DNA of 64,000 nt from Termitidicoccus mucosus (GTDB lineage Bacteria > Verrucomicrobiota > Verrucomicrobiia > Opitutales > Opitutaceae): assembly GCF_038725785.1 (NCBI RefSeq), contig NZ_CP109796.1, positions 1,798,001 through 1,862,000 of the forward strand, written 5' to 3'. Positions 1 through 64,000 of the stretch are shown here, in pieces (position 1 is the stretch's first letter; every line of letters starts with the position of its first letter). The translations under genes and the position numbers were made by a program. Under the pieces are notes generated by a model. The model worked only from the letters and a program-made list of their open reading frames with translations. It was not told where the DNA came from and did not search any database.

Positions 1-453
1 ACCCACGCCGGCGCCTACGCCGTCACCCTGACCACCCCCGCCGGCGAACTCGTCACCTCCCCCGCCTTCACCGTGACAGTCGGCGCATTGGGCGCACCCG
101 TCATCACGGCACACCCCGTGTCGCAAACCATCGCCGCGGGCGGCAGCGTGACCTTCACCGTCACCGCCACCGGCGGAACCTTGACCTACCAATGGATGAG
201 AAACGGCGCCGCCATCTCCGGTGCCACCGGCGCCACCTACACCATCGCCAACGCACAGCAATCCCATGAGGGCGACTACACCGTCCGCGTGAGCAACTCC
301 GACGCATCCACCACCAGCAACGCCGCCACGCTCACCGTCAATGCCACTGGCGGCAACTCCGGAAGTGGCGGTGGCGGAGGCGGCGCGCCAACGCTGTTCC
401 TCCTCCCCGCCCTCGCGCTCCTGTTTGCCTTGGCCCGGAGAAACCAAAAATGA
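1..453 (+). CDS. Ig-like domain surface protein, C-terminal fragment
   Basis: The frame is open from base 1, so this is the 3' end of a longer gene cut by the window edge; the first GTG inside (73) is not a true start. The first ~25 residues look like the end of one Ig-like domain, followed by a complete Ig-like domain (YQW, then a GDYTVRVSN motif, about residues 35-115). The last ~35 residues are a Gly-rich linker, a hydrophobic segment (LFLLPALALLFALA) and a short basic end (RRNQK). That tripartite tail resembles GlyGly-CTERM-type sorting signals, so the protein is probably exported and anchored or processed at the envelope. The catalytic or binding part, if any, lies upstream. A similar tail occurs on the sialidase at 60.6 kb. 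Confidence 0.8.
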   Translation, partial: THAGAYAVTLTTPAGELVTSPAFTVTVGALGAPVITAHPVSQTIAAGGSVTFTVTATGGTLTYQWMRNGAAISGATGATYTIANAQQSHEGDYTVRVSNSDASTTSNAATLTVNATGGNSGSGGGGGGAPTLFLLPALALLFALARRNQK

Positions 454-565
454 TCCCCCGACGCCTCCCGTGGCACGCGCGAAAACGCGTCAGCGACTGG
501 GAGCGCCGGCTTCCAGCCGGCAGACGGCGCTCCGCGCCGCCCCTGCCCGCCTCCCCCTTTTTTCC

Positions 566-1663
566 ATGAAACCAACCACCGCCCTCCGCGCCACACTCGC
601 GACGCTCCTGCTTCTCGCCGCCACTGCCGTCACCGCCGCCGCCCGGCCCGCCCTCACCTGGCATGACACCGCGCCATGGAAACCCGGCGGACGCGCCTGG
701 GACGACACGCCGACGCCCTTTTCCCGCCTTCCGCGGCGCGCCGAGGGCGAGGTCACCAAGGCCGTCTGGAAACTCTCGCTCAACTCCGCCGGCCTCGTGT
801 TTTATTTCCGCACCGACGCCCCCGAAATCCACACCCGCCACACCGTCGCCGGCGAACTCGCGAAGCCCCACATGAACGCCACCGCCACCAGCGGCCTCGA
901 CTTGTATGCGCGGGACCAGACCGGCGCCTGGCACTGGGCCGGTTCCTCGCGCCCGAACTCCAAAACCCACGAGCAGGCCGTGCTGTCCGGCGCGGAACCC
1001 GCGCTCCGCGACTACATGCTCTACCTGCCCCTCTACAACACCGTCGAGTCGCTCGAAATCGGCGTGCCCGCCGGCTGCGCGTTCGAGCCCGTCGCCCCGC
1101 CGTCGGAAAAACCGGTGGTGTATTACGGCACCTCCATCGCCCAAGGCTGCGCCGCGTCGCGCCCCGGCCTGACCACGCCGGCGATGCTGGGACGAAAACT
1201 AGGCCTGCCCGTCATCAACCTCGGCTTCTCCGGCAACGGCAAAATGGAGCCGGCGATGGCCGGCCTCGTCGCCGAAATCGACGCCGCCGTCTTCGTGCTC
1301 GACTGCCTGCCCAACATGAGCGCGCTCTCCGCCCCGGAAATCATCGGGCGCACGGAAAACTGCATCCGCGTCATCCGCAAAACACACCCGGCCACGCCGA
1401 TCATATTGATGGAAGACCGCACCTACGGACACGCCTGGCTCGTCCCCAAACTCCGGCAAAAACACGCGGACGCCCGCGCCGCCCTCCGCTCCGTCCATGA
1501 AAAACTCGCCGCCGGGGGCGTGACGGGCGTCACCTACATCCCCGGCGCGCAACTGCTCGGCGATGACGACACCACGGTTGACGGCTCCCACCCCGGCGAC
1601 CTCGGCCTCTTCCGCCAGGCGGAAATCCTCCTCCCCGTGCTCAAACAGGTTTTAAAAAATTAG
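566..1663 (+). CDS. Secreted SGNH/GDSL esterase, GxDLY + Lipase_GDSL_3 type
   Basis: A 365-residue protein from the ATG at 566; the frame extends upstream to 341, but 566 begins a clean signal peptide (MKPTTALRA..., then a hydrophobic stretch ending AAARP). The N-terminal half carries the GxDLY signature (GLDLYARD, about residue 110) of the beta-sandwich that precedes this esterase class. The C-terminal half is the SGNH hydrolase: nucleophile block YYGTSIAQG, block II NLGFSGNGKM, and the catalytic Asp-His block DGSHPGDLG. The family removes acyl groups, often acetyl, from polysaccharides; the substrate cannot be read from sequence. It stands among exported glycan enzymes on the plus strand. 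Confidence 0.85.
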   Translation: MKPTTALRATLATLLLLAATAVTAAARPALTWHDTAPWKPGGRAWDDTPTPFSRLPRRAEGEVTKAVWKLSLNSAGLVFYFRTDAPEIHTRHTVAGELAKPHMNATATSGLDLYARDQTGAWHWAGSSRPNSKTHEQAVLSGAEPALRDYMLYLPLYNTVESLEIGVPAGCAFEPVAPPSEKPVVYYGTSIAQGCAASRPGLTTPAMLGRKLGLPVINLGFSGNGKMEPAMAGLVAEIDAAVFVLDCLPNMSALSAPEIIGRTENCIRVIRKTHPATPIILMEDRTYGHAWLVPKLRQKHADARAALRSVHEKLAAGGVTGVTYIPGAQLLGDDDTTVDGSHPGDLGLFRQAEILLPVLKQVLKN

Positions 1664-1858
1664 GAACGCATCTTTAATCAACGTGGCCCGCATTGTTCAT
1701 CAACGTCCCCTCAACCGCCTCCCGCGCCCATGAAAATCACCAGCAAGAACGGCGCCGGGATCCGCCAAGCCTGCCGCCACGTCTGCGTGCATAAGACCCT
1801 TGTCGAATGACATGCGCGCGTGATGCCATCCCGCAAAAAACGAACCCTCTCCACTTCC

Positions 1859-2677
1859 ATGAAAACTCAAATCCTCGCCCGCCGCCTCCGGCCCTTCGCC
1901 CTCCTCGCCGCGCTCGCGCTCGCCCCGGTTTTCTCTCCGGCGGCGACCGAGTTTCGCTATCTCGCCGACGCGCCCGCCTCCATCGAGGCCCTCGTCGCCC
2001 CCATCCCGCCGCCGCCGCCCGATGACTCCTACGCAGGCAGGGCCGACATCGAAACCCTCCTCCAAGTCCAGAAAGACCGCACCCCCGCGCAAATCAAGCG
2101 CGCCGCCATCGTCGCCTCCCTCAGGGCGGTGTGGATGGGCCAGCGTGTCTTCGGTCCCTCCTTCACCAAGGAAAACCTCCCCCTCACCTACGCCTTCCTC
2201 CACCACGCCAACCTTGAGCGCCACGAGGTCGCCGCCAGCGCCAAGGAACGCTGGAACCGCGTCCGCCCCTTCGACCGCGGCCTCGGCGTCGAGATGACCG
2301 TTCCGCGCCGCCCCTCCGGCACTTCCTACCCCAGCGGGCACTCCGCCTCCGGAGGCTGCTACGCCGCCCTTTATTCCGCCGCCATGCCCGAATACACGGC
2401 CCTTTTCGACGAGGCCATGCGCGAAATCATGTGGTGCCGCGTCATCGCCGGCGTCCACTACCCCACCGACACCCAGGCCGGCGCCGACCTCGGCCTCGCC
2501 ATAGGACGCGAAATGCTCAAAAATCCCGCCACCCAAGCTGCCGTCCGAGAAATGCGCGCCGAAATTATTGCCTTCCTCCAAAAAAATCCTGACGCCGCCG
2601 CCTTCGCCGAAAAAACCGCGGGAACCCGCTTGGCAAAAGAACTGAAACCGAAGGAGGCGAAAACAACAAAACCATGA
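1859..2677 (+). CDS. Class A non-specific acid phosphatase (PAP2 fold), exported
   Basis: A 272-residue protein with a signal peptide (MKTQILARR, hydrophobic core, cleavage near SPAA). The three PAP2/class A acid phosphatase blocks are present in order: KERWNRVRP (K-x6-RP), YPSGHSAS, and CRVIAGVHYPTD (R-x5-H-x3-D; Cys replaces the usual Ser before Arg). It should hydrolyse phosphomonoesters in the periplasm and release phosphate. The frame runs back to 1820, but 1859 gives the signal peptide. Its TGA overlaps a possible ATG of the next frame (ATGA at 2674-2677), suggesting co-translation with the rhamnosidase. Further phosphoesterases occur at 15-25 kb. Confidence 0.9.
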   Translation: MKTQILARRLRPFALLAALALAPVFSPAATEFRYLADAPASIEALVAPIPPPPPDDSYAGRADIETLLQVQKDRTPAQIKRAAIVASLRAVWMGQRVFGPSFTKENLPLTYAFLHHANLERHEVAASAKERWNRVRPFDRGLGVEMTVPRRPSGTSYPSGHSASGGCYAALYSAAMPEYTALFDEAMREIMWCRVIAGVHYPTDTQAGADLGLAIGREMLKNPATQAAVREMRAEIIAFLQKNPDAAAFAEKTAGTRLAKELKPKEAKTTKP

Positions 2678-2709
2678 GCCAATTCTTCTTAATCCCCCTT
2701 TCGCCCAAA

Positions 2710-5700
2710 ATGAAAATATCCGCCTTTCTTGCGCTCCTCGCATCCGTCATTATCCTTGCCGCGCCGCTTCGCGCCGCCGCCGGCGCCATCCGCCCGGTGG
2801 AACCGCGTTGCGAGCATCGCGACAACCCGCTCGGCCTCCGCGAGGTGTGGCCCCGGCTCACGTGGCGGCTTGAGGCCGTCCGCGCCGACGACCGTGGCCT
2901 CGCGCAAAGCGCGTGGCAGATCCTCGTGGCCTCCTCGCCCGAAAAACTCGCGGCCGACGCCGGCGACGTGTGGGACTCGGACCGCGTCACCAGCCCGGAC
3001 GCCCGCGCGGTTTTCGCCGGGCGCAAGCTCGACGCGCTCCAGCAGGTCTGGTGGAAGGTGCGCGTGTGGGACGGTGACGGCGCCGCCTCCGGCTGGAGCG
3101 CACCGGCCACATGGTCGCGCGGGCTGGAGGAAACGGTGACGTTGAAGGACTGGCCGGGCGACTGGATCGGCCTCGACCCGACCGACAAGGAACGCAACGA
3201 AACCCTCACCGACGCCCAGCGCCAGCGCGCCGCGCGCCGCCAGCTCAAGTGGGTGAAGGCCGTGATGAGCGGCGTGAAAAAACGTCCGCTCCCCGCGTTC
3301 GACGCCAAGGTCGTCGCGCCGCCCACCGACACCGACATGGCCGCCGACCGCCCGCTCACCGCGTGGTTCGCCAAGACTTTTCGCGTGGACGACAAGGCCG
3401 CGCTCGCCCGCGCCGTCATCTGGATCGTGCCCGACATGGAGTGCGAAATCTGGCTCAACGGCCGCCGCGTCGCCGCCGCCGCGCGCTGGGAAATCGCGCG
3501 GCAGATCGACCTCGCGCCGTTCCTCCGCGACGGCGAAAACCGCGCCGCGCTGCGCGTGACGCAAAACGACGGCTACGCGCCCGCCGTGCTCGGCGAGATC
3601 GAGCTGTTCCCCGCCGGCGCCGCCTCGCGCCGCGTGCCGCTCGACGCGAGCTGGCGCTTCGCCGCGTCCGACGCCGCCGCGCCCGACGCGCCCGGGCTCG
3701 ACGACGCGGGCGCGTGGAAAAAGCCCGAGCTTCTCTCCCGCGTCTGGGGCTCGGCGGAAAACGTCACGCACCACTACGCGCCGGCCGCGATGCTGAGAAA
3801 GGAGTTTGCCGTGGAAAAACCGGTGCGGCGCGCCACGCTCGTCGCCACCGCCGCCGGCATCTATGAAATCGAAATCAACGGCCGCCGCGTCGGCGACGAC
3901 TTCTTCGCGCCCGGCAGCACCGAATACCGCCGCCGCCTGCACGCGCAGACGCACGACGTCACCGCCCTGCTCGGCGCCGGCGCCAACGCCATCGGCGTCA
4001 CGCTCGCCGACGGCTGGTTCGCCGGCGTGATGGGCTACTCCGGCCGGCGCCATACCTATGGCGGCTGGCCGCGCGCCCGCGCGCTGCTCGTGATCGAGCA
4101 CACCGACGGCACCGTCGCGCGCGTCGCCACCGACCGCTCGTGGAAGGCCGCGTTCGGCCCCGTGCGCTACGCCGACCTCATGCAAGGCTGCGGCTACGAC
4201 GCGCGGCTGGAGACGCCGGGCTGGACGCGCCCCGGTTTCGACGACTCCGGCTGGAAACCCGCCGCCACCGGCCAACGGCCGCTGTCCGACGGCGCGCCCA
4301 ACCAGCTCGTGCAAACCGTGGTCGAGGGGGCCACGCTCGACGGCGCGCGCATCACCGAAACACTGCCCGCGCGCTCGGTGCGCGAGACCGCGCCCGGCGT
4401 GTGGCTGGCGGACTTCGGGCAGAATTTCACCGGCTGGGCGCGCCTGAAAACACGCGGCGGCGCCGGCGCCCGCGTCGTTTTTCGCCACGGCGAAATGCTC
4501 AACCCCGGCGGCACCCTCTACACCTCCAACCTGCGCGGCGCGTCGGCGGTGGACGAGTTCTGGCTGCGCGGCGACGCCGGCGGCGAGACGCTGGAACCGC
4601 GCTTCACGTTCCACGGTTTCCGTTACCTCGAAGTGCGCGGCCTCGCGCAGGCGCCGGCCCCGGCGGACTTCACCGGCGTCGTGGTCCACACCCCGATGAA
4701 ACGCACCGGCTGGTTCGAATGCTCCGACCCGCGGCTGAACCAGCTTTTTTCCAACATCATCTGGGGCCAGCGCGGCAACTACCTCGAAATCCCCACCGAC
4801 TGCCCGCAGCGCGACGAGCGTCTCGGCTGGACCGGCGACACGCAATTCTTCGCCCGCACCGCCTCCTACAACTTCGACACCCGCGCCTTCCTCGAACGCT
4901 GGCTCGAATCCCTCGCGGGCGACGCGCAAAACGCCGAGGGCGTCTTTGCCGCCGTCGCGCCCGCCTTCCCCGGCTACCATGTGCGCCCCTCGACCGCGTG
5001 GGGCGACGCCGCCGTGATCGTCACGCACGTCCTCTGGCAGCACTACGGCGAGACGCGCCCCATCGAGCGGCACTTCGACGCGCTCGCCCGCTACCTCGGC
5101 TGGCTGGAGCGCCGCGCGCGCGACGGCATCGTGTTCGTCGGCGGCTACGGCGACTGGCTCCACAAGGGCGGCACCGCGAAAACCGAGGTGATGGACACCG
5201 CCTACTACGCGTATCTCTGCGACCTCATGTCGCAGATGGCCGAGGCCGTCGGCCGCGTGGCGGAGGCCGCGCGCTACGCGGCCTTGCGCGACGAGGTGCG
5301 CGCGGCGTTCGAACGGGAATTTCTGCGCGACGACGGCTCCATTCTCGAAAGCAGCCAGACCGGCTACGCGCTCGCCTTCACCATGGATCTCGCGCCCCCG
5401 CGCCTCCGTGAAAAAATGGCGGACAGGTTCAACGACGAAATCAAGAAATTCGACTGGCACCTCGCCACCGGTTTCATCGGCACCCCGCGCCTCATGCCCG
5501 CGTTGTTCAACGCCGGCCTCGACGCCACCGCGTGGCGCGTGCTCCTCCAGGACACCTACCCGTCATGGCTCTTCCAGGTGAAACTCGGCGCGACCACCAT
5601 GTGGGAACGCTGGGACGGCTGGACGCCCGGCGAGGGCTTCCAGGCCGTCGCGATGAATTCGTTCAACCACTACGCCTTCGGCGCGGTCGGCGAGGCGCTC

Positions 5701-6051
5701 TACCGGCACGTCGCCGGCATCGACACCGCCACGCCCGGTTTCCGCGACATCGTCATCCGCCCGCGCCCCGGCGGCGGGCTGACGCATGCCCGCGCCGCCT
5801 ATGAAGCCGCGACCGGCCGCGTCGAAAGCGGCTGGAAAATTCTGCCCGGCGGCGGCCTCGCGCTCGACGTGACGATTCCCGTCGGCTCCCGCGCGCGCAT
5901 TCACCTCCCCGCCGCCAACCCCGCCATCGTCACCGAGAGCGGCCGCCCTCTCGCCGCCGCTCCCGGCGTCCTCCTGCTTCCCTCCGAACCCCCGGGTGAA
6001 ACCGCCTGCGAAACCGGCTCCGGCGAATATCATTTTGAAGTGCGCCCTTGA
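2710..6051 (+). CDS. Alpha-L-rhamnosidase, GH78, secreted
   Basis: A 1113-residue enzyme from 2710, which begins a good signal peptide (MKISAFLALLASVIILAAPLRAA). An in-frame ATG at 2674 overlaps the acid phosphatase stop and is the alternative start. Layout: an N-terminal Fn3-like domain (about 25-150), a sugar-binding sandwich (215-300), the Bac_rhamnosid_N sandwich (360-530), a further beta domain, the (alpha/alpha)6 catalytic barrel (about 680-1020) and a C-terminal beta domain. Family acidic residues are visible in DCPQRDERLGWTGD (about 696-709) and TTMWERWDGW (about 960-970). It should release terminal alpha-L-rhamnose from plant or bacterial glycans. Length and domain order are typical. 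A long reverse-strand frame inside it is a GC-bias shadow. Confidence 0.92.
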   Translation: MKISAFLALLASVIILAAPLRAAAGAIRPVEPRCEHRDNPLGLREVWPRLTWRLEAVRADDRGLAQSAWQILVASSPEKLAADAGDVWDSDRVTSPDARAVFAGRKLDALQQVWWKVRVWDGDGAASGWSAPATWSRGLEETVTLKDWPGDWIGLDPTDKERNETLTDAQRQRAARRQLKWVKAVMSGVKKRPLPAFDAKVVAPPTDTDMAADRPLTAWFAKTFRVDDKAALARAVIWIVPDMECEIWLNGRRVAAAARWEIARQIDLAPFLRDGENRAALRVTQNDGYAPAVLGEIELFPAGAASRRVPLDASWRFAASDAAAPDAPGLDDAGAWKKPELLSRVWGSAENVTHHYAPAAMLRKEFAVEKPVRRATLVATAAGIYEIEINGRRVGDDFFAPGSTEYRRRLHAQTHDVTALLGAGANAIGVTLADGWFAGVMGYSGRRHTYGGWPRARALLVIEHTDGTVARVATDRSWKAAFGPVRYADLMQGCGYDARLETPGWTRPGFDDSGWKPAATGQRPLSDGAPNQLVQTVVEGATLDGARITETLPARSVRETAPGVWLADFGQNFTGWARLKTRGGAGARVVFRHGEMLNPGGTLYTSNLRGASAVDEFWLRGDAGGETLEPRFTFHGFRYLEVRGLAQAPAPADFTGVVVHTPMKRTGWFECSDPRLNQLFSNIIWGQRGNYLEIPTDCPQRDERLGWTGDTQFFARTASYNFDTRAFLERWLESLAGDAQNAEGVFAAVAPAFPGYHVRPSTAWGDAAVIVTHVLWQHYGETRPIERHFDALARYLGWLERRARDGIVFVGGYGDWLHKGGTAKTEVMDTAYYAYLCDLMSQMAEAVGRVAEAARYAALRDEVRAAFEREFLRDDGSILESSQTGYALAFTMDLAPPRLREKMADRFNDEIKKFDWHLATGFIGTPRLMPALFNAGLDATAWRVLLQDTYPSWLFQVKLGATTMWERWDGWTPGEGFQAVAMNSFNHYAFGAVGEALYRHVAGIDTATPGFRDIVIRPRPGGGLTHARAAYEAATGRVESGWKILPGGGLALDVTIPVGSRARIHLPAANPAIVTESGRPLAAAPGVLLLPSEPPGETACETGSGEYHFEVRP

Positions 6052-6086
6052 TTCCCCGACCTCACCGTCACTAACTGCACTTCCCC

Positions 6087-8315
6087 ATGAAAAATCCATA
6101 CCGCCTACGCGCATTCCTCTGCGCGCTCGCCCTCGCCGCCGCCGGCGCCGTGCTCCACGCGAACGTCAAAGTCCCCGCCATCTTCGGCGACAACATGGTC
6201 CTCCAACTCGGCAGCCCCGTGCCCGTCTGGGGCGCCGCCGCGCCCGGCGAAAACGTCACCGTCGCCTTCGCCGGCCAGACCAAGACCGCCACCGCCGGCG
6301 CCGACGGCAAATGGCGCGTCAACCTCGACCCGCTCACCGCCAGCAAGGAGCCCCGCGAGCTCACCATCACCGGCGCCAACACCCTGCGCTTCACCAACGT
6401 CCTCGTCGGCGTCGTCTGGCTCTGCTCCGGCCAGTCCAACATGGAATGGCAGCTCCAGAAATCCGACAACGGCGAGCAGGAAATCGCCGCCTCCGCCCAG
6501 CCGCTCCTGCGCCTCTTCCATGTCAAAAAAGCCTGGAGCGACACGCCGCGCGACGACGTCGAGCTCGAAAACTCTTGGGCCTGGGCCGCCGCCGCGCCCG
6601 ACACCACCCCGAAGTTCTCCGGCGTCGGCTACTTCTTCGGACGCGCCCTCCTCAAGGCTTTTAAGGAAAACATCCCCGTCGGCCTGATCAATTCGAGCTG
6701 GGGCGGCACCCGCATCGAGCCGTGGACCAGCCCCGCCGGCTTCGGCGGCATCCCCGCGCTCGCCGACATCGATGCCCGCATCCAGTCCGCCACCGCCGGC
6801 ACCGACGCCAACAAACGCCTCACCGCCCAGGCCCTCGCCGACCACGAAGCCTGGCTCGCCGCCTCCCGCGCCGCCGCCGCCACCGGCAAAGTCGTCGCGC
6901 CCCCGCCCGAGTTTCCCAAGGCTCTCCTCCCCCTCAGCGCCGACAGCGCCTCGCGCCCCCAGCAAAGCGCGACCGTCCTCTACAACGCCATGATCGCCCC
7001 CCTGGCCCCCTTCGCCATCCAGGGCGCCATCTGGTATCAAGGCGAGGCCAACCTCGCCGACGGCGCCCTCTACTACGACAAACTCAACGCCCTCGCCGCC
7101 TCCTGGCGCCGCGAGTTTGAAAACCCCGCCCTGCCCCTCCACATCGTCCAGCTCGCCCCCTACAAATACAACGACACCACCAGCCTCCCCGAAATCTGGG
7201 CCGCCCAGGCGCGTTTCGCCCGCGACGACAGCTACTCCGGCATCGCCATCATCAACGACGTCGGCAACGTCAACAACATCCACCCCACCGACAAACTCAC
7301 CGTCGGCGGCCGTCTCGCCCGCCTCGCCCTCAACAAAACCTACGGCGTCACCCAGGTGAAATGCGACTCGCCCGCGCCCGCCGACATCCAGTTCACCCGC
7401 GACTCCGCCGTCATCACCTTCGCAGGCACCGCCAAACTCGCCACCCGCGACGGCCGCGCGCCCGACTGGTTTGAAATCGCCGGTGCCGGCGGCTGGCGCA
7501 AGGCCGCTGCCACCATCAAGGATAACACCGTCACCGTTCGCGCCGACGGCGTCACCCAGCCCGCCGCCGTCCGCTACGCCTGGTCCGGCACCGCCGAGCC
7601 CAACCTCCGCGACGCCGAGACCGGCCTCCAAGTCGGCGCCTTCACCCACGGCGAAATCCCCCCGCCCGCCGAACTCGCCAAGCTCGGCGCCGACGCCGCC
7701 GGCTTCCAAGTCCTCTACGACCTCGACCCCCTCGCCAGCAGCGGCCACGAGGTCACCTACTCCGTCAACAACGCCGCCAAGTTCGCCGGCAAAAAAATCA
7801 AGCGCGTCGCCTACTACCTCGGCCTCGTCAACGCGGACGGCGACGCCACCTGGTCCTTCGTCTCGCTCGACGCCTTCTCCCAGGATGCGAAAAAACTCGG
7901 CGTGCCCACGAAAAACTCCGGCGCGCGCTTCCAGCAAAACGTCGCCAACCTCGTCGTCCGCACCAACGTCCGCAGCGTGAAGACCGGCGCGTTCAAGCAA
8001 GGCAACATCGAGTTTTGGGACTGCAACTACAACGGCCAGAACTCCGCCAAGGTTCCCGGCGCCAGCGACCAGCTCTTCGATTTCGGCGACAACATGAGCA
8101 CCGGCCAGTCGCCCGGCTACGGCAGTATGCAAATCCACAACACCGCCGAAAAGCAGACCATCATCGCCTATAACCACTGGAGCGTCGGCAAAGCCTGCGA
8201 CCTCGGCATCGGCAGCCAGCCCGGCGGCGGCAAGGCCAATCCCGACTGGACCTTCTCCAAGTCCGGCGGCAAGCTCCAGTCCGCCCGCCTCCTCGTCCTC
8301 GTCCAACCCGAGTAA
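6087..8315 (+). CDS. Sialate O-acetylesterase family protein with C-terminal extension
   Basis: A 742-residue protein with a signal peptide (ending VLHAN). After a short beta domain (FGDNMVLQ, PVPVWG) comes the SASA esterase core with nucleophile motif CSGQSNMEW (about 112-120), a WYQGEAN block and the catalytic-His block NIHPTDK (about 394-400). The family removes O-acetyl groups from sialic acids or other sugars. The core resembles the enzyme at 44.3 kb, but this protein carries about 200 extra C-terminal residues (about 545-742), predicted beta-rich and not assigned to a domain here. It lies 35 bp after the rhamnosidase, so probably in the same transcript. Substrate (sialate versus xylan or pectin acetyl) is not decided by sequence. 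Confidence 0.88.
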   Translation: MKNPYRLRAFLCALALAAAGAVLHANVKVPAIFGDNMVLQLGSPVPVWGAAAPGENVTVAFAGQTKTATAGADGKWRVNLDPLTASKEPRELTITGANTLRFTNVLVGVVWLCSGQSNMEWQLQKSDNGEQEIAASAQPLLRLFHVKKAWSDTPRDDVELENSWAWAAAAPDTTPKFSGVGYFFGRALLKAFKENIPVGLINSSWGGTRIEPWTSPAGFGGIPALADIDARIQSATAGTDANKRLTAQALADHEAWLAASRAAAATGKVVAPPPEFPKALLPLSADSASRPQQSATVLYNAMIAPLAPFAIQGAIWYQGEANLADGALYYDKLNALAASWRREFENPALPLHIVQLAPYKYNDTTSLPEIWAAQARFARDDSYSGIAIINDVGNVNNIHPTDKLTVGGRLARLALNKTYGVTQVKCDSPAPADIQFTRDSAVITFAGTAKLATRDGRAPDWFEIAGAGGWRKAAATIKDNTVTVRADGVTQPAAVRYAWSGTAEPNLRDAETGLQVGAFTHGEIPPPAELAKLGADAAGFQVLYDLDPLASSGHEVTYSVNNAAKFAGKKIKRVAYYLGLVNADGDATWSFVSLDAFSQDAKKLGVPTKNSGARFQQNVANLVVRTNVRSVKTGAFKQGNIEFWDCNYNGQNSAKVPGASDQLFDFGDNMSTGQSPGYGSMQIHNTAEKQTIIAYNHWSVGKACDLGIGSQPGGGKANPDWTFSKSGGKLQSARLLVLVQPE

Positions 8316-8430
8316 TACCATTCCCAGCCATTTATAGACTCATCAAGGCAGGGCGAAGCCTCCGGCTGAGCCTCGGCTCGGCGGGGTGCCTCGCCCTGCC
8401 TAAAATATAAATTCCGTTCGGAGATGGTAT
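8315..8430. repeat. Small terminal-inverted-repeat element with GC-rich palindromic core
   Basis: The left end reads ATACCATTCC and the right end GGAGATGGTAT, an imperfect terminal inverted repeat. Between them (8347-8400) is a strong GC palindrome opening GGCAGGGCGAAGCC and closing with GCCTCGCCCTGCC. Related palindromes occur at 23222-23276, 25416-25470 and 41965-42020. The element starts at the stop codon of the esterase gene and contains no plausible gene. It may act as a terminator for the convergent genes on either side. Confidence 0.6.
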
Positions 8431-8470
8431 AAAAGCCCCGCCGTCACCCGGCGACGGCACCGGTGTTGGC

Positions 8471-8942
8471 TTTAATCGAACAGAAGGAAACGAAGGGAAC
8501 CAAGAAAGCCATAATATCATTTATGAATTGAAATTACGTTTTATCAAAAACGCGCTTTGGAGGGACGACCGCCACCTAAAATCGGATGCCTATTGGTAAT
8601 TGATATAAGGGCAATTTGAAAAATTCTGCTTCCCCTTCAAAAAACCAACCGCGAATGAGCGCGAATATTGCATAATATAATTCTAGAACATTTCCTATTT
8701 ATTCTGTCGCATGTAGGGCGCGACCTTGCGTCGCGCCGCGGGCGCTAAACCGGCCTGACACAAGGTCAGGCCCTACGGGGACATGGTTTATTTGCGACAG
8801 AATAAATAGGAAATGCTCTATCAAAGAAATTATGATTTTACTGAATTCGCGTCCATTCGTGTTTATTCGCGGTTGAAAATAATTTTTCAAACTGCCCATA
8901 AATGTATTCTTGGTTCCCTTCGTTTCCTTCTGTTCGATTAAA
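8471..8942. repeat. 36-bp perfect inverted repeat arms in a 629-bp gene-free gap
   Basis: The arms 8471-8506 and 8907-8942 are exact reverse complements over 36 bases (core GAACAGAAGGAAACGAAGGG). A second, imperfect pair lies inside, made of CCGCGAATGAGCGCGAAT (about 8650) and its partner near 8846-8875. The gap 8316-8944 separates two convergent genes and contains no believable coding frame; it holds the element at 8315-8430, these arms, and the 137-bp element at 8684-8820. Confidence 0.7.
8684..8820. mobile_element. 137-bp MITE-like element with 28-bp terminal inverted repeats
   Basis: The ends 8684-8711 and 8793-8820 are inverted repeats matching at 27 of 28 positions (outer sequence TAGAACATTTCCTATTTATT on the left). 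Inside is a second inverted pair (TAGGGCGCGACC... and ...AAGGTCAGGCCCTA). It has no coding capacity, so it would be non-autonomous. No transposase in the window can be assigned to it. No clear target duplication was seen beyond a possible TA. Confidence 0.65.
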
Positions 8943-8944
8943 AA

Positions 8945-10264
8945 TCACTCGCCGTAGGCGTCGCGCCTGGTTTTCCACAGGAGCGCAAAGACCGCAGCAC
9001 CGGCCAGCCCGACCAGGCAGAGCGCGCCGAAGGCGTGGGACCAACTGTATTTCTCCACCAGCAGGCCCAGCCCCCAGCCCGAAACGATGGTGCTCGCGTA
9101 GGCGAACAGCGACGTGAAGCCGATCGCCGTCGCCGCCGCGCGGCGGGTGACGATGTTGGCCGTGATGACCCCGCCCAGCGCCTGCGGGCCGTAGATGCAA
9201 AAACCCGCCGCCATCAGCAGCAAGGACATGGCCGGCGGCGGCAGCGGCAGCAGCCAGAAAAGCAGCATGAACACCACGGCCAGCACCATGCACAGCACGC
9301 ACACCCGCGCGGCGCGCCCGCCAAAAAAACGGTCGGTCACCCAGCCCGCCAGCAGCATCCCGGCGATGCCCGCGATTTCGAAGCCGGCGGTCATCCAGGT
9401 GGATGACTTGATGGAGATGCCATAGTGTTCGCCGAGGAAAGTCGGCCCCCAGTCGAGGACGGCGTAGCGCATCACATAGACAAAAAACTGCCCCGCGCCG
9501 ATGATCCAGACCACCGGATTGAGAAAGACGTTTTCGCGGATGAACCGCTTGAACGCGGCGGTGTCGTTTTCATTTTCCGCCGCCTCCGCCTTTTTGCCGG
9601 CGCCGGGCAATTCGGGCAGCCCCACCGACGACGGCGTGTCGCGAAGCGCGAACCAGAGGGCCCCGGCCCCGGCGATGGCGATGGCGGCGGGCAGCCAGAA
9701 GCACCAGCGCCAGCCGAACGCGACGACGTAGCCGCAGAGGACGACGACAAAGCCGGCGCCGATGGAATGCGAGGCGTTCCACACGGACATCTTGGTCGCG
9801 AGTTCGGCGGGCGGCACCCAATAGGTGATGAGGCGCGCGCAGGGCGGGAAGCCCATGCCTTGGAACCAGCCGTTGACCATCCAGATGACACCGAGGCAGA
9901 CGACGAGCACGCCGAGGAATTTCTCGCCGGTGCCGGCGCCTGCGATGGCCGCGGCGACGGCCGGGCCGAAGGCAAACGCGACACTGCACAGCGAGGCGAG
10001 CAGCAGCCCGGCGACCATGAAGCGGCGCGAGTTCACGCGGTCGCCGATGATGCCGTTGAGGAATTTCGACACGCCGTAGATGAGGCCGTGCGCGGTGAGA
10101 AACACGCCGAGTTGCGCCTTGCTGATGCCAAACTCGGCCTGGAGGCCGGGCATGGCGACGCTGAGGTTTTTGCGGACAAAATAAAACAGCGAGTAGCCGA
10201 TCATCGTGGCAATGATGGTGCGCCATTGCCAGTAGCGGAAACTTTTTGCGGTCGCGGGGGACAT
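8945..10264 (-). CDS. MFS transporter, organophosphate:phosphate antiporter (GlpT/UhpT/PgtP) family
   Basis: A 439-residue inner-membrane protein with about 12 hydrophobic helices. It carries the two OPA-family arginine motifs, FYFVRKNLSVAMP (helix 1) and VYVMRYAVLDWGP (helix 7), which bind the phosphate of the substrate, plus GDRVNSRR in the first cytoplasmic loop. It should exchange an organophosphate for inorganic phosphate; the actual substrate (glycerol phosphate, hexose phosphate or phosphoglycerate) is open. It is the last gene of the minus-strand run starting at 16671, 18 bp after the aldolase gene. A second member of the family is at 19176. Confidence 0.9.
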   Translation of the reverse strand: MSPATAKSFRYWQWRTIIATMIGYSLFYFVRKNLSVAMPGLQAEFGISKAQLGVFLTAHGLIYGVSKFLNGIIGDRVNSRRFMVAGLLLASLCSVAFAFGPAVAAAIAGAGTGEKFLGVLVVCLGVIWMVNGWFQGMGFPPCARLITYWVPPAELATKMSVWNASHSIGAGFVVVLCGYVVAFGWRWCFWLPAAIAIAGAGALWFALRDTPSSVGLPELPGAGKKAEAAENENDTAAFKRFIRENVFLNPVVWIIGAGQFFVYVMRYAVLDWGPTFLGEHYGISIKSSTWMTAGFEIAGIAGMLLAGWVTDRFFGGRAARVCVLCMVLAVVFMLLFWLLPLPPPAMSLLLMAAGFCIYGPQALGGVITANIVTRRAAATAIGFTSLFAYASTIVSGWGLGLLVEKYSWSHAFGALCLVGLAGAAVFALLWKTRRDAYGE

Positions 10265-10282
10265 GGTGTTTTCGGGCGGAAA

Positions 10283-10990
10283 CTATATTGGTCCGGGGAG
10301 CGGGGTATCGAGGCGGGCGTCCGCGCCCTGCGAGGACACCCAGTCGGCGTGAAAATCGCGCACGGCCAGGCCGATCGGGGCGAAGTCGCACGCGGAATGG
10401 AGGATGTCGGGTGTCATCGTGACGGCGGCGGCACCGGCGGCCAGCGCGTCCGTCGTCTGCGTGATGTTCTTGAAGCTGGCCGCAACGATTTTCGCCGGCG
10501 ACCCCGCCCGCGCCAGCACGCCGGAGACCTCGGCGATGATCGCGCGGAAATCAATCCCCATCTGCTCCATCCGATTGCAATACGGCGCGAGGTAGCGGGC
10601 GCCGGCGGCGGCGGCGAGATACGCCTGCATCCGCGTGTATATTCCCGTGGCGGTGACATTCACGCCCCCGCCCGCCAGCGTTTTTATCGCCTCCAGCCCC
10701 GGCTCCGTGACCGGGATTTTTATATAAACCCGCCCGTCAACCCCGGCCAGCACCGCCCGCGCCTCCGCCAGCATCTCCTCCGTCGTGGCGCCGAGCGTCT
10801 GGATGTGCAGGGATTTGTTTTCCCCGATGATCTCCCGGATTTTCCGAAAATGCGGGTAGAAATCCAGTCGGCCCTCCTTTTTTATAATCGTCGGGTTCGA
10901 GGTCACGCCCGCCAGCGCGAACCGGCGGTCGCATTTTTCAATCTCGGCGATGTTCGCCGAGTCGAGGATTATTTCCAATGGTGTTTTCAT
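10283..10990 (-). CDS. Transaldolase-like / fructose-6-phosphate aldolase (TalC/FSA) family
   Basis: A 235-residue single-domain TIM-barrel protein of the small transaldolase/FSA type. Visible family blocks are AGVTSNPTIIKKEG near the N-terminus, VYIKIPVTEPG holding the Schiff-base lysine (about residue 88), a NVTATGIYT block and KIVAASFKN. Members cleave fructose-6-phosphate to dihydroxyacetone and glyceraldehyde-3-phosphate or act on similar ketose phosphates. Only 4 bp separate it from the upstream SDR gene, so the two are almost certainly co-transcribed and may work in sequence: polyol phosphate oxidised to ketose phosphate, then aldol cleavage. Confidence 0.87.
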   Translation of the reverse strand: MKTPLEIILDSANIAEIEKCDRRFALAGVTSNPTIIKKEGRLDFYPHFRKIREIIGENKSLHIQTLGATTEEMLAEARAVLAGVDGRVYIKIPVTEPGLEAIKTLAGGGVNVTATGIYTRMQAYLAAAAGARYLAPYCNRMEQMGIDFRAIIAEVSGVLARAGSPAKIVAASFKNITQTTDALAAGAAAVTMTPDILHSACDFAPIGLAVRDFHADWVSSQGADARLDTPLPGPI

Positions 10991-10994
10991 GGGC

Positions 10995-12125
10995 CTAATT
11001 CAGCATGACCTGGCCGCCGGTGACGGGCAGGGCCTGGCCGGTTTCATATTGTTGCTCGACCAGATAATAAACCGCGCGGAGGACATCGGCGGCGCCGCAC
11101 CCGCGGCCCATCGGCGTCTTCGCCTCGTAAAACGCCCGCACCTCGGCGGCGGTCCTGGCGCCGGGCACCTTGCCGGCGCGGAGGTATTGCGCGAAAAGCC
11201 CGCGCTCCGGCTCGGACCAGAGCGGGCCGTCGAAAAAGTTTCCGGGGCAGACCGCGTTCACCTTGATTCCCCACTCGACAAGCTCCTTCGCGAAACTTTG
11301 CACCAGCCCGACGCCGCCGAATTTGCTCCCGGCGTAGGCGCCGTTTTTGCCGGAGCCCTCCAGCCCGGACTTGGAATTTATTTGTATAATGTCGGACGTC
11401 CAGGCGGCGGCGCCGGGGGCGGCGGCACCGGCTGCGATATGCTGCGTTTTCATCATGCCGCCCGCGTGTTTCGCGACGACGGCGAAACCGACATAGTTGA
11501 CCTCGGCGACAAGGCGCAGCGCCGCGATGTCCTGCCCGAGGATGCCGCCGGCGCCGCGCACGATGCCCGCGTTGCTCACGCAAAGGTCGAGCCCTCCGCT
11601 GCGCAGCGCGATGTCCTCGCACAGGCGCGCGACGGATTCCTCGTCGGCCACGTCCGCGCCGTGAGCGAACGCGACCGGGGCGGCGGCGCCTCCGCCGCAC
11701 CCGGCGTTGAACTGCTCCGCGAGGCGGGCGGCGCCGGCTGCGTTGGTGTCGGCGAGGTGGACGATGGCGCCGCCGGCGGCGAGGCCGCGCGCGATTTCCG
11801 CACCGAGGCCCTGCGCGGCGCCGGTGACGACGGCGACGCGGTTTTTCATGGTGGTGGCGCGGTTTGCCGGGAAAATTTCGCTTGTTATCCTGTATGAAAA
11901 ACAGCGCCCGCCGCGCCTGAGCGTGGCGGCGCCGGGGATGCCGCCCGGAAGCCCGCCCGCGATTCCCCGCGCGATGGCGGCAATATCATCGGGCGGGGGC
12001 GCGGAAACATCAATCACGGGCGCGCCCGGCGCGCCGTCGGGCGTGTATGAAACGGCGGCGGGGCGGCGGGTCCGCCCGAGGACGACTCCCCGCAGGATTT
12101 GCGCAAGTGTTACTTCTGTTGTCAT
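10995..12125 (-). CDS. SDR oxidoreductase, sorbitol-6-phosphate dehydrogenase (SrlD)-like, with N-terminal extension
   Basis: The SDR domain begins at an internal ATG (11849) with VAVVTGAAQGLG (NAD-binding), then SNAG, the catalytic Ser in INSKSGLEG and the YAGSK active site. The blocks KFGGVGL, PMGRGC and the ending TGQALPVTGGQVM closely follow E. coli SrlD, so a sugar- or polyol-phosphate dehydrogenase making a ketose phosphate is likely. Upstream of that ATG the frame stays open for about 92 residues (from 12125, or 12143) and codon use looks coding, so a longer protein of 376 residues is annotated; the short form would be 284. No clear ribosome site decides between them. The extension has no motif I recognise. 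Confidence 0.78.
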   Translation of the reverse strand: MTTEVTLAQILRGVVLGRTRRPAAVSYTPDGAPGAPVIDVSAPPPDDIAAIARGIAGGLPGGIPGAATLRRGGRCFSYRITSEIFPANRATTMKNRVAVVTGAAQGLGAEIARGLAAGGAIVHLADTNAAGAARLAEQFNAGCGGGAAAPVAFAHGADVADEESVARLCEDIALRSGGLDLCVSNAGIVRGAGGILGQDIAALRLVAEVNYVGFAVVAKHAGGMMKTQHIAAGAAAPGAAAWTSDIIQINSKSGLEGSGKNGAYAGSKFGGVGLVQSFAKELVEWGIKVNAVCPGNFFDGPLWSEPERGLFAQYLRAGKVPGARTAAEVRAFYEAKTPMGRGCGAADVLRAVYYLVEQQYETGQALPVTGGQVMLN

Positions 12126-12235
12126 TGGGAAATGATATAACATGGGCGCGGCGGCGGCACCGCGCGTTTAGGTTTAAGGCTCCGATGGCGTGCGGAGCTT
12201 AACCATTATATGCACGGCGTTGGTTTTGCCCTTGG

Positions 12236-13177
12236 TCAGATTCCCTTGACGTGCCAGAGGCCGCCGTCCTGCCCGCAGACCATGAGCAATTTGTCGCCGT
12301 GGAAGTCGGCGTCCTCCGGCTCAAGCGTCAGGTCTTTGCTGAAGTCCATGATTTTTTCGATTTTTCTTTTGCCCAGGTCGACCACGATGAGGGCGCGGTC
12401 CGCCGGGTCTTTTTTGGCGCCGGCGGGTTTCGGGCAGCCGACGGGCATGTAGAGCCGGTCGCCGCGGATCACGCCGCCCTGGCTGAGGTGGCGGAAACTG
12501 ATGGTGAACCGGTCGAGGAAGTCCTTTTCGGTGAAGGTGACGTCGCCCTCGGAAAGGGCGGGAAGGCGGACCTTGGTGATGAGGTAGTCGCTTTCGTCCG
12601 CGCGGTTTTTGGCATCGTGGGTGATGGCGGCGAAGTAGAGGAATTTGCCGTCCTTGTCCACATACCAGTCGAAAGAGTAGTCGGCGGTGAGGGGTTCCAT
12701 GCTTTTGCCGTCGCGGCGGACTTTCAGGGTTTGTATCAACTTCGCGCCGGCGGCGCTGACGCTCTGGACGAAGCAACGGCGCTGGCCGTAGCACTCGGAG
12801 ACGTAGAGGGCGGGGTAGGCGCTGTTGCCCTCGGGGAACTCGACGCCGAAGTTGGCGCAGTTGGCGTGGTTTTCCGGCGCGGCGGTGTCGAGCAGGTAGT
12901 CGTTTATAAACTCCTTCGTTTTCAAATTATACATGCGGACGATGCCGGTGTTGTTGAAAAGGAAGGCGGTGTCCTTGTGGATGGCCATGCCCTGCTGGGC
13001 CTCCTTCTTGTAGGTTCCCACGAAGGGGTGCTCCAGGGTCGGGGCGGCGGCGCCGGTGCCGGCGGCGGTGGCGGTGGCGAGGGCCCCGGTGGCGGCGAGG
13101 ACGGCGAGGACGAGGGCGCGGGCCGCGGAAAACGCGGCGGCACCGCGCGGGTGTGTCTTGGTTTTGTTCGGTTTCAT
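12236..13177 (-). CDS. Secreted protein of unknown function, possibly beta-propeller
   Basis: A 313-residue protein. After a long, Ala-rich signal region (about 45 residues) it has repeated short beta-type segments such as GMAIHKDTAFLFNNTGIVRMY, DWYVDKDGKFLYFAAI and ALIVVDLGKRKIEKIMDF that look like propeller blades. Two cysteine-bearing spots are seen (NHANCANFG, SECYGQRRC). No catalytic motif was recognised. It lies in the middle of the glycerol-phosphate gene run, 47 bp after the araM-like gene, so it may bind or sense an extracellular substrate of that pathway; this is inference only. Confidence 0.75.
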   Translation of the reverse strand: MKPNKTKTHPRGAAAFSAARALVLAVLAATGALATATAAGTGAAAPTLEHPFVGTYKKEAQQGMAIHKDTAFLFNNTGIVRMYNLKTKEFINDYLLDTAAPENHANCANFGVEFPEGNSAYPALYVSECYGQRRCFVQSVSAAGAKLIQTLKVRRDGKSMEPLTADYSFDWYVDKDGKFLYFAAITHDAKNRADESDYLITKVRLPALSEGDVTFTEKDFLDRFTISFRHLSQGGVIRGDRLYMPVGCPKPAGAKKDPADRALIVVDLGKRKIEKIMDFSKDLTLEPEDADFHGDKLLMVCGQDGGLWHVKGI

Positions 13178-13224
13178 GTCGGGAATAAATCAGCCGGTTG
13201 GTTTATTGGGTTCGTTTTGCCGTG

Positions 13225-14565
13225 TTATTTTATCTCCCAGCGCCCGCCGGGGCCGAAGAGGGCGGCGACGCAGGCGTCGAAGAGCCCGGCGCGCTGGGCG
13301 AGGTCGATGGCGGTGAAACGGTTGCGGAAATAGGGGGCCTTGAGCAGGGTCTCGCGCAGGCGCGCGCGGGAGATGCTGATGTGCTCCGGCTCCGTCGGCA
13401 CGCCGGCGGCGGCGAGGCGGCGTTGCGCCTCCGCGACAGGGATGAGTTGCTTTTCGAGGCGCGTTTTCAGGCCGGGCCAGGCGCGTTTTATCAATTCCAA
13501 TTGCGCGGCCACCGCCTGCCTGCCGACGTATTTGGCGCGGCTTTCCGAGAGGATGCGTCCGATGGAGCCGCCACCGTAGAGGGCGTGTATTGTTTTTTCC
13601 ATGCCGGCGAACTCCGGCCACGCGGCGGTGGCGGCGGCGACGTCGAGCGCGGTCAGGTCGATTTTCAGCAGCTCCTCGTAAAACGCGAGGATGGTTATTG
13701 TGCCGATGGCGACCTGGAAGCCGTGCGAGACGCCGCGGCCGTTGTGGCGGTGGTGCTCCATGTCCCAGATGTGACTTATATAATGCTCGGCGCCGGAGGC
13801 GGGGCGGCTGCTTTTCGCGTATTGCATGGCGAAGCCGCCGAGCATCAGGCCCTCGACGAGACGCCCGAGCGCGACGGGATCGCCGGCGCGGACACCGGCG
13901 GGATCGGAGAGGGCGAGAGGGAGGCCGCCTTGCACGAGGTCCCAGGCGACGGGGTTGAGCGGGTCGGCGCCGGCGGCGTCGGCCACGAGCCAGTCGGCGC
14001 CGCCGGTGATTTTGGCGAAGAGGTCGGCGTAGCCGGCGGCGGTCATCTCGGCCGGGGCGCGGGCGAATATGTCAATGTCGGCGAGGGCGGCGCGGGGCGC
14101 GGGGCAGGTCATGGTCTGTTTCGCGCCGTCCTTGGTGATGGATGCGCCGAAGGAGGTGTAGCCGTCCATCGAGGCGGCGGTGCCGACGACCATGTAGGGG
14201 CGGCCTGCGAGATGCGCGGCGAGCTTGCAAAGGTCGTTCACGGTCCCGGAGCCGACGGCGACGGGCACAGCGGCGGTGGCGCGCAGGCGCGCCAAGATGG
14301 TTTCGACGTGGCAATACTCGGCGTGGAGATCGCGAGCGTCGAGCACGAGCGGCTCGTCCTGCGGCACGCCGTCGCCGCGCAGGAGCACGGATGCGGCGCC
14401 GCCGACGGCGGTGTGGGTGTTGGTGTCGGCGACGATGATGGCGCGCGCGTCGGCGCCGAACTGGGCGCGGAAGAGCGACGCGATTTCGCAGAGCGTGCCG
14501 GGACCGATCAGCAGCGCCTTCGTGTCGGTGGCGGCTTTTAGCGCGGTTTCGACTCGCGAGGTCAT
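13225..14565 (-). CDS. egsA: sn-glycerol-1-phosphate dehydrogenase, AraM/EgsA family
   Basis: A 446-residue cytoplasmic enzyme of the dehydroquinate synthase-like/iron alcohol dehydrogenase fold. The family blocks GSGTVNDLCK (NAD binding, about 103), GTAASMDGYTS (about 128) and a late metal-ligand region AEHYISHIWDMEHH followed by GRGVSHGFQVA are present. It should interconvert dihydroxyacetone phosphate and sn-glycerol-1-phosphate, the archaeal-type enantiomer. Its ATG overlaps the stop of the GpsA-like gene by four bases (14562-14565), so the two dehydrogenases are translationally coupled. In this context a catabolic direction (G1P to DHAP) is more likely than lipid synthesis. Confidence 0.88.
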   Translation of the reverse strand: MTSRVETALKAATDTKALLIGPGTLCEIASLFRAQFGADARAIIVADTNTHTAVGGAASVLLRGDGVPQDEPLVLDARDLHAEYCHVETILARLRATAAVPVAVGSGTVNDLCKLAAHLAGRPYMVVGTAASMDGYTSFGASITKDGAKQTMTCPAPRAALADIDIFARAPAEMTAAGYADLFAKITGGADWLVADAAGADPLNPVAWDLVQGGLPLALSDPAGVRAGDPVALGRLVEGLMLGGFAMQYAKSSRPASGAEHYISHIWDMEHHRHNGRGVSHGFQVAIGTITILAFYEELLKIDLTALDVAAATAAWPEFAGMEKTIHALYGGGSIGRILSESRAKYVGRQAVAAQLELIKRAWPGLKTRLEKQLIPVAEAQRRLAAAGVPTEPEHISISRARLRETLLKAPYFRNRFTAIDLAQRAGLFDACVAALFGPGGRWEIK

Positions 14566-15710
14566 GGCATCTCGGTGACGAAGCTGTCCCAGGGCAGGTC
14601 GGCGGTCTTGTTGTCGAGGAGGATCTCGCCGAGGCGGGCCATGAGCGGGAATTCGGCGAGATCAATCTCGCCGCGGCCGGCCATGCCGCGCAGGGCCGCC
14701 GCCATGCGCTGGATGATGACGTTGGACTCGAGGGTGACGCCGGAGAGTTCGCGCAGCGCCTCGTCGAGGGTGAGGCCGATGCCGAGCAGGAGGCCAAGCA
14801 GGCGCGTGCGCCCGCTGAAGGCCGTGACGTAAAGGTCGCCGATGCCGACGTGAAGCGAGCGGTCGCTGCCGGCGAGGAGTTTCAGCAGTTTCTGCATTTC
14901 ACGGCAGGACTGGCCGAATACGCCGGCCTGCGAGTTGTAGTGCAGCGGCACCTTGCTCTTGTTGATCTTGTCGCTCACGCCGACTTGCGCGTAACTGCGG
15001 ACGCGCTCAAGGGCGTCCTCAATGCCGTTGCCGTTGACCTTTTCGTTGACGCCGACGGCCACGGCGACGCCGAGCGCGTAGGCGTTTTTCAACGCGACGG
15101 CGCACTCGACGCCGGCAACATCGTCGGTGACCTCGATGTTGTAATAATCGGTTTCCATGATGGCCTTGAGGCGGCGGAGAACGCCGGGGTCTTCGCCGCA
15201 GAAGGAAACGACGGTCGGGTCTTTATAAACGAGTTCGTAGCTGGTGCAGGGGCCGCCGACGGCGTTGAGGCAGAGTTTTTTGGGAGCCAGCTTGCGTTTC
15301 CAATATTCAAGATAGGTGATGAGCACGCCTTTTTCGTCGGCGATGAGTCCCTTGGTGACGGAGAGCACGGGCAGGGTTTCGGGGACGAGCGGGAGGACTT
15401 TTTCGGCAAACCAGTCCACGCCGAAGCTGCTGACGCCGCCGATGAGCAGGTCGGCGCCCTCAAGGGCGCGTTCGAGGTCCTCGATGTCGTAATATTCGAC
15501 GCCCCCGGGGAAGGGGCGGGAGAACTTCGGCAGCTTGCCGGTCTTGCGGTAGCCCTCGATGATGTCGCGGTCGAGGTGCGTGCCGACGATGCGGACGATG
15601 TGGCCGTTTTCCCTCGCGGGAAAGGCGAGGGCGGAACCCATCATGCCGGCGCCGACGATCGTGACGGTGCGTTGTCTGCCCGAATTGCCATTGGTGATGC
15701 TGGTGCTCAT
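14562..15710 (-). CDS. NAD(P)-dependent glycerol-3-phosphate dehydrogenase family (GpsA-like)
   Basis: A 382-residue protein starting with a Rossmann fold (TIVGAGMMGSALAFPAREN, about residues 16-34). The motifs SVTKGL, NAVGGPCTSYEL and the substrate-region ALKNAYALGVAVAVG match the GpsA fold; the glycine motif GAGMMG and the longer C-terminus mark a divergent subfamily. It should interconvert sn-glycerol-3-phosphate and DHAP. The pairing with a G1P dehydrogenase by a 4-base overlap is notable. Upstream, 55 bp away, is the glycerophosphodiesterase gene, whose product could supply its substrate. A role in lipid synthesis cannot be excluded, but a second housekeeping GpsA would be expected elsewhere. 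Confidence 0.85.
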   Translation of the reverse strand: MSTSITNGNSGRQRTVTIVGAGMMGSALAFPARENGHIVRIVGTHLDRDIIEGYRKTGKLPKFSRPFPGGVEYYDIEDLERALEGADLLIGGVSSFGVDWFAEKVLPLVPETLPVLSVTKGLIADEKGVLITYLEYWKRKLAPKKLCLNAVGGPCTSYELVYKDPTVVSFCGEDPGVLRRLKAIMETDYYNIEVTDDVAGVECAVALKNAYALGVAVAVGVNEKVNGNGIEDALERVRSYAQVGVSDKINKSKVPLHYNSQAGVFGQSCREMQKLLKLLAGSDRSLHVGIGDLYVTAFSGRTRLLGLLLGIGLTLDEALRELSGVTLESNVIIQRMAAALRGMAGRGEIDLAEFPLMARLGEILLDNKTADLPWDSFVTEMP

Positions 15711-15765
15711 GTTATGCTTGTGCTGTTTGGGAAAGGTTTTTGTTTTTCTGTTTTTTGGAATTTCG

Positions 15766-16671
15766 CTATTTCCCGGAGCGTTTTCTGGAAAGGCCGGCGA
15801 AATCGGCGGGATAGTCCGTCTCGATGATGTCGGGGGTGCGGGAAAGCTCTTTTTTATAGGCCTCGATGCGGGCCTCGTCCGGCTTGACCTTGTCGGCGGT
15901 GGGGCCGACGGCGATCATGCACATGACGCCGTGGCCGTGCAGCAGGTCATGGACCGCCTGCTGCTCCGGGTCCATGGTGTATCGGACATAGGCCATGATG
16001 CGGTTCCACGGGATGCCGGAATCGCGATACGCCTCGTATTGCGCCCTGTCGCCGATTTCGCAGCAAAACATGACATTGTCGTTGCGCCGGTAATAAAACA
16101 AACATTCCTCCAGCGAGCGAACGGAGAGGATGATATTATGATATTTCGCCCACTTCCCCTTCAGGTTGTCGGAATAAACCTGCCAGGGCACGCCCTTGTT
16201 GTCGAAATTGAACACGGTTTTGTCCGCGCCCCACTCCAGCACCTCGTCGAGCGTGGGGATTTTGTAGGACGTCACGTTTTTCTGCCGGTCCTTCAGGTAA
16301 AACTCCTGCAACTCCGCGTAAGTGTAATCGGCAACCTTGCCCTTGCCCGTGGTGGTGCGGTTGATCGTGGCGTCGTGCATGAGCACGAGCACGCCGTCCT
16401 TGGTCAGGCGCGGGTCGATCTCGAAGAACGACGGCATGAGCGAGAGCGTCTTTTCGCACGACGCGACGCAGTTTTCGGGATAGCCCGCCATCATGCCGCC
16501 GCGGTGTCCGCTGATGATGATGTCCTTGTCCGGCGAGTAATGAAAATACTCCTGCAAGTCGGCCATGCTTCGAATATTGACTGTATGCAGGCGCGGCGCG
16601 GCGGCGGCGGGGACCGCGAACGCCAGCAAGGCGATGAGCCCGGCGGGGCGGAGGGGATTTATTTTCATCAT
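15766..16671 (-). CDS. Exported glycerophosphodiester phosphodiesterase (GDPD)
   Basis: A 301-residue protein starting at the first of two adjacent ATGs (16671/16668), preceded by an AAGG element; the frame runs further up, but this start gives the signal peptide (MMKINPLRPAGLIALLAFAVPAAAA). Catalytic GDPD motifs are intact: SGHRGG, YPEN, EIDPR, DGVLVLMHD. It should hydrolyse glycerophosphodiesters to glycerol phosphate and an alcohol in the periplasm. It is the first gene of the minus-strand run and is divergent from the DeoR-type regulator. It belongs to a different GDPD subgroup from the GlpQ at 22171, so the two may have different substrate range or stereochemistry. Confidence 0.9.
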   Translation of the reverse strand: MMKINPLRPAGLIALLAFAVPAAAAPRLHTVNIRSMADLQEYFHYSPDKDIIISGHRGGMMAGYPENCVASCEKTLSLMPSFFEIDPRLTKDGVLVLMHDATINRTTTGKGKVADYTYAELQEFYLKDRQKNVTSYKIPTLDEVLEWGADKTVFNFDNKGVPWQVYSDNLKGKWAKYHNIILSVRSLEECLFYYRRNDNVMFCCEIGDRAQYEAYRDSGIPWNRIMAYVRYTMDPEQQAVHDLLHGHGVMCMIAVGPTADKVKPDEARIEAYKKELSRTPDIIETDYPADFAGLSRKRSGK

Positions 16672-16933
16672 GAGGAACCTTGTTGAGCGCACTGGTTTGT
16701 CGGTTGCTGGAAGTATGGCCGGTCGGCGCAGTCGTGAGAGGGGAATGGAAGTCGCGCCCGTTGCAGGAATGATCAATCTCCTCACGCGAGAAGTGACCGC
16801 TCAAGCAATTTCAGGCCGTTTTCATCCGACGAAATGCATTTTTTTCAAATAAAATGATTGTTCGCGCGCATTTCTGGTTGTTTTTTGAGCGTTTTTCCAA
16901 GCAGCAAAAAAACCATGTGAAGCCCCCCGTGCC
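16672..16933. promoter_or_regulatory. Divergent promoter region between GDPD and DeoR-type regulator genes
   Basis: This 262-bp gap must contain the promoters of both arms of the glycerol-phosphate locus. Its AT-rich part (about 16830-16920) includes several A- and T-tracts and the sequence TGTTCGCGCGCA near 16859, whose TGTTCG half resembles a GlpR half-site. No complete operator could be defined by eye. Autoregulation plus control of the minus-strand genes by the adjacent regulator is the expected arrangement. Confidence 0.45.
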
Positions 16934-17698
16934 ATGAGGAATCGACGCGAAGAAGAGATATTGAAGTATCTGGAAACCCATGAATTTTTCTCGACCGAGC
17001 AGGCGATGAAACATTTCGGCGCCAGCGCGGCGACGATCCGGCGCGCGTTCGTCAGGCTGGCGAAAAGCAATCTGGCGAGACGGGTTCACGGCGGCCTCAA
17101 CCGTCTGCCGCAAGGCGGGAGCGACGCCCTCCCATTCGTCATGCGGGGACGCTGGCTTGAGAACGAGAAGACGCGCCTGGCCGCGCGCGCGATGGAGTTT
17201 GTCCCGAAAGGCGGCGCGGTGTTCATTCACGGCGGCTCGACCACGCTGGGACTGGCGCATCACATAAAAAGCGGCACCATCATCACCGACTCGATCAACG
17301 TCTGCGGGGTGCTGATGCAGCGGTTCCCCTCCGGCGGCGGCCCGGATGTCATTCTGCCGGGCGGCACGCTCGATTTGAAGTCGGACGCGCTCGTCGGCCC
17401 GCGGGCCGAGGCCGCCCTGCGGGAATATCGCGCCGACGCGGCGTTTTTCTCCTCGCGCGGCATGGACGAGGAAGGCGTGCTCGACACCACGGACACCCAG
17501 GTGGCGACCGCCCGCCTGATGATTCGCAACGCCGCCCTTCGCGTCATGATCGCCGACCATAGCAAATTCCGAAAGTTCGGCCTGACGCGGATGGTGTCCT
17601 GGGAGCAGGTTAACGTCCTGGTGACGAGCGACCACGCCGAAAACCGCCCCTGGTTCGAGATGATAAAAAAACACGGCGTGAAAGTGGTGCTCGCCTGA
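16934..17698 (+). CDS. DeoR/GlpR family transcriptional regulator
   Basis: A 254-residue regulator: N-terminal winged helix (REEEILKYLETHEFFSTEQAM, then SAATIRRAFVRL as recognition helix, residues about 5-50), then a DeoR sensor domain with FIHGGSTTLGLAHHI and the late ADHSKF block. DeoR sensors bind sugar or polyol phosphates; E. coli GlpR of this family responds to glycerol-3-phosphate. Placement between glycerophosphodiesterase/dehydrogenase genes and the GlpT/GlpQ genes makes a glycerol-phosphate-responsive repressor the best guess. The start at 16934 gives the usual length. Confidence 0.87.
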   Translation: MRNRREEEILKYLETHEFFSTEQAMKHFGASAATIRRAFVRLAKSNLARRVHGGLNRLPQGGSDALPFVMRGRWLENEKTRLAARAMEFVPKGGAVFIHGGSTTLGLAHHIKSGTIITDSINVCGVLMQRFPSGGGPDVILPGGTLDLKSDALVGPRAEAALREYRADAAFFSSRGMDEEGVLDTTDTQVATARLMIRNAALRVMIADHSKFRKFGLTRMVSWEQVNVLVTSDHAENRPWFEMIKKHGVKVVLA

Positions 17699-18005
17699 AC
17701 GCCGGCGCGACCGCCATCGGCGGGCAACCGGTTCCGCCCGGGCATTTCACCCGCAACTTATTATAAGATTTTACCAACAAGCATATTGCAGTATTTTGCA
17801 TTTATATTTCAAATATAAAGTGTTCTTTTTTTGGCGTTATACAGCCCCGGGCGAATAATTATTTAAAATTCTCCATCGACTAGGCTGGCCCCCCGCCCTT
17901 TTTTAACAGGCGCATGAGCACATGATGGAAATCCGCGGGCAACACGCCGCGGACGCCGCCAGACAACGCATTCGATTTATTTTATATATCCGATGAACTA
18001 ATCTC
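17699..18005. other. AT-rich gene-free region with a 9+1+9 palindrome
   Basis: This 307-bp gap holds no credible coding frame. It is much more AT-rich than its surroundings and contains a perfect palindrome at 17801-17819 (TTTATATTT, C, AAATATAAA), followed by further AT-rich sequence to about 17875. It probably carries the promoter for the EEP-glpT-GH109-glpQ run; the palindrome is a candidate operator. No terminator for the regulator gene was seen. Confidence 0.5.
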
Positions 18006-19082
18006 ATGCAAAGCCCAGCTCCTGCCATGATCCCATATTCCCCAAACCTCCGACGCGCCCGACCCCGGGCTGCCCGCGCCGCCGGTTTTATCCGTCGCGC
18101 CCGCCTCGCGGTTGTGTTTGTCGGCGCGCTTTGTGCGGCGGGGTCTGGCTTCGCGGAACCGGTGCGCGTGCTCACGTTCAACATTCTCAGTTCCTATCTC
18201 GGCGCGGACAAGGCAGGCGTGGAGGAAACCCCGCGCGTCAAACGCTGGGAGAAACGCGCGCCGCTCGTCATCGAGGTGATGCGCGACCATCCCGACGGCA
18301 GCGGCCCCTACGACTTTATCGGCACGCAGGAAACAAGCATCGACCGGCGGCGCGCCGAGGCCGACCAGACGCGGCGGCTCGCGGACGCGATGCAGGGATA
18401 CGGTTCGCTTTATGAGCCATGCACCGGCCCGGCGCTGCGGCGTTTTTCGCTAAGCAACATGATCTTCTGGCGCAAGGACCGCTGGGAACTGGACGACGGC
18501 GACCACGGCACATTCTGGCTCTCAAGCACGCCGGACATCCCCGGCTCAAGCGACTGGAACGCGGACGGACAGCCCGAGAGCAAGCGTTGCGTCACCTACG
18601 GCCTCTTCCACGAAACCGGCCCCAAGGGCCGCACGGGACGACGCGTGTATTTCTACAACACGCACCTTTACGTGTTCTCCGAAGCCTCGCGCGAAAAGTC
18701 GGCGGCGCTCATCATGGAGCGCATCGCAAACCGCCGCGACAAACGCGCCGCGGTGCTCCTGACCGGCGACATGAACGCGCGCCAGTGGTCCGCCCCTGTG
18801 CGCCACTTCCGCGGCGAGACCGTCACGCTCGCCGGACGGACGCGCGCCGCTCCGTTCGCATTGCGCGACACCTACGCCGCGGCGCACCCCGGACAATCCG
18901 GCCTCGTCGCCGGCACCCGCGCCTCGCCCCCGCTTTTCGCGGACAAAATAGACTACATCTTCGCCAGCGACGATTTCATCACCGCCGGCGCCGGGCGCAT
19001 AGAAACCCATCACGGCGACCTTTGGCCGAGCGACCATTACCCCTACGAAACCGTGCTGGAATTCGCCGGAGACAAAAAATAA
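18006..19082 (+). CDS. Secreted endonuclease/exonuclease/phosphatase (EEP)-fold protein
   Basis: A 358-residue protein with a basic N-region and hydrophobic segment ending SGFAEP, so exported (a start at 18027 is also possible). All EEP/DNase I-fold active-site blocks are visible: TFNILS (Asn), FIGTQET (Glu), TGDMNA (Asp-Asn), DKIDYIFA (Asp) and PSDHYP (Asp-His). The family cuts phosphodiesters and phosphomonoesters, including nucleic acids, sphingomyelin and phosphoinositides. The position next to glpT and glpQ suggests a role in releasing phosphoesters, perhaps from phospholipid head groups, but a nuclease cannot be excluded. Confidence 0.82.
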   Translation: MQSPAPAMIPYSPNLRRARPRAARAAGFIRRARLAVVFVGALCAAGSGFAEPVRVLTFNILSSYLGADKAGVEETPRVKRWEKRAPLVIEVMRDHPDGSGPYDFIGTQETSIDRRRAEADQTRRLADAMQGYGSLYEPCTGPALRRFSLSNMIFWRKDRWELDDGDHGTFWLSSTPDIPGSSDWNADGQPESKRCVTYGLFHETGPKGRTGRRVYFYNTHLYVFSEASREKSAALIMERIANRRDKRAAVLLTGDMNARQWSAPVRHFRGETVTLAGRTRAAPFALRDTYAAAHPGQSGLVAGTRASPPLFADKIDYIFASDDFITAGAGRIETHHGDLWPSDHYPYETVLEFAGDKK

Positions 19083-19175
19083 CCGCCAAGGCATGACGCG
19101 GGAAAATCTCCGCATCCCATTTTTTCACCATCCAGCCCCTGCCCTTTCGCAACGAAACCACCGAAAACCAGAAAA

Positions 19176-20561
19176 ATGTCCCACCGCAACGCTCCCGCGT
19201 CCGAGTCCCGCCACGGATTGTTTTCCTTTCTCGCCCCCGCGCCGCACATCGCTCCGCTGCCGCCCGAAAAGATCGACCCGGCATACAAACGCCTGCGCTG
19301 GCAGGTGTTCGCCGGCATCTTCATCGGCTACGCCGCGTTTTATCTCGTGCGCAACAACCTCGCGCTCGCCATGCCCGACATTTTGAAAGAGTATCCGGGG
19401 CGCTTCACCAAGGCGCAGCTCGGCACCGGCCTCACCGCCGTCATCGTCGCCTACGGCCTGTCGAAATTCATCATGGGTTCCGTCTCCGACCGCAGCAACC
19501 CGCGCCGCTTCCTTCCGCTCGGCCTGCTGCTCTCGGCGGGCGTCATCGCCGTTTTCGGCAGCGTGAAGGCCGTGTATGCGTCGCTCGCTGTGATTGTCGC
19601 GCTCTCCGCGCTCAATGGCTGGGTCAACGGCATGGGCTGGCCGCCCTGCGGCAAGACGATGGTCCACTGGTACAGCTCGCGAGAGCGCGGCAGGGTCGTC
19701 TCCTTTTGGAACGTCGCGCATAACGTCGGCGGAATGCTTATCACCGGGATCGGCACTGCCGGCATGTTTCTTTTCCACGACTGGGGTGCGAAGTTTTATC
19801 TGAACGCCATTGTTGCCGCCGGCATCGCCGTGCTCGCCTGGTTTCTCATGCGCGACACCCCGCAAAGTTGCGGCCTGCCGCCGATCGAGGTGTATAAAAA
19901 CGACTACCCGCCCGCCTATTCAGCCCGCAACGAACGCGTGCTCTCCTTCCGCGAGATCTTTTTTCAAAACGTGTTCAACAACCCGGCGCTCTGGGCCATC
20001 GCGATCGCCAACGCCTTTGTGTATTTTGTCCGCTACGGCGTCGTGAGCTGGGTGCCCGTTTACCTGGAGACTGCGAAGCATCTTTCCGTCAAGGAATCCA
20101 GCATCGCGTGGTCGCTCTTCGAGTTCGCCGCCATCCCCGGCACGCTCCTGTGCGGCTGGGTGTCGGACAGGCTTTTCAAGGGCCGCCGCGCGCCCGCCAC
20201 CATATTGTTCATGGCGCTCACGCTCGTCGGCATCCTGCTGTATTGGATCAATATAAACGGCCCCGTGTGGCTTGATTATGTCGCGCTCTTCACCGCCGGC
20301 TTTTTCATCTACGGTCCGGTCATGCTCATCGGCCTGCACGCGCTCGAACTCGTCCCGAAAAAAGCCGCGGGCACCGCCGCCGGCTTCACCGGTTTATTCG
20401 GCAACACCATCGGCGGCGGCGCCGCCGGCGCCGGCGTCGGCTGGATAGCCGACCATTTTCAATGGCACGGCGTTTTCCTGACCATGACCGTCTGCTGCCT
20501 GCTCACCATGCTCTTCAGCGCCATGTCCCTCGGCGGCCGCCCGAAAGACACCGGCGCGTGA
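19176..20561 (+). CDS. glpT: Glycerol-3-phosphate:phosphate antiporter, GlpT-like
   Basis: A 461-residue, 12-helix MFS protein of the OPA family. The two substrate-binding arginines appear in FYLVRNNLALAMP and FVYFVRYGVVSWVP, matching the Arg45 and Arg269 contexts of E. coli GlpT, with GWPPCGKTMVHWYSSRERG and SFWNVAHNVGG between them. It should import glycerol-3-phosphate in exchange for phosphate. The next-but-one gene is glpQ, the classical partner that makes the substrate in the periplasm. It is clearly different from the OPA protein at 8945, so the locus has two such carriers. Confidence 0.9.
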   Translation: MSHRNAPASESRHGLFSFLAPAPHIAPLPPEKIDPAYKRLRWQVFAGIFIGYAAFYLVRNNLALAMPDILKEYPGRFTKAQLGTGLTAVIVAYGLSKFIMGSVSDRSNPRRFLPLGLLLSAGVIAVFGSVKAVYASLAVIVALSALNGWVNGMGWPPCGKTMVHWYSSRERGRVVSFWNVAHNVGGMLITGIGTAGMFLFHDWGAKFYLNAIVAAGIAVLAWFLMRDTPQSCGLPPIEVYKNDYPPAYSARNERVLSFREIFFQNVFNNPALWAIAIANAFVYFVRYGVVSWVPVYLETAKHLSVKESSIAWSLFEFAAIPGTLLCGWVSDRLFKGRRAPATILFMALTLVGILLYWININGPVWLDYVALFTAGFFIYGPVMLIGLHALELVPKKAAGTAAGFTGLFGNTIGGGAAGAGVGWIADHFQWHGVFLTMTVCCLLTMLFSAMSLGGRPKDTGA

Positions 20562-20666
20562 GCGCGCGGGCATTGTTTTTCACCGTGGATATGTGGTGAT
20601 TCCCAGGCATGTAATATGGGTTCCTCGTTATTTCGGGTGGCTGAGAAATCAGAAATTATATTTATT

Positions 20667-22118
20667 ATGAAATATACAACCCAGGCCGCATTGCCCCCGC
20701 CCCGCCCTGCCCCCGCCGCCGGCTCCCGTCGCGACTTCCTCAAAAGCGCCGCCCTCGGCGCCGCCGCGCTCGCCGGCGGCCTGCCCCTCGCCGCCGCCAG
20801 CGACGGTCCGCTCTCCGCCACCCGCCCGCGCAAGCCCGGCCTCAAACCCGTCCACGACCTGACCACTCCGCCTCTGGAAAAGGTCCGCGTCGGCGTCATC
20901 GGTCTCGGCCGCGGAGGCAGCCTCGTGCGCGACATGGCCGGCCTCGATTTCGTCGAGATCGCCGCGTTGTGCGACCTCCGCCAGGACCGCGTCGAGCGCG
21001 CCCTCGCCCATATCCGCGCCGGGTCCTCCGCGCAGCCGAGACTCTATGTCGGCGACGAGCGCGCATGGGAAAAACTCGTCGATCAGGACAACCTCGATGT
21101 CGTTTATGTTGCGACACCCTGGGAGTGGCATGTGCCGATGGCCGTCCGCGCGATGGAGCGCGGCAGGCACGCCTTCGTCGAGGTCTCCGCCGCCGTGACG
21201 GTGGATGAGTGCTGGGAGTTGGTTGATACCTCCGAGCGCACGCAGCGCCATTGCGTGATTTTGGAAAACTGCTGCTATGGCCAGAGCGAGTTGTTCGTGC
21301 TCAACCTCGTCCGCCAGGGCGTCTTTGGCGAATTGAAGCATGCCGAGTGCGCTTATATACACGAGTTGCGCGACATGCTCTTCAACCTCGACTCCGAAGG
21401 CAACTGGCGGCGCGCGTATCATAAAAAACTCGATGGCAACCTCTATCCCACGCACGGCCTCGGCCCTGTCGCCCGCTACCTCGGCATCGGGCGCGGCGAT
21501 CAGTTCAAGAGCATTGTCTCCGTCAGCTCCGGGGAGCACGGTCTCTCCAAATGGTTGCGCGAGAAAAACCCCAACGCCGGCCGCCACGCCGGCGAACGCT
21601 ACCGCTGCGGCGACATCAACACCTCCATTATCAAGACCGAGCTGGGTCGCACCATCATGGTGCAGCACGACGTCGTCAGCCCGCGCCCCTACAGCCGCAT
21701 CAACGCCCTCAGCGGCACCGATGCCACCTTCTTCGACTATCCCGCCCGCCTCGCGCTCGACGAGCCCGCGCGCCTCGATCTCGGTCTGAAGTCGAAAAAC
21801 AGCCATGCCTGGCTCGGCAACGAGGACATGGCGAAAATGCGCGAGCGCTTCACGCACCCGCTGGTCCGCGAGTTGTGGGCGAAGGCGAAGGGCGCGGGCC
21901 ACGGCGGCATGGATTACCTGATGAATCACCGCCTGCTCGACTGCGTCCGCCGCGGCGCAACGCCCGACCTCACGGTCTATGACGCCGCCGCGTGGAGCAG
22001 CATCCTGGAGCTTTCGGTGCGCTCGGTCGGGCAGGACGGCGCGCCGGTGACCATCCCCGATTTCACGCGCGGCGCGTGGAAAACCCTTCGCCCCGCCGCC
22101 GACCCGCTTGGCGCGTAG
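20667..22118 (+). CDS. Gfo/Idh/MocA-family protein, GH109-like alpha-N-acetylgalactosaminidase, Tat-exported
   Basis: A 483-residue protein from the ATG at 20667 (the frame opens at 20616). It begins with a Tat signal (SRRDFLKSAALGAAALAGG). Then comes a Rossmann domain (VRVGVIGLGRGG), ATPWEWHVPMA, and the GH109 hallmarks FVEVSAAVTVDECW, ENCCYG and NLYPTHGLGPVARYL. GH109 enzymes use tightly bound NAD to remove alpha-linked GalNAc, and export with the cofactor through Tat fits. Activity could differ in this large family. It sits between glpT and glpQ, an unexpected place that suggests shared regulation or a GalNAc-bearing phosphoglycan substrate. Confidence 0.85.
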   Translation: MKYTTQAALPPPRPAPAAGSRRDFLKSAALGAAALAGGLPLAAASDGPLSATRPRKPGLKPVHDLTTPPLEKVRVGVIGLGRGGSLVRDMAGLDFVEIAALCDLRQDRVERALAHIRAGSSAQPRLYVGDERAWEKLVDQDNLDVVYVATPWEWHVPMAVRAMERGRHAFVEVSAAVTVDECWELVDTSERTQRHCVILENCCYGQSELFVLNLVRQGVFGELKHAECAYIHELRDMLFNLDSEGNWRRAYHKKLDGNLYPTHGLGPVARYLGIGRGDQFKSIVSVSSGEHGLSKWLREKNPNAGRHAGERYRCGDINTSIIKTELGRTIMVQHDVVSPRPYSRINALSGTDATFFDYPARLALDEPARLDLGLKSKNSHAWLGNEDMAKMRERFTHPLVRELWAKAKGAGHGGMDYLMNHRLLDCVRRGATPDLTVYDAAAWSSILELSVRSVGQDGAPVTIPDFTRGAWKTLRPAADPLGA

Positions 22119-22170
22119 GACGCGGAACTCCACGCGGCCGGATTCTCAATTCAGTCAATCAACCCAAGTC

Positions 22171-23157
22171 ATGAAAAACACAATACTGACAACATTGGTA
22201 ATGCTCGCGGCCGCCTTCGCGGCGGAAGCGACCGTGGAGGGCGCGGAGCGGCCCGTGGTCATCGCGCACCGCGGCGCCAGCGGCTACGTCGTCGAGCACA
22301 CGCTCCCGGCCAAGGCGATGGCCCACGCGATGGGCGCCGATTATATAGAACAGGATGTCGTGCTCAGCAAGGACGGCGTCCTCGTCGTGCTGCACGACAT
22401 TTATCTGGAGGCCGTCACCGACGTCGCCGCGCGCTTCCCGGAACGCCGGCACGAGGACGGGCGCTTTTACGCGCTCGACTTCACGCTGGCCGAGTTGAAA
22501 CAACTGCAATTGAACGAGCGGCTCAACACCAAGACCGGCCGGCAGGCGCTCCCCGGACGCTTTCCCGGCGGCGCGGGCTTGTTTCATATTTCCACCTTCG
22601 AGGAGGAACTCCGTTTTATACAAGGCTTGAACAAAAGCACCGGGCGCGAGGCCGGCGTGTATGTGGAAATAAAATCCCCCGACTGGCACCGCAAGCAAGG
22701 CGCGGATGTCAGCCGCGCGACCGTGGACATGCTGCGGCGTTACGGCTACGCCAAAAAAACCGACAAGTGCTGGATCCAGTGCTTCGAGTGGGATGAGGTG
22801 CGGCGCGTGCGCGAGGAACTCGGCTGGGAGGGCCGGCTGCTGTTGTTGATGAGCAAGAACCCCAAGCCCGGCATGCTGGAGGACGTGGCCAAAGTCGCCG
22901 ACGGCATCGGTCCGTCGATCAAGCAGATCGCGACCGGCAAGACCCCCGCCGAACGCAAACTCACGCCCCTTGTCCGCCAGGCCCGCGCGCTCGGCCTCGC
23001 GGTTCATCCCTACACCGTGCGCCGCGACGAACTCCCCGCCTGGGCGGCGTCCGCGGACGAACTTCACGAGGTGATTTTCCGCGATGCAAAGGCGGACGGC
23101 GTGTTCACCGACTTCCCCGATCTCACGCGGCAATGGATCGACCGGCATTCAAACTGA
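22171..23157 (+). CDS. glpQ: Glycerophosphodiester phosphodiesterase GlpQ, exported
   Basis: A 328-residue protein; the start at 22171 gives a signal peptide (MKNTILTTLVMLAAAFAAEA). GDPD catalytic motifs are intact: IAHRGASG, VVEHTLPA, DYIEQDVVLSKDG, LVVLHD. The segment with FHISTFEEEL and YVEIKSP is typical of the E. coli periplasmic GlpQ type rather than the shorter GDPD at 15766. It should release glycerol-3-phosphate from deacylated phospholipids for uptake by GlpT. It is 52 bp after the GH109-like gene and ends just before a 122-bp repeat element. Confidence 0.92.
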   Translation: MKNTILTTLVMLAAAFAAEATVEGAERPVVIAHRGASGYVVEHTLPAKAMAHAMGADYIEQDVVLSKDGVLVVLHDIYLEAVTDVAARFPERRHEDGRFYALDFTLAELKQLQLNERLNTKTGRQALPGRFPGGAGLFHISTFEEELRFIQGLNKSTGREAGVYVEIKSPDWHRKQGADVSRATVDMLRRYGYAKKTDKCWIQCFEWDEVRRVREELGWEGRLLLLMSKNPKPGMLEDVAKVADGIGPSIKQIATGKTPAERKLTPLVRQARALGLAVHPYTVRRDELPAWAASADELHEVIFRDAKADGVFTDFPDLTRQWIDRHSN

Positions 23158-23190
23158 TGCCCGCGGTCCGATTGTGACCTTGCAGGCTCT

Positions 23191-23312
23191 TATGGTATTT
23201 TCTCTCAACATTGTCCCAAATGGCAGGGCGAGGCGTCCCCGCCGAGCCGCGGCTCAGCCGGAGGCTTCGCCCTACCGGGGCTGCCGCGCCACTGTTAAAT
23301 GAAAACATTATA
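23191..23312. mobile_element. 122-bp MITE-like element, copy 1
   Basis: The ends are inverted repeats: left TATGGTATTTTCTCTCAACA and right TTAAATGAAAACATTATAG (as read on the plus strand). The core 23222-23276 is a GC-rich palindrome (GGCAGGGCGAGGCG ... TTCGCCCTACC). A second copy of the same length and sequence plan lies at 41935-42056. It has no coding capacity. It is inserted between glpQ and the metallophosphoesterase gene. Confidence 0.68.
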
Positions 23313-23430
23313 GTTATCACGCGGAGATACGACGATGAAGCCATTTCATGCCCCGTGTCTCCGCGTGGGACCATCAACACCCCGATGCCCGGGTATTAAA
23401 ATCCGTCTTGATCCCGAAATGATATAAATC

Positions 23431-25368
23431 ATGAAACACCGCATCCTCTTCCTCCTCGTCGCCGCCCTTCTGCTTTCGTTCGGCGCGCCCGTCTTCGGGA
23501 ACTCCGATGCCGTCACCGGCCCCGACTTCAGGACGCTTTCCTTCCAAAACGGCCTCGACGGCTACGCCGGCGCCGTCGAAGCGAGCCTCGTCATGCGCGA
23601 CGACGGAGCCGCGCTCACGCCCAAGACCCCCGCCATCTGGATTTCGGTCTCCCATGACGCCGACACCGGCAAGATAAAAAACGTCGCCCAGGCCCTCGCA
23701 CGCTTCGACGGCATCTTCGGCGGCGCGCCCGGCCAAATCCTGCCCGGCTCCCCCATCGTCAGCGCCACCCTTCGCCTGCGCACCGGTCCCTCCCGCGGCG
23801 CCGGCAGCGGCCAGCGGCTCATCCTCCACCGCATGTTGCTCCCTTGGACGGACGACGCCCGATGGGACTCCCGCGCATGGGGCAGCAACGGCGTCCAGCC
23901 CGACGACATCGAGGCCGCCGCCGACACCGCCACCGCCGGCACCCTCAGCAACAACAACACCTCCTACGACCTCAACGTCACCGAATCCCTCCGCGCCTGG
24001 TCCGCCGGCGAGCCAAACCACGGCTGGCTCCTCCAGCACGAAATTCTCGGCGCATTGAACGCCCTGCCGAACGCCTCCACCAACGCCCTCGCCATCCTCT
24101 CCTCCCTCGCCCCCGACACCGGCGCGCGGCACCGCCCGTGCCTCACCGTCACCTACGACGCCAACCCCGCCAACCGCGCCCCCTCCGCCGTCCAGCCCGC
24201 AACCGCGCGCGATGCCGGCGTCGCCCGGCTCTCCCTCCGCGCCGACGATCCCGACGGCGGCCCGCTCACCGTCACCTTCCTCGCCCGCCGCCAACCCGCC
24301 GCCGGGCGCGACTTCCAAATCATCCTCCTCCCCGACACGCAATACTACGCCCGGAAACGCAAGGGCGGCGCCCCGGAAATGTTCCACGCCCAGACGGACT
24401 GGATCGTCCGCCACGCTCAACCCGACAACATCGCCTGCGTCCTCCACCTCGGTGACATCACCGATCGCGGCGACATGCAGGAATACGAATGGACCAACGC
24501 CAGCCAGGCCATGTATCACCTCGAAAATCCCAAGGCCACCGGACGCCAGCCCGACGGCATCCCCTACTGCCTCGCCGTCGGAAACCACGACCAGCGCAAA
24601 GCCGGCGACGGCGCCTGGGACGGCCCCGCCATCCTGTTCAACAAATATTTCGGCGCCGGCCATTTCGAAGACAAAGGCTACTACGGCGGCCGCCACGGAA
24701 ACGACAATAACAACTATTATATAAAATTCGACGCCGGCGCCGAGAAATTCATTGTCGTCAGCCTTGAATACAAAGCCGCCTCCACGCGGCCCGAAGTGCT
24801 CAAATGGGCCGATGACATATTAAAGCGGCACGCCTCGCGCCGCGCCATCATCATCACGCACGCCGCCCTCCGCCCCGGCGTCCAGTCCGAATTTTGCCCC
24901 GACGGCGCCGCCGCTTACAAAGCCCTCCGCCACCACAAAAATCTCATGCTCATCATCGGCGGGCACATCACCGGCGAGGGCCGCCGCACCGCCACTTTTC
25001 ACGGCGCCACCGTCCACGGCATCCTCATGGATTTCCAGGGCGACGCGCTCGGCGGCAACGGCCACCTCGGCGTCCTCACCCTCTCGCCGCGCGCCAACAA
25101 AATCCACGTCGGGATCTATTCCCCCGTCACTCAAAAATGGCGGACCTACAACGACGCCGACTACACGCTCGATTACGACTTTGGCGCGAAAATCGAGCCC
25201 TTTGTCAAAGTCGCCACCACCGAGGTCCCTTCCGGCACGACGGCAAGCTGCCGCTTGGAAAACATGGATGGCTTGGCCACCTACGAATGGCTCGCCGAAA
25301 TCAACGACCAGGGCAAAATCACCCGCACCGCCATTCATTCCATCCTGCCCGCCACGTTGGAAAAATAA
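23431..25368 (+). CDS. Exported DNRLRE-metallophosphoesterase
   Basis: A 645-residue protein with a signal peptide (MKHRILFLLVAALLLSFGAPVFG). Residues about 30-245 form a DNRLRE/CBM96-like beta domain (SATLRLRTG, WTDDARWDSRAWG, YDLNVTESLRAWSAG). Residues about 290-560 form a calcineurin-like phosphoesterase with LLPDTQYY, LHLGDITDRGD, VGNHDQ, IITHAAL and GGHITGEG; the last block has Thr where GHxH is usual. A short beta tail follows. It should hydrolyse phosphate esters at the cell surface or outside. It is the last plus-strand gene of the phosphoester block. Confidence 0.86.
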   Translation: MKHRILFLLVAALLLSFGAPVFGNSDAVTGPDFRTLSFQNGLDGYAGAVEASLVMRDDGAALTPKTPAIWISVSHDADTGKIKNVAQALARFDGIFGGAPGQILPGSPIVSATLRLRTGPSRGAGSGQRLILHRMLLPWTDDARWDSRAWGSNGVQPDDIEAAADTATAGTLSNNNTSYDLNVTESLRAWSAGEPNHGWLLQHEILGALNALPNASTNALAILSSLAPDTGARHRPCLTVTYDANPANRAPSAVQPATARDAGVARLSLRADDPDGGPLTVTFLARRQPAAGRDFQIILLPDTQYYARKRKGGAPEMFHAQTDWIVRHAQPDNIACVLHLGDITDRGDMQEYEWTNASQAMYHLENPKATGRQPDGIPYCLAVGNHDQRKAGDGAWDGPAILFNKYFGAGHFEDKGYYGGRHGNDNNNYYIKFDAGAEKFIVVSLEYKAASTRPEVLKWADDILKRHASRRAIIITHAALRPGVQSEFCPDGAAAYKALRHHKNLMLIIGGHITGEGRRTATFHGATVHGILMDFQGDALGGNGHLGVLTLSPRANKIHVGIYSPVTQKWRTYNDADYTLDYDFGAKIEPFVKVATTEVPSGTTASCRLENMDGLATYEWLAEINDQGKITRTAIHSILPATLEK

Positions 25369-25415
25369 AAACGCGGCCGGCCTGGATGCTCTGCCGTGGG
25401 AGTTCCATGATCAGC

Positions 25416-25470
25416 GGTAGGGCGAGGTGTCCCGCCGAGCCGCGGCTCGGCGGGACGCCTCGGCCCTACC
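25416..25470. repeat. 55-bp near-perfect GC-rich palindrome
   Basis: The left arm opens GGTAGGGCGAGGTGTCCCGC and the right arm is its near-exact complement, closing GGACGCCTCGGCCCTACC, with GAGCCGCGGCTC at the centre; one bulge and one G-T mismatch. It belongs to the same core family as 8347-8400, 23222-23276 and 41965-42020. The following sequence (CACGGAGGCCGTCC, then ATTTCGTTTCATAATTGGCAT) resembles the right end of the element at 38907-39110. It lies between convergent genes and could terminate both. Confidence 0.7.
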
Positions 25471-25609
25471 TGATACGACACGGAGGCCGTCCATCCAGCA
25501 AAAGCGGCATTTCGTTTCATAATTGGCATAAAATGCCCCATTACTTGACGGACCGGCGCCGGATGTTCACCCGGGGAGAGAGGCGCGGCGCAGCCAGGGC
25601 ATGCCGCCC

Positions 25610-26278
25610 TCAGATATGGCCGAACACCTCGCTGGCGTCGAAACGCACTTTCTTGAGTTTCGCGTATTTGTCCCCCTCGCCGCGATAACCGGCGGCGCAG
25701 GCGACCAGCGTGGCGAGCCCTTTTTCCTTGAGCCCGAGAATCTCGTCGTATTTCGGAGCCTCGATCCCGCCCAGCGGGCAGGTGTCGATGCCGAGCAACG
25801 CCGCCGCCGTTGTGAACTGGCCGAGCGCGATAAAGATCTGGTTGGCTTGGATGATGTCGAGCGCGCCGTTCTTCGCCGTCTGGGTGACAAAGCCCTCCAG
25901 CATTTGCTGGAATCCGGCGAGCGCGGATTTATCCACGCCGCGCACCTCGGCCATGCGGTCGATGTTCTTGCGCACGTAGTCCACGCCGATGTTTTTGCGC
26001 AGGGTAAACACCACCAGGTGCGAGCAGTCGGCGACTTGCGACTGGCCGTGCGACACCGGCACCAGCCTGGCGCGCACCGCCGGATCGGTGACGACGATGA
26101 ACTTCCACGGTTGCAGGCCCATCGACGAGGGCGTGAGCCGCAGCACCTCCTCCAGCGTCGCCCACGTGTCGGCGGGGATTTTTTTCGACGCGTCGAATTG
26201 TTTCGTGGCGTATCTCCAGTTGAGCGCGGCGAGCAGTTGCCCGCTGCTGATCGGTTCGAGTTTGTCTGTGGTTGTCAT
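25610..26278 (-). CDS. NAD(P)H-dependent nitroreductase family oxidoreductase (NfsB-like)
   Basis: A 222-residue FMN-dependent nitroreductase. The start at 26278 (MTTTDKLEPISS) is preferred over the frame opening at 26356. FMN-binding features are RYATKQFDASKKI near the N-terminus, LTPSSMGLQPWKFIVV (about 45-60), and a late ALLGIDTCPLGGIE plus GYRGEGDKYAKLKKVRF. Members reduce nitroaromatics, quinones or dihydropteridines in the cytoplasm. The gene follows the ene-reductase gene by 74 bp on the same strand, so they may form a redox or detoxification pair. Confidence 0.88.
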   Translation of the reverse strand: MTTTDKLEPISSGQLLAALNWRYATKQFDASKKIPADTWATLEEVLRLTPSSMGLQPWKFIVVTDPAVRARLVPVSHGQSQVADCSHLVVFTLRKNIGVDYVRKNIDRMAEVRGVDKSALAGFQQMLEGFVTQTAKNGALDIIQANQIFIALGQFTTAAALLGIDTCPLGGIEAPKYDEILGLKEKGLATLVACAAGYRGEGDKYAKLKKVRFDASEVFGHI

Positions 26279-26352
26279 GGTAAGAAACTTCTCCGGCGGG
26301 CCGCGCCCGTGTCCCCGCGGCAATGCAATGGACGGCGGGGCACGGACGCGCC

Positions 26353-27423
26353 TCACCAGGCGCGCGAGTATTGCGGCGGGCCGAACGACTGCCGCACGCC
26401 CAGCGTCTGCGCGGCGTGCAACGGCCAGTGCGGGTCACGCAATGACTCGCGCCCGATAAGCACGATGTCCGCCCGCCCTTTGCTCACGATGGCTTCCGCC
26501 AGCATCGGGTCCGCAATCAGCCCCACCGCCGCCGTGGCGATGCCCGCCTCCGCGCGGATGCGCTCGCCAAAGGGCACCTGGAAGCCCGGCTTGGGCGCCG
26601 GAACCGCCGCGTCGGGAACCGCGCCGCCCGCGCTCGCGTCGATCAGGTCGACCCCGGCGGCTTTCAGGCGGCGCGCGAGCTCGACCGAGTCCTCAAGCGT
26701 CCACCCGCCATCGGCCCAGTCGGTCGCCGAGATGCGCACGGTGAGCGGCAATTGTTCCGGCCAGACCTGCCGCACGGTTTTCACCGTCTCGAGCAAAAAG
26801 CGCACGCGGTTGTCGAAGGAGCCGCCATAGCCGTCGGTGCGCCGGTTGCTCAACGGCGAATAAAAACTGTGTGCGAGATAGCCGTGCGCCGCGTTAATCT
26901 CCAGCCACTCCACGCCCGCCTGCCGCGCGCGTCCCGCCGCCGCCGCAAACGCCATCTGCGTCTCACAAATTTGCTGTCCGGTCATTTCCGCCGGCACCTT
27001 GGACAAAGCCTCGCCAAAGGGCAGCGCGCTCGGTGCGATGAGCGGCCAGCCTCCCGCGTCGGCGGCGAGATGCGCCCCGCCCTCCCACGGGCGCGCGCAC
27101 GATGCCTTGCGGCCGGCATGCCCGATTTGCAGGCCGGGCACCGCCCCTTGCGCCTTGAGGAAGCGGTTGATTTGCGCCAGCGGCTCGATCTGCCAGTCCG
27201 CCCATAGCCCGAGGTCGTGCGGCGTGATGCGGCCGTTTGCCGCCACCGCCGCAGCCTCCACGATGATCAGTCCCGCCCCGCCCGCCGCCCGCGCCCCGTA
27301 GTGCATCAGATGCCAGTCCCCCGCGATGCCCTCGCTGGCCTGATACTGGCACATCGGCGAGATGCCGATGCGGTTTCGTAGCGTGACTGACTTGAGCTGG
27401 AACGGACTAAAAAGCGTGGACAT
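26353..27423 (-). CDS. namA: NADH:flavin oxidoreductase, YqjM/NamA-type old yellow enzyme
   Basis: A 356-residue TIM-barrel flavoenzyme. The thermophilic-like OYE signatures are present: RIGISPMCQYQA with the FMN-tuning cysteine, LQIGHAGRKAS, and NAAHGYLAHSFYSPLSNRRTDGYGGS holding the active-site His. Members reduce activated C=C bonds of enals, enones and similar stress compounds. Length and motif order match NamA of Bacillus (338 aa). The gene starts the two-gene run with the nitroreductase. Upstream lies a 240-bp gap (27424-27663) in which nothing was recognised. Confidence 0.9.
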   Translation of the reverse strand: MSTLFSPFQLKSVTLRNRIGISPMCQYQASEGIAGDWHLMHYGARAAGGAGLIIVEAAAVAANGRITPHDLGLWADWQIEPLAQINRFLKAQGAVPGLQIGHAGRKASCARPWEGGAHLAADAGGWPLIAPSALPFGEALSKVPAEMTGQQICETQMAFAAAAGRARQAGVEWLEINAAHGYLAHSFYSPLSNRRTDGYGGSFDNRVRFLLETVKTVRQVWPEQLPLTVRISATDWADGGWTLEDSVELARRLKAAGVDLIDASAGGAVPDAAVPAPKPGFQVPFGERIRAEAGIATAAVGLIADPMLAEAIVSKGRADIVLIGRESLRDPHWPLHAAQTLGVRQSFGPPQYSRAW

Positions 27424-27663
27424 GGACTTGCTTGAAACTGCTAACGTTAGGATGGACGGATGACGAGCCTGGAAAGCAACACGATTCAGGCAATTTTATT
27501 GCGAAAAAGCATTTAATCGGATGCCGAACCGCCGCCCGGCGGCATACACGGACCAACGGACCATTTTATGCGCATGGCCAAAACCGATGGTGCAACCAAC
27601 TGGGTTACAAGAGACGCAATATAGTGGGCTATTGTACTTTAATTACCGCGAAAAGCGGTGCGA

Positions 27664-28296
27664 TTATTTCGCGAACGCCTTTTTGAGTTTGTCGATTTTC
27701 GGCCTTATGACCGCCTGGCAGTAACCCTGATTCGGATTCTTTCTGAAATAATCCTGATGGTATTCCTCCGCCCGATAGAACGTCGTGAGCGGCTTGATTT
27801 CCGTCACGATTTTGCCGCCCCACTCCGGGTTGGCCCGCGCCATCGAGGCCTCGGCCGCCTGCCGTTGTGCGTCATCGGCATAAAAAATCACCGAGCGATA
27901 CTGCGTGCCCACATCGGCGCCCTGCCGGTTGAGCGTTGTCGGATCATGGATGACCCAAAAGAAATCGAGCAGCCGGTCGAGCGACACTTTCTCCGGGTCA
28001 AATTCCACCCGCACCACCTCCGCGTGCCCGGTCCGCCCGGTGCAAACCTCCTCGTAAGTCGGGTTTGCCTTGCGCCCGCCCGCGTAGCCGCTCGTCACCG
28101 AAACCACGCCCGACACGAGTTTATACGCCGCCTCGGTACACCAGAAACACCCGCCGCCGAGCACGATGCTCCCGGTCTTGACGGACGCGGGCGCCGCGGC
28201 GGAAACGGCGGAAGTTTCGGGGGGAGACGACGCGGGATCAGCGGCATTGGTCATGGCTGCAAGGATGAACGGGAGAATGAGCCGGAAAAATTTCAT
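27664..28296 (-). CDS. msrA: Exported peptide-methionine (S)-S-oxide reductase
   Basis: A 210-residue MsrA with an N-terminal signal peptide (MKFFRLILPFILAAMTNAA). The catalytic motif GGCFWCTE (about 47-54) and the GYAGG, GHAEVV, DPTTLNRQGADVGTQYRS and EEYHQDY blocks are intact, and a C-terminal resolving cysteine sits in NQGYC. It repairs oxidised methionine, here in periplasmic or secreted proteins. No MsrB neighbour is present. The Tyr-Cys-type ending is typical. Its promoter region is shared with the divergent tRNA gene (gap 28297-28509). Confidence 0.92.
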   Translation of the reverse strand: MKFFRLILPFILAAMTNAADPASSPPETSAVSAAAPASVKTGSIVLGGGCFWCTEAAYKLVSGVVSVTSGYAGGRKANPTYEEVCTGRTGHAEVVRVEFDPEKVSLDRLLDFFWVIHDPTTLNRQGADVGTQYRSVIFYADDAQRQAAEASMARANPEWGGKIVTEIKPLTTFYRAEEYHQDYFRKNPNQGYCQAVIRPKIDKLKKAFAK

Positions 28297-28459
28297 GCAA
28301 AGGCGGACGGCGGCGCCGGCCGAAAAGAGGATTCAAGGAAACGCAGTTCCGTGCCTGCCGCAACCCTTCCTCTCGAAAACCGACGAGCCTTTCCCGATGA
28401 AGCTGCACCGGAGGAGGTTCGCCGGACACCGGGTGGAGCAACTTTCTCAGAAAAAGTCC

Positions 28460-28488
28460 TTGCATTCGCCTCCGGAACCCGGATTCTT
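28460..28488 (+). promoter_or_regulatory. Probable sigma-70 promoter of tRNA-Ala
   Basis: A -35-like TTGCAT (28460-28465) and -10-like ATTCTT (28483-28488) are separated by 17 bp and lie 22 bases before the tRNA 5' end. The fit is moderate; position and spacing support it. Confidence 0.45.
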
Positions 28489-28509
28489 GCCCCTCCTTCA
28501 ACAAGGAAC

Positions 28510-28585
28510 GGGCTCGTAGCTCAGTTGGAAGAGCGCCTCAATGGCATTGAGGAGGTCGTCAGTTCGAACCTGATCGGGTCCACCA
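28510..28585 (+). tRNA. tRNA-Ala (GGC anticodon)
   Basis: The 76-base cloverleaf has a 7-bp acceptor stem (GGGCTCG with CGGGTCC, two G-T pairs), a D arm with GTAGCTCAGTTGGAAGAGC, an anticodon stem CCTCA/TGAGG closing the loop ATGGCAT with anticodon GGC, and a T arm GTCAG-TTCGAAC-CTGAT. The CCA end (28583-28585) is encoded. It reads GCC, a very common alanine codon in this DNA. It is followed at once by an intrinsic terminator. Confidence 0.96.
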
Positions 28586-28593
28586 AATTTCCA

Positions 28594-28626
28594 CCGCCGC
28601 CGGATGCGTCCAGCGGCGGTTTTTTT
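28594..28626 (+). terminator. Rho-independent terminator after tRNA-Ala
   Basis: CCGCCGC (28594-28600) pairs perfectly with GCGGCGG (28613-28619) around a 12-base loop, followed by seven T residues (28620-28626). It begins 9 bases after the tRNA CCA end. The hydrolase gene on the other strand ends 16 bases beyond it. Confidence 0.88.
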
Positions 28627-28641
28627 GGGACCAAACGCTCC

Positions 28642-29106
28642 TCACGAAGATGCCGCCGCCACGGTGACAATCCACCCAAACGCAGCGGTGGCATCGGACA
28701 CCACGTAGGTCTCGTAGCCAAGATTTCCGGCCATGCGCGCCGTGGTCGAGACGCAGTGCGGCGTGATCAGCCCGACGATGACCACGCGCTTGATTCCCCG
28801 GGCCGAGAGGCGTTCGTGCAGGTCGGTCCCGATAAACGCGCTGTTTACGGTTTTGCCGATGACCGGTTCGCCCGGATGCGGACGGACAATCTGCTTTATA
28901 TTATTGCCCGCGCCGCCGGGATGCAGCGGGCAATCCGGCTCGGGAGAGTCATGCCGGACATGAAAGACCGGCCATTTGTTTTCGCGCCAGATGAATAATA
29001 ATCGCGCCGCCACGGTTTCGGCCTGCCGGTTGTTCCGATGCCCCCACTTTTGGGCATCGAAACCCTCCTGGATGTCGACAAGCAATAAAGCGGGCTTCGT
29101 CGTCAT
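28642..29106 (-). CDS. Isochorismatase-like cysteine hydrolase, C-terminally truncated
   Basis: A 154-residue protein. The family catalytic triad is visible: Asp in [10 protein letters not shown] (about 11), Lys in [10 protein letters not shown] (about 83) and Cys in [14 protein letters not shown] (about 117). Members hydrolyse amides or isochorismate-like ethers in the cytoplasm. The family usually continues some 25-30 residues past the DATAAF block; here the protein ends DATAAF then an unrelated [11 protein letters not shown], with the stop lying 16 bp from the tRNA-Ala terminator. This suggests loss of the C-terminus by a rearrangement at that junction; the missing part was not found in other frames nearby. 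It may still fold, or be a decaying gene. Confidence 0.75.
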
Positions 29107-29246
29107 GCCATTTTTCAGCGGGAGGACGTTTGCGCGAATATAGTGAGTTTATTTGGGTTCCCCGCCATTTTGAGTGGTTGTTTTCCAGACATCGAAAACC
29201 GCGACGACCCCATATTATCTTCCCAATCGCATGTGCTTCAGGCCGC

Positions 29247-30512
29247 TCACCTCGCGATGAGTTTCAAAAATTCCTCGTTGGTCTTCGTCTTCGAGAGGCG
29301 GGCGATCATGGTTTCGGTCGCTTCCTCGATGCGCTGCTGGACGAGGGCGCGGCGGAAGAAATGGATTCCCTCCAGGCTCTTCGCGTCGATCAGCAATTCC
29401 TCGCGGCGGGTGCCGGAGCTGGCGATGTTGATGGCGGGCCAGAGGCGCATCTCGGCGCACTTGCGGTCAAGGACAAGCTCCATGTTGCCGGTGCCTTTGA
29501 ACTCTTGGAAGATGATGTCGTCCATGCGGCTGCCGGTCTCGACGAGCACGGAGGCGACGATGGTGAGCGAGCCGGCTTCCTCGGTGTTGCGGGCGGCGGC
29601 GAAAAGCTGGCGGGGCTTTTCCATGGCGCGGGAATCAATGCCGCCGGACATGGTTTTGCCGCCGCTGCGGGCGTTGTTGTGCGCGCGGGCGAGGCGGGTG
29701 ATGGAGTCGAGGAAGAGGACGACATCCTTGCCGGTCTCGACGAGGCGCTTGGCGCGCTCGATGCAGATGTCGGCGACGCGGATGTGGTTTTCGAGCTGCT
29801 CGTCGTTGGAGGACGCCCAGATTTCGGCGGGAACGGAGCGTTTGAAATCAGTCACCTCCTCGGGGCGCTCGTCCACGAGGAGAATCATGACGTGGCACTC
29901 GGGGTTGTTTTCGAGGACGCCGAGGGCCATGTCGCGGAGCAGCGTGGTTTTGCCGGTGCGCGGCGGCGCGACGATGAGGCCGCGGGTGCCTTTGCCGACG
30001 GGGCAGAAGAGGTCCACGGCGCGGGTGGTCATGCGGCCGTCCTTGGTCTCCATGCGCAGGTGCTTGTCGGGCGAGACGGTCGTGAGGGAGGTGAATTCGA
30101 ACTTGCGGCGGCGTTCGTCGATGTCGAGGCCGTCCACTTTTTCGATGAAGCGCATCTTGGGATTGGGAAATTTCCCCTCGGCGGGATAGGCGGTGCCGGA
30201 GATGAGGGAGCCGGCGCGGAGCTTGAAGCGGCGGATGAGATCCTTCGGGACAAAGACGTCGATGGGGCGGCGTTTGCCGAAGCGGGAGAGGTCAAGGAGC
30301 TGGCCGTTGCCGCCTTTCTGGGTGTCGATGTCGAGAATGCCTTCGACCGGGACGGTGTTGTCGGGCTTTTGCGGTTTTTGCGGAGCGGGCGCGGACGGGG
30401 AGGCGTCGCCGCCGGTGTTCGCAGGCGCGGAGGTCTGTTCGGCGGCGGCGGCAACGCCGGCGTCGGGGGTGATGTTGGTTTTGTCCGCGGAAGCGGGGGT
30501 GTTGTTTTCCAT
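29247..30512 (-). CDS. rho: Transcription termination factor Rho
   Basis: A 421-residue hexameric RNA helicase. The first ~50 residues are an Ala/Pro/Thr-rich low-complexity tail. Next come the Rho N-domain (GILDIDTQKGGNGQLLDL) and RNA-binding domain, then the ATPase with Walker A APPRTGKTTLL (about 183-193), the LLVDERPEEVTD block, Walker B VVLFLDSITR and the Q-loop ARSGGKTMSGGID. It ends transcription at C-rich unstructured RNA. The gene is divergent from acs across a 108-bp gap. Rho-dependent termination fits the rarity of T-tailed hairpins elsewhere in the window. Confidence 0.97.
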   Translation of the reverse strand: MENNTPASADKTNITPDAGVAAAAEQTSAPANTGGDASPSAPAPQKPQKPDNTVPVEGILDIDTQKGGNGQLLDLSRFGKRRPIDVFVPKDLIRRFKLRAGSLISGTAYPAEGKFPNPKMRFIEKVDGLDIDERRRKFEFTSLTTVSPDKHLRMETKDGRMTTRAVDLFCPVGKGTRGLIVAPPRTGKTTLLRDMALGVLENNPECHVMILLVDERPEEVTDFKRSVPAEIWASSNDEQLENHIRVADICIERAKRLVETGKDVVLFLDSITRLARAHNNARSGGKTMSGGIDSRAMEKPRQLFAAARNTEEAGSLTIVASVLVETGSRMDDIIFQEFKGTGNMELVLDRKCAEMRLWPAINIASSGTRREELLIDAKSLEGIHFFRRALVQQRIEEATETMIARLSKTKTNEEFLKLIAR

Positions 30513-30620
30513 GGTTATAGAGTGTGTGGTTCTAGCAAAATTTGAGTGAATGTGGCCCGGTCGTTTGACGCATGAAGCTCCGGGGAGGACATAGGGGGCG
30601 TTTTACAATTACCCAAACCT

Positions 30621-32600
30621 ATGCCCAAACCAGTTACGAACGTGATGGACCAAACGATCACCTCGGTTTCCCGTGAACACCGGATTTTCAGGCCCTCAGC
30701 CGAATTTCAGCGCCAAGCCAATCTTGGGAGTCTTTCGGCTTATAAGAAGCTCTATGAGGAATCTGTCAATAGCCCAGAGAAGTTTTGGCGGCGGGAGGCG
30801 GAGTCCCACCTGGTGTGGAGGAAGCGGTTCACGGACGTGCTGAAGTGGACCCCGCCGCATGCCAAGTGGTTCACAGGAGGACGGTTAAACATTGCCGAGA
30901 ACTGCCTCGACCGGCACCTGGGAACGGCGCGGGAAAACAAGGCCGCGATTATTTTCGAAGGCGAGCCGGGCGACGTGCGCACGATCACCTACCGCCAGCT
31001 TTTGTTTCACGTGAGCCGGCTGGCCCACGTGTTCGAAAACCTGGGTCTGAACGCGGGCGACCGCGTGGCCATCTACCTGCCGATGGTGCCGGAGGCCATC
31101 GTGGCGATGCTGGCGTGCGCGCGTATCGGCGCGGTGCATACGGTGGTGTTCGGCGGGTTCAGCCCGGAGGCCCTCAAGGCGCGCATCAACGACTGCAAGG
31201 CGCGCCTAGTCATCACGGCGGACGGCGGCTGGCGACGCGGCAAGATCGTCGAACTCAAAGCCAACGTGGACAAGGCGCTCGAGGGCGCGCCGAGCGTGCA
31301 GACGGTGCTGGTGCTGCGGCGCTGCCGCAACGAGGTCAGCATGCGCGACGGGCGTGACATCTGGTGGCACGAGGCCTGGGAGGGCGGCCCGAACATCCAC
31401 AAGGCCAAGGCGTTCGACAGCGAGCATCCGCTGTTCATATTATATACGAGCGGCAGCACGGGAAAGCCCAAGGGCGTGCTGCACACGAGCGCGGGTTTCC
31501 TGCTCGGGGCAAAGATGACCGCGCAGCATGTTTTCGACTTGAAGGAAAACGACCGCTATTTCTGCTCGGCCGACATCGGCTGGATAACGGGCCACAGTTA
31601 TGTCGTTTACGGCCTGCTGTCGAACGGGGCCACGGTATTCATCTACGAGGGCGCGCCGAATCACCCGGAGCCGGACCGCTTCTGGCGGATGATAGACCGG
31701 CACGGGCTCACCATACTCTACACGGCGCCGACCGCGATCCGCGCGTTCATGCGCTGGGGCGACAATTATGTGCTGCGGCACCGGCTGGACTCGCTGCGGT
31801 TGCTGGGCTCGGTGGGCGAGCCGATCAACCCCGAGGCATGGATGTGGTATCACACCATGATCGGCAAGAAACGCTGCCCCATCGTGGACACGTGGTGGCA
31901 GACGGAGACGGGCGCGATCATGATCACGCCGCTGCCGGGGGCGACCCCGCTCAAGCCGGGCTCGGCCACGCTGCCGTTCTTCGGCGTGGTGCCGAAGGTG
32001 GTGGATTCGCTCGGGCACGAAGTGCCGCGCGGCACGGGCGGCAAGCTGGTCATCACGCGCCCGTGGCCGTCGATGCTGCGGACGCTCTGGGGCGAGGACG
32101 ATCGCTACAAGCGCGGCTACTGGGGCGAATTTCCCGGACACGAGGACTACTATTTCACCGGCGATGGAGCGCGCCAGGACAAGGACGGCTATTTCTGGAT
32201 CGTGGGTCGCATCGACGACGTGCTCAACATTTCGGGGCACCGCCTCGGCACGGCGGAGGTGGAGAGCGCGCTGGTGTCGCACCCGGCGGTCGCCGAGGCC
32301 GCCGCCGTGGGCAAGCCCGACGACCTCAAGGGCCAGTCGCTGGTGGTGTTCGTGACCCTGAAGGCCGGCATCCCGCCGGGCGATGCGCTCAAGGAGGAGT
32401 TGCGCGCGCACGTGGCGGGGGAAATCGGCGCGATGGCGCGGCCCGACCAGATACGTTTCGCAGCGGGACTGCCGAAGACGCGCAGCGGAAAAATCATGCG
32501 GCGCATCCTGAAGGAAATCGCGACCGGCGGCGAAGTGCGCGGCGACACGACGACGCTGGAGGACTTTTCCGTGGTCGCGAGCTTGCAGGCCGAGGAGTGA
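30621..32600 (+). CDS. acs: Acetyl-coenzyme A synthetase (AMP-forming)
   Basis: A 659-residue ANL-superfamily enzyme of usual Acs length. N-terminal Acs-type cap ([34 protein letters not shown]), P-loop [11 protein letters not shown] (about 274), the acetate-pocket block [11 protein letters not shown] (about 424), the hinge region [18 protein letters not shown], and the C-terminal [13 protein letters not shown] with the lysine commonly acetylated for control. It activates acetate (possibly propionate) to acyl-CoA. It is a single gene, transcribed towards the pyruvyl-transferase-like gene. Confidence 0.94.
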
Positions 32601-32652
32601 GACCGCCCGCGCCGCCCAACCAGTCGATCCAAAGCGGCCCGAAAGTTCGCTT

Positions 32653-33927
32653 CTACTTCCGGGCAGGCCCGGCGTCCAGGGTGAGGCAGGATCGCAAGGC
32701 TGCCATCGTCATCGCCTGTCGCGCCTGCACGAACGCGCGCGCCTGCCGTGCCTTGGCTCTCGCCGCCGAGGGGTCGCGCGCCATCGCCAATACGGTCGCG
32801 GCGATGCGGGCGCGATCGGATGCGTTGTCCAGGTCAAAAAGCCAGTCGCCAAGCCCGATGTCGCGCCACATGTAGCCTTTGGTGGTCTGTTCCGCGAAAC
32901 GGCACACAATGGCGGGAATGCCATGTCCCACACAAAGGATCGGACTGTGCATTTCGTTGCCAAAAAGCCCGGCGGAGCGGAGGTAGGTGCTGGTCGCCTC
33001 GTCCGTGAGCCAATACGTCGGACGCCAGACCACGCGCGGCTTTATATCGTCCGGCAACGGATCGACCAGCAACTCCTTGCCGGTGGCCATCTGGGTGGAG
33101 TCTTCCGGACAGACAAGGACTTTCAGGTCCGTCCGCCGGACCACTTCGACGATGGCGTCCCGCAGCGGCGCATGATCGTGCTCCTTCATCTCCTCGTTGC
33201 GGCGATGCTTCGCCGGGTCGAAAGTATACCGGGGGTTGATCTGCCAATAGGGCGCATTGCGAAGATTCGGGATGCAGCAGAGATACTTCCCTTCCTGGAG
33301 CCGGTGTTCGCGGAGAAACGCATCCGCGGCATCGTCATTCCGCACATCCGACGCGAACGCGGCATCGGGGCCGAAATCCACCACCGGCGCGGCAATACCG
33401 GCGGCCCGGACGACCTCGAGCGACACGGAGTCGCGCAAAAACACAAAACTGGCCCCATCGAGCAGCTCGCGCGTGTGCTCGTCGAGCCCGTTGTTCTTCA
33501 TGATCTTCATGCCTGGATCGCCGGCGGGCGCCATCGTTATGCCATAGACTCCGTAGGGTTTGCGAACGTGGCTGCGCCAGTAATCGATGTCACGGTGCGC
33601 AACCAGATAAGGCCCGGAGCCGTGGAGCAGGAAATCGCCGGTTTCGATGACTGCATGGTCCCGCGTTATGACCAGTCGCGGGAAGCGGCGCCGCAACATG
33701 GCTTCGACTCCGTCGCCGACGTTGCTTGGCCAGAGGATCACCTCGGCTTCGGGCAGGAATTTCTCCAGCAACGCAAGGAGTCCCGGCGTATGGGCGATAT
33801 CGCCGATGTTCGCAGTCTTCCACGACGAGCGCAGTACGATTTTCGGCGACTGCTTGCGGACGGCGGCACGCAACGCCACGCCGAGAGATGCGAACAAGGA
33901 GGTAAGAAGAAAGGATCGCCGGGTCAC
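32653..33927 (-). CDS. Polysaccharide pyruvyl transferase family protein with export signal
   Basis: A 424-residue protein. The N-terminus TRRSFLLTSLFASLGVALRAA looks like a Tat signal (twin Arg). The rest matches the pyruvyl transferase family: SWKTANIGDIAHTPG near the start, LLHGSGPYLVAHRDIDYWR, FLRDSVSLEVVRAAG, DFGPDAAFA, and a late NEMHSPILCVGHGIPAIV. Known members add ketal pyruvate from PEP to glycans in the cytoplasm, so an exported form is puzzling; it may act as a glycan-binding or hydrolytic relative. It is convergent with acs and stands alone. Confidence 0.75.
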   Translation of the reverse strand: MTRRSFLLTSLFASLGVALRAAVRKQSPKIVLRSSWKTANIGDIAHTPGLLALLEKFLPEAEVILWPSNVGDGVEAMLRRRFPRLVITRDHAVIETGDFLLHGSGPYLVAHRDIDYWRSHVRKPYGVYGITMAPAGDPGMKIMKNNGLDEHTRELLDGASFVFLRDSVSLEVVRAAGIAAPVVDFGPDAAFASDVRNDDAADAFLREHRLQEGKYLCCIPNLRNAPYWQINPRYTFDPAKHRRNEEMKEHDHAPLRDAIVEVVRRTDLKVLVCPEDSTQMATGKELLVDPLPDDIKPRVVWRPTYWLTDEATSTYLRSAGLFGNEMHSPILCVGHGIPAIVCRFAEQTTKGYMWRDIGLGDWLFDLDNASDRARIAATVLAMARDPSAARAKARQARAFVQARQAMTMAALRSCLTLDAGPARK

Positions 33928-34069
33928 GATGGATTCGAAACGGAAGTTTCTATAAACAGAGTGTCAACTAATTTAATATATCAAAGCATTTGAATAAAAT
34001 TGCAGCCACACTGGGCAAACCGGTTTCTGGCGTCGTGTGCGCTGGCGGACAGGGATGCCTGTGCCACCT

Positions 34070-34747
34070 TCACTTCACCAGCGGGCGCAGGAGTTTTGTC
34101 CACACCGCATATCCCGCCTCGTTCATGTGCAGCTTGTCCTTGCGATAGTATTCCGGGCGCACGGTGCCGTCGGGGGAGAGGATTGCGCTGTTCATGTCGA
34201 CGTATGTCAGGCGCGGGTCGGAGTGGCAGAAGGCGGAGATGTAGGTGTTGGCGAGCGCGGTTTCGGCGCGGTGCTTCCAGCGTGATTCGACGAAGGGCAG
34301 CGAAATGAAAATGACGCGTGTTTCGGGGAGGGCTTGGTGGAGTTTGGCGCAGAGTTCGCGGAAATCGGCGGCGACTTGCTCGGCGGTGACTCCGGAACTG
34401 ATGTCATTGCCACCGGCGAAAAACACGACCAGACGCGGCCTGGATGGCATGACCAGTCTGTCGAAATAATAAATGCTGTCGGAGATTTGGGAACCGCCGA
34501 AACCGCGGTTGAGGAGCGGCACGCCGGGGAAGTCTTCGGCGAGGGTTTTCCAGAGGCGGATGCTGGAGCTGCCGAGGAAGAGCACGCCGTTTGGTTTCGG
34601 GGGATTTGTGCGGTCTTGTTCTTCGAACGCGGCCATGGCTTTTTCCCAGCGCGCGGGATCGCCGGCGGCGAAGAGGGTGGCGTGCGCGAGGGTGAGGGCG
34701 AAAAACAGGGCGGCGAGGAGGAGGGTTTTTTGCGGGTGCGTTTTCAT
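34070..34747 (-). CDS. Secreted SGNH/GDSL hydrolase
   Basis: A 225-residue esterase from 34747, which starts a signal peptide (MKTHPQKTLLLAALFFALTLAHATLFA). SGNH blocks: FLGSSSIRLW (nucleophile; GSSS instead of GDS), NRGFGGSQISD (Gly), FFAGGNDIS (Asn) and the catalytic DKLHMNEAGY (Asp-His). It likely removes acetyl or other acyl groups from glycans or lysophospholipids. The gene stands 139 bp downstream of the response regulator gene on the same strand and might be read through from it. The frame extends to 34873 without a plausible signal. Confidence 0.86.
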   Translation of the reverse strand: MKTHPQKTLLLAALFFALTLAHATLFAAGDPARWEKAMAAFEEQDRTNPPKPNGVLFLGSSSIRLWKTLAEDFPGVPLLNRGFGGSQISDSIYYFDRLVMPSRPRLVVFFAGGNDISSGVTAEQVAADFRELCAKLHQALPETRVIFISLPFVESRWKHRAETALANTYISAFCHSDPRLTYVDMNSAILSPDGTVRPEYYRKDKLHMNEAGYAVWTKLLRPLVK

Positions 34748-34886
34748 TGGATTCGGAGAAATTTCATGACGACGGTATTCATCGTGCCGGGGGATACGCG
34801 ATTGAAATAAATATGCGCGGTTTCGGCCTCGAAACGGGCGCCACGGGCGGCGGGGCTTCGTGCCTGCCGCCAAATGAATACCGCGC

Positions 34887-35597
34887 CTACGCGAGGCGCT
34901 GGAAATATTTCGCCGTCGCCTGGCTGCGCGAATGCACGTGCAGTTTCTCGTAGATGCGGCGCGTGTAGGTTTTCACCGTGAACACGCTCAGGCCCAGCTT
35001 GTCCGCGATTTCCTTGTAGAGGAAGCCTTGCGCCAGCATGCCGAGGATTTCCTGTTCGCGCTCGGAGAGGGCGGCGATTTCCTGGTTCGCCCCCGCCTCG
35101 GGCGAGCCCGCCGGACCAGGCGCGGACGCCGACGGCTGCGCGAAGGAGTGCACGACCTTGCGCGCGATCGCGCTGCTCATCGGCGAGCCGCCCTCGTGCA
35201 CCTGCTGGATGCCGGCGATGAGTTCCTCGCGGCTCGTGCTCTTGAGCAGATAGCCAGTCGCCCCGGCGGCGAGCGCATTGAAGATGTTGTCCGTGTCGTC
35301 ATACACGGTGAGCATCAGGAATTGCGTTTGCGGGAGCAGGGGCTTGAGACGCCGCACGCATTCGACGCCGCTGATTTTCGGCAGGTTGATGTCCATCAGC
35401 ACGACGTCGGGCTTTTGCGCGGGCAGCGCGGCGATGGCGCTTTCGCCTTCGGGAAAATCGCTGACGAGCCGCATCGCGGGCGCATGGCCGATGATGTTGC
35501 CGAGTATCCGGCGCGTCTGCGAGTCGTCCTCGACGATGGAGATGCGGATGGGTCCGGCGGAGGCATCGGGCGCAGGGTGTGATGACTCGGGGCTCAT
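34887..35597 (-). CDS. NarL/LuxR-type response regulator
   Basis: A 236-residue two-component regulator. Receiver domain (residues about 17-135) with acidic VEDD, phospho-acceptor Asp in VLMDINLP (about 69), Thr in MLTVYDD and Lys in YLLKST. After an Ala/Pro-rich linker comes a LuxR-type helix-turn-helix (LSEREQEILGMLAQG ... YKEIADKLGLSVFTVKTYTRRIYEKL). Its start overlaps the kinase gene stop by four bases, so the pair is co-translated. Targets are unknown; nearby glycan genes are candidates. Confidence 0.93.
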   Translation of the reverse strand: MSPESSHPAPDASAGPIRISIVEDDSQTRRILGNIIGHAPAMRLVSDFPEGESAIAALPAQKPDVVLMDINLPKISGVECVRRLKPLLPQTQFLMLTVYDDTDNIFNALAAGATGYLLKSTSREELIAGIQQVHEGGSPMSSAIARKVVHSFAQPSASAPGPAGSPEAGANQEIAALSEREQEILGMLAQGFLYKEIADKLGLSVFTVKTYTRRIYEKLHVHSRSQATAKYFQRLA

Positions 35598-38500
35598 GGG
35601 GCGACTCTGGCAAGGGGAAGCGTCAATACAACCTCTATTCCGCCGTTGTTCCCCTCGCGCACGGTGGCTTCGCCGCCGATGGCCGCAAGGCGCAGCCCGA
35701 GGTTGCGCAAACCGTGCCCGCCTCCGCCGGCGCCGGCGATTTCACCGTCGGGCGGCATGCCGCGCCCATTGTCGGCGACGGTCAGGGCGAGCGCGCGCGA
35801 ATCGATCTCGAAGGTGACGGTCACCTCGGTGGCGCGCGCGTATTTGGCGGCGTTGTTGAGTGCCTCCTTGAAGGCGAGCAGCAGGTCGTGGCGCACGCGG
35901 CTGCGCACGGCCAGGTCCGGCAGTTGGGCAGGAGCGTGCATGCGGTAGCGGATTTTCGCGAGGCTGAGGAAACGCTGCGCGTGGCTGTCGAAATAGCTGA
36001 CCATGCTTTCGAGGTTGTCGTGGCGCGCGTCGAGCGCCCAGACGATCTCGTTGATTGAGCGGGTGATCGCAGTGGTGGTCGCATGGATTTCATCGAAACA
36101 AACGCGGTCGGCCTCGCGCTGCGCCTCCGCGGTCGGCGCGTCGGTGGCGGCGGATTGCGAGAGCAGGCTGATGCGCGTGAGGCTCGCTCCGAGATCGTCA
36201 TGGATGTCGCGCGCGATGCGGGTGCGCTCACGGTCGATCGAGGCCGCGCGCTCGGTGCGCTCGAGTCTGCGACGGAGGCGCCGGTAGGACCATGCGCGCA
36301 CACCCGCGACCAGGATGGCGGCCAGCACAAGCGTCAGCGCAACGCGAAACCAGAGCGTTTGCCACCAAAACGGAACGACGATGAGCGTCAGCGATGCGCT
36401 GCTTGCGGGATCGCCCGCCGCCGCGCCATCGCCGCCGTCGCGGGCGGCTTCGTCCCACCTGCCCTCGTCGTCGGCCGCCTCGATGCGCAGGCGGTATTTT
36501 CCCGGATACAAGCGCGGGTAAACGAGCCTGCGGGCCGTGCCTGCCTCGATCCACTCCTCGTCGAACCCATCGAGGCGGTAACGAACGGGCGTGCGCTCCG
36601 GCGCGGTGAAATTGAGCGCGGAAAACAGGAACTCGATGCGGCGGTTGTCGGAGCGTATGCGGGCCTCGGGGCGCGCCGCGGATGCGCCGCCGGGGGGCAT
36701 GACCACGCCGTTCACTTTCACCTGGTCGATGAAAACCGGCGGTTTGCCGCCGCTGCGCAGGATGCGCGGGTCGATCTCCAGCACGCCGCGCCGCGTGGTG
36801 AACCAAAGCATGCCGTCGCGGCGTTTCCAGCAATGAGGCTGGTATCCATTCAGGCATGACAAATGTTCGAGCCCCTCGTTTTTCCCGAACACCGCCGCGT
36901 GAATGCGCCGCGTGCGTCCCGCCGTGAAGTCCATGACTTCGCGCCGCTCGACACTGAATATGCCATACGACGAGCCAAACCACACGCGGCCGTGATCGTC
37001 GAAAAGCATCTGCGAAACCGCGTCATCGGGCAGGCCGCATACCTTGTCGATATGATGCTCCCCCACCCCGGGCGCGGCGCCGCCGGGTGCGACCATCACA
37101 TATACCCCGGCGCCACCGGTGCCCACCCACACCGTGTCCTGCTCATCGACGAGCAGGATGCGCACGGGCGCGAGCGGCGCGCTGCCGGGGGCGCGCAACG
37201 ATTCGAACCGCGGGCGTGCCGACTGGGACAAACGGAAAATGTTTCCGCCATTGGTGCCGACCAGGATGCGGCCCGCAGAGTCCTCGGCGATGCAGCTCGG
37301 GCGCTGCCCCTCGGGAAATCCCGACGCGGCATCGAAAACGGCAAATCCACCCGGCCCGAATCGTCCAAGTTCGCCCGCGTCGCCGCCGACCCACAGCTCA
37401 TTGGCGCGGCTCACGAACATGACGCGGATGTTTTTGAAGGGGACCGGATCGACACGCCGGAATGTCTCTCCGGAGACATCCGTCTTGAACAGCCCGGTCC
37501 CCGCCGTAAACCAGACGCCGCCGTCGCGATCCGGCGCGACGCGCCCCGCCGCGCTCTTCGGCCACTTGGGAAAAGCGCGAAAAACCTCGCCGTTCCTGAC
37601 GCGCGCCATGCCGCCGTCGCGATTGGCAAACCAGACGCTGCCCTGCGTGTCCTCGCAGACCGTGAACGTGAGATCGTCGTCGAGACCGGCATTCGAGTCA
37701 TAAAGACGGAAAAGTTTCGCGTGCAGGCGGTCGAGTCCGCCGCCGTTGGTCGCGAGCCAGATGTTGCCCTCGTTGTCCTCGCACAACGACCGCACCGTGC
37801 GATGCGAAGCGGGCGCGATCTGGAAACCGCTCCCGTCGGCCTTGACCACGTAGGCGCCCTGGGAGCGCGTGCCCACCCAGAGGTTGCCGGCGCGGTCTTC
37901 CGCCAGCTCGTGCACATAATGCGCGCCGAGCAGACGCGACAGCGGCACGTCGTTGATGATGCGCCGGCCATCCCAGCGCCCGGCCGCGTCGCGCGTGATG
38001 ATCCACGGCTTCCCGCTGCGGCTCGAGGCGATGCACACATCGCCCTCGTCAGAATACGCCGTCGCCGATGCCAGCGTGATCACGCCGGCGCGCGCCCCGG
38101 CCGTGCTGTCCGGAGCGGTCTCCGGACTAAAATGAAACAACCCCGCCCTGCTCGCGATCCACAGGCCATCCTCGCCGTCATCGGCAAACGTGACCGGATT
38201 GACCGCGGGCGGTTTTGCGTCGCCCAGCCGGACCTCGACCACGCGCCCATCGCGCAATCGTTCCAGCCTTCCATCGGAAAAATTCGCCCAAAGCGCGCCG
38301 TCCGCCTGCACGAACAACGAGGCGATTCTCCCCTTCGAGAAATGATTCGCGACCGGCGACTCGCGCATCTCCGCGCCCGTCCATTGCCAGATGTCACCAT
38401 TTCCATATGCGAACAGCAGGCCGTATTCCGGATGATGCACGATGGCCGGGACGCCGCGTGCCGCCGCGCCCGGACTGGAACGCGGGCTTGCGGCGAATCC

Positions 38501-38809
38501 CGGCTCATCCGGACGCTCCGGGGGCGAGTAGCTGTCGAAACGCAGGCCATTGAAACGAGCGATGCCGCTCTCGGTCGCCACCCAGAGGTATCCCTGCGAA
38601 TCCTGCACGACCTCGTGGACAACCTCGTCCGGCAAACCGTCGCTCACATGCCATTCGCGCAACGAGTATTCGACGGCCGTCCCGGCTGCGAACACGCGCG
38701 CGGCCACGATCACCAAGGCCAGCGCGGCGGCGCAACATGCCACGGGCGGACGGGCGAAGAAACGACCGGGGAAAAACGAAGATGACATCAGGGGAGAAAA
38801 ACTTGTCAT
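35594..38809 (-). CDS. Sensor histidine kinase with periplasmic two-component regulator propeller
   Basis: A 1071-residue membrane sensor from 38809 (frame opens at 38833). After the signal/first membrane segment, the periplasmic part (about 40-720) is built of propeller repeats (GYLWVATESGIARFNG, GNIWLATNGGGLDRLH, VWFGSSYGIFS) and a Y_Y_Y domain (YRLDGFDEEWIEAG, YRLRIEAADDEG). A transmembrane helix (WFRVALTLVLAAILVAGV) leads to a HisKA_3 domain with RTRIARDIHDDLGASLTRI (phospho-His about 870) and an HATPase with EALNNAAKYA and DNGRGMP. Sensors of this type in Bacteroidota and Verrucomicrobiota detect glycan fragments. It pairs with the overlapping NarL-type regulator. Confidence 0.92.
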   Translation of the reverse strand: MTSFSPLMSSSFFPGRFFARPPVACCAAALALVIVAARVFAAGTAVEYSLREWHVSDGLPDEVVHEVVQDSQGYLWVATESGIARFNGLRFDSYSPPERPDEPGFAASPRSSPGAAARGVPAIVHHPEYGLLFAYGNGDIWQWTGAEMRESPVANHFSKGRIASLFVQADGALWANFSDGRLERLRDGRVVEVRLGDAKPPAVNPVTFADDGEDGLWIASRAGLFHFSPETAPDSTAGARAGVITLASATAYSDEGDVCIASSRSGKPWIITRDAAGRWDGRRIINDVPLSRLLGAHYVHELAEDRAGNLWVGTRSQGAYVVKADGSGFQIAPASHRTVRSLCEDNEGNIWLATNGGGLDRLHAKLFRLYDSNAGLDDDLTFTVCEDTQGSVWFANRDGGMARVRNGEVFRAFPKWPKSAAGRVAPDRDGGVWFTAGTGLFKTDVSGETFRRVDPVPFKNIRVMFVSRANELWVGGDAGELGRFGPGGFAVFDAASGFPEGQRPSCIAEDSAGRILVGTNGGNIFRLSQSARPRFESLRAPGSAPLAPVRILLVDEQDTVWVGTGGAGVYVMVAPGGAAPGVGEHHIDKVCGLPDDAVSQMLFDDHGRVWFGSSYGIFSVERREVMDFTAGRTRRIHAAVFGKNEGLEHLSCLNGYQPHCWKRRDGMLWFTTRRGVLEIDPRILRSGGKPPVFIDQVKVNGVVMPPGGASAARPEARIRSDNRRIEFLFSALNFTAPERTPVRYRLDGFDEEWIEAGTARRLVYPRLYPGKYRLRIEAADDEGRWDEAARDGGDGAAAGDPASSASLTLIVVPFWWQTLWFRVALTLVLAAILVAGVRAWSYRRLRRRLERTERAASIDRERTRIARDIHDDLGASLTRISLLSQSAATDAPTAEAQREADRVCFDEIHATTTAITRSINEIVWALDARHDNLESMVSYFDSHAQRFLSLAKIRYRMHAPAQLPDLAVRSRVRHDLLLAFKEALNNAAKYARATEVTVTFEIDSRALALTVADNGRGMPPDGEIAGAGGGGHGLRNLGLRLAAIGGEATVREGNNGGIEVVLTLPLARVAP

Positions 38810-38906
38810 GCGGCGAAACCGTGCGCGGCACACGCGGGCAAGTTGTCGCCCGCTTTGTCCAACGAGACAAGTTTTTCCTCGGCCCCCGCCGAAGACTCAA
38901 TGATTC

Positions 38907-39110
38907 ATACCAATTTCGAATGGAAATTATACTTTAGCAGCCTCTGTCTTTTTGGAGAGATGGCCTTCGTGTCGTCCTTCCGCGTGGTTTGCGTGGCACG
39001 GGCGTCTCACCCGTGGGATTGGGTGGCATGGGCGAGACGCCCATGCCACCCGATCCGAACGGCACGGAGGTCGTCCCTCCAAAAGGATAAATCTCGTTTG
39101 GAAATGGTAT
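38907..39110. repeat. 204-bp terminal-inverted-repeat element with nested hairpins
   Basis: The left end reads ATACCAATTTCGAATGGAAA and the right end TTTGGAAATGGTAT; they are imperfect inverted repeats and match the ends of the element at 8315-8430. Inside are hairpins GGCACGGGCG..CGTG and GGCATGGGCGAGACGCCCATGCC, and a right-hand block GGAGGTCGTCCCTCC also seen inverted near 8560 and, diverged, near 25480. The whole gap 38810-39214 (405 bp) between kinase and dehydratase genes holds no credible gene. Confidence 0.6.
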
Positions 39111-39214
39111 CACAAGGCAAAGAAACAGCGGAACACTGGAGCGCGGAGACATGGCCATGCTTGCGGCCCTCCGTGCCTTCCGAGCCATGGGTAATCCTGC
39201 CCTTGTCAGGTGCT

Positions 39215-40327
39215 CTAAATAACCTCGACGGTATGGTTGTCCACCCAGTCCCAATCGATTTCGACCCCAAGGCCCGGGCCGTTCGGGACATGCTGGCAAC
39301 CGTCGGGATGCACGCGCAGCGGATCGTTTTTCAGGCCGAAACGGAACATGGGATGATGACTTTCCAGAAACCGGGAAAGCCGGGTGGCGCAACCGACGTG
39401 GAGATTCGCGACATCGTGAAGCGGCGTGGCCGCCGTGTGGATCTCCAGGCCGTAGCCCATCATCTCACACATGCCCAGCGCCTTCATGATGCCGGTGATC
39501 CCGCCCTTGTGATGCGCGTCCCCGCGCACAAGATCGACCGCTCCGCCGATCATGTAATGAGGCAACTCGAAAAGCGACACCGTCTCCGCGGCGAGCACCG
39601 GGGTTCGGATCGTATCCGACAGCTTTTTCAACATGAGCACGTTGGCATCCGAAAACGGTTCCTCAAACCATTCGTAGTCGAGCTCGTCGAGCACATGGCC
39701 GATCTTGAGCGCATCCTCAAACATCAGCCCGGCCGCCGCATCCACCATGAGGGGATAACCGGGGCCGGCGACCTCGCGCGCCCGGCGAAGCCGGGGAATG
39801 TCACGGGCCGCGCCGCCATTAAACTGCAGCTTCACCCCGGCAAACCCCTGCTTGATCTTGTCGGCCACCGCTTCGCCGACCTCATCGGGTGTCGTGATGG
39901 TCTGGGGGGCGCATGTCGCGTAGAGGGGCACCCGGTCGCGATACTGCCCGAGCAGCGACGCTATGGATTGTCCGGCCACCTTGCCCTTGATATCCCATAA
40001 GGCGACATCGAGCGTGGACCACATGGATGGCGTGACATTATAGAGATGGCGCTGCTTCGCGCGCAGGCGCTGCCATATTTTCTCATGATGCAGCGGGTTC
40101 TGGCCCAGCAGGTCGATTGAATATATATCTTTCAGCCCATAGGCCGTGGCCCGCCCCTGGCCGAGCGGACAATACTCCATCGTGTATCCTTCGACGCCCT
40201 CGTCGGTGCCGACGGTGACGAGGGGAAAATCGAAATAGGGAAAATCATCAGCCGGAACAGGACGCGGCGCATGCCAGAGCTCGGCGCTGCGACGAATCAG
40301 ACGAATCGAAATGGAGTTAATTTTCAT
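39215..40327 (-). CDS. Mandelate racemase/muconate lactonizing enzyme family protein (sugar-acid dehydratase type)
   Basis: A 370-residue enolase-superfamily enzyme from 40327 (MKINSISIRLIRR). Metal ligands are visible as Asp in PLMVDAAAG, Glu in YEWFEEPF and Glu in VLAAET; acid-base residues as Lys in GVKLQF, Asp in VRGDAHHKGGITG and His in LEIHTAA, placing it in the mandelate racemase subgroup. The usual KxK is KxQ here. Members dehydrate sugar acids to 2-keto-3-deoxy acids or racemise hydroxy acids. A DapA-family aldolase and a hydroxyacid dehydrogenase 2-4 kb away fit a sugar-acid pathway. Divergent from the Asp-box gene over 180 bp. Confidence 0.88.
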   Translation of the reverse strand: MKINSISIRLIRRSAELWHAPRPVPADDFPYFDFPLVTVGTDEGVEGYTMEYCPLGQGRATAYGLKDIYSIDLLGQNPLHHEKIWQRLRAKQRHLYNVTPSMWSTLDVALWDIKGKVAGQSIASLLGQYRDRVPLYATCAPQTITTPDEVGEAVADKIKQGFAGVKLQFNGGAARDIPRLRRAREVAGPGYPLMVDAAAGLMFEDALKIGHVLDELDYEWFEEPFSDANVLMLKKLSDTIRTPVLAAETVSLFELPHYMIGGAVDLVRGDAHHKGGITGIMKALGMCEMMGYGLEIHTAATPLHDVANLHVGCATRLSRFLESHHPMFRFGLKNDPLRVHPDGCQHVPNGPGLGVEIDWDWVDNHTVEVI

Positions 40328-40507
40328 GGCGGGGAGTATTATTTTGAATTGGCGGGCCGGATTGAAGCCGATGCCAGCCAATGAACCGCGCTTCCGGCCC
40401 TCAATCACAACAAAGTGGTATGCTCGCCATATCACTCATCGCAGGTTGCCGCGCAAGGGACTCTCCCCCACATTATGAACACCGCAAAATCGCAACGGAC
40501 CATTCCC

Positions 40508-41881
40508 ATGAAAATGCCCCAAAATACTCGGCGTGATTTTATCAAAACCGCGGCCTTTCTCGCCGCCACGCCCCTCTTCCCTCCCCTGTTCGCGCAAAGC
40601 GCGGGCACCGCCGCCGCCAAACCGCCGTCCCCGGCCCAGCAACTGGGGCTCACTCCCCGATGGCGCAACTACATGGCGTCCCTGAAGGGCAAGGGGCTCC
40701 TCGGAATCCTGCCCGTGCTGGCCGCTCCCGAGGGAGATATCAGCCACCTGGGTTTTCCCGTGGCCACGCAACTCTCCGACGGACGCGCGGTGGTCGTTTT
40801 TCATCGTGCCGAGGGAGGCCACATTCTGGCCGGGCGTCTGACCGAGCGCCCGATGCCGTCGGGCCGCTACGCCATCACGTCCGATGATCTGCTCGCCTGG
40901 CATCCCGCCGATCCGTTTACCGCCCGCAACCGGCTGGGCCCGCCGGATGGCATGCACTGTGTCGGAGCCGCCCTCAAGGCCGACGGGAAGGAGCGGGTCG
41001 TGGCCCTTGCCACCGGCGTGCCAAAACAAGTTTATGTGTCGGATGATCGCGGCGAAACCTGGCGCGCCGTGGATGGGGCGCTGGCTGGGAAGCTCGACGG
41101 CGCGGCTCATTGCGGGCCGCGTTTGATCCAGCATCCGGAATTCGGTCTCGTGGCGGCGCTGGGGCAGCAAAAGAATCCCTCGGCCCGCCGCAACTGGCTC
41201 GTGCGCAGCCTCGATGCCGGCGAAACCTGGGAGCAACGCGTCTGGGTCAACACCGCGCACGCGCGGAGCGTCGAGCCCGCCGTCGCCACCTGGGGCGACG
41301 GGCACATGGTGATGATTTCCCGCGAATATGTGCAGGATTTTGCCCTCAACGAGGAAGGATATTACTGCCATACCCAGCATGTATATAGGCATACGAAGGG
41401 CGCTCCATTCTCCGAGGTCAGCTTTACCACCGCCCGAACCAATATCGCGGGCAATCCCGCCTTTGGTTTCGACTGCCACGACACCGCCGATGTGAGTTAC
41501 AACCCGGTCACAAAGCGCATCGAGTGCCTGCACAGCCACCGCCGCGGCGGCGGCGAGGGGCGCACCGGCAAAACCGATGACAAAAACCCGGCAAACCGGG
41601 TCAACACCCTGAACCTATGGAGCATTTCTCCGGATGAACTGCTCGCCGGCTCCAGCACGTGGCGTTTCGAATGCACCCTGGTCGAGCGCCAGGGCTACAG
41701 TCGCAACTCCGAGCGCGACGGCATGCACCCCGGCGGCACGATCATCGACCTGAAACGCAAGCAACAGCATATTTTCATCTATGCCGGCTGGAGGCGGAAA
41801 CCGTGCAGCATTTTCCGGCTCAGCCGCACCCTCGACACCCCCGCGCTCGCGGACGCCTGGCGAAAGGCCAGGCTCGCGTGA
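40508..41881 (+). CDS. Tat-exported Asp-box (sialidase/neuraminidase-like) protein
   Basis: A 457-residue protein. The start at 40508 (MKMPQNTRRDFIKTAAFLAATPLF) gives a Tat signal; ATGs at 40475 or 40514 are alternatives. Two clear Asp boxes, VSDDRGETWRAV (about 180) and RSLDAGETWEQ (about 238), indicate a six-bladed sialidase-type propeller. The classic sialidase RIP motif and full arginine triad are not obvious, so hydrolysis of sialic acid is unproven; it may act on another sugar or be a lyase or binding protein. It lies among sugar-acid and sialate genes, opposite in direction to both neighbours. Confidence 0.8.
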   Translation: MKMPQNTRRDFIKTAAFLAATPLFPPLFAQSAGTAAAKPPSPAQQLGLTPRWRNYMASLKGKGLLGILPVLAAPEGDISHLGFPVATQLSDGRAVVVFHRAEGGHILAGRLTERPMPSGRYAITSDDLLAWHPADPFTARNRLGPPDGMHCVGAALKADGKERVVALATGVPKQVYVSDDRGETWRAVDGALAGKLDGAAHCGPRLIQHPEFGLVAALGQQKNPSARRNWLVRSLDAGETWEQRVWVNTAHARSVEPAVATWGDGHMVMISREYVQDFALNEEGYYCHTQHVYRHTKGAPFSEVSFTTARTNIAGNPAFGFDCHDTADVSYNPVTKRIECLHSHRRGGGEGRTGKTDDKNPANRVNTLNLWSISPDELLAGSSTWRFECTLVERQGYSRNSERDGMHPGGTIIDLKRKQQHIFIYAGWRRKPCSIFRLSRTLDTPALADAWRKARLA

Positions 41882-41934
41882 TATTATGGGAAACCGCCAA
41901 AAATCCAGTTTAATAACGCGAAGGGCGCGAATAA

Positions 41935-42056
41935 TATAGTATTTTTCTAAACATTGGCGCAAATGGTAGGGTGAGGCATCCCCGCCGAGCCGCGGCTCTG
42001 CCGGAGAGCTTCGCCCTACCGGTGCTGCCCCGTCAATGTTAAATGAAAACACTATA
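41935..42056. mobile_element. 122-bp MITE-like element, copy 2
   Basis: Left end TATAGTATTTTTCTAAACAT and right end GTTAAATGAAAACACTATA are terminal inverted repeats of about 22 bp. The palindromic core (41965-42020) starts GGTAGGGTGAGGCATCCCCG and ends TTCGCCCTACC. Length and sequence correspond along the whole element to 23191-23312. It lies between convergent genes. Flanks contain CGCGAAG-type repeat words (41915-41930 and 42078-42150). Confidence 0.7.
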
Positions 42057-42160
42057 CCAAATGTCGAAGCCGGTTCTTCGCGTTTATTCGCGTCCTTCGC
42101 GGTTTTAAAAGTTTGGTCTATCCGCGTTTCTCTGCGGTTAACCCGTCCGCGTTTTTGGGA

Positions 42161-43093
42161 TTATATAAAAGCCTCGGGGAGTTCGGCGCGGGCGGTTGCG
42201 CCGATCTTCCTCGCCAGGTCGTCCGGCGCGAACCCATAGGGCCAGCGCAGCCGCGTCGTGAGCCCCGGCAGCCAGCCTCCCGCCACCGCCGCCGTCTTGT
42301 CCGCCGCCATGTTGCTCAAGCCGTGTTGGGTGATCACCGGCGCGATGTTCCCCGCCCAGAACGCCGCGATGCGTTTGCCCAGCGCGGCTCCCGCGGCCGG
42401 GTCGCTCACGCAGAGTTCGTACCAGCGCTGCGCAAACTTCGGGCTCAGGCAGGCCACGTTGGAATACGCCCCGTGCGCGCCGTGCCCGAGGCCGACGTGC
42501 AGGAAGTGCCCGGGGATGAAAATCGAAAGCCGCGTCATGAGCGGGCGCATCGCCTCATACCACGCCTCGTCGCCGCCGGGCACCTTCATCCCCGCCACGC
42601 CGGCGACGCGGTCCGCGACCTTCGCCCACTCGGCGGGCGTGAGTTTGCGTTTCGCGTGCGGAGGATTATACACGATCAGCGGGATCGGCGCGGCCTCCAC
42701 CGCCATCACTTCGAGAAAGCGCAGGATCTCGTCCAGGGTCGGCGGGAACCAGTCCGGCAGCGTAACCTGGAAGGCCGACGGCCGCAATGCCTTCGCGCGC
42801 CGGAGCCGTTCCCGAGCAGTCTGCGCGCACGGGTGCGCGGCACCGACCTGGAAGGACATCCCCGCGGCGTTGCACTTTTCGGCCAGGAGCGCGTTGATTT
42901 TGTCGAACTCATCCTCGGTCTGCGCATAAAACTCGCCCGCGCTTCCGTTCGAGTAGATGCCGTTGACCTTGGCGGTTATAAAATAATCCACTTCCGCAGA
43001 CAGCAGCTCGTAATCGATGCTGTCGTCGGGCCGGACGGGCAGGAGCAGCGTGGCCCAGTTTCCGCGGATTTCGGATGAGGATAACGGATTCAT
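42161..43093 (-). CDS. Dihydrodipicolinate synthase/N-acetylneuraminate lyase family aldolase
   Basis: A 310-residue class I aldolase of the DapA family. The substrate-carboxylate block is GSAGEF (about 50; GTTGE is usual in DapA), the catalytic Tyr is in LIVYNPPHAK (about 147) and the Schiff-base Lys in GVAGMKVPGG (about 176). The family cleaves or forms 2-keto acids with pyruvate. The GSAGEF variation and surroundings (dehydratase, hydroxyacid dehydrogenase, sialate esterases) favour a 2-keto-3-deoxy sugar acid or sialic acid aldolase over lysine synthesis, but the substrate cannot be fixed by eye. Confidence 0.88.
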   Translation of the reverse strand: MNPLSSSEIRGNWATLLLPVRPDDSIDYELLSAEVDYFITAKVNGIYSNGSAGEFYAQTEDEFDKINALLAEKCNAAGMSFQVGAAHPCAQTARERLRRAKALRPSAFQVTLPDWFPPTLDEILRFLEVMAVEAAPIPLIVYNPPHAKRKLTPAEWAKVADRVAGVAGMKVPGGDEAWYEAMRPLMTRLSIFIPGHFLHVGLGHGAHGAYSNVACLSPKFAQRWYELCVSDPAAGAALGKRIAAFWAGNIAPVITQHGLSNMAADKTAAVAGGWLPGLTTRLRWPYGFAPDDLARKIGATARAELPEAFI

Positions 43094-43114
43094 ATAGTTG
43101 AAGATTGAAAATTG

Positions 43115-43219
43115 TTTTTAACCGCAGATGGACACAGACAAGAAAGTTAAATCCCAACAAGAATGATTTGATAAAATGGTTTTTAATCTGCGTTTATTCG
43201 CGTTCATCCGCGGTTAAAA
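43115..43219. repeat. Imperfect inverted repeat with ACCGCGGATG-type arms
   Basis: TTTTTAACCGCAGATG (43115-43130) is matched in reverse by CATCCGCGGTTAAAA (43205-43219). The arms use the same words as those in other gaps of the window (8.6-8.9, 42.1, 44.2 and 52.3 kb). It fills most of the 132-bp gap between two same-strand genes. Confidence 0.5.
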
Positions 43220-43225
43220 TTCCGC

Positions 43226-44191
43226 TCAGTTGTTTTTCATCACCGTGTTGCGCAAGGGCTCGCCCGCCTTGAATTTTTTCAGATTGTCGATGGCGAGGTC
43301 GGCCAGCCGCTCGTGCTCGCGGACACCGCGCCCGCTGCAATGCGGCGTGAGCAGGCAGTTAGGCGCGGTCCACAGCGGGCTGTCCGGGTTGAGCGGCTCC
43401 TCGGTGAACACGTCGAGCCCGGCAAAGGCGAGCCGCCCGCCGTGCAGCGCGTCGGCGACATCGGCGGCGACATAATGCGCGCCGCGCGCAAGGGCGTAGA
43501 AGCATGTGCCGGGGCGCATGGCGGCGAAGATTGTTTTGTTGAAAATGCCCGTGGTCTGCGGCGTCAGCGGCAGCACGCAAAAAACGTGGTCGGCCTTCGC
43601 GACAGCCTCGCCGAGGCGCTCGATCGGGAAAATTTCCGATGCGAGCGGATGCGTCGTTTTTATATCCACGCCGATGACATCCATGCCGAGGCCGCGACAG
43701 CGGCTGGCGATTTCGGTGCCGATGTTGCCGAGACCGCAGACCAGCGCGGTGGCGCCGGCGATCTCGCGATAAGGCGGACGGCGTTCAAAGCGTTTTTGCG
43801 TTTGGTCCACGGCGTGCTCCGCGAAGTGGCGCGCTCCGGCGAACATGAAGGCGATGCCGTGCTCGGCCACCGGAATGGACATCGTCCCCGCCGCGTTGCA
43901 CATCACGAAATGCGGCTTGGTCTCCAACCCCTTGCCCACGTATTTTTCAAAACCGGTGCTCCCGCACTGGAAATAGGCGATGCTGCTTTCCAGCACCCAT
44001 TTCGGCTCCGGCCAGCCCAGCGCGATGTCGCTGCGGTTGAGCTCCGCCCGGGCCTCGGCCTCGGGCGTGTCCTGCGGCAGCCAAGTCAGCTCCACCTCCA
44101 GCTCCGCGCAGGCTTTTTCAAAGCGCGCGCGCGGCGCGGCGTCCGCATAAAAGGCGTCGTGACTGGCGTATAGTTTCAGTTTTTTCGTCAT
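43226..44191 (-). CDS. D-isomer-specific 2-hydroxyacid dehydrogenase
   Basis: A 321-residue NAD-dependent dehydrogenase. The Rossmann motif is in VCGLGNIGTEIASRCRGLGMDVIGVD (positions about 157-182), and the catalytic residues are Arg in ALARGAHY, Glu in TEEPLNP and His in LLTPHCSG. It interconverts a 2-keto acid and a D-2-hydroxy acid in the cytoplasm. It lies 132 bp upstream of the aldolase gene on the same strand and could reduce or oxidise an intermediate of the same pathway. A bacterial phosphoglycerate dehydrogenase role is less likely, as no regulatory domain is present. Confidence 0.9.
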   Translation of the reverse strand: MTKKLKLYASHDAFYADAAPRARFEKACAELEVELTWLPQDTPEAEARAELNRSDIALGWPEPKWVLESSIAYFQCGSTGFEKYVGKGLETKPHFVMCNAAGTMSIPVAEHGIAFMFAGARHFAEHAVDQTQKRFERRPPYREIAGATALVCGLGNIGTEIASRCRGLGMDVIGVDIKTTHPLASEIFPIERLGEAVAKADHVFCVLPLTPQTTGIFNKTIFAAMRPGTCFYALARGAHYVAADVADALHGGRLAFAGLDVFTEEPLNPDSPLWTAPNCLLTPHCSGRGVREHERLADLAIDNLKKFKAGEPLRNTVMKNN

Positions 44192-44347
44192 GGGTCGGAA
44201 TAGAGGAAAAGTTTCTTGTTGAACCGCGAAGAATGCGAAAAGGGATTTTTATAACCGCGAAGGATGCGAAGAAAGACAACGCATCGTCGGAAATCCTCTT
44301 CGCGCCCTTCATGTTCTTCGCTGTGATATCAAATGGTTCCACGTCAT

Positions 44348-45865
44348 TCAATAATCCCAGTCGTCGGTGCGGAATGGAAAAGCGGGAAGATTCGAGCCAT
44401 TATATAAAATGGCATCGGGCGTATTGTGCCACGCGTAGCGGACGGCAACGGGCTTGCGCACATCGGGAGAACTGACAATGACGGCGTCCCCATCAACACG
44501 GGCCTGCGCGGCAGCGAATTTTCTGTCGCTTCCCGCAATTTCAAATGACACGCCTCCCTGCCCTTTTCTCAACTCCAGCCCGGCGGCATGCCCGAAAGAC
44601 AGGCAGATCGTATCACGCTCGATTTTATGGGACGCGAACACGGGGCCGGAGTACTCGATATTTTCGCCATATGTCAGCGCACGCGCGACAAGTGACAGCC
44701 TGCGGCCCACTTCCTGTTTGTTCAGGGGATGCACATTGGAGGGGTTGCCAATGTCAATGGCGGTGGCCATGGCCGTCTTTGGAAACATGAGCGCCTTTGC
44801 CTGGGCTTCGCGGATATGCACATAAGTCTGCTGCTCGGGCGGTTTCGCCCCATAATTGGCAAGCTGCACAAAATAAAACGGGAAGTCGTGCTGCACGAAA
44901 TCCCGCCGCCATTGCGCGATGAGGGCGCCGAAAAGCTTTTCATAATGCTGCCAGAACGGTGCGTTGCCTTCGCCCTGATACCAGATGATACCGGCAAATG
45001 CCAGCCGGTGCAGCGGGGCGACCATGCCGTTGTATAAACCGGAAAGCTGCGCATTGGTGCCGGGCCCCTGCGGGGCGCGGGGCTTGGGCGGCGGGGGCTT
45101 GCCGGCAGCTTGGGCGGCGGCATAATCGGCCTTCCATTTTTTAATCAACTGCTCGTATTTGGCTTTGCGCGCGGGATAGGTCTCGACGTAACGCTGCCAG
45201 CGCGCGCGGATGGGCGTGAAGACCGGCGCGGCCAGCACGTCCGCGCTCATCCACGACTCGATGGCGGTGCCGCCGACGGCAATGTTCACCAAGCCGACGG
45301 GCACGCCGATTTCCGGCTGGAGATCCCGGGCGAAAAAATAACCCGCGCCGGTGAACGCGCCGACGGTCTCCGGCGAGCACACCTGCCAGCCGGCGGTCGT
45401 GCGCACGTCGTCGCCGGGCTCGTCCTTCACCATTGACGGCACGTGGAAATGCCGGATGGCGGGATGGCTCGCCGCCGCGATTTCCGCCTCCGCATTCATG
45501 GATTCCCCCACGGTCCAGCGCATGTTGGACTGGCCCGCGCAAATCCACACATCGCCGACGGCGACATTCCGCAGGCGCAGGGTGTTGCCGCCTTTCACCA
45601 CCAGTTCGCCAGATGCGGAGGGCGGCAGTGCGGGGAGAAGGGCGAGCCACTTGCCGTCCTCGCCCGCCGTGGCCACCGCCTCATGCCCCGCATAGGCTAC
45701 GGTGACTTTTTCGCCGGAGGCGGCTTTGCCCCAGACGCTGACCGGACGCCCGCGCTGGAGCACCATGTTGTCGCCAAACACGGTCGCGAGCGCGACGTCG
45801 CCGCGCACGGCGACGACCAAGAGGGAGAACACTGCAATCAGCAGACAGGGGAGCAGATTTTTCAT
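44348..45865 (-). CDS. Sialate O-acetylesterase family protein
   Basis: A 505-residue protein with a signal peptide (MKNLLPCLLIAVFSLLVVAVRG). Beta-domain motif FGDNMVLQRGRPVSVWG, nucleophile block CAGQSNMRWTV (about 112-122), IWYQGEGNAPFW, and the catalytic-His block NVHPLNKQEVG (about 388-398). This is the standard family length, without the extra C-terminal part of the homologue at 6087. It should remove acetyl groups from sialic acid or other sugars so that the nearby sialidases and glycosidases can act. It follows the TonB receptor gene by 116 bp on the same strand. Confidence 0.9.
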   Translation of the reverse strand: MKNLLPCLLIAVFSLLVVAVRGDVALATVFGDNMVLQRGRPVSVWGKAASGEKVTVAYAGHEAVATAGEDGKWLALLPALPPSASGELVVKGGNTLRLRNVAVGDVWICAGQSNMRWTVGESMNAEAEIAAASHPAIRHFHVPSMVKDEPGDDVRTTAGWQVCSPETVGAFTGAGYFFARDLQPEIGVPVGLVNIAVGGTAIESWMSADVLAAPVFTPIRARWQRYVETYPARKAKYEQLIKKWKADYAAAQAAGKPPPPKPRAPQGPGTNAQLSGLYNGMVAPLHRLAFAGIIWYQGEGNAPFWQHYEKLFGALIAQWRRDFVQHDFPFYFVQLANYGAKPPEQQTYVHIREAQAKALMFPKTAMATAIDIGNPSNVHPLNKQEVGRRLSLVARALTYGENIEYSGPVFASHKIERDTICLSFGHAAGLELRKGQGGVSFEIAGSDRKFAAAQARVDGDAVIVSSPDVRKPVAVRYAWHNTPDAILYNGSNLPAFPFRTDDWDY

Positions 45866-45981
45866 GATTTATATAAGCGAACCAATATCATTTGGCCCAT
45901 CATAACGATATTGATGGAGTGCGATGAAAGCGACCAGTGGCACAGCGTTCCAGAAAAAGCCGCAGGCATGGTCAGCCGCAG

Positions 45982-48270
45982 TTAAAACGAACTCACCAGG
46001 GAGAGCGTCCAGGTGCGGGGGGCCTGAAGCGAGGCGCGGGTGTTGTAGGTGTTGTAGAAGTTCAGGTGATCCGTTGCGTTCGAGAGCTTGAAGGCGACCG
46101 ACCAGCGCACTTTCCGGCTCGTCCGGAAACCATAGGACACGCCCGCGTTGATGCTTTGATACGAAGGCACGCTCCACATCGGGCGGTCGGCCAGCGCGGT
46201 GCTGGCTTGATATTGCAGGACGGTGGAGGACCTCCAGATGAAGCCGAGGTTGAACGACAGTCCCTTGAGCGCGCCGCGCCGGATTCCATACCGGCCGAAG
46301 GCGGAAAAGGAATGCATGGGCGCGTAATAATGGCGCGCGCCGGTGTCCTCGTTGACGCAATGGTTGTAGCCATAGCCGCCGAACAGTGACAATTCCTCGG
46401 AGGCATTCCATTGGAAGTTCATCTCCGCGCCGCGGCTGCGCAGCCCCTTGATGAGCCCCCAGCGGGTGCGCGAAATGTTGGAGCCGTCGGGATTGACCGC
46501 ATACTCGATGTAGGACTCAGGAGTGTTTTTCTGGTTGATGTCGTAGTAGCTTAGCAAGGCGGAGAACTTGTCCTTATACACATATTTCAACCCGATCTCG
46601 TTTTGATCGGCAGTCATGGAGTCCAATGGATCGCTTTCCTCGCCGTCATCATCAACCTGCGAGTTGGGCTTGTAGGTGAAACAGTGGTTGGCATACAGCG
46701 TCCACGCCCTGTTTTTTGTCAGATGCCATACCAGTCCGACGCTGTGGGTGAACTTGTCCTCGGTGATGGTGTAATTGTCCTCGGGAGAGGTCGCGTAATC
46801 CCGTGTCTGCTTGAAAGTGATATAGCGCAGTCCCGCCTGCAGGATGAGGCGGTCCGGCACCAGCGTGATCAGATCGCTCGCATAGGCGGAGAGCGAATCC
46901 ATGTCCTGGGTGTAATCCGTGAAGGGCTGCGCCTGAAAATTCACCTCGGGTATCGTCCGGCGCCGTTCTCCGGTAAGCATGCTGATGGAAGGGAACGGAT
47001 AGAGGCCCATTTCCGGGTTGGCGGTCTGGTCGCTGTTCAGGGAGCGGAGTTGCAAATAATCCCAGCGGCCCTTGTCCCAGCCCAGGCCGGAGACCATTTT
47101 GTGACCGAGGCCGAAGGTGGGAAACTGCGCGATCAGCTCACCGCGCAGACGGTAGTTGAGGCAGTCGGAGTCGTTTTGCCGGAAGTAGCGGCGCACCCAC
47201 GCGTCGTCCTCCGTCATGGTGACGATCCAGCTTTCAATCAGCGTTTCCTTCGACTCGATCTTGCGGGACTCGGCGTTGGCCATGGCGCGGAAGATGAGAT
47301 TTCTGGAGAACTCGTGGCGGAAGTCGGCGTAGAATATATTGCGGTAAACATTGCGGAAGTCGCCCGGCTCGGCCAGGTAGCGGCGCGGGTTTACACGGTG
47401 GCGGATGCCGACATCGGAGGGGTCGATGCGGGTGACGATATTGAGGATGTCACCGCCCCAGACCGGAAATTCCCAGTTGGCGGGCTGCTTCTGCTTCTGG
47501 AACGTATATTCAACCATCAGGATCGTGCGCGGGGTGATGTTCCAGGAAATGCCCGGCGCGAAGACGACGGAGTTGCGTTGCATCCCATACCACGTCTCGC
47601 CGTCGCCCCACATGGCGTTGATGCGGTAGGCGTATTTTCTGGGGACGACGGGGGAATTGTCGTCAACCGCGACGGAGTAGTAACCCTCGGAGTCGAGGCC
47701 GGCGGTGACTCTGGTGAATTTGCGGCTGGTGGGTTTTTTGGAGACCCGGTTGATGGTGCCGCCGAAGGCGCCGGTGCCGTAGAGCACGGCGTTGGGCCCC
47801 TTGAGCATTTCCACACGCTCGGTGTTGACCAGTGTCTGGGAGCCGAGGCCGGGGATTTGCTCGAAGCCGTTGAAGTAATTGGCGCCGGAGCGGAGCCGCG
47901 CGTTGCCGCCGATGCCGCGCATGGTGAAGTCGTCGTTGTCGCTGTAGGCGTTGACGGTGGGGTCATACATGGCGACGTCCTCAATGCTCTCGGCCATGAT
48001 GTCCTGGAGGAACTCCTGGTTGAAGACGAGGATGCTCTGGGGTACGTCGGCGATGGGAACGTTCATGCGCGTGGCGCTCTCGGCGTTTTGCGAGATGTAG
48101 CCGACGTCGCGGCTGCTGGTGACGTCGAGAGCCTGCATTTGAAACACCTCCTCGTCGGGCGCGGTGGTGCCGCTGGCGGTCGTTTGTTGCGACCATGCGG
48201 TGGGAAGAAAACAGACAAGCAGGGCCAGGGTCGGCGGAAAGTGAAGAAAGTGAGGTTTCATGTTTTTCAA
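45982..48270 (-). CDS. TonB-dependent outer-membrane receptor (siderophore-receptor-like)
   Basis: A 762-residue receptor with a signal peptide (ending AWSQQ). A TonB-box region (EEVFQMQALDVTSS) leads to the plug domain: PIADVPQSILVFNQEFLQD, TMRGIGGNA, VEMLKGPNAVLYGTGAFGGTINRVSKKP, then a 22-strand barrel ending with the aromatic C-terminus LSLVSSF. The plug is of the FhuA/FpvA type. No siderophore genes are nearby; the setting among sialate esterases, autotransporters and sialidases suggests uptake of a glycan or glycopeptide, but iron uptake remains possible. No N-terminal signalling domain is present. Confidence 0.92.
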   Translation of the reverse strand: MKNMKPHFLHFPPTLALLVCFLPTAWSQQTTASGTTAPDEEVFQMQALDVTSSRDVGYISQNAESATRMNVPIADVPQSILVFNQEFLQDIMAESIEDVAMYDPTVNAYSDNDDFTMRGIGGNARLRSGANYFNGFEQIPGLGSQTLVNTERVEMLKGPNAVLYGTGAFGGTINRVSKKPTSRKFTRVTAGLDSEGYYSVAVDDNSPVVPRKYAYRINAMWGDGETWYGMQRNSVVFAPGISWNITPRTILMVEYTFQKQKQPANWEFPVWGGDILNIVTRIDPSDVGIRHRVNPRRYLAEPGDFRNVYRNIFYADFRHEFSRNLIFRAMANAESRKIESKETLIESWIVTMTEDDAWVRRYFRQNDSDCLNYRLRGELIAQFPTFGLGHKMVSGLGWDKGRWDYLQLRSLNSDQTANPEMGLYPFPSISMLTGERRRTIPEVNFQAQPFTDYTQDMDSLSAYASDLITLVPDRLILQAGLRYITFKQTRDYATSPEDNYTITEDKFTHSVGLVWHLTKNRAWTLYANHCFTYKPNSQVDDDGEESDPLDSMTADQNEIGLKYVYKDKFSALLSYYDINQKNTPESYIEYAVNPDGSNISRTRWGLIKGLRSRGAEMNFQWNASEELSLFGGYGYNHCVNEDTGARHYYAPMHSFSAFGRYGIRRGALKGLSFNLGFIWRSSTVLQYQASTALADRPMWSVPSYQSINAGVSYGFRTSRKVRWSVAFKLSNATDHLNFYNTYNTRASLQAPRTWTLSLVSSF

Positions 48271-48283
48271 GATTGTTTTTTTA

Positions 48284-48389
48284 TTGAACAGAAGAAAACG
48301 AAGGGATCGAAGAAGACATTTTTATATTATGGTATGTCAGGCATCTCGCTTCGCTCGGAACTTGGTTATCTTTGTTTTCTTCTGTTCAA
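48284..48389. repeat. Inverted repeat, 20-base arms of GAACAGAAG type
   Basis: TTGAACAGAAGAAAACGAAG (48284-48303) is complementary at 19 of 20 positions to 48370-48389. The same word family forms the 36-base arms at 8471/8907. It lies in the 142-bp gap upstream of the TonB receptor gene, on its leader side. Confidence 0.6.
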
Positions 48390-48412
48390 AATAATGGTTT
48401 TATAAATTCACG

Positions 48413-51400
48413 CTACCAGCTCCAGGATGCGCCAAGACTGACGGTGCTGCGGTCGAGGTCCTTGCCGATCTCGTAGTCATAGGCGAGCGTGAGGAACGCG
48501 CTGCCGGTGAGCGCCACGCGCAGGCCGAAGCCGAGGTTGAGGCGGTCCCGGTCATACACATCGCCCAGGATCGTGACCGACTCGTTCACATCCTCGGCGA
48601 AGCGGGCGGACAACACCGTGGCCTCATCTTTCAGCGCGCAACGCCAGCCTGCGAGGAGATTGAACATGCCGGGGGTTTTCCAGGGCGTGGTGAACTGCTG
48701 GGTGAATTGCAGGCTTGCAAGGCCCTCCACTTGGTCGGTGGTGAAGTCGTCCACGATGACCGCGCCGATGCCCTGCGGGGCGCTTTCGCCGTGGTCCTTG
48801 AAGGCGTAGTTCATATAGTGGACGGCGGCGGCGGGCTTGAGCGTGGCGCGGGACCAGAGAGGCAGGATCAGTCCGATCTCGCCGCCGCCGCCGAGGGTGA
48901 CGGCCTTGTAGGAGCCGGAGACAAAGTTGCCGGCGCCCTCGGGACGCATGGTGTCGGCATCCACCGAGCCCGCGGCGAGGTCGGCGGCGAAATAAAACGC
49001 GCCGAATTTCATCGCGCCGTAGAGACCGAGCCACGGCTGGTCGGCATCGGTCACGGAGCCGTTGCCGGTTTTGATGGAGCTGCGGGAATAGCCGAGATGG
49101 CCGCCGAGCAGGAGGTGCTCGGAAAGCATTTTGTCATAACCCGCCATGCCGCCGCGCGTGTCGTCCTTGTGCCCGATCCTGCCGTCCCCGCCGTCGTAAT
49201 CGGCGATGGAGGCGAAGCCCTTGAACCAGAATCCGTTCTCCGGAGCGCCTGGCCGGCGCGCGACGAGCGGCTGGATGAAACCCTCGTCGAGGCGCGAGTA
49301 AACCGCGCCGGTGAGGGCGGCGAGCGCGTCGAACGCCGCGACGATGTCGCGCCCGGGGTTGGCCGCCCAGTTGATGTTGACGGCGTAGAGGTTGTTGCCC
49401 TCGACGAGCAGGTCGAAGTCGCTGGTGCGCGGGCCGACATCGAGGCGCGCGCCGTTGTCGAGCACGCCGTCGCCAGTGGCGGCGAGCCAGAGCTTGCTGG
49501 AGGGCGCCTTGGCGAGTGCAACCACGGATTGGTCCTCCAGCACGAGCAGATGGTCAACGACGAGGAAAGGGGAAGTAGTCTTGATATCTGCAAAGGACAA
49601 CACGGCCCCCGGCTGGACCGTGATTTGGGCGGCCTGCACGCCGGTCGTGCGCACATCCAGCCGCCCGCCGGTGTTGACGGTGGCGTGCGCGCCGGCGATG
49701 CCCCGCGCGCCGATGACGGCGGCACGCGCGCCACTGCGAACCTGCAAGGTGGAAAACGCGTTGTTCCCCGCGAGGTTCACCGCGCCGGCGCCGCCCGCCC
49801 CGATAACCAGCGAGCCGTTCGAAATGGAGCCGGCCAGCGTGGCGGCTGCCGCGCCGGCATTGCGCACCTCCAGGGCGCGGCCGCCGAGGTCGATGGCGTT
49901 GCCCGCGGAAAACTCCCCGTCGAGCTCCAGCACGGCGCCGGTGCTGCCGACCACGAGCGCGCCCGTCCCCAGCGCACGGCGGTCGGCGATCCGCAGCACG
50001 CCCTCCCGCAACGTGGTGCCGCCCGCGTAGTCGTTGGCCGTGGCCAGAACGAGCGCGCCGGCGCCGGTTTTCAGCAACGACCCCGCCCCGGTGATTTTCC
50101 CGAGCGTGTGGCGCACCGTGCTGGTGCCGGTGTCCATTTCCATCGCGATGCCGGCACCGGCGAGCTCGATGACGGTCTCGATGTCGGCGCCGCCCCGGGC
50201 GCGGAGGGTCGCGGAACCGGTGACGCGGAGCGCCGCCGTGCCGGTCTGGATTTGTCCGGCGCGGGAAAACTCCAGCGCCCCCGCGGCCAGCTCGATGCCG
50301 CCATGAAAAACATTGTCCTCGTTGGCCAGCACCAGCGTGCCAGCGCCCTTTTTGACCAGGCGCCCGCCCGCGCTCAGCACGGCGGCCTCGGCGTCGCCGC
50401 CGGCGTAGGCGGTGGCGATGATGCCGCCGCCGAGGAAGGTGGTGACCGCCGCGCCGTCCACGACGATGCCGCTGACGCGCGCGCTGTTGGTGATGGCGAT
50501 GGTACTGTCAACGGCGGCGTTGAACACGACCGCGTCACCACCGGCAAATTTGGTGGCGGCGGCGGAACCCTGCCAGTTGTTGGCCGCGCCGTCCCATATG
50601 TTGCCGGACGCACCCGTCCATGTCATCACGCGCGCGGTGTCGGCGTAATAATCCACGATGAGGCTGCCGCCGCTGGAGACATCGGTCACGGTCTGCCGTC
50701 CGCCCGGCGCCGCCGCGACGCCGTTGAGCAGGAAGCTGTAGGGGACGGTGCCGCTGGCGAAGGAACCGAGGTTGTAAGTGCCGGTGCTGAAACCCTGCAA
50801 GTCAACCTTCACGGGCGCGGTGCCGGAGTAGGACAGCGCCTCCAGTTTGGTCGCATGGGTGCCGCCGAATGCGACGAAAGCGAGGGTGGAGTCGGCCAGG
50901 GCAAGGTTGCCGTTGATGGAGAGTTTTTCCGTCGCGCGGTCGGCGAGGCCGACCTGAAGGGTCGCCCCCGCCGCGACGGTGACGCTGGCGGTGGGGGTGG
51001 TGGTGACGGTGCCGCTGGTCGTGAGCGTGCCCGCGCCACCGAAAGTCGCGCCGCCCGCCACGGTGATTTTGCCGCCCAGTTTCGCGCCGTCGTTGCCCAG
51101 CAGCAGGCGGCCCGCGCTCACCGTGGTGTTGGCCGAATACCAGGAATTATCGGCATTTAATATCAAATCACCCGCTCCCTCCTTGTATATATTGGAGGTG
51201 ACCACGCCGCTGGCGATGGAATCGACGGCCTTGTCCGCCCCGTCAGTGTCGCCGATGGCGAGGGTGACGCCGGCGCCGATGTTGAGATAAAATTTCGTGT
51301 TCACGCTGCCGGCGTATAGGAATCCGCCTCCGGCGGCGGCGGGGGCGAAGCTGGCGCTGCCGCTTTGCACATCCTCGATCGGGCGCACATCGGTGCCGCT

Positions 51401-52228
51401 ACCGGCGAAATTGCCGGTGAAATCGTAGCGACTGACCGCGCCCTGCTGCGTGAGGTTGAGCGTCACGGTGTTCATCACACGCAAGGCGCCGCCGAGGGTG
51501 CCGGCCCAGTTGTCGTTGAAGGTCACGTTGTTCATCGTGAGCGCGCCCGCCGCGCTGTAAATCGCGCCGGAGTGATTGCGGGCGCGATTGGCGGTAAAGG
51601 CGACACGGGTCAACACGGTGTTTGCCGCCGCGCCGTTGTTATGAAACGCGCCGGCGTAGCCGTTGGCGCCATCATAGTTTGCGTAATTTCCCACAAACGA
51701 GCCGTCCGTGAGCGTGAGCGTGCCGGAATTGCGGATGGCGCCGGCGTTGCCGCTGTAGCAATCCACAAAGTCAACATGATCCAAATATGCAAGCGAGGTG
51801 GTGGCGTTGTTAAAAAAGGCGCCGGCCACCGCGACAGCCTGGCCATGCACATTTTCAAAGCGCGCGTTGGTCAGCCGCACCAAGCCGCCGGTGTTGCGGA
51901 TCCCGGCAGCATGGCCTGTCACCCAGATATCCTTGAAGAGGGCGAAGCCGGTGAGGTCCGCCGCATCGGGATTGGGACCGATGGTGAGTGTGGTACCCGC
52001 CGTCATGTCAAACATTCCGCCGCTGGCGTCAAACGTGCCGGTAAAAGTGAGGGTCACGCCGTCGTTGATATAATAATCGAGCACGGACCGGCTCGCCGCG
52101 GTCATGACCGTGCGGTCGCTGATGATCTGGTCCTGCGTATAAACCGCCGCGCGGGCCAGCGGGGCGGCGGCAAACGCGAGCAGGCAGGACAGCGCGAGCG
52201 GGACGGGGGATATTTGCAAATGTTTCAT
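48413..52228 (-). CDS. Autotransporter with Pmp-like and PATR repeats (1271 aa)
   Basis: A type V secreted surface protein; the start at 52228 gives a signal peptide (MKHLQISPVPLALSCLLAFAAAPLARA). The N-terminal passenger (about 90-330) has short repeats with GAIRN, GAIYS, GGALR and FxxN words (FVGN, FTAN, FNDN, FTGN) like chlamydial Pmp proteins. The middle has autotransporter-associated strand repeats (EGAGDLILNADNSWYSANTT, LVKKGAGTLVLANEDN). The last ~290 residues are an autotransporter barrel ending in an aromatic strand (VSLGASWSW). The barrel is clearly homologous to that of the next protein upstream. A role in adhesion is likely; no enzyme domain was seen. Confidence 0.88.
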   Translation of the reverse strand: MKHLQISPVPLALSCLLAFAAAPLARAAVYTQDQIISDRTVMTAASRSVLDYYINDGVTLTFTGTFDASGGMFDMTAGTTLTIGPNPDAADLTGFALFKDIWVTGHAAGIRNTGGLVRLTNARFENVHGQAVAVAGAFFNNATTSLAYLDHVDFVDCYSGNAGAIRNSGTLTLTDGSFVGNYANYDGANGYAGAFHNNGAAANTVLTRVAFTANRARNHSGAIYSAAGALTMNNVTFNDNWAGTLGGALRVMNTVTLNLTQQGAVSRYDFTGNFAGSGTDVRPIEDVQSGSASFAPAAAGGGFLYAGSVNTKFYLNIGAGVTLAIGDTDGADKAVDSIASGVVTSNIYKEGAGDLILNADNSWYSANTTVSAGRLLLGNDGAKLGGKITVAGGATFGGAGTLTTSGTVTTTPTASVTVAAGATLQVGLADRATEKLSINGNLALADSTLAFVAFGGTHATKLEALSYSGTAPVKVDLQGFSTGTYNLGSFASGTVPYSFLLNGVAAAPGGRQTVTDVSSGGSLIVDYYADTARVMTWTGASGNIWDGAANNWQGSAAATKFAGGDAVVFNAAVDSTIAITNSARVSGIVVDGAAVTTFLGGGIIATAYAGGDAEAAVLSAGGRLVKKGAGTLVLANEDNVFHGGIELAAGALEFSRAGQIQTGTAALRVTGSATLRARGGADIETVIELAGAGIAMEMDTGTSTVRHTLGKITGAGSLLKTGAGALVLATANDYAGGTTLREGVLRIADRRALGTGALVVGSTGAVLELDGEFSAGNAIDLGGRALEVRNAGAAAATLAGSISNGSLVIGAGGAGAVNLAGNNAFSTLQVRSGARAAVIGARGIAGAHATVNTGGRLDVRTTGVQAAQITVQPGAVLSFADIKTTSPFLVVDHLLVLEDQSVVALAKAPSSKLWLAATGDGVLDNGARLDVGPRTSDFDLLVEGNNLYAVNINWAANPGRDIVAAFDALAALTGAVYSRLDEGFIQPLVARRPGAPENGFWFKGFASIADYDGGDGRIGHKDDTRGGMAGYDKMLSEHLLLGGHLGYSRSSIKTGNGSVTDADQPWLGLYGAMKFGAFYFAADLAAGSVDADTMRPEGAGNFVSGSYKAVTLGGGGEIGLILPLWSRATLKPAAAVHYMNYAFKDHGESAPQGIGAVIVDDFTTDQVEGLASLQFTQQFTTPWKTPGMFNLLAGWRCALKDEATVLSARFAEDVNESVTILGDVYDRDRLNLGFGLRVALTGSAFLTLAYDYEIGKDLDRSTVSLGASWSW

Positions 52229-52251
52229 GACGGGAAAGGGTGGGTTTTTAT

Positions 52252-52299
52252 TTAACCACGGAGCAGCGGTATTAATGAACACCGCTGCTCCGTGGTTAA
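52252..52299. repeat. Perfect 19-bp stem hairpin between the two autotransporter genes
   Basis: TTAACCACGGAGCAGCGGT (52252-52270) is followed by a 10-base loop and its exact complement (52281-52299). Further on, CAGCGAAGACGCGAAG (52323-52338) and CTTTGCGTCTTTGCTG (52394-52409) form a second, G-U-tolerant inverted pair. Read on the minus strand there is no U-tract, so a classical terminator is unlikely; it would sit in the leader of the 1271-residue autotransporter gene or at the end of the upstream transcript. Confidence 0.75.
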
Positions 52300-52437
52300 T
52301 TTTTTGGTTCGGTTTTGTTTCACAGCGAAGACGCGAAGGGTGTCAAGGGACGCGAAGTTTTTGGGAAAAAGATTCTTTGCGCAACTTTGCGGGCTTTGCG
52401 TCTTTGCTGTTCAAAATAAATGGTTTGGTTTTAATGG

Positions 52438-55400
52438 TTACCAGTGAAGCCGGATGACGGCGTCGACGCTGTGGCGGCCGTAATCGGTTCCCAGCTCGTA
52501 ATCGTAGGCCACGGAAAACAGGGCGTGCTTGCCCAATGCAAAACGCGCGCCGAGGCCGACCAGAAATCCATCGGTCTCGTAGCGGTCGGCCGTGGCATCG
52601 AAATAGCCGCCGCCGTCAACAAAAGCGCCGGTCACCGAGGTCTCCTTGTCGCCAAATGAAAAACGCTTTCCGACGAGGAAGTCCACCATGGCAGGCCGGT
52701 TCCACGGGGCCGTGAATGCCTGCGTGAACTGCACGCTCGCAAACCCGTCCCGGCGGTCGGTGGTGAAATCGGCGATTTCCACCGCGCCCGGGCCGGTCTC
52801 CGCCTGGTCCTTGTATTTGAAGCGCATGTAGTGGACAGCCACGGCGGGCTTCACCGATCCGCCCTCCCACGTGCCGAGCGCCATCCCGAGTTCGAGCGAG
52901 CCGCCGAGGGTGCCGGCTTTATACGAGCCCTTGGCCTGGCCGCCGCCTTCGTTGCGGATGGTGTCGGCGTCGAACGCGCCCATCATGAAGTCGCCGGCGA
53001 GATAAACCGGCCCCATCCGCCAGGCGGTGTAAACGCCGCCGTGCGGCTGGCCGGCATCGGTCTCCGCACGGTTGTCAGTTTTGATCTTGGTGCTGGCGTA
53101 GCCGGCATAGAGACCGACGAGGAGCCGGCCAAAAACATGATCGTAGCCGACCATGGCGCCGTAGGTGTCGTCGCGATGGCCGATCTTGTCCGCGCCACCG
53201 TCGAAGTCCGCGAAGGAACCGATGCCGCGCAACCAGAAATTGTTTGCGGAATCACCGGGCCGGCGATCAAGCACAGGCAGCAGGAAACTCTCGCTGAGAC
53301 GCGAATAGACCGCGCCGGTGGCGGCGGACATGGCATCAAACGCCGCGGCGATATCCTTGCCGGGATTCACCGCCTGGTTGAGGCCGGCGATGATGAGTTC
53401 GCCGTTTGCGGCAAGCGGCACGATATCGACCCCGGCGTTTTGCGCCCCTGCGTCGAATGCTGCCGTCTCGATGCCAGGCAGCGCGCCTGCATCAATGAGT
53501 TTGTATTGTTTGCCGCTGGCAAGCGCCACGCCGCCCAGCGCGATGGTGGCGCTGCCGGCAAACGTGACCGAACCGCTCGCGCGCAGCATGGCGGAGTTGG
53601 CGTTGAGCGTGTCCGCGTTGGTGAAAAGCAGCACGCCGCCGTTGACCGCGACGCTGCGCGCGACCGTGTTGATCGTGGCGATTTCGAGCGTGGCATTATT
53701 CACCTCGACATCGACGCCGGTGCCGCCGAGCGCGCTGTAGTTGCCCGTCGCGATGAGGCGCGCGCCCTGGCTGACGATGACGCGACCAAGCGTGTTCGCG
53801 CCCGTGAGCGTGGCAGCGCCGGCGTTGGCGACGGTGAGCGGGCCGGAGCCGTTGATCGCTCCGGAGAAAGTCGAGGCCCGTCCGTCGGTGTCGATCACGA
53901 GCGCATTGGCGCCGAGTTCGATGGCATTGGCGATCACAAGCTCATCGGCGGCGGTCCGCAGACGCGCCGCCGAGCCGGTGGCCCGCAGCACGCCCGATCC
54001 CAGGGCGCCGGACGCCCCGGCGGCGAGCGTGCCGTCGGCAATCTCGGTGGACGCGTGGCGGTTCGAACCGGAAAGGACAAGCTCGCCGCCGCCGGTCTTG
54101 ATGAGTTTGCCCGCCCCAGAGATATTGCCCTCCCAAGTCGCACTCGCGAAACCCGCCACATTAACCGCCCCGTTCGAGCCGCCCACCTCAAGCGCACGCG
54201 TGCTGTTGAACGCGGATGCGAGCGAAAGCGCGCCGCCGTCGAGGATGACTTCGCGATGCGCGGATTGGAGACCGAGCTGGCTGTCATCGGAAACTTCCAG
54301 CGTGCCGCTGAGCACACGGGTGTTGCCGACATAAAAATTGCCGCCGGTCATCCTGGCCGTGTTGCCCGCGCCCGCGTCGATCACAACAAAGACACCTTGT
54401 TTGCTGGCGTCGCCCGCACTGCCGATACCGAAGGCCGCGTCGCCCGCGCCGAGAGTGATTTTGTCATTGCGTCCGATCACGCCGCCACTGCTGCCGCTGA
54501 ACGTGAGCCGCGCCCAATCGTTGGCACCGGCCTCGTCGCCGGTGTAGGTGGTGTCGGAGAGATCGAGCCAGCCGCCGTTAAAATCAAAGGCATGCACGAG
54601 ATCGGCGGGCGATGCGATGTCGCGCAAAAAGACAAATCCGCCGTCGATGCGCGTGGCGCCATGCCCGAGCGCGGCGCTGCCGGAAAGCGTGAGCGAGCCC
54701 GCGCCGGTCTTTACGAGTGTCGCGGCGGCATCGGCGGCGCTGCTCGCGCCGTTGTAGGTGAAAGAGTGTCCGGCATTCGTCACATCAATGATGGCGGTGG
54801 CACCGGCAGCGAGGGCGAGATCGCTGGAAAGCGTGGCACTGGCAAGCGGCCTGAGCGTGGCGGAGCCGGACACCGTGATGGCCGCGCCCCCGCCGACACC
54901 GAGTTGCGCACCATCGGTGAACTCGATCGCTCCTGCGTTGAGGTCGATGCCGCCCCTGAAGGTATTGGCGCTGTTTTTGAAGACCAGAGTGCCGGTGCTG
55001 TTCTTGATGAGCTTGCTGCTGGTGCCGCCCGCAAGAAAGCCGGTGCCGTTGGAATACGAAACATCGGCGAGGATTCCACCTCCGTGGAAGGCATGGCTGC
55101 CGGTGGTGTCCACCACCATTTCCGCAACCGTCACGCCGCCGCTGCCGATGGTGATGTCGCGGGGCGCGGCAGCGTCGCCGAACGCGACCCGGTCGCCATC
55201 GGCAAAAAGTCCGCTGAATCCGCCATCGCCGGTCGACCAATTTGAGCCGGAGGCCGCCCATGTGCCGCTGGCAATGCCCTGCCACGTCAGCGCGCGGCTC
55301 GCATCGGCGGTCAGCTCCAGTTGAAGACTGGCGCCATTATCGGAAAGCGAACCGCTCTGGCGCGCGCCGCTGCTGATGTCGGCGCCGCGCAGCGTGAGCG

Positions 55401-58400
55401 TGGAGGACTTGAGGCCGGCGATGTTTTGCCCGAGATCATAGGTGCCGGAGAAAAACTGATCCAGATTTATAGTGTTGCCCGCGCTGCCTGCGTCGAGCGC
55501 CGCGACGTTCAGCCGGTCGCTGGTGCCTCCGCCGAGGATGGTGAAGTTGAGCGTCGCCCCGTTCGCCGCGAGCGTGCCGGTCGAGAGTGTCCGGCTCGTG
55601 GCATCCTCGCCGATGTCGAGGGACGACCCCGCCTCAAGCGTGACATTTCCAAACGTGCCGCTGCCGCCGAGAACCACGCCCGACCGGGCGATGATGGAAC
55701 CGCCAAGCTGCGCGGAGGCACCGCGCAGGATGAGCGAGCCGGCATTGACAGTCGTGACCCCGGCATAGGCGGAACTGTCGGCGCGAAGCACGAGCGCGCC
55801 GCTGCCGGACTTGTTCAAGACCGCCCCGGCCGCGCCTCCGATGGTGTCCTTCGCGGCATCGACCCCGCCAATCACGAGCGTGGAGCCGGCGGCGATGTTT
55901 ATATTGGCGGTGCCGCTGGCGGCTTGATATAAAAACCCACCGTCGGCGGCGGTGGCGGCGGCGTTGCCCTCGTAGGCGGTGGTGCCGGAACGGGTGACGG
56001 CGAGGTTGACGACGCCGAGGGCGTTGTTGAGCGCACCGCCTTTTTGCGCGGCGGTGTTGCTGGTGAAAACGGCGTCGGTGAGCGTGAGCACGGCGGCGGC
56101 AGCGCCGGTGGTGAGCGCGCCGCCGTGGGCGGCTTGGTTGCCGAGGAAGGTGGCGTTGGTGAGCGCGGCTGTGCCGGCCACGAGCATCACGCCACCGCCC
56201 TGCGCGGCGTCAACGTTGGCGGTCGCGGCGGAATTGTTTTCAAAAAGAATTTTGCCGCTGCCGCCAGCGGTCTCCGGTCCCATGATCAGCCCCGTCGCCG
56301 CGCCCACGTAGAAGAAACCGCTGTGTCCGGTCGCGCCCTCCGGCGCGGTGAAGTTTTTAATGGTCAGCATCCCGCCGTTCGCGACGAGGAAGCCGGCGTC
56401 GCGCTTGGTGGAGCCACCCGCCAGCAAGCGTCCGCCTCCATCGAACACAACGCCGCCGTTTATAATAATGCGCGCGGGGCCGACGCCACCGAAGGTCGTG
56501 GCCTGGGTGTTGCCATAATCAAGAACGTTCGTGAGCGCGCCGCCGAGCTGGCCGGTGCTGGAAATGGCGAGTTCGCCCTCGCGCAGGCTGATTTTTCCAA
56601 AACTGTTCACACCCGTGTTGTTTAAGGTAAGCCGGCCCGTGCCGGTTTTTATCAAAGTGCCCGTCACCGCGACGCCTCCACCGATAAAATTATAATCGGT
56701 GCTGCCGCTGACGTTCATGGCTGCCGCGGAAACCCCGCCTGCGGCGACCTCGATGGTGCGGTTTGCGCCCGTCTGGTCGAAGGTCACGGTGTCGCGGTTG
56801 ATGAATTTCGTCACGCCCCCCGCGCCCGACCAGTTTTCCTGCTCGTGATTCCAGAGCGTGCCGGTCACCCCCGTCCAGATGAGCGCGACATTATCAAACG
56901 ATGTTGTAAGTTGGAGTGTCGTGCCGCCCTGCACCGTGACCGCGCCGGTAAAATTGCGCCCGGCCTGCACATCGGTGACAACATTGGCCGCCCATGCCGC
57001 CACGTCGCCAGTGCCGCCGGTCCAGCGCGCGAGCGTGTAGGTGCCGCTGGCCAGTGCGCCGAGGCGGATGGTGCCGGTGCCGAGGACGTTGATATAATCG
57101 GCGACGAGCAGGTCGGCACCGGTGCTGCCGAACAAGTCATAATCGAGCGTCGCGCCCACCGCCAGCGCGAGCGTGCCAGCCACGGTCAGCGACTCCGGCG
57201 CGGCGCCGCCGGCGGCGCCGATTTGCAAAGTGGAGCCGGCCTGGGCGTCGAGCACGGTGAGCCCCGCCGCCGCGCTGTTCGTCATCAGCGTGCCCGAGCC
57301 TCCAAACGTGGCGCCACTGGCGATGGTGACTTTCCCGCCGAGTTTTGCGTCCGCGTTGCCCAGCAGCACGGTGCCGCTGGTGACATCAAACGAGCCGCGC
57401 CAATAGGAATTGTCGGCGTTTAATACCAGCAGGCCGCCGCCATCCTTGATCAACCTAGCCGCGCGCCCGGCAGCGGCATCCGCCGAAGCCAGACTGTCAT
57501 GATTGACATTGGCGGCGGATCCGATGGTCAGCGAAACGCCGTCCGCTATATTAAAACGCGCCGTGCCACTGTTTGCGGCATAATAGAACCCGCCTCCAGC
57601 GGCGTTGGCGGCAAACGCAGCGGTGCCGCTGGTCATTTCCGCCTGGGATGGCGTGGCGTTCAGTCCGGCGAAATTCCCCGTGTAGGCATAGCTGGTGGTG
57701 CCACCCGAGGCCGTGAGGTTGAAATTGATGTTGCTACCGGCGGCGTGAGCTTCCACCGCCCCGCCGAAGGTGCCGGCCCAGTTGTCCTTGAAGATGACAT
57801 TGTTCAATTCGATGCCGCCGGCCGGGGCCGAGGTGAGCGCGAGGCCGCCGCCGTAGGTCCCGGCGCGGTTGCCCTCGAAAAGAACGCCGGTCAGTCTGGT
57901 GCCGTCCGCCACGGCGCTGCTGACATGCAGGGCGCCCGCGTAACCGGTGTTGCCCGAATAATTGCCCGTGAACTTTCCGCCGGTCATATCCAGCGCGCCG
58001 GCATTGCGCATGGCACCCGCGATGCCGCCGCCGCTGGCGAGCACATGGTTGTCCTCGAAAGCCACGTTCACGAAAGTGGCGCTTCCATTGGCGTCCCTTA
58101 TCATCAGCGCCCCGGCCACGCCCGCAGTCGCGTTGGCATTCCCCTTTATGCTCACATTCTCAAGATAAGCGCTGCCTGACATTATATAAATAGCCCCGGC
58201 CTGACTGGTGGTCACATTGTTAATGAACTCGCCATCAATCACTGACAGTTTGCTGACCGCCAGTCCTCCATCCAAGTAAATGGCGCCGCCGACGCTTGCA
58301 CCGGCAGTCGAAGCATAATTGTTTTCGAACCGGACCTTGCTCAACACCAGCGTGCCGGTGCTGGCAATGGCCCCGCCCTGCCTGGTGGTGGCGGTGGTAG

Positions 58401-58806
58401 TGTTGCTGGCGAACAGCGCGTTGGCGATGGAGGCGTAGCCGGCGTTCGAGATGGCACCGCCATTGCCTCCGCTGACCGCGTTGCCCTTGAAAATCACGGT
58501 GCCGCTGGCGGCGGACGGCCCGATGGTCAGGGTGCCGCCCGCGGCGACATTGAGCGCGCCGCCGGCGGCAGCGCCGACGCCGGGCACGGCGAAGGTGAGC
58601 GTCACGTCGTCGGCAATCTCATACGCGCGCGACGCGCCGGCAACCACAACCTCCCGCGTCGTCACGGTCGAACTGGCGGTCACCGAGGTGGACTGCGCCG
58701 GCGCGGCGTGCGGAAGCGTTGCCGCCAGCGCCAGCGCAACCAGCAGGCGGTCACACCGGCGTTTCCCGGCATCGTTCCGAAAGATGGGCAAAAGGTGTTT
58801 TTTCAT
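52438..58806 (-). CDS. Giant autotransporter with Pmp-like and PATR repeats (2122 aa)
   Basis: The start at 58806 begins a long signal region (MKKHLLPIFRNDAGKRR..., cleavage near APAQS). The passenger has many GGA(I/L/V) and FxxN words (GGAISNAG, FASN, GGAIAS, FENN, GGAIYL, FINN, FEDN, FKDN; again about 810-900 with FENN, FLGN, GGALTT, FTSN), a pattern of chlamydial Pmp proteins, interspersed with PATR strands (LIKTGTGRLTLNN, LIKNSTGTLVFKN). The last ~290 residues are an autotransporter barrel ending AVIRLHW. The last 300 residues align along their length with the 1271-residue neighbour, so the pair arose by duplication. Probably an adhesin or surface fibre. Confidence 0.88.
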   Translation of the reverse strand: MKKHLLPIFRNDAGKRRCDRLLVALALAATLPHAAPAQSTSVTASSTVTTREVVVAGASRAYEIADDVTLTFAVPGVGAAAGGALNVAAGGTLTIGPSAASGTVIFKGNAVSGGNGGAISNAGYASIANALFASNTTTATTRQGGAIASTGTLVLSKVRFENNYASTAGASVGGAIYLDGGLAVSKLSVIDGEFINNVTTSQAGAIYIMSGSAYLENVSIKGNANATAGVAGALMIRDANGSATFVNVAFEDNHVLASGGGIAGAMRNAGALDMTGGKFTGNYSGNTGYAGALHVSSAVADGTRLTGVLFEGNRAGTYGGGLALTSAPAGGIELNNVIFKDNWAGTFGGAVEAHAAGSNINFNLTASGGTTSYAYTGNFAGLNATPSQAEMTSGTAAFAANAAGGGFYYAANSGTARFNIADGVSLTIGSAANVNHDSLASADAAAGRAARLIKDGGGLLVLNADNSYWRGSFDVTSGTVLLGNADAKLGGKVTIASGATFGGSGTLMTNSAAAGLTVLDAQAGSTLQIGAAGGAAPESLTVAGTLALAVGATLDYDLFGSTGADLLVADYINVLGTGTIRLGALASGTYTLARWTGGTGDVAAWAANVVTDVQAGRNFTGAVTVQGGTTLQLTTSFDNVALIWTGVTGTLWNHEQENWSGAGGVTKFINRDTVTFDQTGANRTIEVAAGGVSAAAMNVSGSTDYNFIGGGVAVTGTLIKTGTGRLTLNNTGVNSFGKISLREGELAISSTGQLGGALTNVLDYGNTQATTFGGVGPARIIINGGVVFDGGGRLLAGGSTKRDAGFLVANGGMLTIKNFTAPEGATGHSGFFYVGAATGLIMGPETAGGSGKILFENNSAATANVDAAQGGGVMLVAGTAALTNATFLGNQAAHGGALTTGAAAAVLTLTDAVFTSNTAAQKGGALNNALGVVNLAVTRSGTTAYEGNAAATAADGGFLYQAASGTANINIAAGSTLVIGGVDAAKDTIGGAAGAVLNKSGSGALVLRADSSAYAGVTTVNAGSLILRGASAQLGGSIIARSGVVLGGSGTFGNVTLEAGSSLDIGEDATSRTLSTGTLAANGATLNFTILGGGTSDRLNVAALDAGSAGNTINLDQFFSGTYDLGQNIAGLKSSTLTLRGADISSGARQSGSLSDNGASLQLELTADASRALTWQGIASGTWAASGSNWSTGDGGFSGLFADGDRVAFGDAAAPRDITIGSGGVTVAEMVVDTTGSHAFHGGGILADVSYSNGTGFLAGGTSSKLIKNSTGTLVFKNSANTFRGGIDLNAGAIEFTDGAQLGVGGGAAITVSGSATLRPLASATLSSDLALAAGATAIIDVTNAGHSFTYNGASSAADAAATLVKTGAGSLTLSGSAALGHGATRIDGGFVFLRDIASPADLVHAFDFNGGWLDLSDTTYTGDEAGANDWARLTFSGSSGGVIGRNDKITLGAGDAAFGIGSAGDASKQGVFVVIDAGAGNTARMTGGNFYVGNTRVLSGTLEVSDDSQLGLQSAHREVILDGGALSLASAFNSTRALEVGGSNGAVNVAGFASATWEGNISGAGKLIKTGGGELVLSGSNRHASTEIADGTLAAGASGALGSGVLRATGSAARLRTAADELVIANAIELGANALVIDTDGRASTFSGAINGSGPLTVANAGAATLTGANTLGRVIVSQGARLIATGNYSALGGTGVDVEVNNATLEIATINTVARSVAVNGGVLLFTNADTLNANSAMLRASGSVTFAGSATIALGGVALASGKQYKLIDAGALPGIETAAFDAGAQNAGVDIVPLAANGELIIAGLNQAVNPGKDIAAAFDAMSAATGAVYSRLSESFLLPVLDRRPGDSANNFWLRGIGSFADFDGGADKIGHRDDTYGAMVGYDHVFGRLLVGLYAGYASTKIKTDNRAETDAGQPHGGVYTAWRMGPVYLAGDFMMGAFDADTIRNEGGGQAKGSYKAGTLGGSLELGMALGTWEGGSVKPAVAVHYMRFKYKDQAETGPGAVEIADFTTDRRDGFASVQFTQAFTAPWNRPAMVDFLVGKRFSFGDKETSVTGAFVDGGGYFDATADRYETDGFLVGLGARFALGKHALFSVAYDYELGTDYGRHSVDAVIRLHW

Positions 58807-59127
58807 AAATGCGGTTATATAAAAAGATGCTGCTTTTTGGCCGCGAAAGCGTGGGAAGGATCGGGGGGATTTCATGGTTTTTCCATTTTCCGCGTTTCCA
58901 TGTCAGTTTTAGAGCCCTTTCTCTCATGCGGGACGGTCGTTTTTCGAGGTGTGTCTGGCAGGGAGGCTTTCTGGTGGGAGAAACCAATGGGCGGGGATTG
59001 AGCCGGGCATCGGGGCGCGAAACGGCATTGGAAGGAATGCGGCAGTCAATTTCCGCCACCGCGGACGCACAACGGCAAATGGGTGGTCTGCGAGGCAGAC
59101 CACACCTCGGGGATGCACCGTGGATCG
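58807..59127. other. 321-bp gene-free gap with a hairpin
   Basis: No plausible coding frame was found. It should contain the promoter and leader of the giant autotransporter gene (minus strand). At 59083-59103 a perfect 9-bp stem (GTGGTCTGC/GCAGACCAC) closes a three-base loop, 24 bases beyond the sialidase stop; it has no U-tract and may be a 3' stabiliser or part of a Rho-dependent end. Confidence 0.5.
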
Positions 59128-60420
59128 TTACTGTTTCAGCGAATCGGCTCCATCCGTGAGCCATTCGAGGTTGAAGCGGGCGATCGAGATGAAACGCGAG
59201 GGGAAATTGCTGCCGCTCTTGGAAAGACCGTCCTCGTAGATGCAGAGAATCGTTCCGTCATCCAGGACCGCGAGGTCGCTGTAGCCGCTCGGGCCGGGCT
59301 CCAGCACCTTGTTCACCGGCCAGGTCCGGCCCTCGTCGTAGCTCACCTTGACGGAAAGGTTTTTGCGGAAAAGTCCGTTGGTGACGTGCGCGCGCCCGTC
59401 GCGGTCGTTGTCGGGGTTGGAAAAGAGAATGCGGTTTTTCCCGTGGGATTTCACGCTGCTCAGGCGGGTGATGGCGCCCATGCAGACGGGTTCCTTGAGC
59501 GCCGGGTCATAGACGGGCTTGCTCCAGCCGGTCGCGCCGTCGGGGCTGATCGCGACGCCGCGGCGGTGGAGCGGCGACTCGTTGCGGATGTTCAGCATGA
59601 CGCGCCCGTCTGCAAGCTGGATGGCGACCGTCTCGTTGGGATTGGGCAGCGGGTCGTCCTCGCCCGCGGCAATCTCGCCGCAAAGCCAGGTTTTGCCGTG
59701 GTCGTCGGAGTAAATGGTCGAGACGACGGACGGACGGTGGCCGTTGTAGCCGCCGCCGCGCGACAACCAGACGGGAACAACCAGGCGGCCATTGGCAAGC
59801 TGGATGCCGTGCCCGGGGCCGGTCGCAAGGGCTTTCCACGGATAAACTTTCTTAAAGCCGTCAAAGACATTTGTCACCTCGACCGGCGGTGACCAGGTGA
59901 CACCGTCGTCCCTGCTGGTCATGAGAAAGCAGCGCGCCTGCTCCACGCAGTGGAAGAGATGGATTTCGCCGGTCGTATAATCGACGACGGGCATCTGGTT
60001 GGTGATGGGACGCTGGCCCTCGGCGCCGAGGCCCTGTTTTACGGCGACCTCGTTGCGCTCGAAGGTGAAGCCGTGTTTTTCATGCAGGCCCACATAGACG
60101 ATGCGTTTCTGCGGCTCCCAAGTGCGCCCGCCGTTCGTGCTGCGGCGCATGTAGATTTCGATGGTGGACCAGTCTCCGAGCTTGGCGTCCTTGCGCGCGT
60201 CGCAGAAGGCCAGCACGGAGCCCTTGGCGGTGACGACGATGCCGGGGATGCGGTAGTTGGCATAGCCGGCCTTGCCGGCGGTGAAGAGTTGGAATTTCTC
60301 GATCAGCGGCAGCGGCTCGCGGGGCGGCTCCCATTTGCGCAGTTCGTCTTGCGAGGCGCCCGCGGGCATGTCCGCGATTGGGAGAAGGCCGAGAATTGAT
60401 GCCAGGAGGTATTTTTTCAT
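59128..60420 (-). CDS. Secreted exo-alpha-sialidase, GH33
   Basis: A 430-residue protein from 60420 (MKKYLLASILGLLPIADMPAGA, signal peptide). It has the sialidase YRIPG motif (first Arg of the triad, about 57), FCDARKD with the catalytic Asp, and four Asp boxes (RSTNGGRTW, SRDDGVTW, YSDDHGKTW, SYDEGRTW). NPNETVAIQ and NIRNESP supply the Glu and second Arg, and LCIYEDG the Tyr-region. It should cleave terminal sialic acid. It lies 134 bp after a second sialidase gene on the same strand. In-frame sequence upstream of 60420 has no signal and was left out. Confidence 0.92.
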   Translation of the reverse strand: MKKYLLASILGLLPIADMPAGASQDELRKWEPPREPLPLIEKFQLFTAGKAGYANYRIPGIVVTAKGSVLAFCDARKDAKLGDWSTIEIYMRRSTNGGRTWEPQKRIVYVGLHEKHGFTFERNEVAVKQGLGAEGQRPITNQMPVVDYTTGEIHLFHCVEQARCFLMTSRDDGVTWSPPVEVTNVFDGFKKVYPWKALATGPGHGIQLANGRLVVPVWLSRGGGYNGHRPSVVSTIYSDDHGKTWLCGEIAAGEDDPLPNPNETVAIQLADGRVMLNIRNESPLHRRGVAISPDGATGWSKPVYDPALKEPVCMGAITRLSSVKSHGKNRILFSNPDNDRDGRAHVTNGLFRKNLSVKVSYDEGRTWPVNKVLEPGPSGYSDLAVLDDGTILCIYEDGLSKSGSNFPSRFISIARFNLEWLTDGADSLKQ

Positions 60421-60554
60421 ATATAAGCTGCTGATTTTATTGTTGTCGGTAACTGCCAAAAAAGACGAGGAAGGCATGGTGTCATGCCGGACATGATCGA
60501 GGCAATAAAGGGGACGATGAACACCGCTCATGAAGCCGTGTGTCGTCGTCCCAT

Positions 60555-63173
60555 TCAATGGCGGACTGGTGGTTTGCAATCCGCACCAATCCCGCGCGGG
60601 GAGGCTTGTCGCGGGCTTGCGCCGCGCAGGAGAAACAAAACACCCAGCGCCGCCATAAACCATGCGGTTGCCGCTCCCCCGCCCTCCCCGCTTCCGTCCG
60701 GGGATGAGCCTCCATTGCCATCGCCCCCGCCACCGGCGGCGTTGTCATCAAGCCCGGCCCTGACCGTGGACACCCGTCCATCGAGCGCGAGTTTGCGAAT
60801 AAAATTATTGCCATAATCGACTATATATAAATTGCCATCATGGCCGAGCGCCAAGTCGGAAGGTTGGTTGAATCGGGCATGTGTTCCCGAACCATCGGCA
60901 AACCCCGCGAGCCGGGGGCCGCCGGCAATCGCCGGCATGGGATTTGACCGGCTTGCGATCGCCCGAATGACATGATTCCCGCTATCGGCCACATACACGA
61001 CACCCTCGCCATCAACGATGATGCCTTTCGGCGTATCAAAAAGCACCGGTGCCGTGCTCGCATAACCCGCGCTTCCTGCCTGCCCCGCAAACGTTGTCAC
61101 GCCGCGTGTGCCCAGATCAATGAGCCGGATGGTATGATTGCCGGTATCGGCCACATAAAGATATCCCGAGGTTCCTGTGGTTGTAATGTCAACGGCAACG
61201 CCGGACGGACGGGTGAAACGCGCGGCGGTGCCCGTGCCGTCCGCGGAACCGGCCATCCCGGGCGCTCCCGCGATGAGCGTGGCGCTCCCGCCGGGCACAA
61301 TCATGCGGATGGCATGGCCGGCGGTGTCGGCGATGTAGGTGTTGCCCTTTTCATCAACGGCAACAGCCGTGGGACCATTGAGCGCGGCGGCGGCCGAGTC
61401 GGAAAGGACGCCCGCGCTTCCCGACGCGGAAAGTGTGCGCACCGCATTGGCGCCGGTTTCGACGACATGAAGCACGCCGGCAAGCGGAAACGGGTTGATC
61501 TTTATGCCGGAGGGCATGGCGAAGGCGTTTGTATTGCTGAAAAAAGAGATGATTCCGGCGGGTGTGATTCTTTGAACCGCGCCATGACCGGCATCGGTGA
61601 CATAAATATTATTCTCATTGTCCAATGTGATGCCGACCGCCTGCCCGAGGCGGGAGGTCTCGACGGTGAGAACCGCGCTGTCGCTCGCCGTCTCACCGTG
61701 GGAATTGACGGCCACATAGCGATAAGAATAGCCGCTCATGGCATCCGTGGCATTGGCGATGGAAAGCGTTGCGCTTTCCCATCCGCTGTAATGTTCGGCG
61801 GGGGCGGCGAGCGACGAGATATCCGCCCAGCTCAAGCCGCCATCCGCGGAAACCTGCCAGCGGTAGCCGGTGGCATCGGATGCCGAGGCCGCAAGGGCCG
61901 CGCTTCCGCCGGCAAGCGCCGTGATATTGCCGGGCGGAGCGGGATTTGCCGGCCTGTAGGCACCGAGCGTCCCCAGGGAAAAGGTCTCGAAGCTGACGCG
62001 CCTGTAGATATTGGCGGCGAGATAGCCGGCCGGGCCGTTTTGAGGGCGCAATTCTCCATTTTCATACAGGCAGCCGACGGTGGTTTCATCGAGGCGGATC
62101 AGGCATGAATAGGCGGCCAGATCGTCCCAAAGTCGCAGGGAACGCTGCCACGTCGCTCCGTCGTCGATGCTGCTGCGGATGGTCAGCCGTTCGCGTATGT
62201 TGTCCTTGGCGCTGACGGCCACACCCTCGGCCACACCCGCGGCCACGTGCTCGGGCGAGGTGGCGGGACTGGAAAACAACAGGAATCCCCCCTTCGTCAG
62301 GGAAGGGTCCTCCCAGCGCAGGATGCTGGCCTGGCAGACCGGATCATACAAGTCGGCGACCTGCGCCGGCGGCGACGGGCTCCACGTGGCGCCGCCGTCG
62401 AGGCTGGCGGCCTGCGTGCGGCAGTGGTGGCCGTAATTGCTGCGCATGTTGATAATCAATTTCCCGGGCGCGTCGAAACCCTCCACCACCTGGGTTTCGC
62501 CGACCAGGCCGGCCACGGCGCCGCCCGCCGTCCAGGTTTGCCCGTGATCATCCGAGTAGATAATCCCGGCATACCCGTTTTTTTGGGAGTCGGAATAGCA
62601 GACGGGAATCACCAATCGTCCGGCATGGAACCCGTTTTTAACCTGGATGCCGATGCCGGGGCCCGTGGCATACCAGCGCCAGTCCGGATCCTTGACCTGG
62701 GAGGTGATATCCTTGGCGGGCGACCAGGTCCGCCCGTTGTCCTCCGAGTGCGTCACCCAGATGGTGCGCGTGCCCGCTTCGGGCTTTCCGGCCAGAATCC
62801 CGTCATGGGTGGCGTCCCCGAGATTATGGGTCATCAACAGCCAGACATGGCCCGTGGTTTCATCCAGCACGGGATTGGTGTTGCCGCACGTGTTGCCGCC
62901 GTCGTCCCAAATCAATATGGGGGCGCTCCATGTCCTGCCGCCGTCCGTGGAACGCTTGACCAGCATGTCAATGTCGCCGAAGTCGGCAGGGCTGTTTTTG
63001 CGTCCCTCGCAAAATGCAAGCAGGGTGCCGTCGTTGGTTTTTATGACGGCGGGTATCCGGTAGGAGGCGTAGCCATCCTGGGTGCTTGTGAACACGTCCG
63101 TTTTGAAGGCGTTTGCTAAAGGAGGAATAAAGCCCAATGCCGCCGCAAAGCCGATGGCGTATAATCTTTTCAT
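60555..63173 (-). CDS. Multidomain sialidase: GH33 + Ig-like + NHL repeats + C-terminal sorting-type tail
   Basis: An 872-residue protein (ATG 63173; a GTG at 63182 is possible). Signal peptide, then a GH33 domain (about 25-400) with YRIPAVI, FCEGRKN, five Asp boxes (RSTDGGRTW, SEDNGRTW, SDDHGQTW, SLDGGATW, SIDDGATW), NMRSNYG and CLYENGE. Next an Ig-like/BACON-like beta domain (about 415-510), then five or six NHL repeats (IYVTDAGHGAVQRI, TYIADTAGHAIRMI, YVADTGNHTIRLI). The end is a Gly-rich stretch, a hydrophobic segment (AWFMAALGVLFLL) and a 23-residue basic tail, longer than in the similar tail at 453. Surface-anchored release of sialic acid is likely. Confidence 0.9.
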   Translation of the reverse strand: MKRLYAIGFAAALGFIPPLANAFKTDVFTSTQDGYASYRIPAVIKTNDGTLLAFCEGRKNSPADFGDIDMLVKRSTDGGRTWSAPILIWDDGGNTCGNTNPVLDETTGHVWLLMTHNLGDATHDGILAGKPEAGTRTIWVTHSEDNGRTWSPAKDITSQVKDPDWRWYATGPGIGIQVKNGFHAGRLVIPVCYSDSQKNGYAGIIYSDDHGQTWTAGGAVAGLVGETQVVEGFDAPGKLIINMRSNYGHHCRTQAASLDGGATWSPSPPAQVADLYDPVCQASILRWEDPSLTKGGFLLFSSPATSPEHVAAGVAEGVAVSAKDNIRERLTIRSSIDDGATWQRSLRLWDDLAAYSCLIRLDETTVGCLYENGELRPQNGPAGYLAANIYRRVSFETFSLGTLGAYRPANPAPPGNITALAGGSAALAASASDATGYRWQVSADGGLSWADISSLAAPAEHYSGWESATLSIANATDAMSGYSYRYVAVNSHGETASDSAVLTVETSRLGQAVGITLDNENNIYVTDAGHGAVQRITPAGIISFFSNTNAFAMPSGIKINPFPLAGVLHVVETGANAVRTLSASGSAGVLSDSAAAALNGPTAVAVDEKGNTYIADTAGHAIRMIVPGGSATLIAGAPGMAGSADGTGTAARFTRPSGVAVDITTTGTSGYLYVADTGNHTIRLIDLGTRGVTTFAGQAGSAGYASTAPVLFDTPKGIIVDGEGVVYVADSGNHVIRAIASRSNPMPAIAGGPRLAGFADGSGTHARFNQPSDLALGHDGNLYIVDYGNNFIRKLALDGRVSTVRAGLDDNAAGGGGDGNGGSSPDGSGEGGGAATAWFMAALGVLFLLRGASPRQASPRGIGADCKPPVRH

Positions 63174-63182
63174 ATTGGTCAC

Positions 63183-64000
63183 TCAGCCGACCTGCTCGTG
63201 AATGATGCGGTCCACCACGAGCTGGCGGAACTCCTGCGAGAGGCTCGCAAAGTAGGCGGTGAAGCCGGTCACGCGCACCACGAGGTCCGGGTATTTCTCG
63301 GGATGCTTGTGCGCGTCGCGGATTTTTTCGGCGTCGATGATATTGATATTAATCAATGTGCCGCCGAGCGCGAAGTGCGTCTTGACCAGATTGCCCACGA
63401 TGGCCTTCGCATCCGGCGACCGGCCGGAGCACGGATCGACCTCCAGTTGCAGGGGCGCGGTGTTGCCGTAGCCGGGCTGCACGTTCGCGACGGCCTTCAC
63501 GATGGCGGTTAGCGCGCCGTCCTTGCGGAAACCGGGATGCGGGTTCGCGCCGTGCGAGATCGGCGCGCCCGCGCGGCGCCCGTTGGGTGTCGCACCGACG
63601 GTTTTGCCAAAACGGACGGTGTCGGCCCACGAAAACCACCCCGGCATGAGATTGTGCCCCGCGGGCGTCGGCGAGGCCTTCACGCTGGTGGTAAACAGTT
63701 CCGTGAGACGCGCGGCCCATTTGTCGCCGAGCGACAGGCCGTGGCCGAAACGTTGCGAACCGGAAAGGATCAGGCGCGTTTTTTCGCCGCCGGGCCCCTC
63801 GAAGTTTTTTCCCATCGCGCGGGCGACGGTCTGCCAGTCGAGGCGGCCTTCCAGCTCCACGCGCTGTTCCAGCGCGGCAAACGAGTCCGCCACGGTGGCG
63901 AGCCCGGCGCCATCGATGCACATGTTATAAAAGTCCACGCCGCCGTGCGACGCGTCGCGACCGCGCTCGACCGGACCGTGGCAGAGCAGGTTCAAGAGAA
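63183..64000 (-). CDS. Glycyl radical enzyme (pyruvate formate-lyase family), C-terminal part
   Basis: Only the last ~270 residues are in the window; the gene runs past base 64000 and any start here is artificial. The glycyl radical site VRVTGFTAYF near the end (about 27 residues from the C-terminus) and the GATPNGRRAGAPISHGANP and LININIIDAEK blocks identify the family. The active-site Cys region (FYNMCIDGAG) is near the left of the fragment. These oxygen-sensitive enzymes include pyruvate formate-lyase and several dehydratases or lyases; substrate cannot be told from this part. It reads directly into the sialidase gene (10 bp), so the two may be co-transcribed. Confidence 0.9.
   Translation of the reverse strand, partial: LLNLLCHGPVERGRDASHGGVDFYNMCIDGAGLATVADSFAALEQRVELEGRLDWQTVARAMGKNFEGPGGEKTRLILSGSQRFGHGLSLGDKWAARLTELFTTSVKASPTPAGHNLMPGWFSWADTVRFGKTVGATPNGRRAGAPISHGANPHPGFRKDGALTAIVKAVANVQPGYGNTAPLQLEVDPCSGRSPDAKAIVGNLVKTHFALGGTLININIIDAEKIRDAHKHPEKYPDLVVRVTGFTAYFASLSQEFRQLVVDRIIHEQVG

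Follow-up and report, generated by a model that had tools for sequence, protein, structure and literature searches.

Background

Characterised AraM and EgsA enzymes are described as biosynthetic, and when glycerol phosphate is oxidised with NAD, the reaction is thermodynamically unfavourable and has to be pulled; both points count against an oxidative reading of the locus reported here. Bacillus subtilis AraM, a Ni2+-dependent sn-glycerol-1-phosphate (G1P) dehydrogenase (9h4x), is encoded in the arabinose operon, whereas the homologous gene of Termitidicoccus mucosus sits among genes for glycerophosphodiester hydrolysis and import. The presence of EgsA/AraM in some Verrucomicrobia was noted in 2016, in the part of PMC5059525 that was available. 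According to the available part of PMC12718374, a bacterium has been shown to grow on G1P, and the uptake of G1P and sn-glycerol-3-phosphate (G3P) by GpxB and UgpB in Phaeobacter is likewise a case in which bacteria draw carbon from both enantiomers, with the difference that Phaeobacter uses ABC transporters while the T. mucosus locus has OPA-family carriers. That part of the paper did not name the intracellular G1P-oxidising enzyme of Phaeobacter, and no bacterial G1P-oxidising enzyme assigned to catabolism was found in the literature covered, which was available in part. The earlier note knew of no described locus of this kind, and none was found in the open-access literature, as judged from the openings of abstracts.

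Organisation of the locus

The window is a stretch of 64,000 nucleotides of T. mucosus (Opitutaceae; GCF_038725785.1, NZ_CP109796.1, positions 1,798,001 to 1,862,000), taken from an assembly of 7.92 Mb that is 96% complete, and the locus lies at positions 8945 to 23157. Gene content and coordinates given in the earlier note were reproduced, including two OPA-family carriers and a divergent DeoR/GlpR-type regulator. The minus strand carried an OPA-family MFS carrier distantly related to GlpT/UhpC/PgtP (8945 to 10264; Pfam MFS_1), a fructose-6-phosphate-aldolase (FSA)-type aldolase (10283 to 10990), a short-chain dehydrogenase (SDR; 10995 to 12143), a protein without known family (12236 to 13177), an AraM/EgsA-type G1P dehydrogenase homolog (EgsA-like; 13225 to 14565), a GpsA-like G3P dehydrogenase (14562 to 15710), and a glycerophosphodiester phosphodiesterase (GDPD1; 15766 to 16785, likely start near 16671). 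The plus strand carried the regulator (16934 to 17698; DeoRC and HTH_DeoR), which diverges from the GDPD1-GpsA-EgsA operon, an endonuclease/exonuclease/phosphatase-fold (EEP) hydrolase with a hydrophobic N-terminus (18006 to 19082), a GlpT-like G3P carrier (19176 to 20561), a GH109-like Gfo/Idh/MocA protein (20616 to 22118), and a GlpQ-like, presumably periplasmic GDPD2 (22108 to 23157; codon model start 22201). The GlpT/GlpQ half thus lies on the opposite strand from the dehydrogenase operon. The aldolase, the SDR, the family-less protein, the EEP hydrolase, and the GH109-like gene had been missed before. The intergenic stretch between GDPD1 and the regulator (16672 to 16933) is the presumed control region; a search of it for a DeoR operator by repeats gave short repeats only, and no motif was recognised.

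GDPD1 was closest to PDB 3mz2 (245 bits) and GDPD2 to PDB 1ydy (318 bits), the latter being, as we take it, E. coli GlpQ. The claim of two different exported phosphodiesterases therefore stands as far as the difference is concerned, while export is presumed from the hydrophobic N-terminus in both translations. The carrier at 19176 to 20561 scored 602 bits against the GlpT model NF008433 (cut-off 748) and 421 bits against TIGR00881, above its cut-off of 408. The carrier at 8945 to 10264 scored 321 bits against TIGR00881, below the cut-off; its homologs adjoin AraM-type paralogs in Opitutaceae, and it likely imports glycerol phosphate or a related organophosphate. As in E. coli glpTQ, a GlpT-like carrier and a GlpQ-like GDPD lie together on the plus strand, but the carrier falls below the GlpT equivalog cut-offs, the two genes are split by the GH109-like gene and preceded by the EEP hydrolase, and the set adjoins an operon with two dehydrogenases. 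Among the called genes of the two relatives with enough flank (L030 and L063), no GlpT or GlpQ homologs were found next to the regulator.

The aldolase exceeded the NF009299 cut-off (259.7 against 214 bits), with Gln64, Lys91, Thr115, and Tyr137, which we take to be the FSA residues, within FSA-like motifs. The SDR was nearest to the curated sorbitol-6-phosphate dehydrogenase model, below its cut-off, and carried S, Y, and K motifs, presumably with the roles that they have in SDR enzymes; its recognisable domain starts near residue 98, so the true gene start is probably between 11852 and 12017. The family-less protein has a hydrophobic N-terminus and is presumably exported. It gave no match in Pfam and NCBIfam scans and an AF2 model too weak for use (mean pLDDT 50), and homologs were present in L001 and, in two copies, in L022.

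The AraM/EgsA-type dehydrogenase

The T. mucosus genome contained three AraM-type genes. The EgsA-like protein of the window matched Pfam Fe-ADH_2 with 112.5 bits (cut-off 28), and its score of 140.1 bits against the NCBIfam G1P dehydrogenase model NF002022 lay below the cut-off of 413, so it is a homolog and not a member of that equivalog. D181, H261, H265, and H281, presumably the metal ligands, did not vary across the aligned sequences (24 of 24, counting the window's own), and 9h4x has the same residues at these positions. A fold search with the AF2 model (pLDDT 94.5) placed B. subtilis AraM at the top (Z 42.3 over 375 residues, 26% identity), and AraM shares the conserved Asp/His positions while its C-terminal extension was matched weakly. 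Archaeal G1P dehydrogenases reached Z 33.7 to 35.0, against 32.1 for glycerol dehydrogenase 1jq5 and lower values for others. The Fe-ADH_2 domain and the predicted iron-ADH fold, closest to G1P dehydrogenase, place the protein with the AraM/EgsA family. A plain glycerol dehydrogenase (GldA) was rejected, as AraM and the archaeal G1P dehydrogenases outranked the characterised GldAs in both sequence and fold. The structural-genomics entry 3ce9, titled glycerol dehydrogenase, reached Z 38.1; it ranked second in the fold search and in one sequence comparison and fifth in another, and with such ranks its title decides nothing by itself.

The GpsA-like dehydrogenase and the gene overlap

The N- and C-terminal NAD_Gly3P_dh domains of the GpsA-like protein scored 46.9 and 53.5 bits (Pfam cut-offs 23.1 and 25), while the protein fell below the cut-off of every NCBIfam GpsA model (best 92.8 against 257 bits). 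K120, K208, N209, D292, T296, and R301 were invariant across all 24 alignment rows, one of them the window's copy; from family knowledge we take these to be the catalytic Lys and phosphate-binding residues. The closest solved relative was 1TXG (135 bits; the runner-up reached 51), which we take to be the Archaeoglobus fulgidus G3P dehydrogenase, a type that in T. mucosus is placed in a GDPD/DeoR locus. A separate canonical GpsA gene was present elsewhere in the genome.

The four-base overlap between the EgsA-like and GpsA-like genes was confirmed (ATGA; minus strand ...GAG ATG CCA TGA / ATG ACC...). As a shared feature, the coupling described earlier did not hold, and a conserved coupling was rejected: in the congener L030 the pair is split by two genes, an FAD oxidoreductase and a GDPD, and the GpsA-like gene stops at TAA, 47 bases ahead of the next predicted start. 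A GpsA-like match was sought in another genome of the same genus (G001, 72% complete) and none was found. The genome search that had been suggested found the AraM-type and GpsA-like genes within 6 kb of each other in the window and L030, which are 2 of 14 Opitutaceae loci. The pair was about 17 kb apart in G004 and was within 6 kb in none of 20 GpsA-like loci sampled from the matches elsewhere in the phylum. At genome level, an AraM-type gene was present in 42 of 47 phylum genomes with a GpsA-like gene versus 88 of 387 overall, counts that are uncorrected for shared ancestry, and in 39 of the 42 the two genes were on different contigs. DeoR was near the GpsA-like gene in 6 and GDPD in 5 of the 20 loci, and DeoR beside GDPD and GpsA-like genes also occurred in L030, L063, L186 to L188, and L195.

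Neighbourhood of AraM-type genes in relatives

Family matches in the loci were made with profiles built from window and locus proteins, and representatives alone were checked with Pfam. For all three AraM-type genes of T. mucosus, a GDPD lay no more than 2 kb away. With 6 GDPD matches in 7.92 Mb of genome, a random point has a chance of about 0.9% of a GDPD within 6 kb, and the proximity is more than chance. Among 14 Opitutaceae AraM-type loci, 11 had a GDPD and 11 an OPA carrier within 6 kb, while a SorC regulator was present in 9, a GlpD-like gene in 5, and a HAD phosphatase in 5; these counts are lower bounds because several contigs end early (L001, L028 to L031), and L032 (partial, 36% match) was left out. 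No GDPD was found within 6 kb in L022, L024, and L025. In 20 control stretches (260,378 bases; one of the 20 from Opitutaceae), GDPD, OPA, SorC, DeoR, GlpD, and HAD matches were all absent, with one FGGY and one weak FAD-oxidoreductase match.

The phylum set comprised 95 AraM-type matches, nine of them in Opitutaceae; 60 of the other 86 were taken (L097 to L156), and six weaker relatives (L151 to L156) were counted apart, leaving 54. GDPD was present in 9 and OPA in 5 of these 54, one being L106 (same class, other family) with OPA, GDPD, SorC, GlpD-like, and HAD genes; the six weaker relatives had none of any family. A Pfam scan showed mostly housekeeping genes as AraM-type neighbours in the other families of the phylum. 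Most AraM-type loci outside Opitutaceae are thus without the GDPD/OPA context, and what is conserved is the AraM-type gene near GDPD and OPA carrier in Opitutaceae, not the overlap. DAO plus DAO_C (GlpD/GlpO-like) proteins accompanied the AraM-type gene in L020 and L023 (Pfam) and L024 to L026 (profile built for the analysis), and DAO plus BFD (GlpA-like) proteins in L119 (Pfam) and L138 (profile built for the analysis). By sequence class, the putative G3P dehydrogenases that accompany AraM-type genes fall into three groups, GpsA-like, GlpD/GlpO-like, and GlpA-like.

Proposed function and alternatives

The gene content makes it fairly probable that this is a glycerophosphodiester utilisation locus equipped for both glycerol-phosphate enantiomers. 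The GDPDs would cut glycerol phosphate from cell-envelope phosphodiesters, and the GlpT-like and second OPA carriers would import it. In the cytoplasm, the AraM-type enzyme would convert G1P to dihydroxyacetone phosphate (DHAP), and the GpsA-like enzyme, with a GlpD-like gene of another locus in the genome, would convert G3P to DHAP. Triose or polyol products are probably processed by the aldolase and SDR, and the DeoR protein would keep the operon repressed in the absence of an inducer. As proposed earlier, the gene content is best explained by import and oxidation of both enantiomers, a theme that recurs in relatives with G3P dehydrogenases of other kinds; we infer substrate, reaction direction, and regulation from sequence. 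The earlier note had named archaeal ether lipids or phosphatidylglycerol head groups as the source. According to the available part of PMC7086022, lipoteichoic acid is a polymer of sn-glycerol-1-phosphate, and phosphatidylglycerol, from which it is made, has a G1P head group. Bacteria alone could therefore provide the substrate; teichoic acids and the head groups of phosphatidylglycerol are the more likely sources, and archaeal lipids are one possible source. The phosphodiesterase GlpQ is G3P-specific according to the same paper.

Synthesis of G1P by a reductive AraM-type enzyme for archaeal-type or mixed-chirality membrane lipids would fit the known role of AraM and EgsA, and bacterial PlsY and PlsC take both enantiomers (PMC13400652, available in part), so PcrB is not strictly needed. 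This is nevertheless very unlikely. PcrB/GGGP synthase gave no match in the T. mucosus genome at E 0.001, in a search that matched 7 of 14 control genomes (5 over cut-off), and such synthesis was rejected as the main reading on this ground. The phylum-wide result is weaker, with a PcrB-profile match in 67 of 387 genomes, of which 27 pass the curated cut-off; AraM-type-positive genomes account for 7 of the 67, and two of these (G278 and G409) are over the cut-off. Among the matches listed, about 35 to 60 of 226 positions were covered at 19 to 30 bits, and these short matches are presumably other TIM barrels. The gene also has hydrolases, importers, and a regulator for neighbours, and three AraM-type paralogs in the same genome are more in keeping with catabolism. 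With canonical GpsA elsewhere and PcrB not found, neither known biosynthetic role needs the locus. We regard as equally unlikely that the two dehydrogenases form a redox-neutral inverter, in which the NAD(P)H gained by oxidising G1P to DHAP is spent at once on reducing DHAP to G3P. The overlap suggests coupled synthesis, the two reactions cancel thermodynamically, and the genes co-occur in the 42 genomes; against this, among the loci covered the close pair occurs in the two given above, and the homolog from A. fulgidus has a preference for NADP (PMC5059525, available in part) that the AraM-type enzyme may not share.

Somewhat less improbable, though still unlikely, is action of the AraM-type enzyme on another polyol or sugar phosphate such as a pentitol phosphate, with the SDR and aldolase as a sugar-alcohol-phosphate pathway and GDPD merely freeing the phosphorylated polyol. 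The operon has an SDR nearest sorbitol-6-phosphate dehydrogenase and an FSA above cut-off, and the EgsA-like score is below the G1P dehydrogenase cut-off. An FGGY kinase lies beside the AraM-type gene in 4 of 5 loci outside the phylum (L002 and L214 over the ribulokinase cut-off, L004 and L215 under it), L002 has an araD-type aldolase as well, and ribulokinase-type genes lie about 4 kb (L187) and 10 kb (L063) from the GpsA-like gene; the fifth locus, L003, has flank on one side only and no FGGY kinase there. However, B. subtilis araM, with reported G1P dehydrogenase activity, is also in the ara operon (PMC5059525, available in part), so a sugar context does not exclude G1P. In L215 a GDPD adjoins the FGGY kinase, GDPD and GlpD-like genes occur in Opitutaceae loci, and the EgsA-like fold and metal site match G1P dehydrogenase best.

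Within utilisation of both enantiomers, we suggest tentatively, and with slightly more doubt than confidence, a dedicated bacterial scavenging of the ‘archaeal’ enantiomer together with G3P, possibly from lipoteichoic acid and phosphatidylglycerol. The AraM-type enzyme would then be catabolic, and in T. mucosus its translation would be coupled to that of a G3P dehydrogenase of the Archaeoglobus type, for joint oxidation or redox-neutral inversion of G1P to G3P. A locus of this kind could supply the G1P-oxidising enzyme left unnamed in the available part of the Phaeobacter paper. Phosphatidylglycerol head groups, lipoteichoic acid, and archaeal lipids all contain G1P, and conserved loci with AraM-type, GDPD, importer, and G3P dehydrogenase genes would give named candidates for its catabolism. 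They would also warn against taking egsA/araM in a bacterial genome as a sign of archaeal-type lipids, the AraM-type gene being common in the phylum (found at E 1e-30 in the 88 of 387 genomes) and the PcrB-profile matches short and weak.

Adjacent genes

Families were sought for positions 25601 to 26830 and 1700 to 2743, and none were found. A calcineurin-like metallophosphoesterase (23431 to 25368, plus strand) probably continues the phosphoester module of the locus. Its paralogs, 51% and 58% identical, accompany GDPD, EEP, and OPA genes in a region 11 to 19 kb before the window, and the EEP hydrolase likewise has paralogs upstream of the window (41% and 47% identical).

Gene order of the locus and its conservation

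The genome holding the window (C1:1798001-1862000) comprised 7.92 Mb on two contigs, and the nearest named relative was an Opitutaceae MAG (L001, JAITDF010000315.1). The minus strand contained, in order of transcription, the glycerophosphodiester phosphodiesterase (GDPD) gene GDPD1 (15766-16785), a GpsA-like G3P dehydrogenase (14562-15710), an EgsA-like (AraM-type) G1P dehydrogenase homolog (13225-14565), an unassigned protein (12236-13177), an SDR (10995-12143), an FSA-type aldolase (10283-10990), and an organophosphate (OPA) carrier. The plus strand contained a DeoR regulator, an EEP hydrolase, a GlpT-like carrier, a GH109-like gene, the GlpQ-like GDPD2 (22108-23157), and a metallophosphoesterase. 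The GpsA-like stop and the EgsA-like start shared ATGA; the gene content and four-base overlap described in the earlier note were correct.

The overlap is a local feature, and its reading as a general coupling was ruled out by the gene orders of relatives. In a congener (L030) the order was divergent DeoR, GH88-like, GDPD1, GpsA-like, FAD oxidoreductase, further GDPD, and AraM-type, with the GpsA-like gene ending in TAA and the next predicted start 47 bases on. In L001 an FAD oxidoreductase preceded the AraM-type gene, and a same-family genome (G004) had about 17 kb, with arrays of related proteins, between the two dehydrogenase genes. One genome of the same genus (G001) gave no GpsA-like match. 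The G004 arrays were tandem ones and comprised five related proteins at L022:10955-17883 (one scanned with Pfam, giving a weak metallo-beta-lactamase match) and three at L063:2272-6987 (one scanned, a calcineurin-like phosphoesterase). The protein at 12236-13177 had no Pfam or NCBIfam match; its homologs adjoin AraM-type genes in L001 and, as two copies, in L022, and L030 encodes a relative of 673 residues that has a GH88 match.

Analysis of the two dehydrogenases

The EgsA-like protein groups with AraM. It matched PDB 9h4x (AraM) with 133 bits by phmmer and 245 bits by profile, and VIA-align of its AF2 model (pLDDT 94.5) gave Z 42.3 against AraM, 38.1 against 3ce9 (a structural-genomics entry titled glycerol dehydrogenase), 33.7-35.0 against archaeal G1PDHs, and at most 32.1 against other glycerol dehydrogenases. 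Residues D181, H261, H265, and H281 were invariant (24/24 aligned sequences). Because the score lies under the NCBIfam equivalog cut-off, G1P is the substrate predicted from homology. Beyond three AraM-type genes, the Fe-ADH_2 profile gave three weaker matches (25.7-32.1 bits) in the genome.

The closest structure to the GpsA-like protein was 1TXG (135 bits; next 51), the Archaeoglobus fulgidus enzyme. The presumed catalytic residues of the GpsA-like protein were conserved in 24/24 rows, and the canonical GpsA is a separate gene (C1:6615504, 174.7 bits).

Neighbourhood of AraM-type genes

The conserved part of the locus is the AraM-type gene with a GDPD and an OPA carrier. All three AraM-type genes of the genome, which has six GDPD matches, had a GDPD within 2 kb; the chance of one within 6 kb of a random genome point was about 0.9%. 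Within 6 kb of 14 Opitutaceae AraM-type loci were found GDPD (11/14), OPA (11/14), SorC regulator (9/14), GlpD-like (5/14), HAD phosphatase (5/14), and GpsA-like (2/14) genes, and Pfam identified Sugar-bind (SorC type), GDPD, DAO+DAO_C, and Hydrolase_6 in representative neighbours. As controls, 20 stretches totalling 260,378 bases, of which one came from the same genome and the others from other families, contained no GDPD, OPA, SorC, DeoR, GlpD, or HAD gene, with one FGGY and one weak FAD-oxidoreductase match. Outside Opitutaceae, 54 AraM-type loci showed GDPD in 9, OPA in 5, HAD in 10, and GlpD-like in 3, and each was absent (0/6) near six weaker AraM-type relatives. Of 20 GpsA-like loci, 6 had DeoR nearby and 5 had GDPD. 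An AraM-type gene was present in 42/47 phylum genomes with GpsA-like, versus 88/387 overall (Fisher 5e-26, uncorrected for shared ancestry), but 39 of these 42 genomes carried the pair on separate contigs.

Three types of G3P dehydrogenase accompanied the AraM-type gene. The window has the GpsA-like type. A GlpD/GlpO-like type (DAO+DAO_C) was identified by Pfam in L020 and L023 and by a self-built profile in L024-L026, and a GlpA-like type (DAO+BFD) by Pfam in L119 and by a self-built profile in L138. This recurrence of one G1P dehydrogenase type with three G3P dehydrogenase types provides the strongest argument for loci that handle both enantiomers.

Probable function and source

The proposal that the locus imports and oxidises both enantiomers is likely right in outline; as for the source, a bacterial envelope is more probable than archaeal lipids. 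No such locus was found described in the literature searched. The main alternative, a sugar-alcohol-phosphate pathway, is considered unlikely. It draws on FGGY kinases adjoining the AraM-type gene in 4/5 loci from the phylum of a Roseiflexaceae MAG (L002) and an actinobacterial MAG (L002, L004, L214, and L215; L003, with one flank only, shows none), of which two of four exceed a ribulokinase cut-off, and on two loci, L187 and L063, where the GpsA-like gene has ribulokinase-type genes close by. Of 251 genomes sampled from the phylum to which L002 belongs, only 3 had a close AraM-type relative (E 1e-60). The context of the four kinase-bearing loci recalls the B. subtilis ara operon, in which a G1P dehydrogenase gene accompanies arabinose genes.

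If G1P were instead made at the locus for lipid synthesis, an acceptor other than PcrB would be needed, as PcrB had no match in the genome; this is evidence against such a role and not proof, because PlsY/PlsC could take G1P according to PMC13400652. PcrB-profile matches occurred in 67/387 phylum genomes (27 above the curated cut-off), seven of them AraM-type-positive (two above cut-off); all those listed scored 19-30 bits, with roughly 35-60 of the 226 profile positions aligned, and are presumed to be other TIM barrels.

The locus seems to be part of a larger phosphoester island that extends into the region just before the window (L216 and L217, C1:1756000-1795999). The long same-strand run there, which looks like duplicated phosphoester-degradation modules, contained two of the six GDPDs, at distances of about 13 and 36 kb from the window. 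It also had two paralogs each of the EEP hydrolase (41% and 47% identity) and the metallophosphoesterase (58% and 51%), together with an OPA carrier (32%) and a protein related to the one at 12236-13177 (42%). Together with a rhamnosidase and esterase-like genes in the first 8.3 kb of the window, this suggests that the source is a glycopolymer or lipid bearing phosphate, for example a glycosylated teichoic acid. PMC7086022 describes G1P as the unit of lipoteichoic acid and G3P as that of wall teichoic acid, with intact lipoteichoic acid not cleaved by B. subtilis GlpQ, which would offer a simple reason for two GDPD kinds and two dehydrogenases.

The FSA-type aldolase and SDR (10283-12143) sit in one operon and could convert dihydroxyacetone (from glycerol) and glyceraldehyde-3-phosphate to fructose-6-phosphate without ATP. 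A minus-strand ORF of 2145 codons was also present at 52438-58875.
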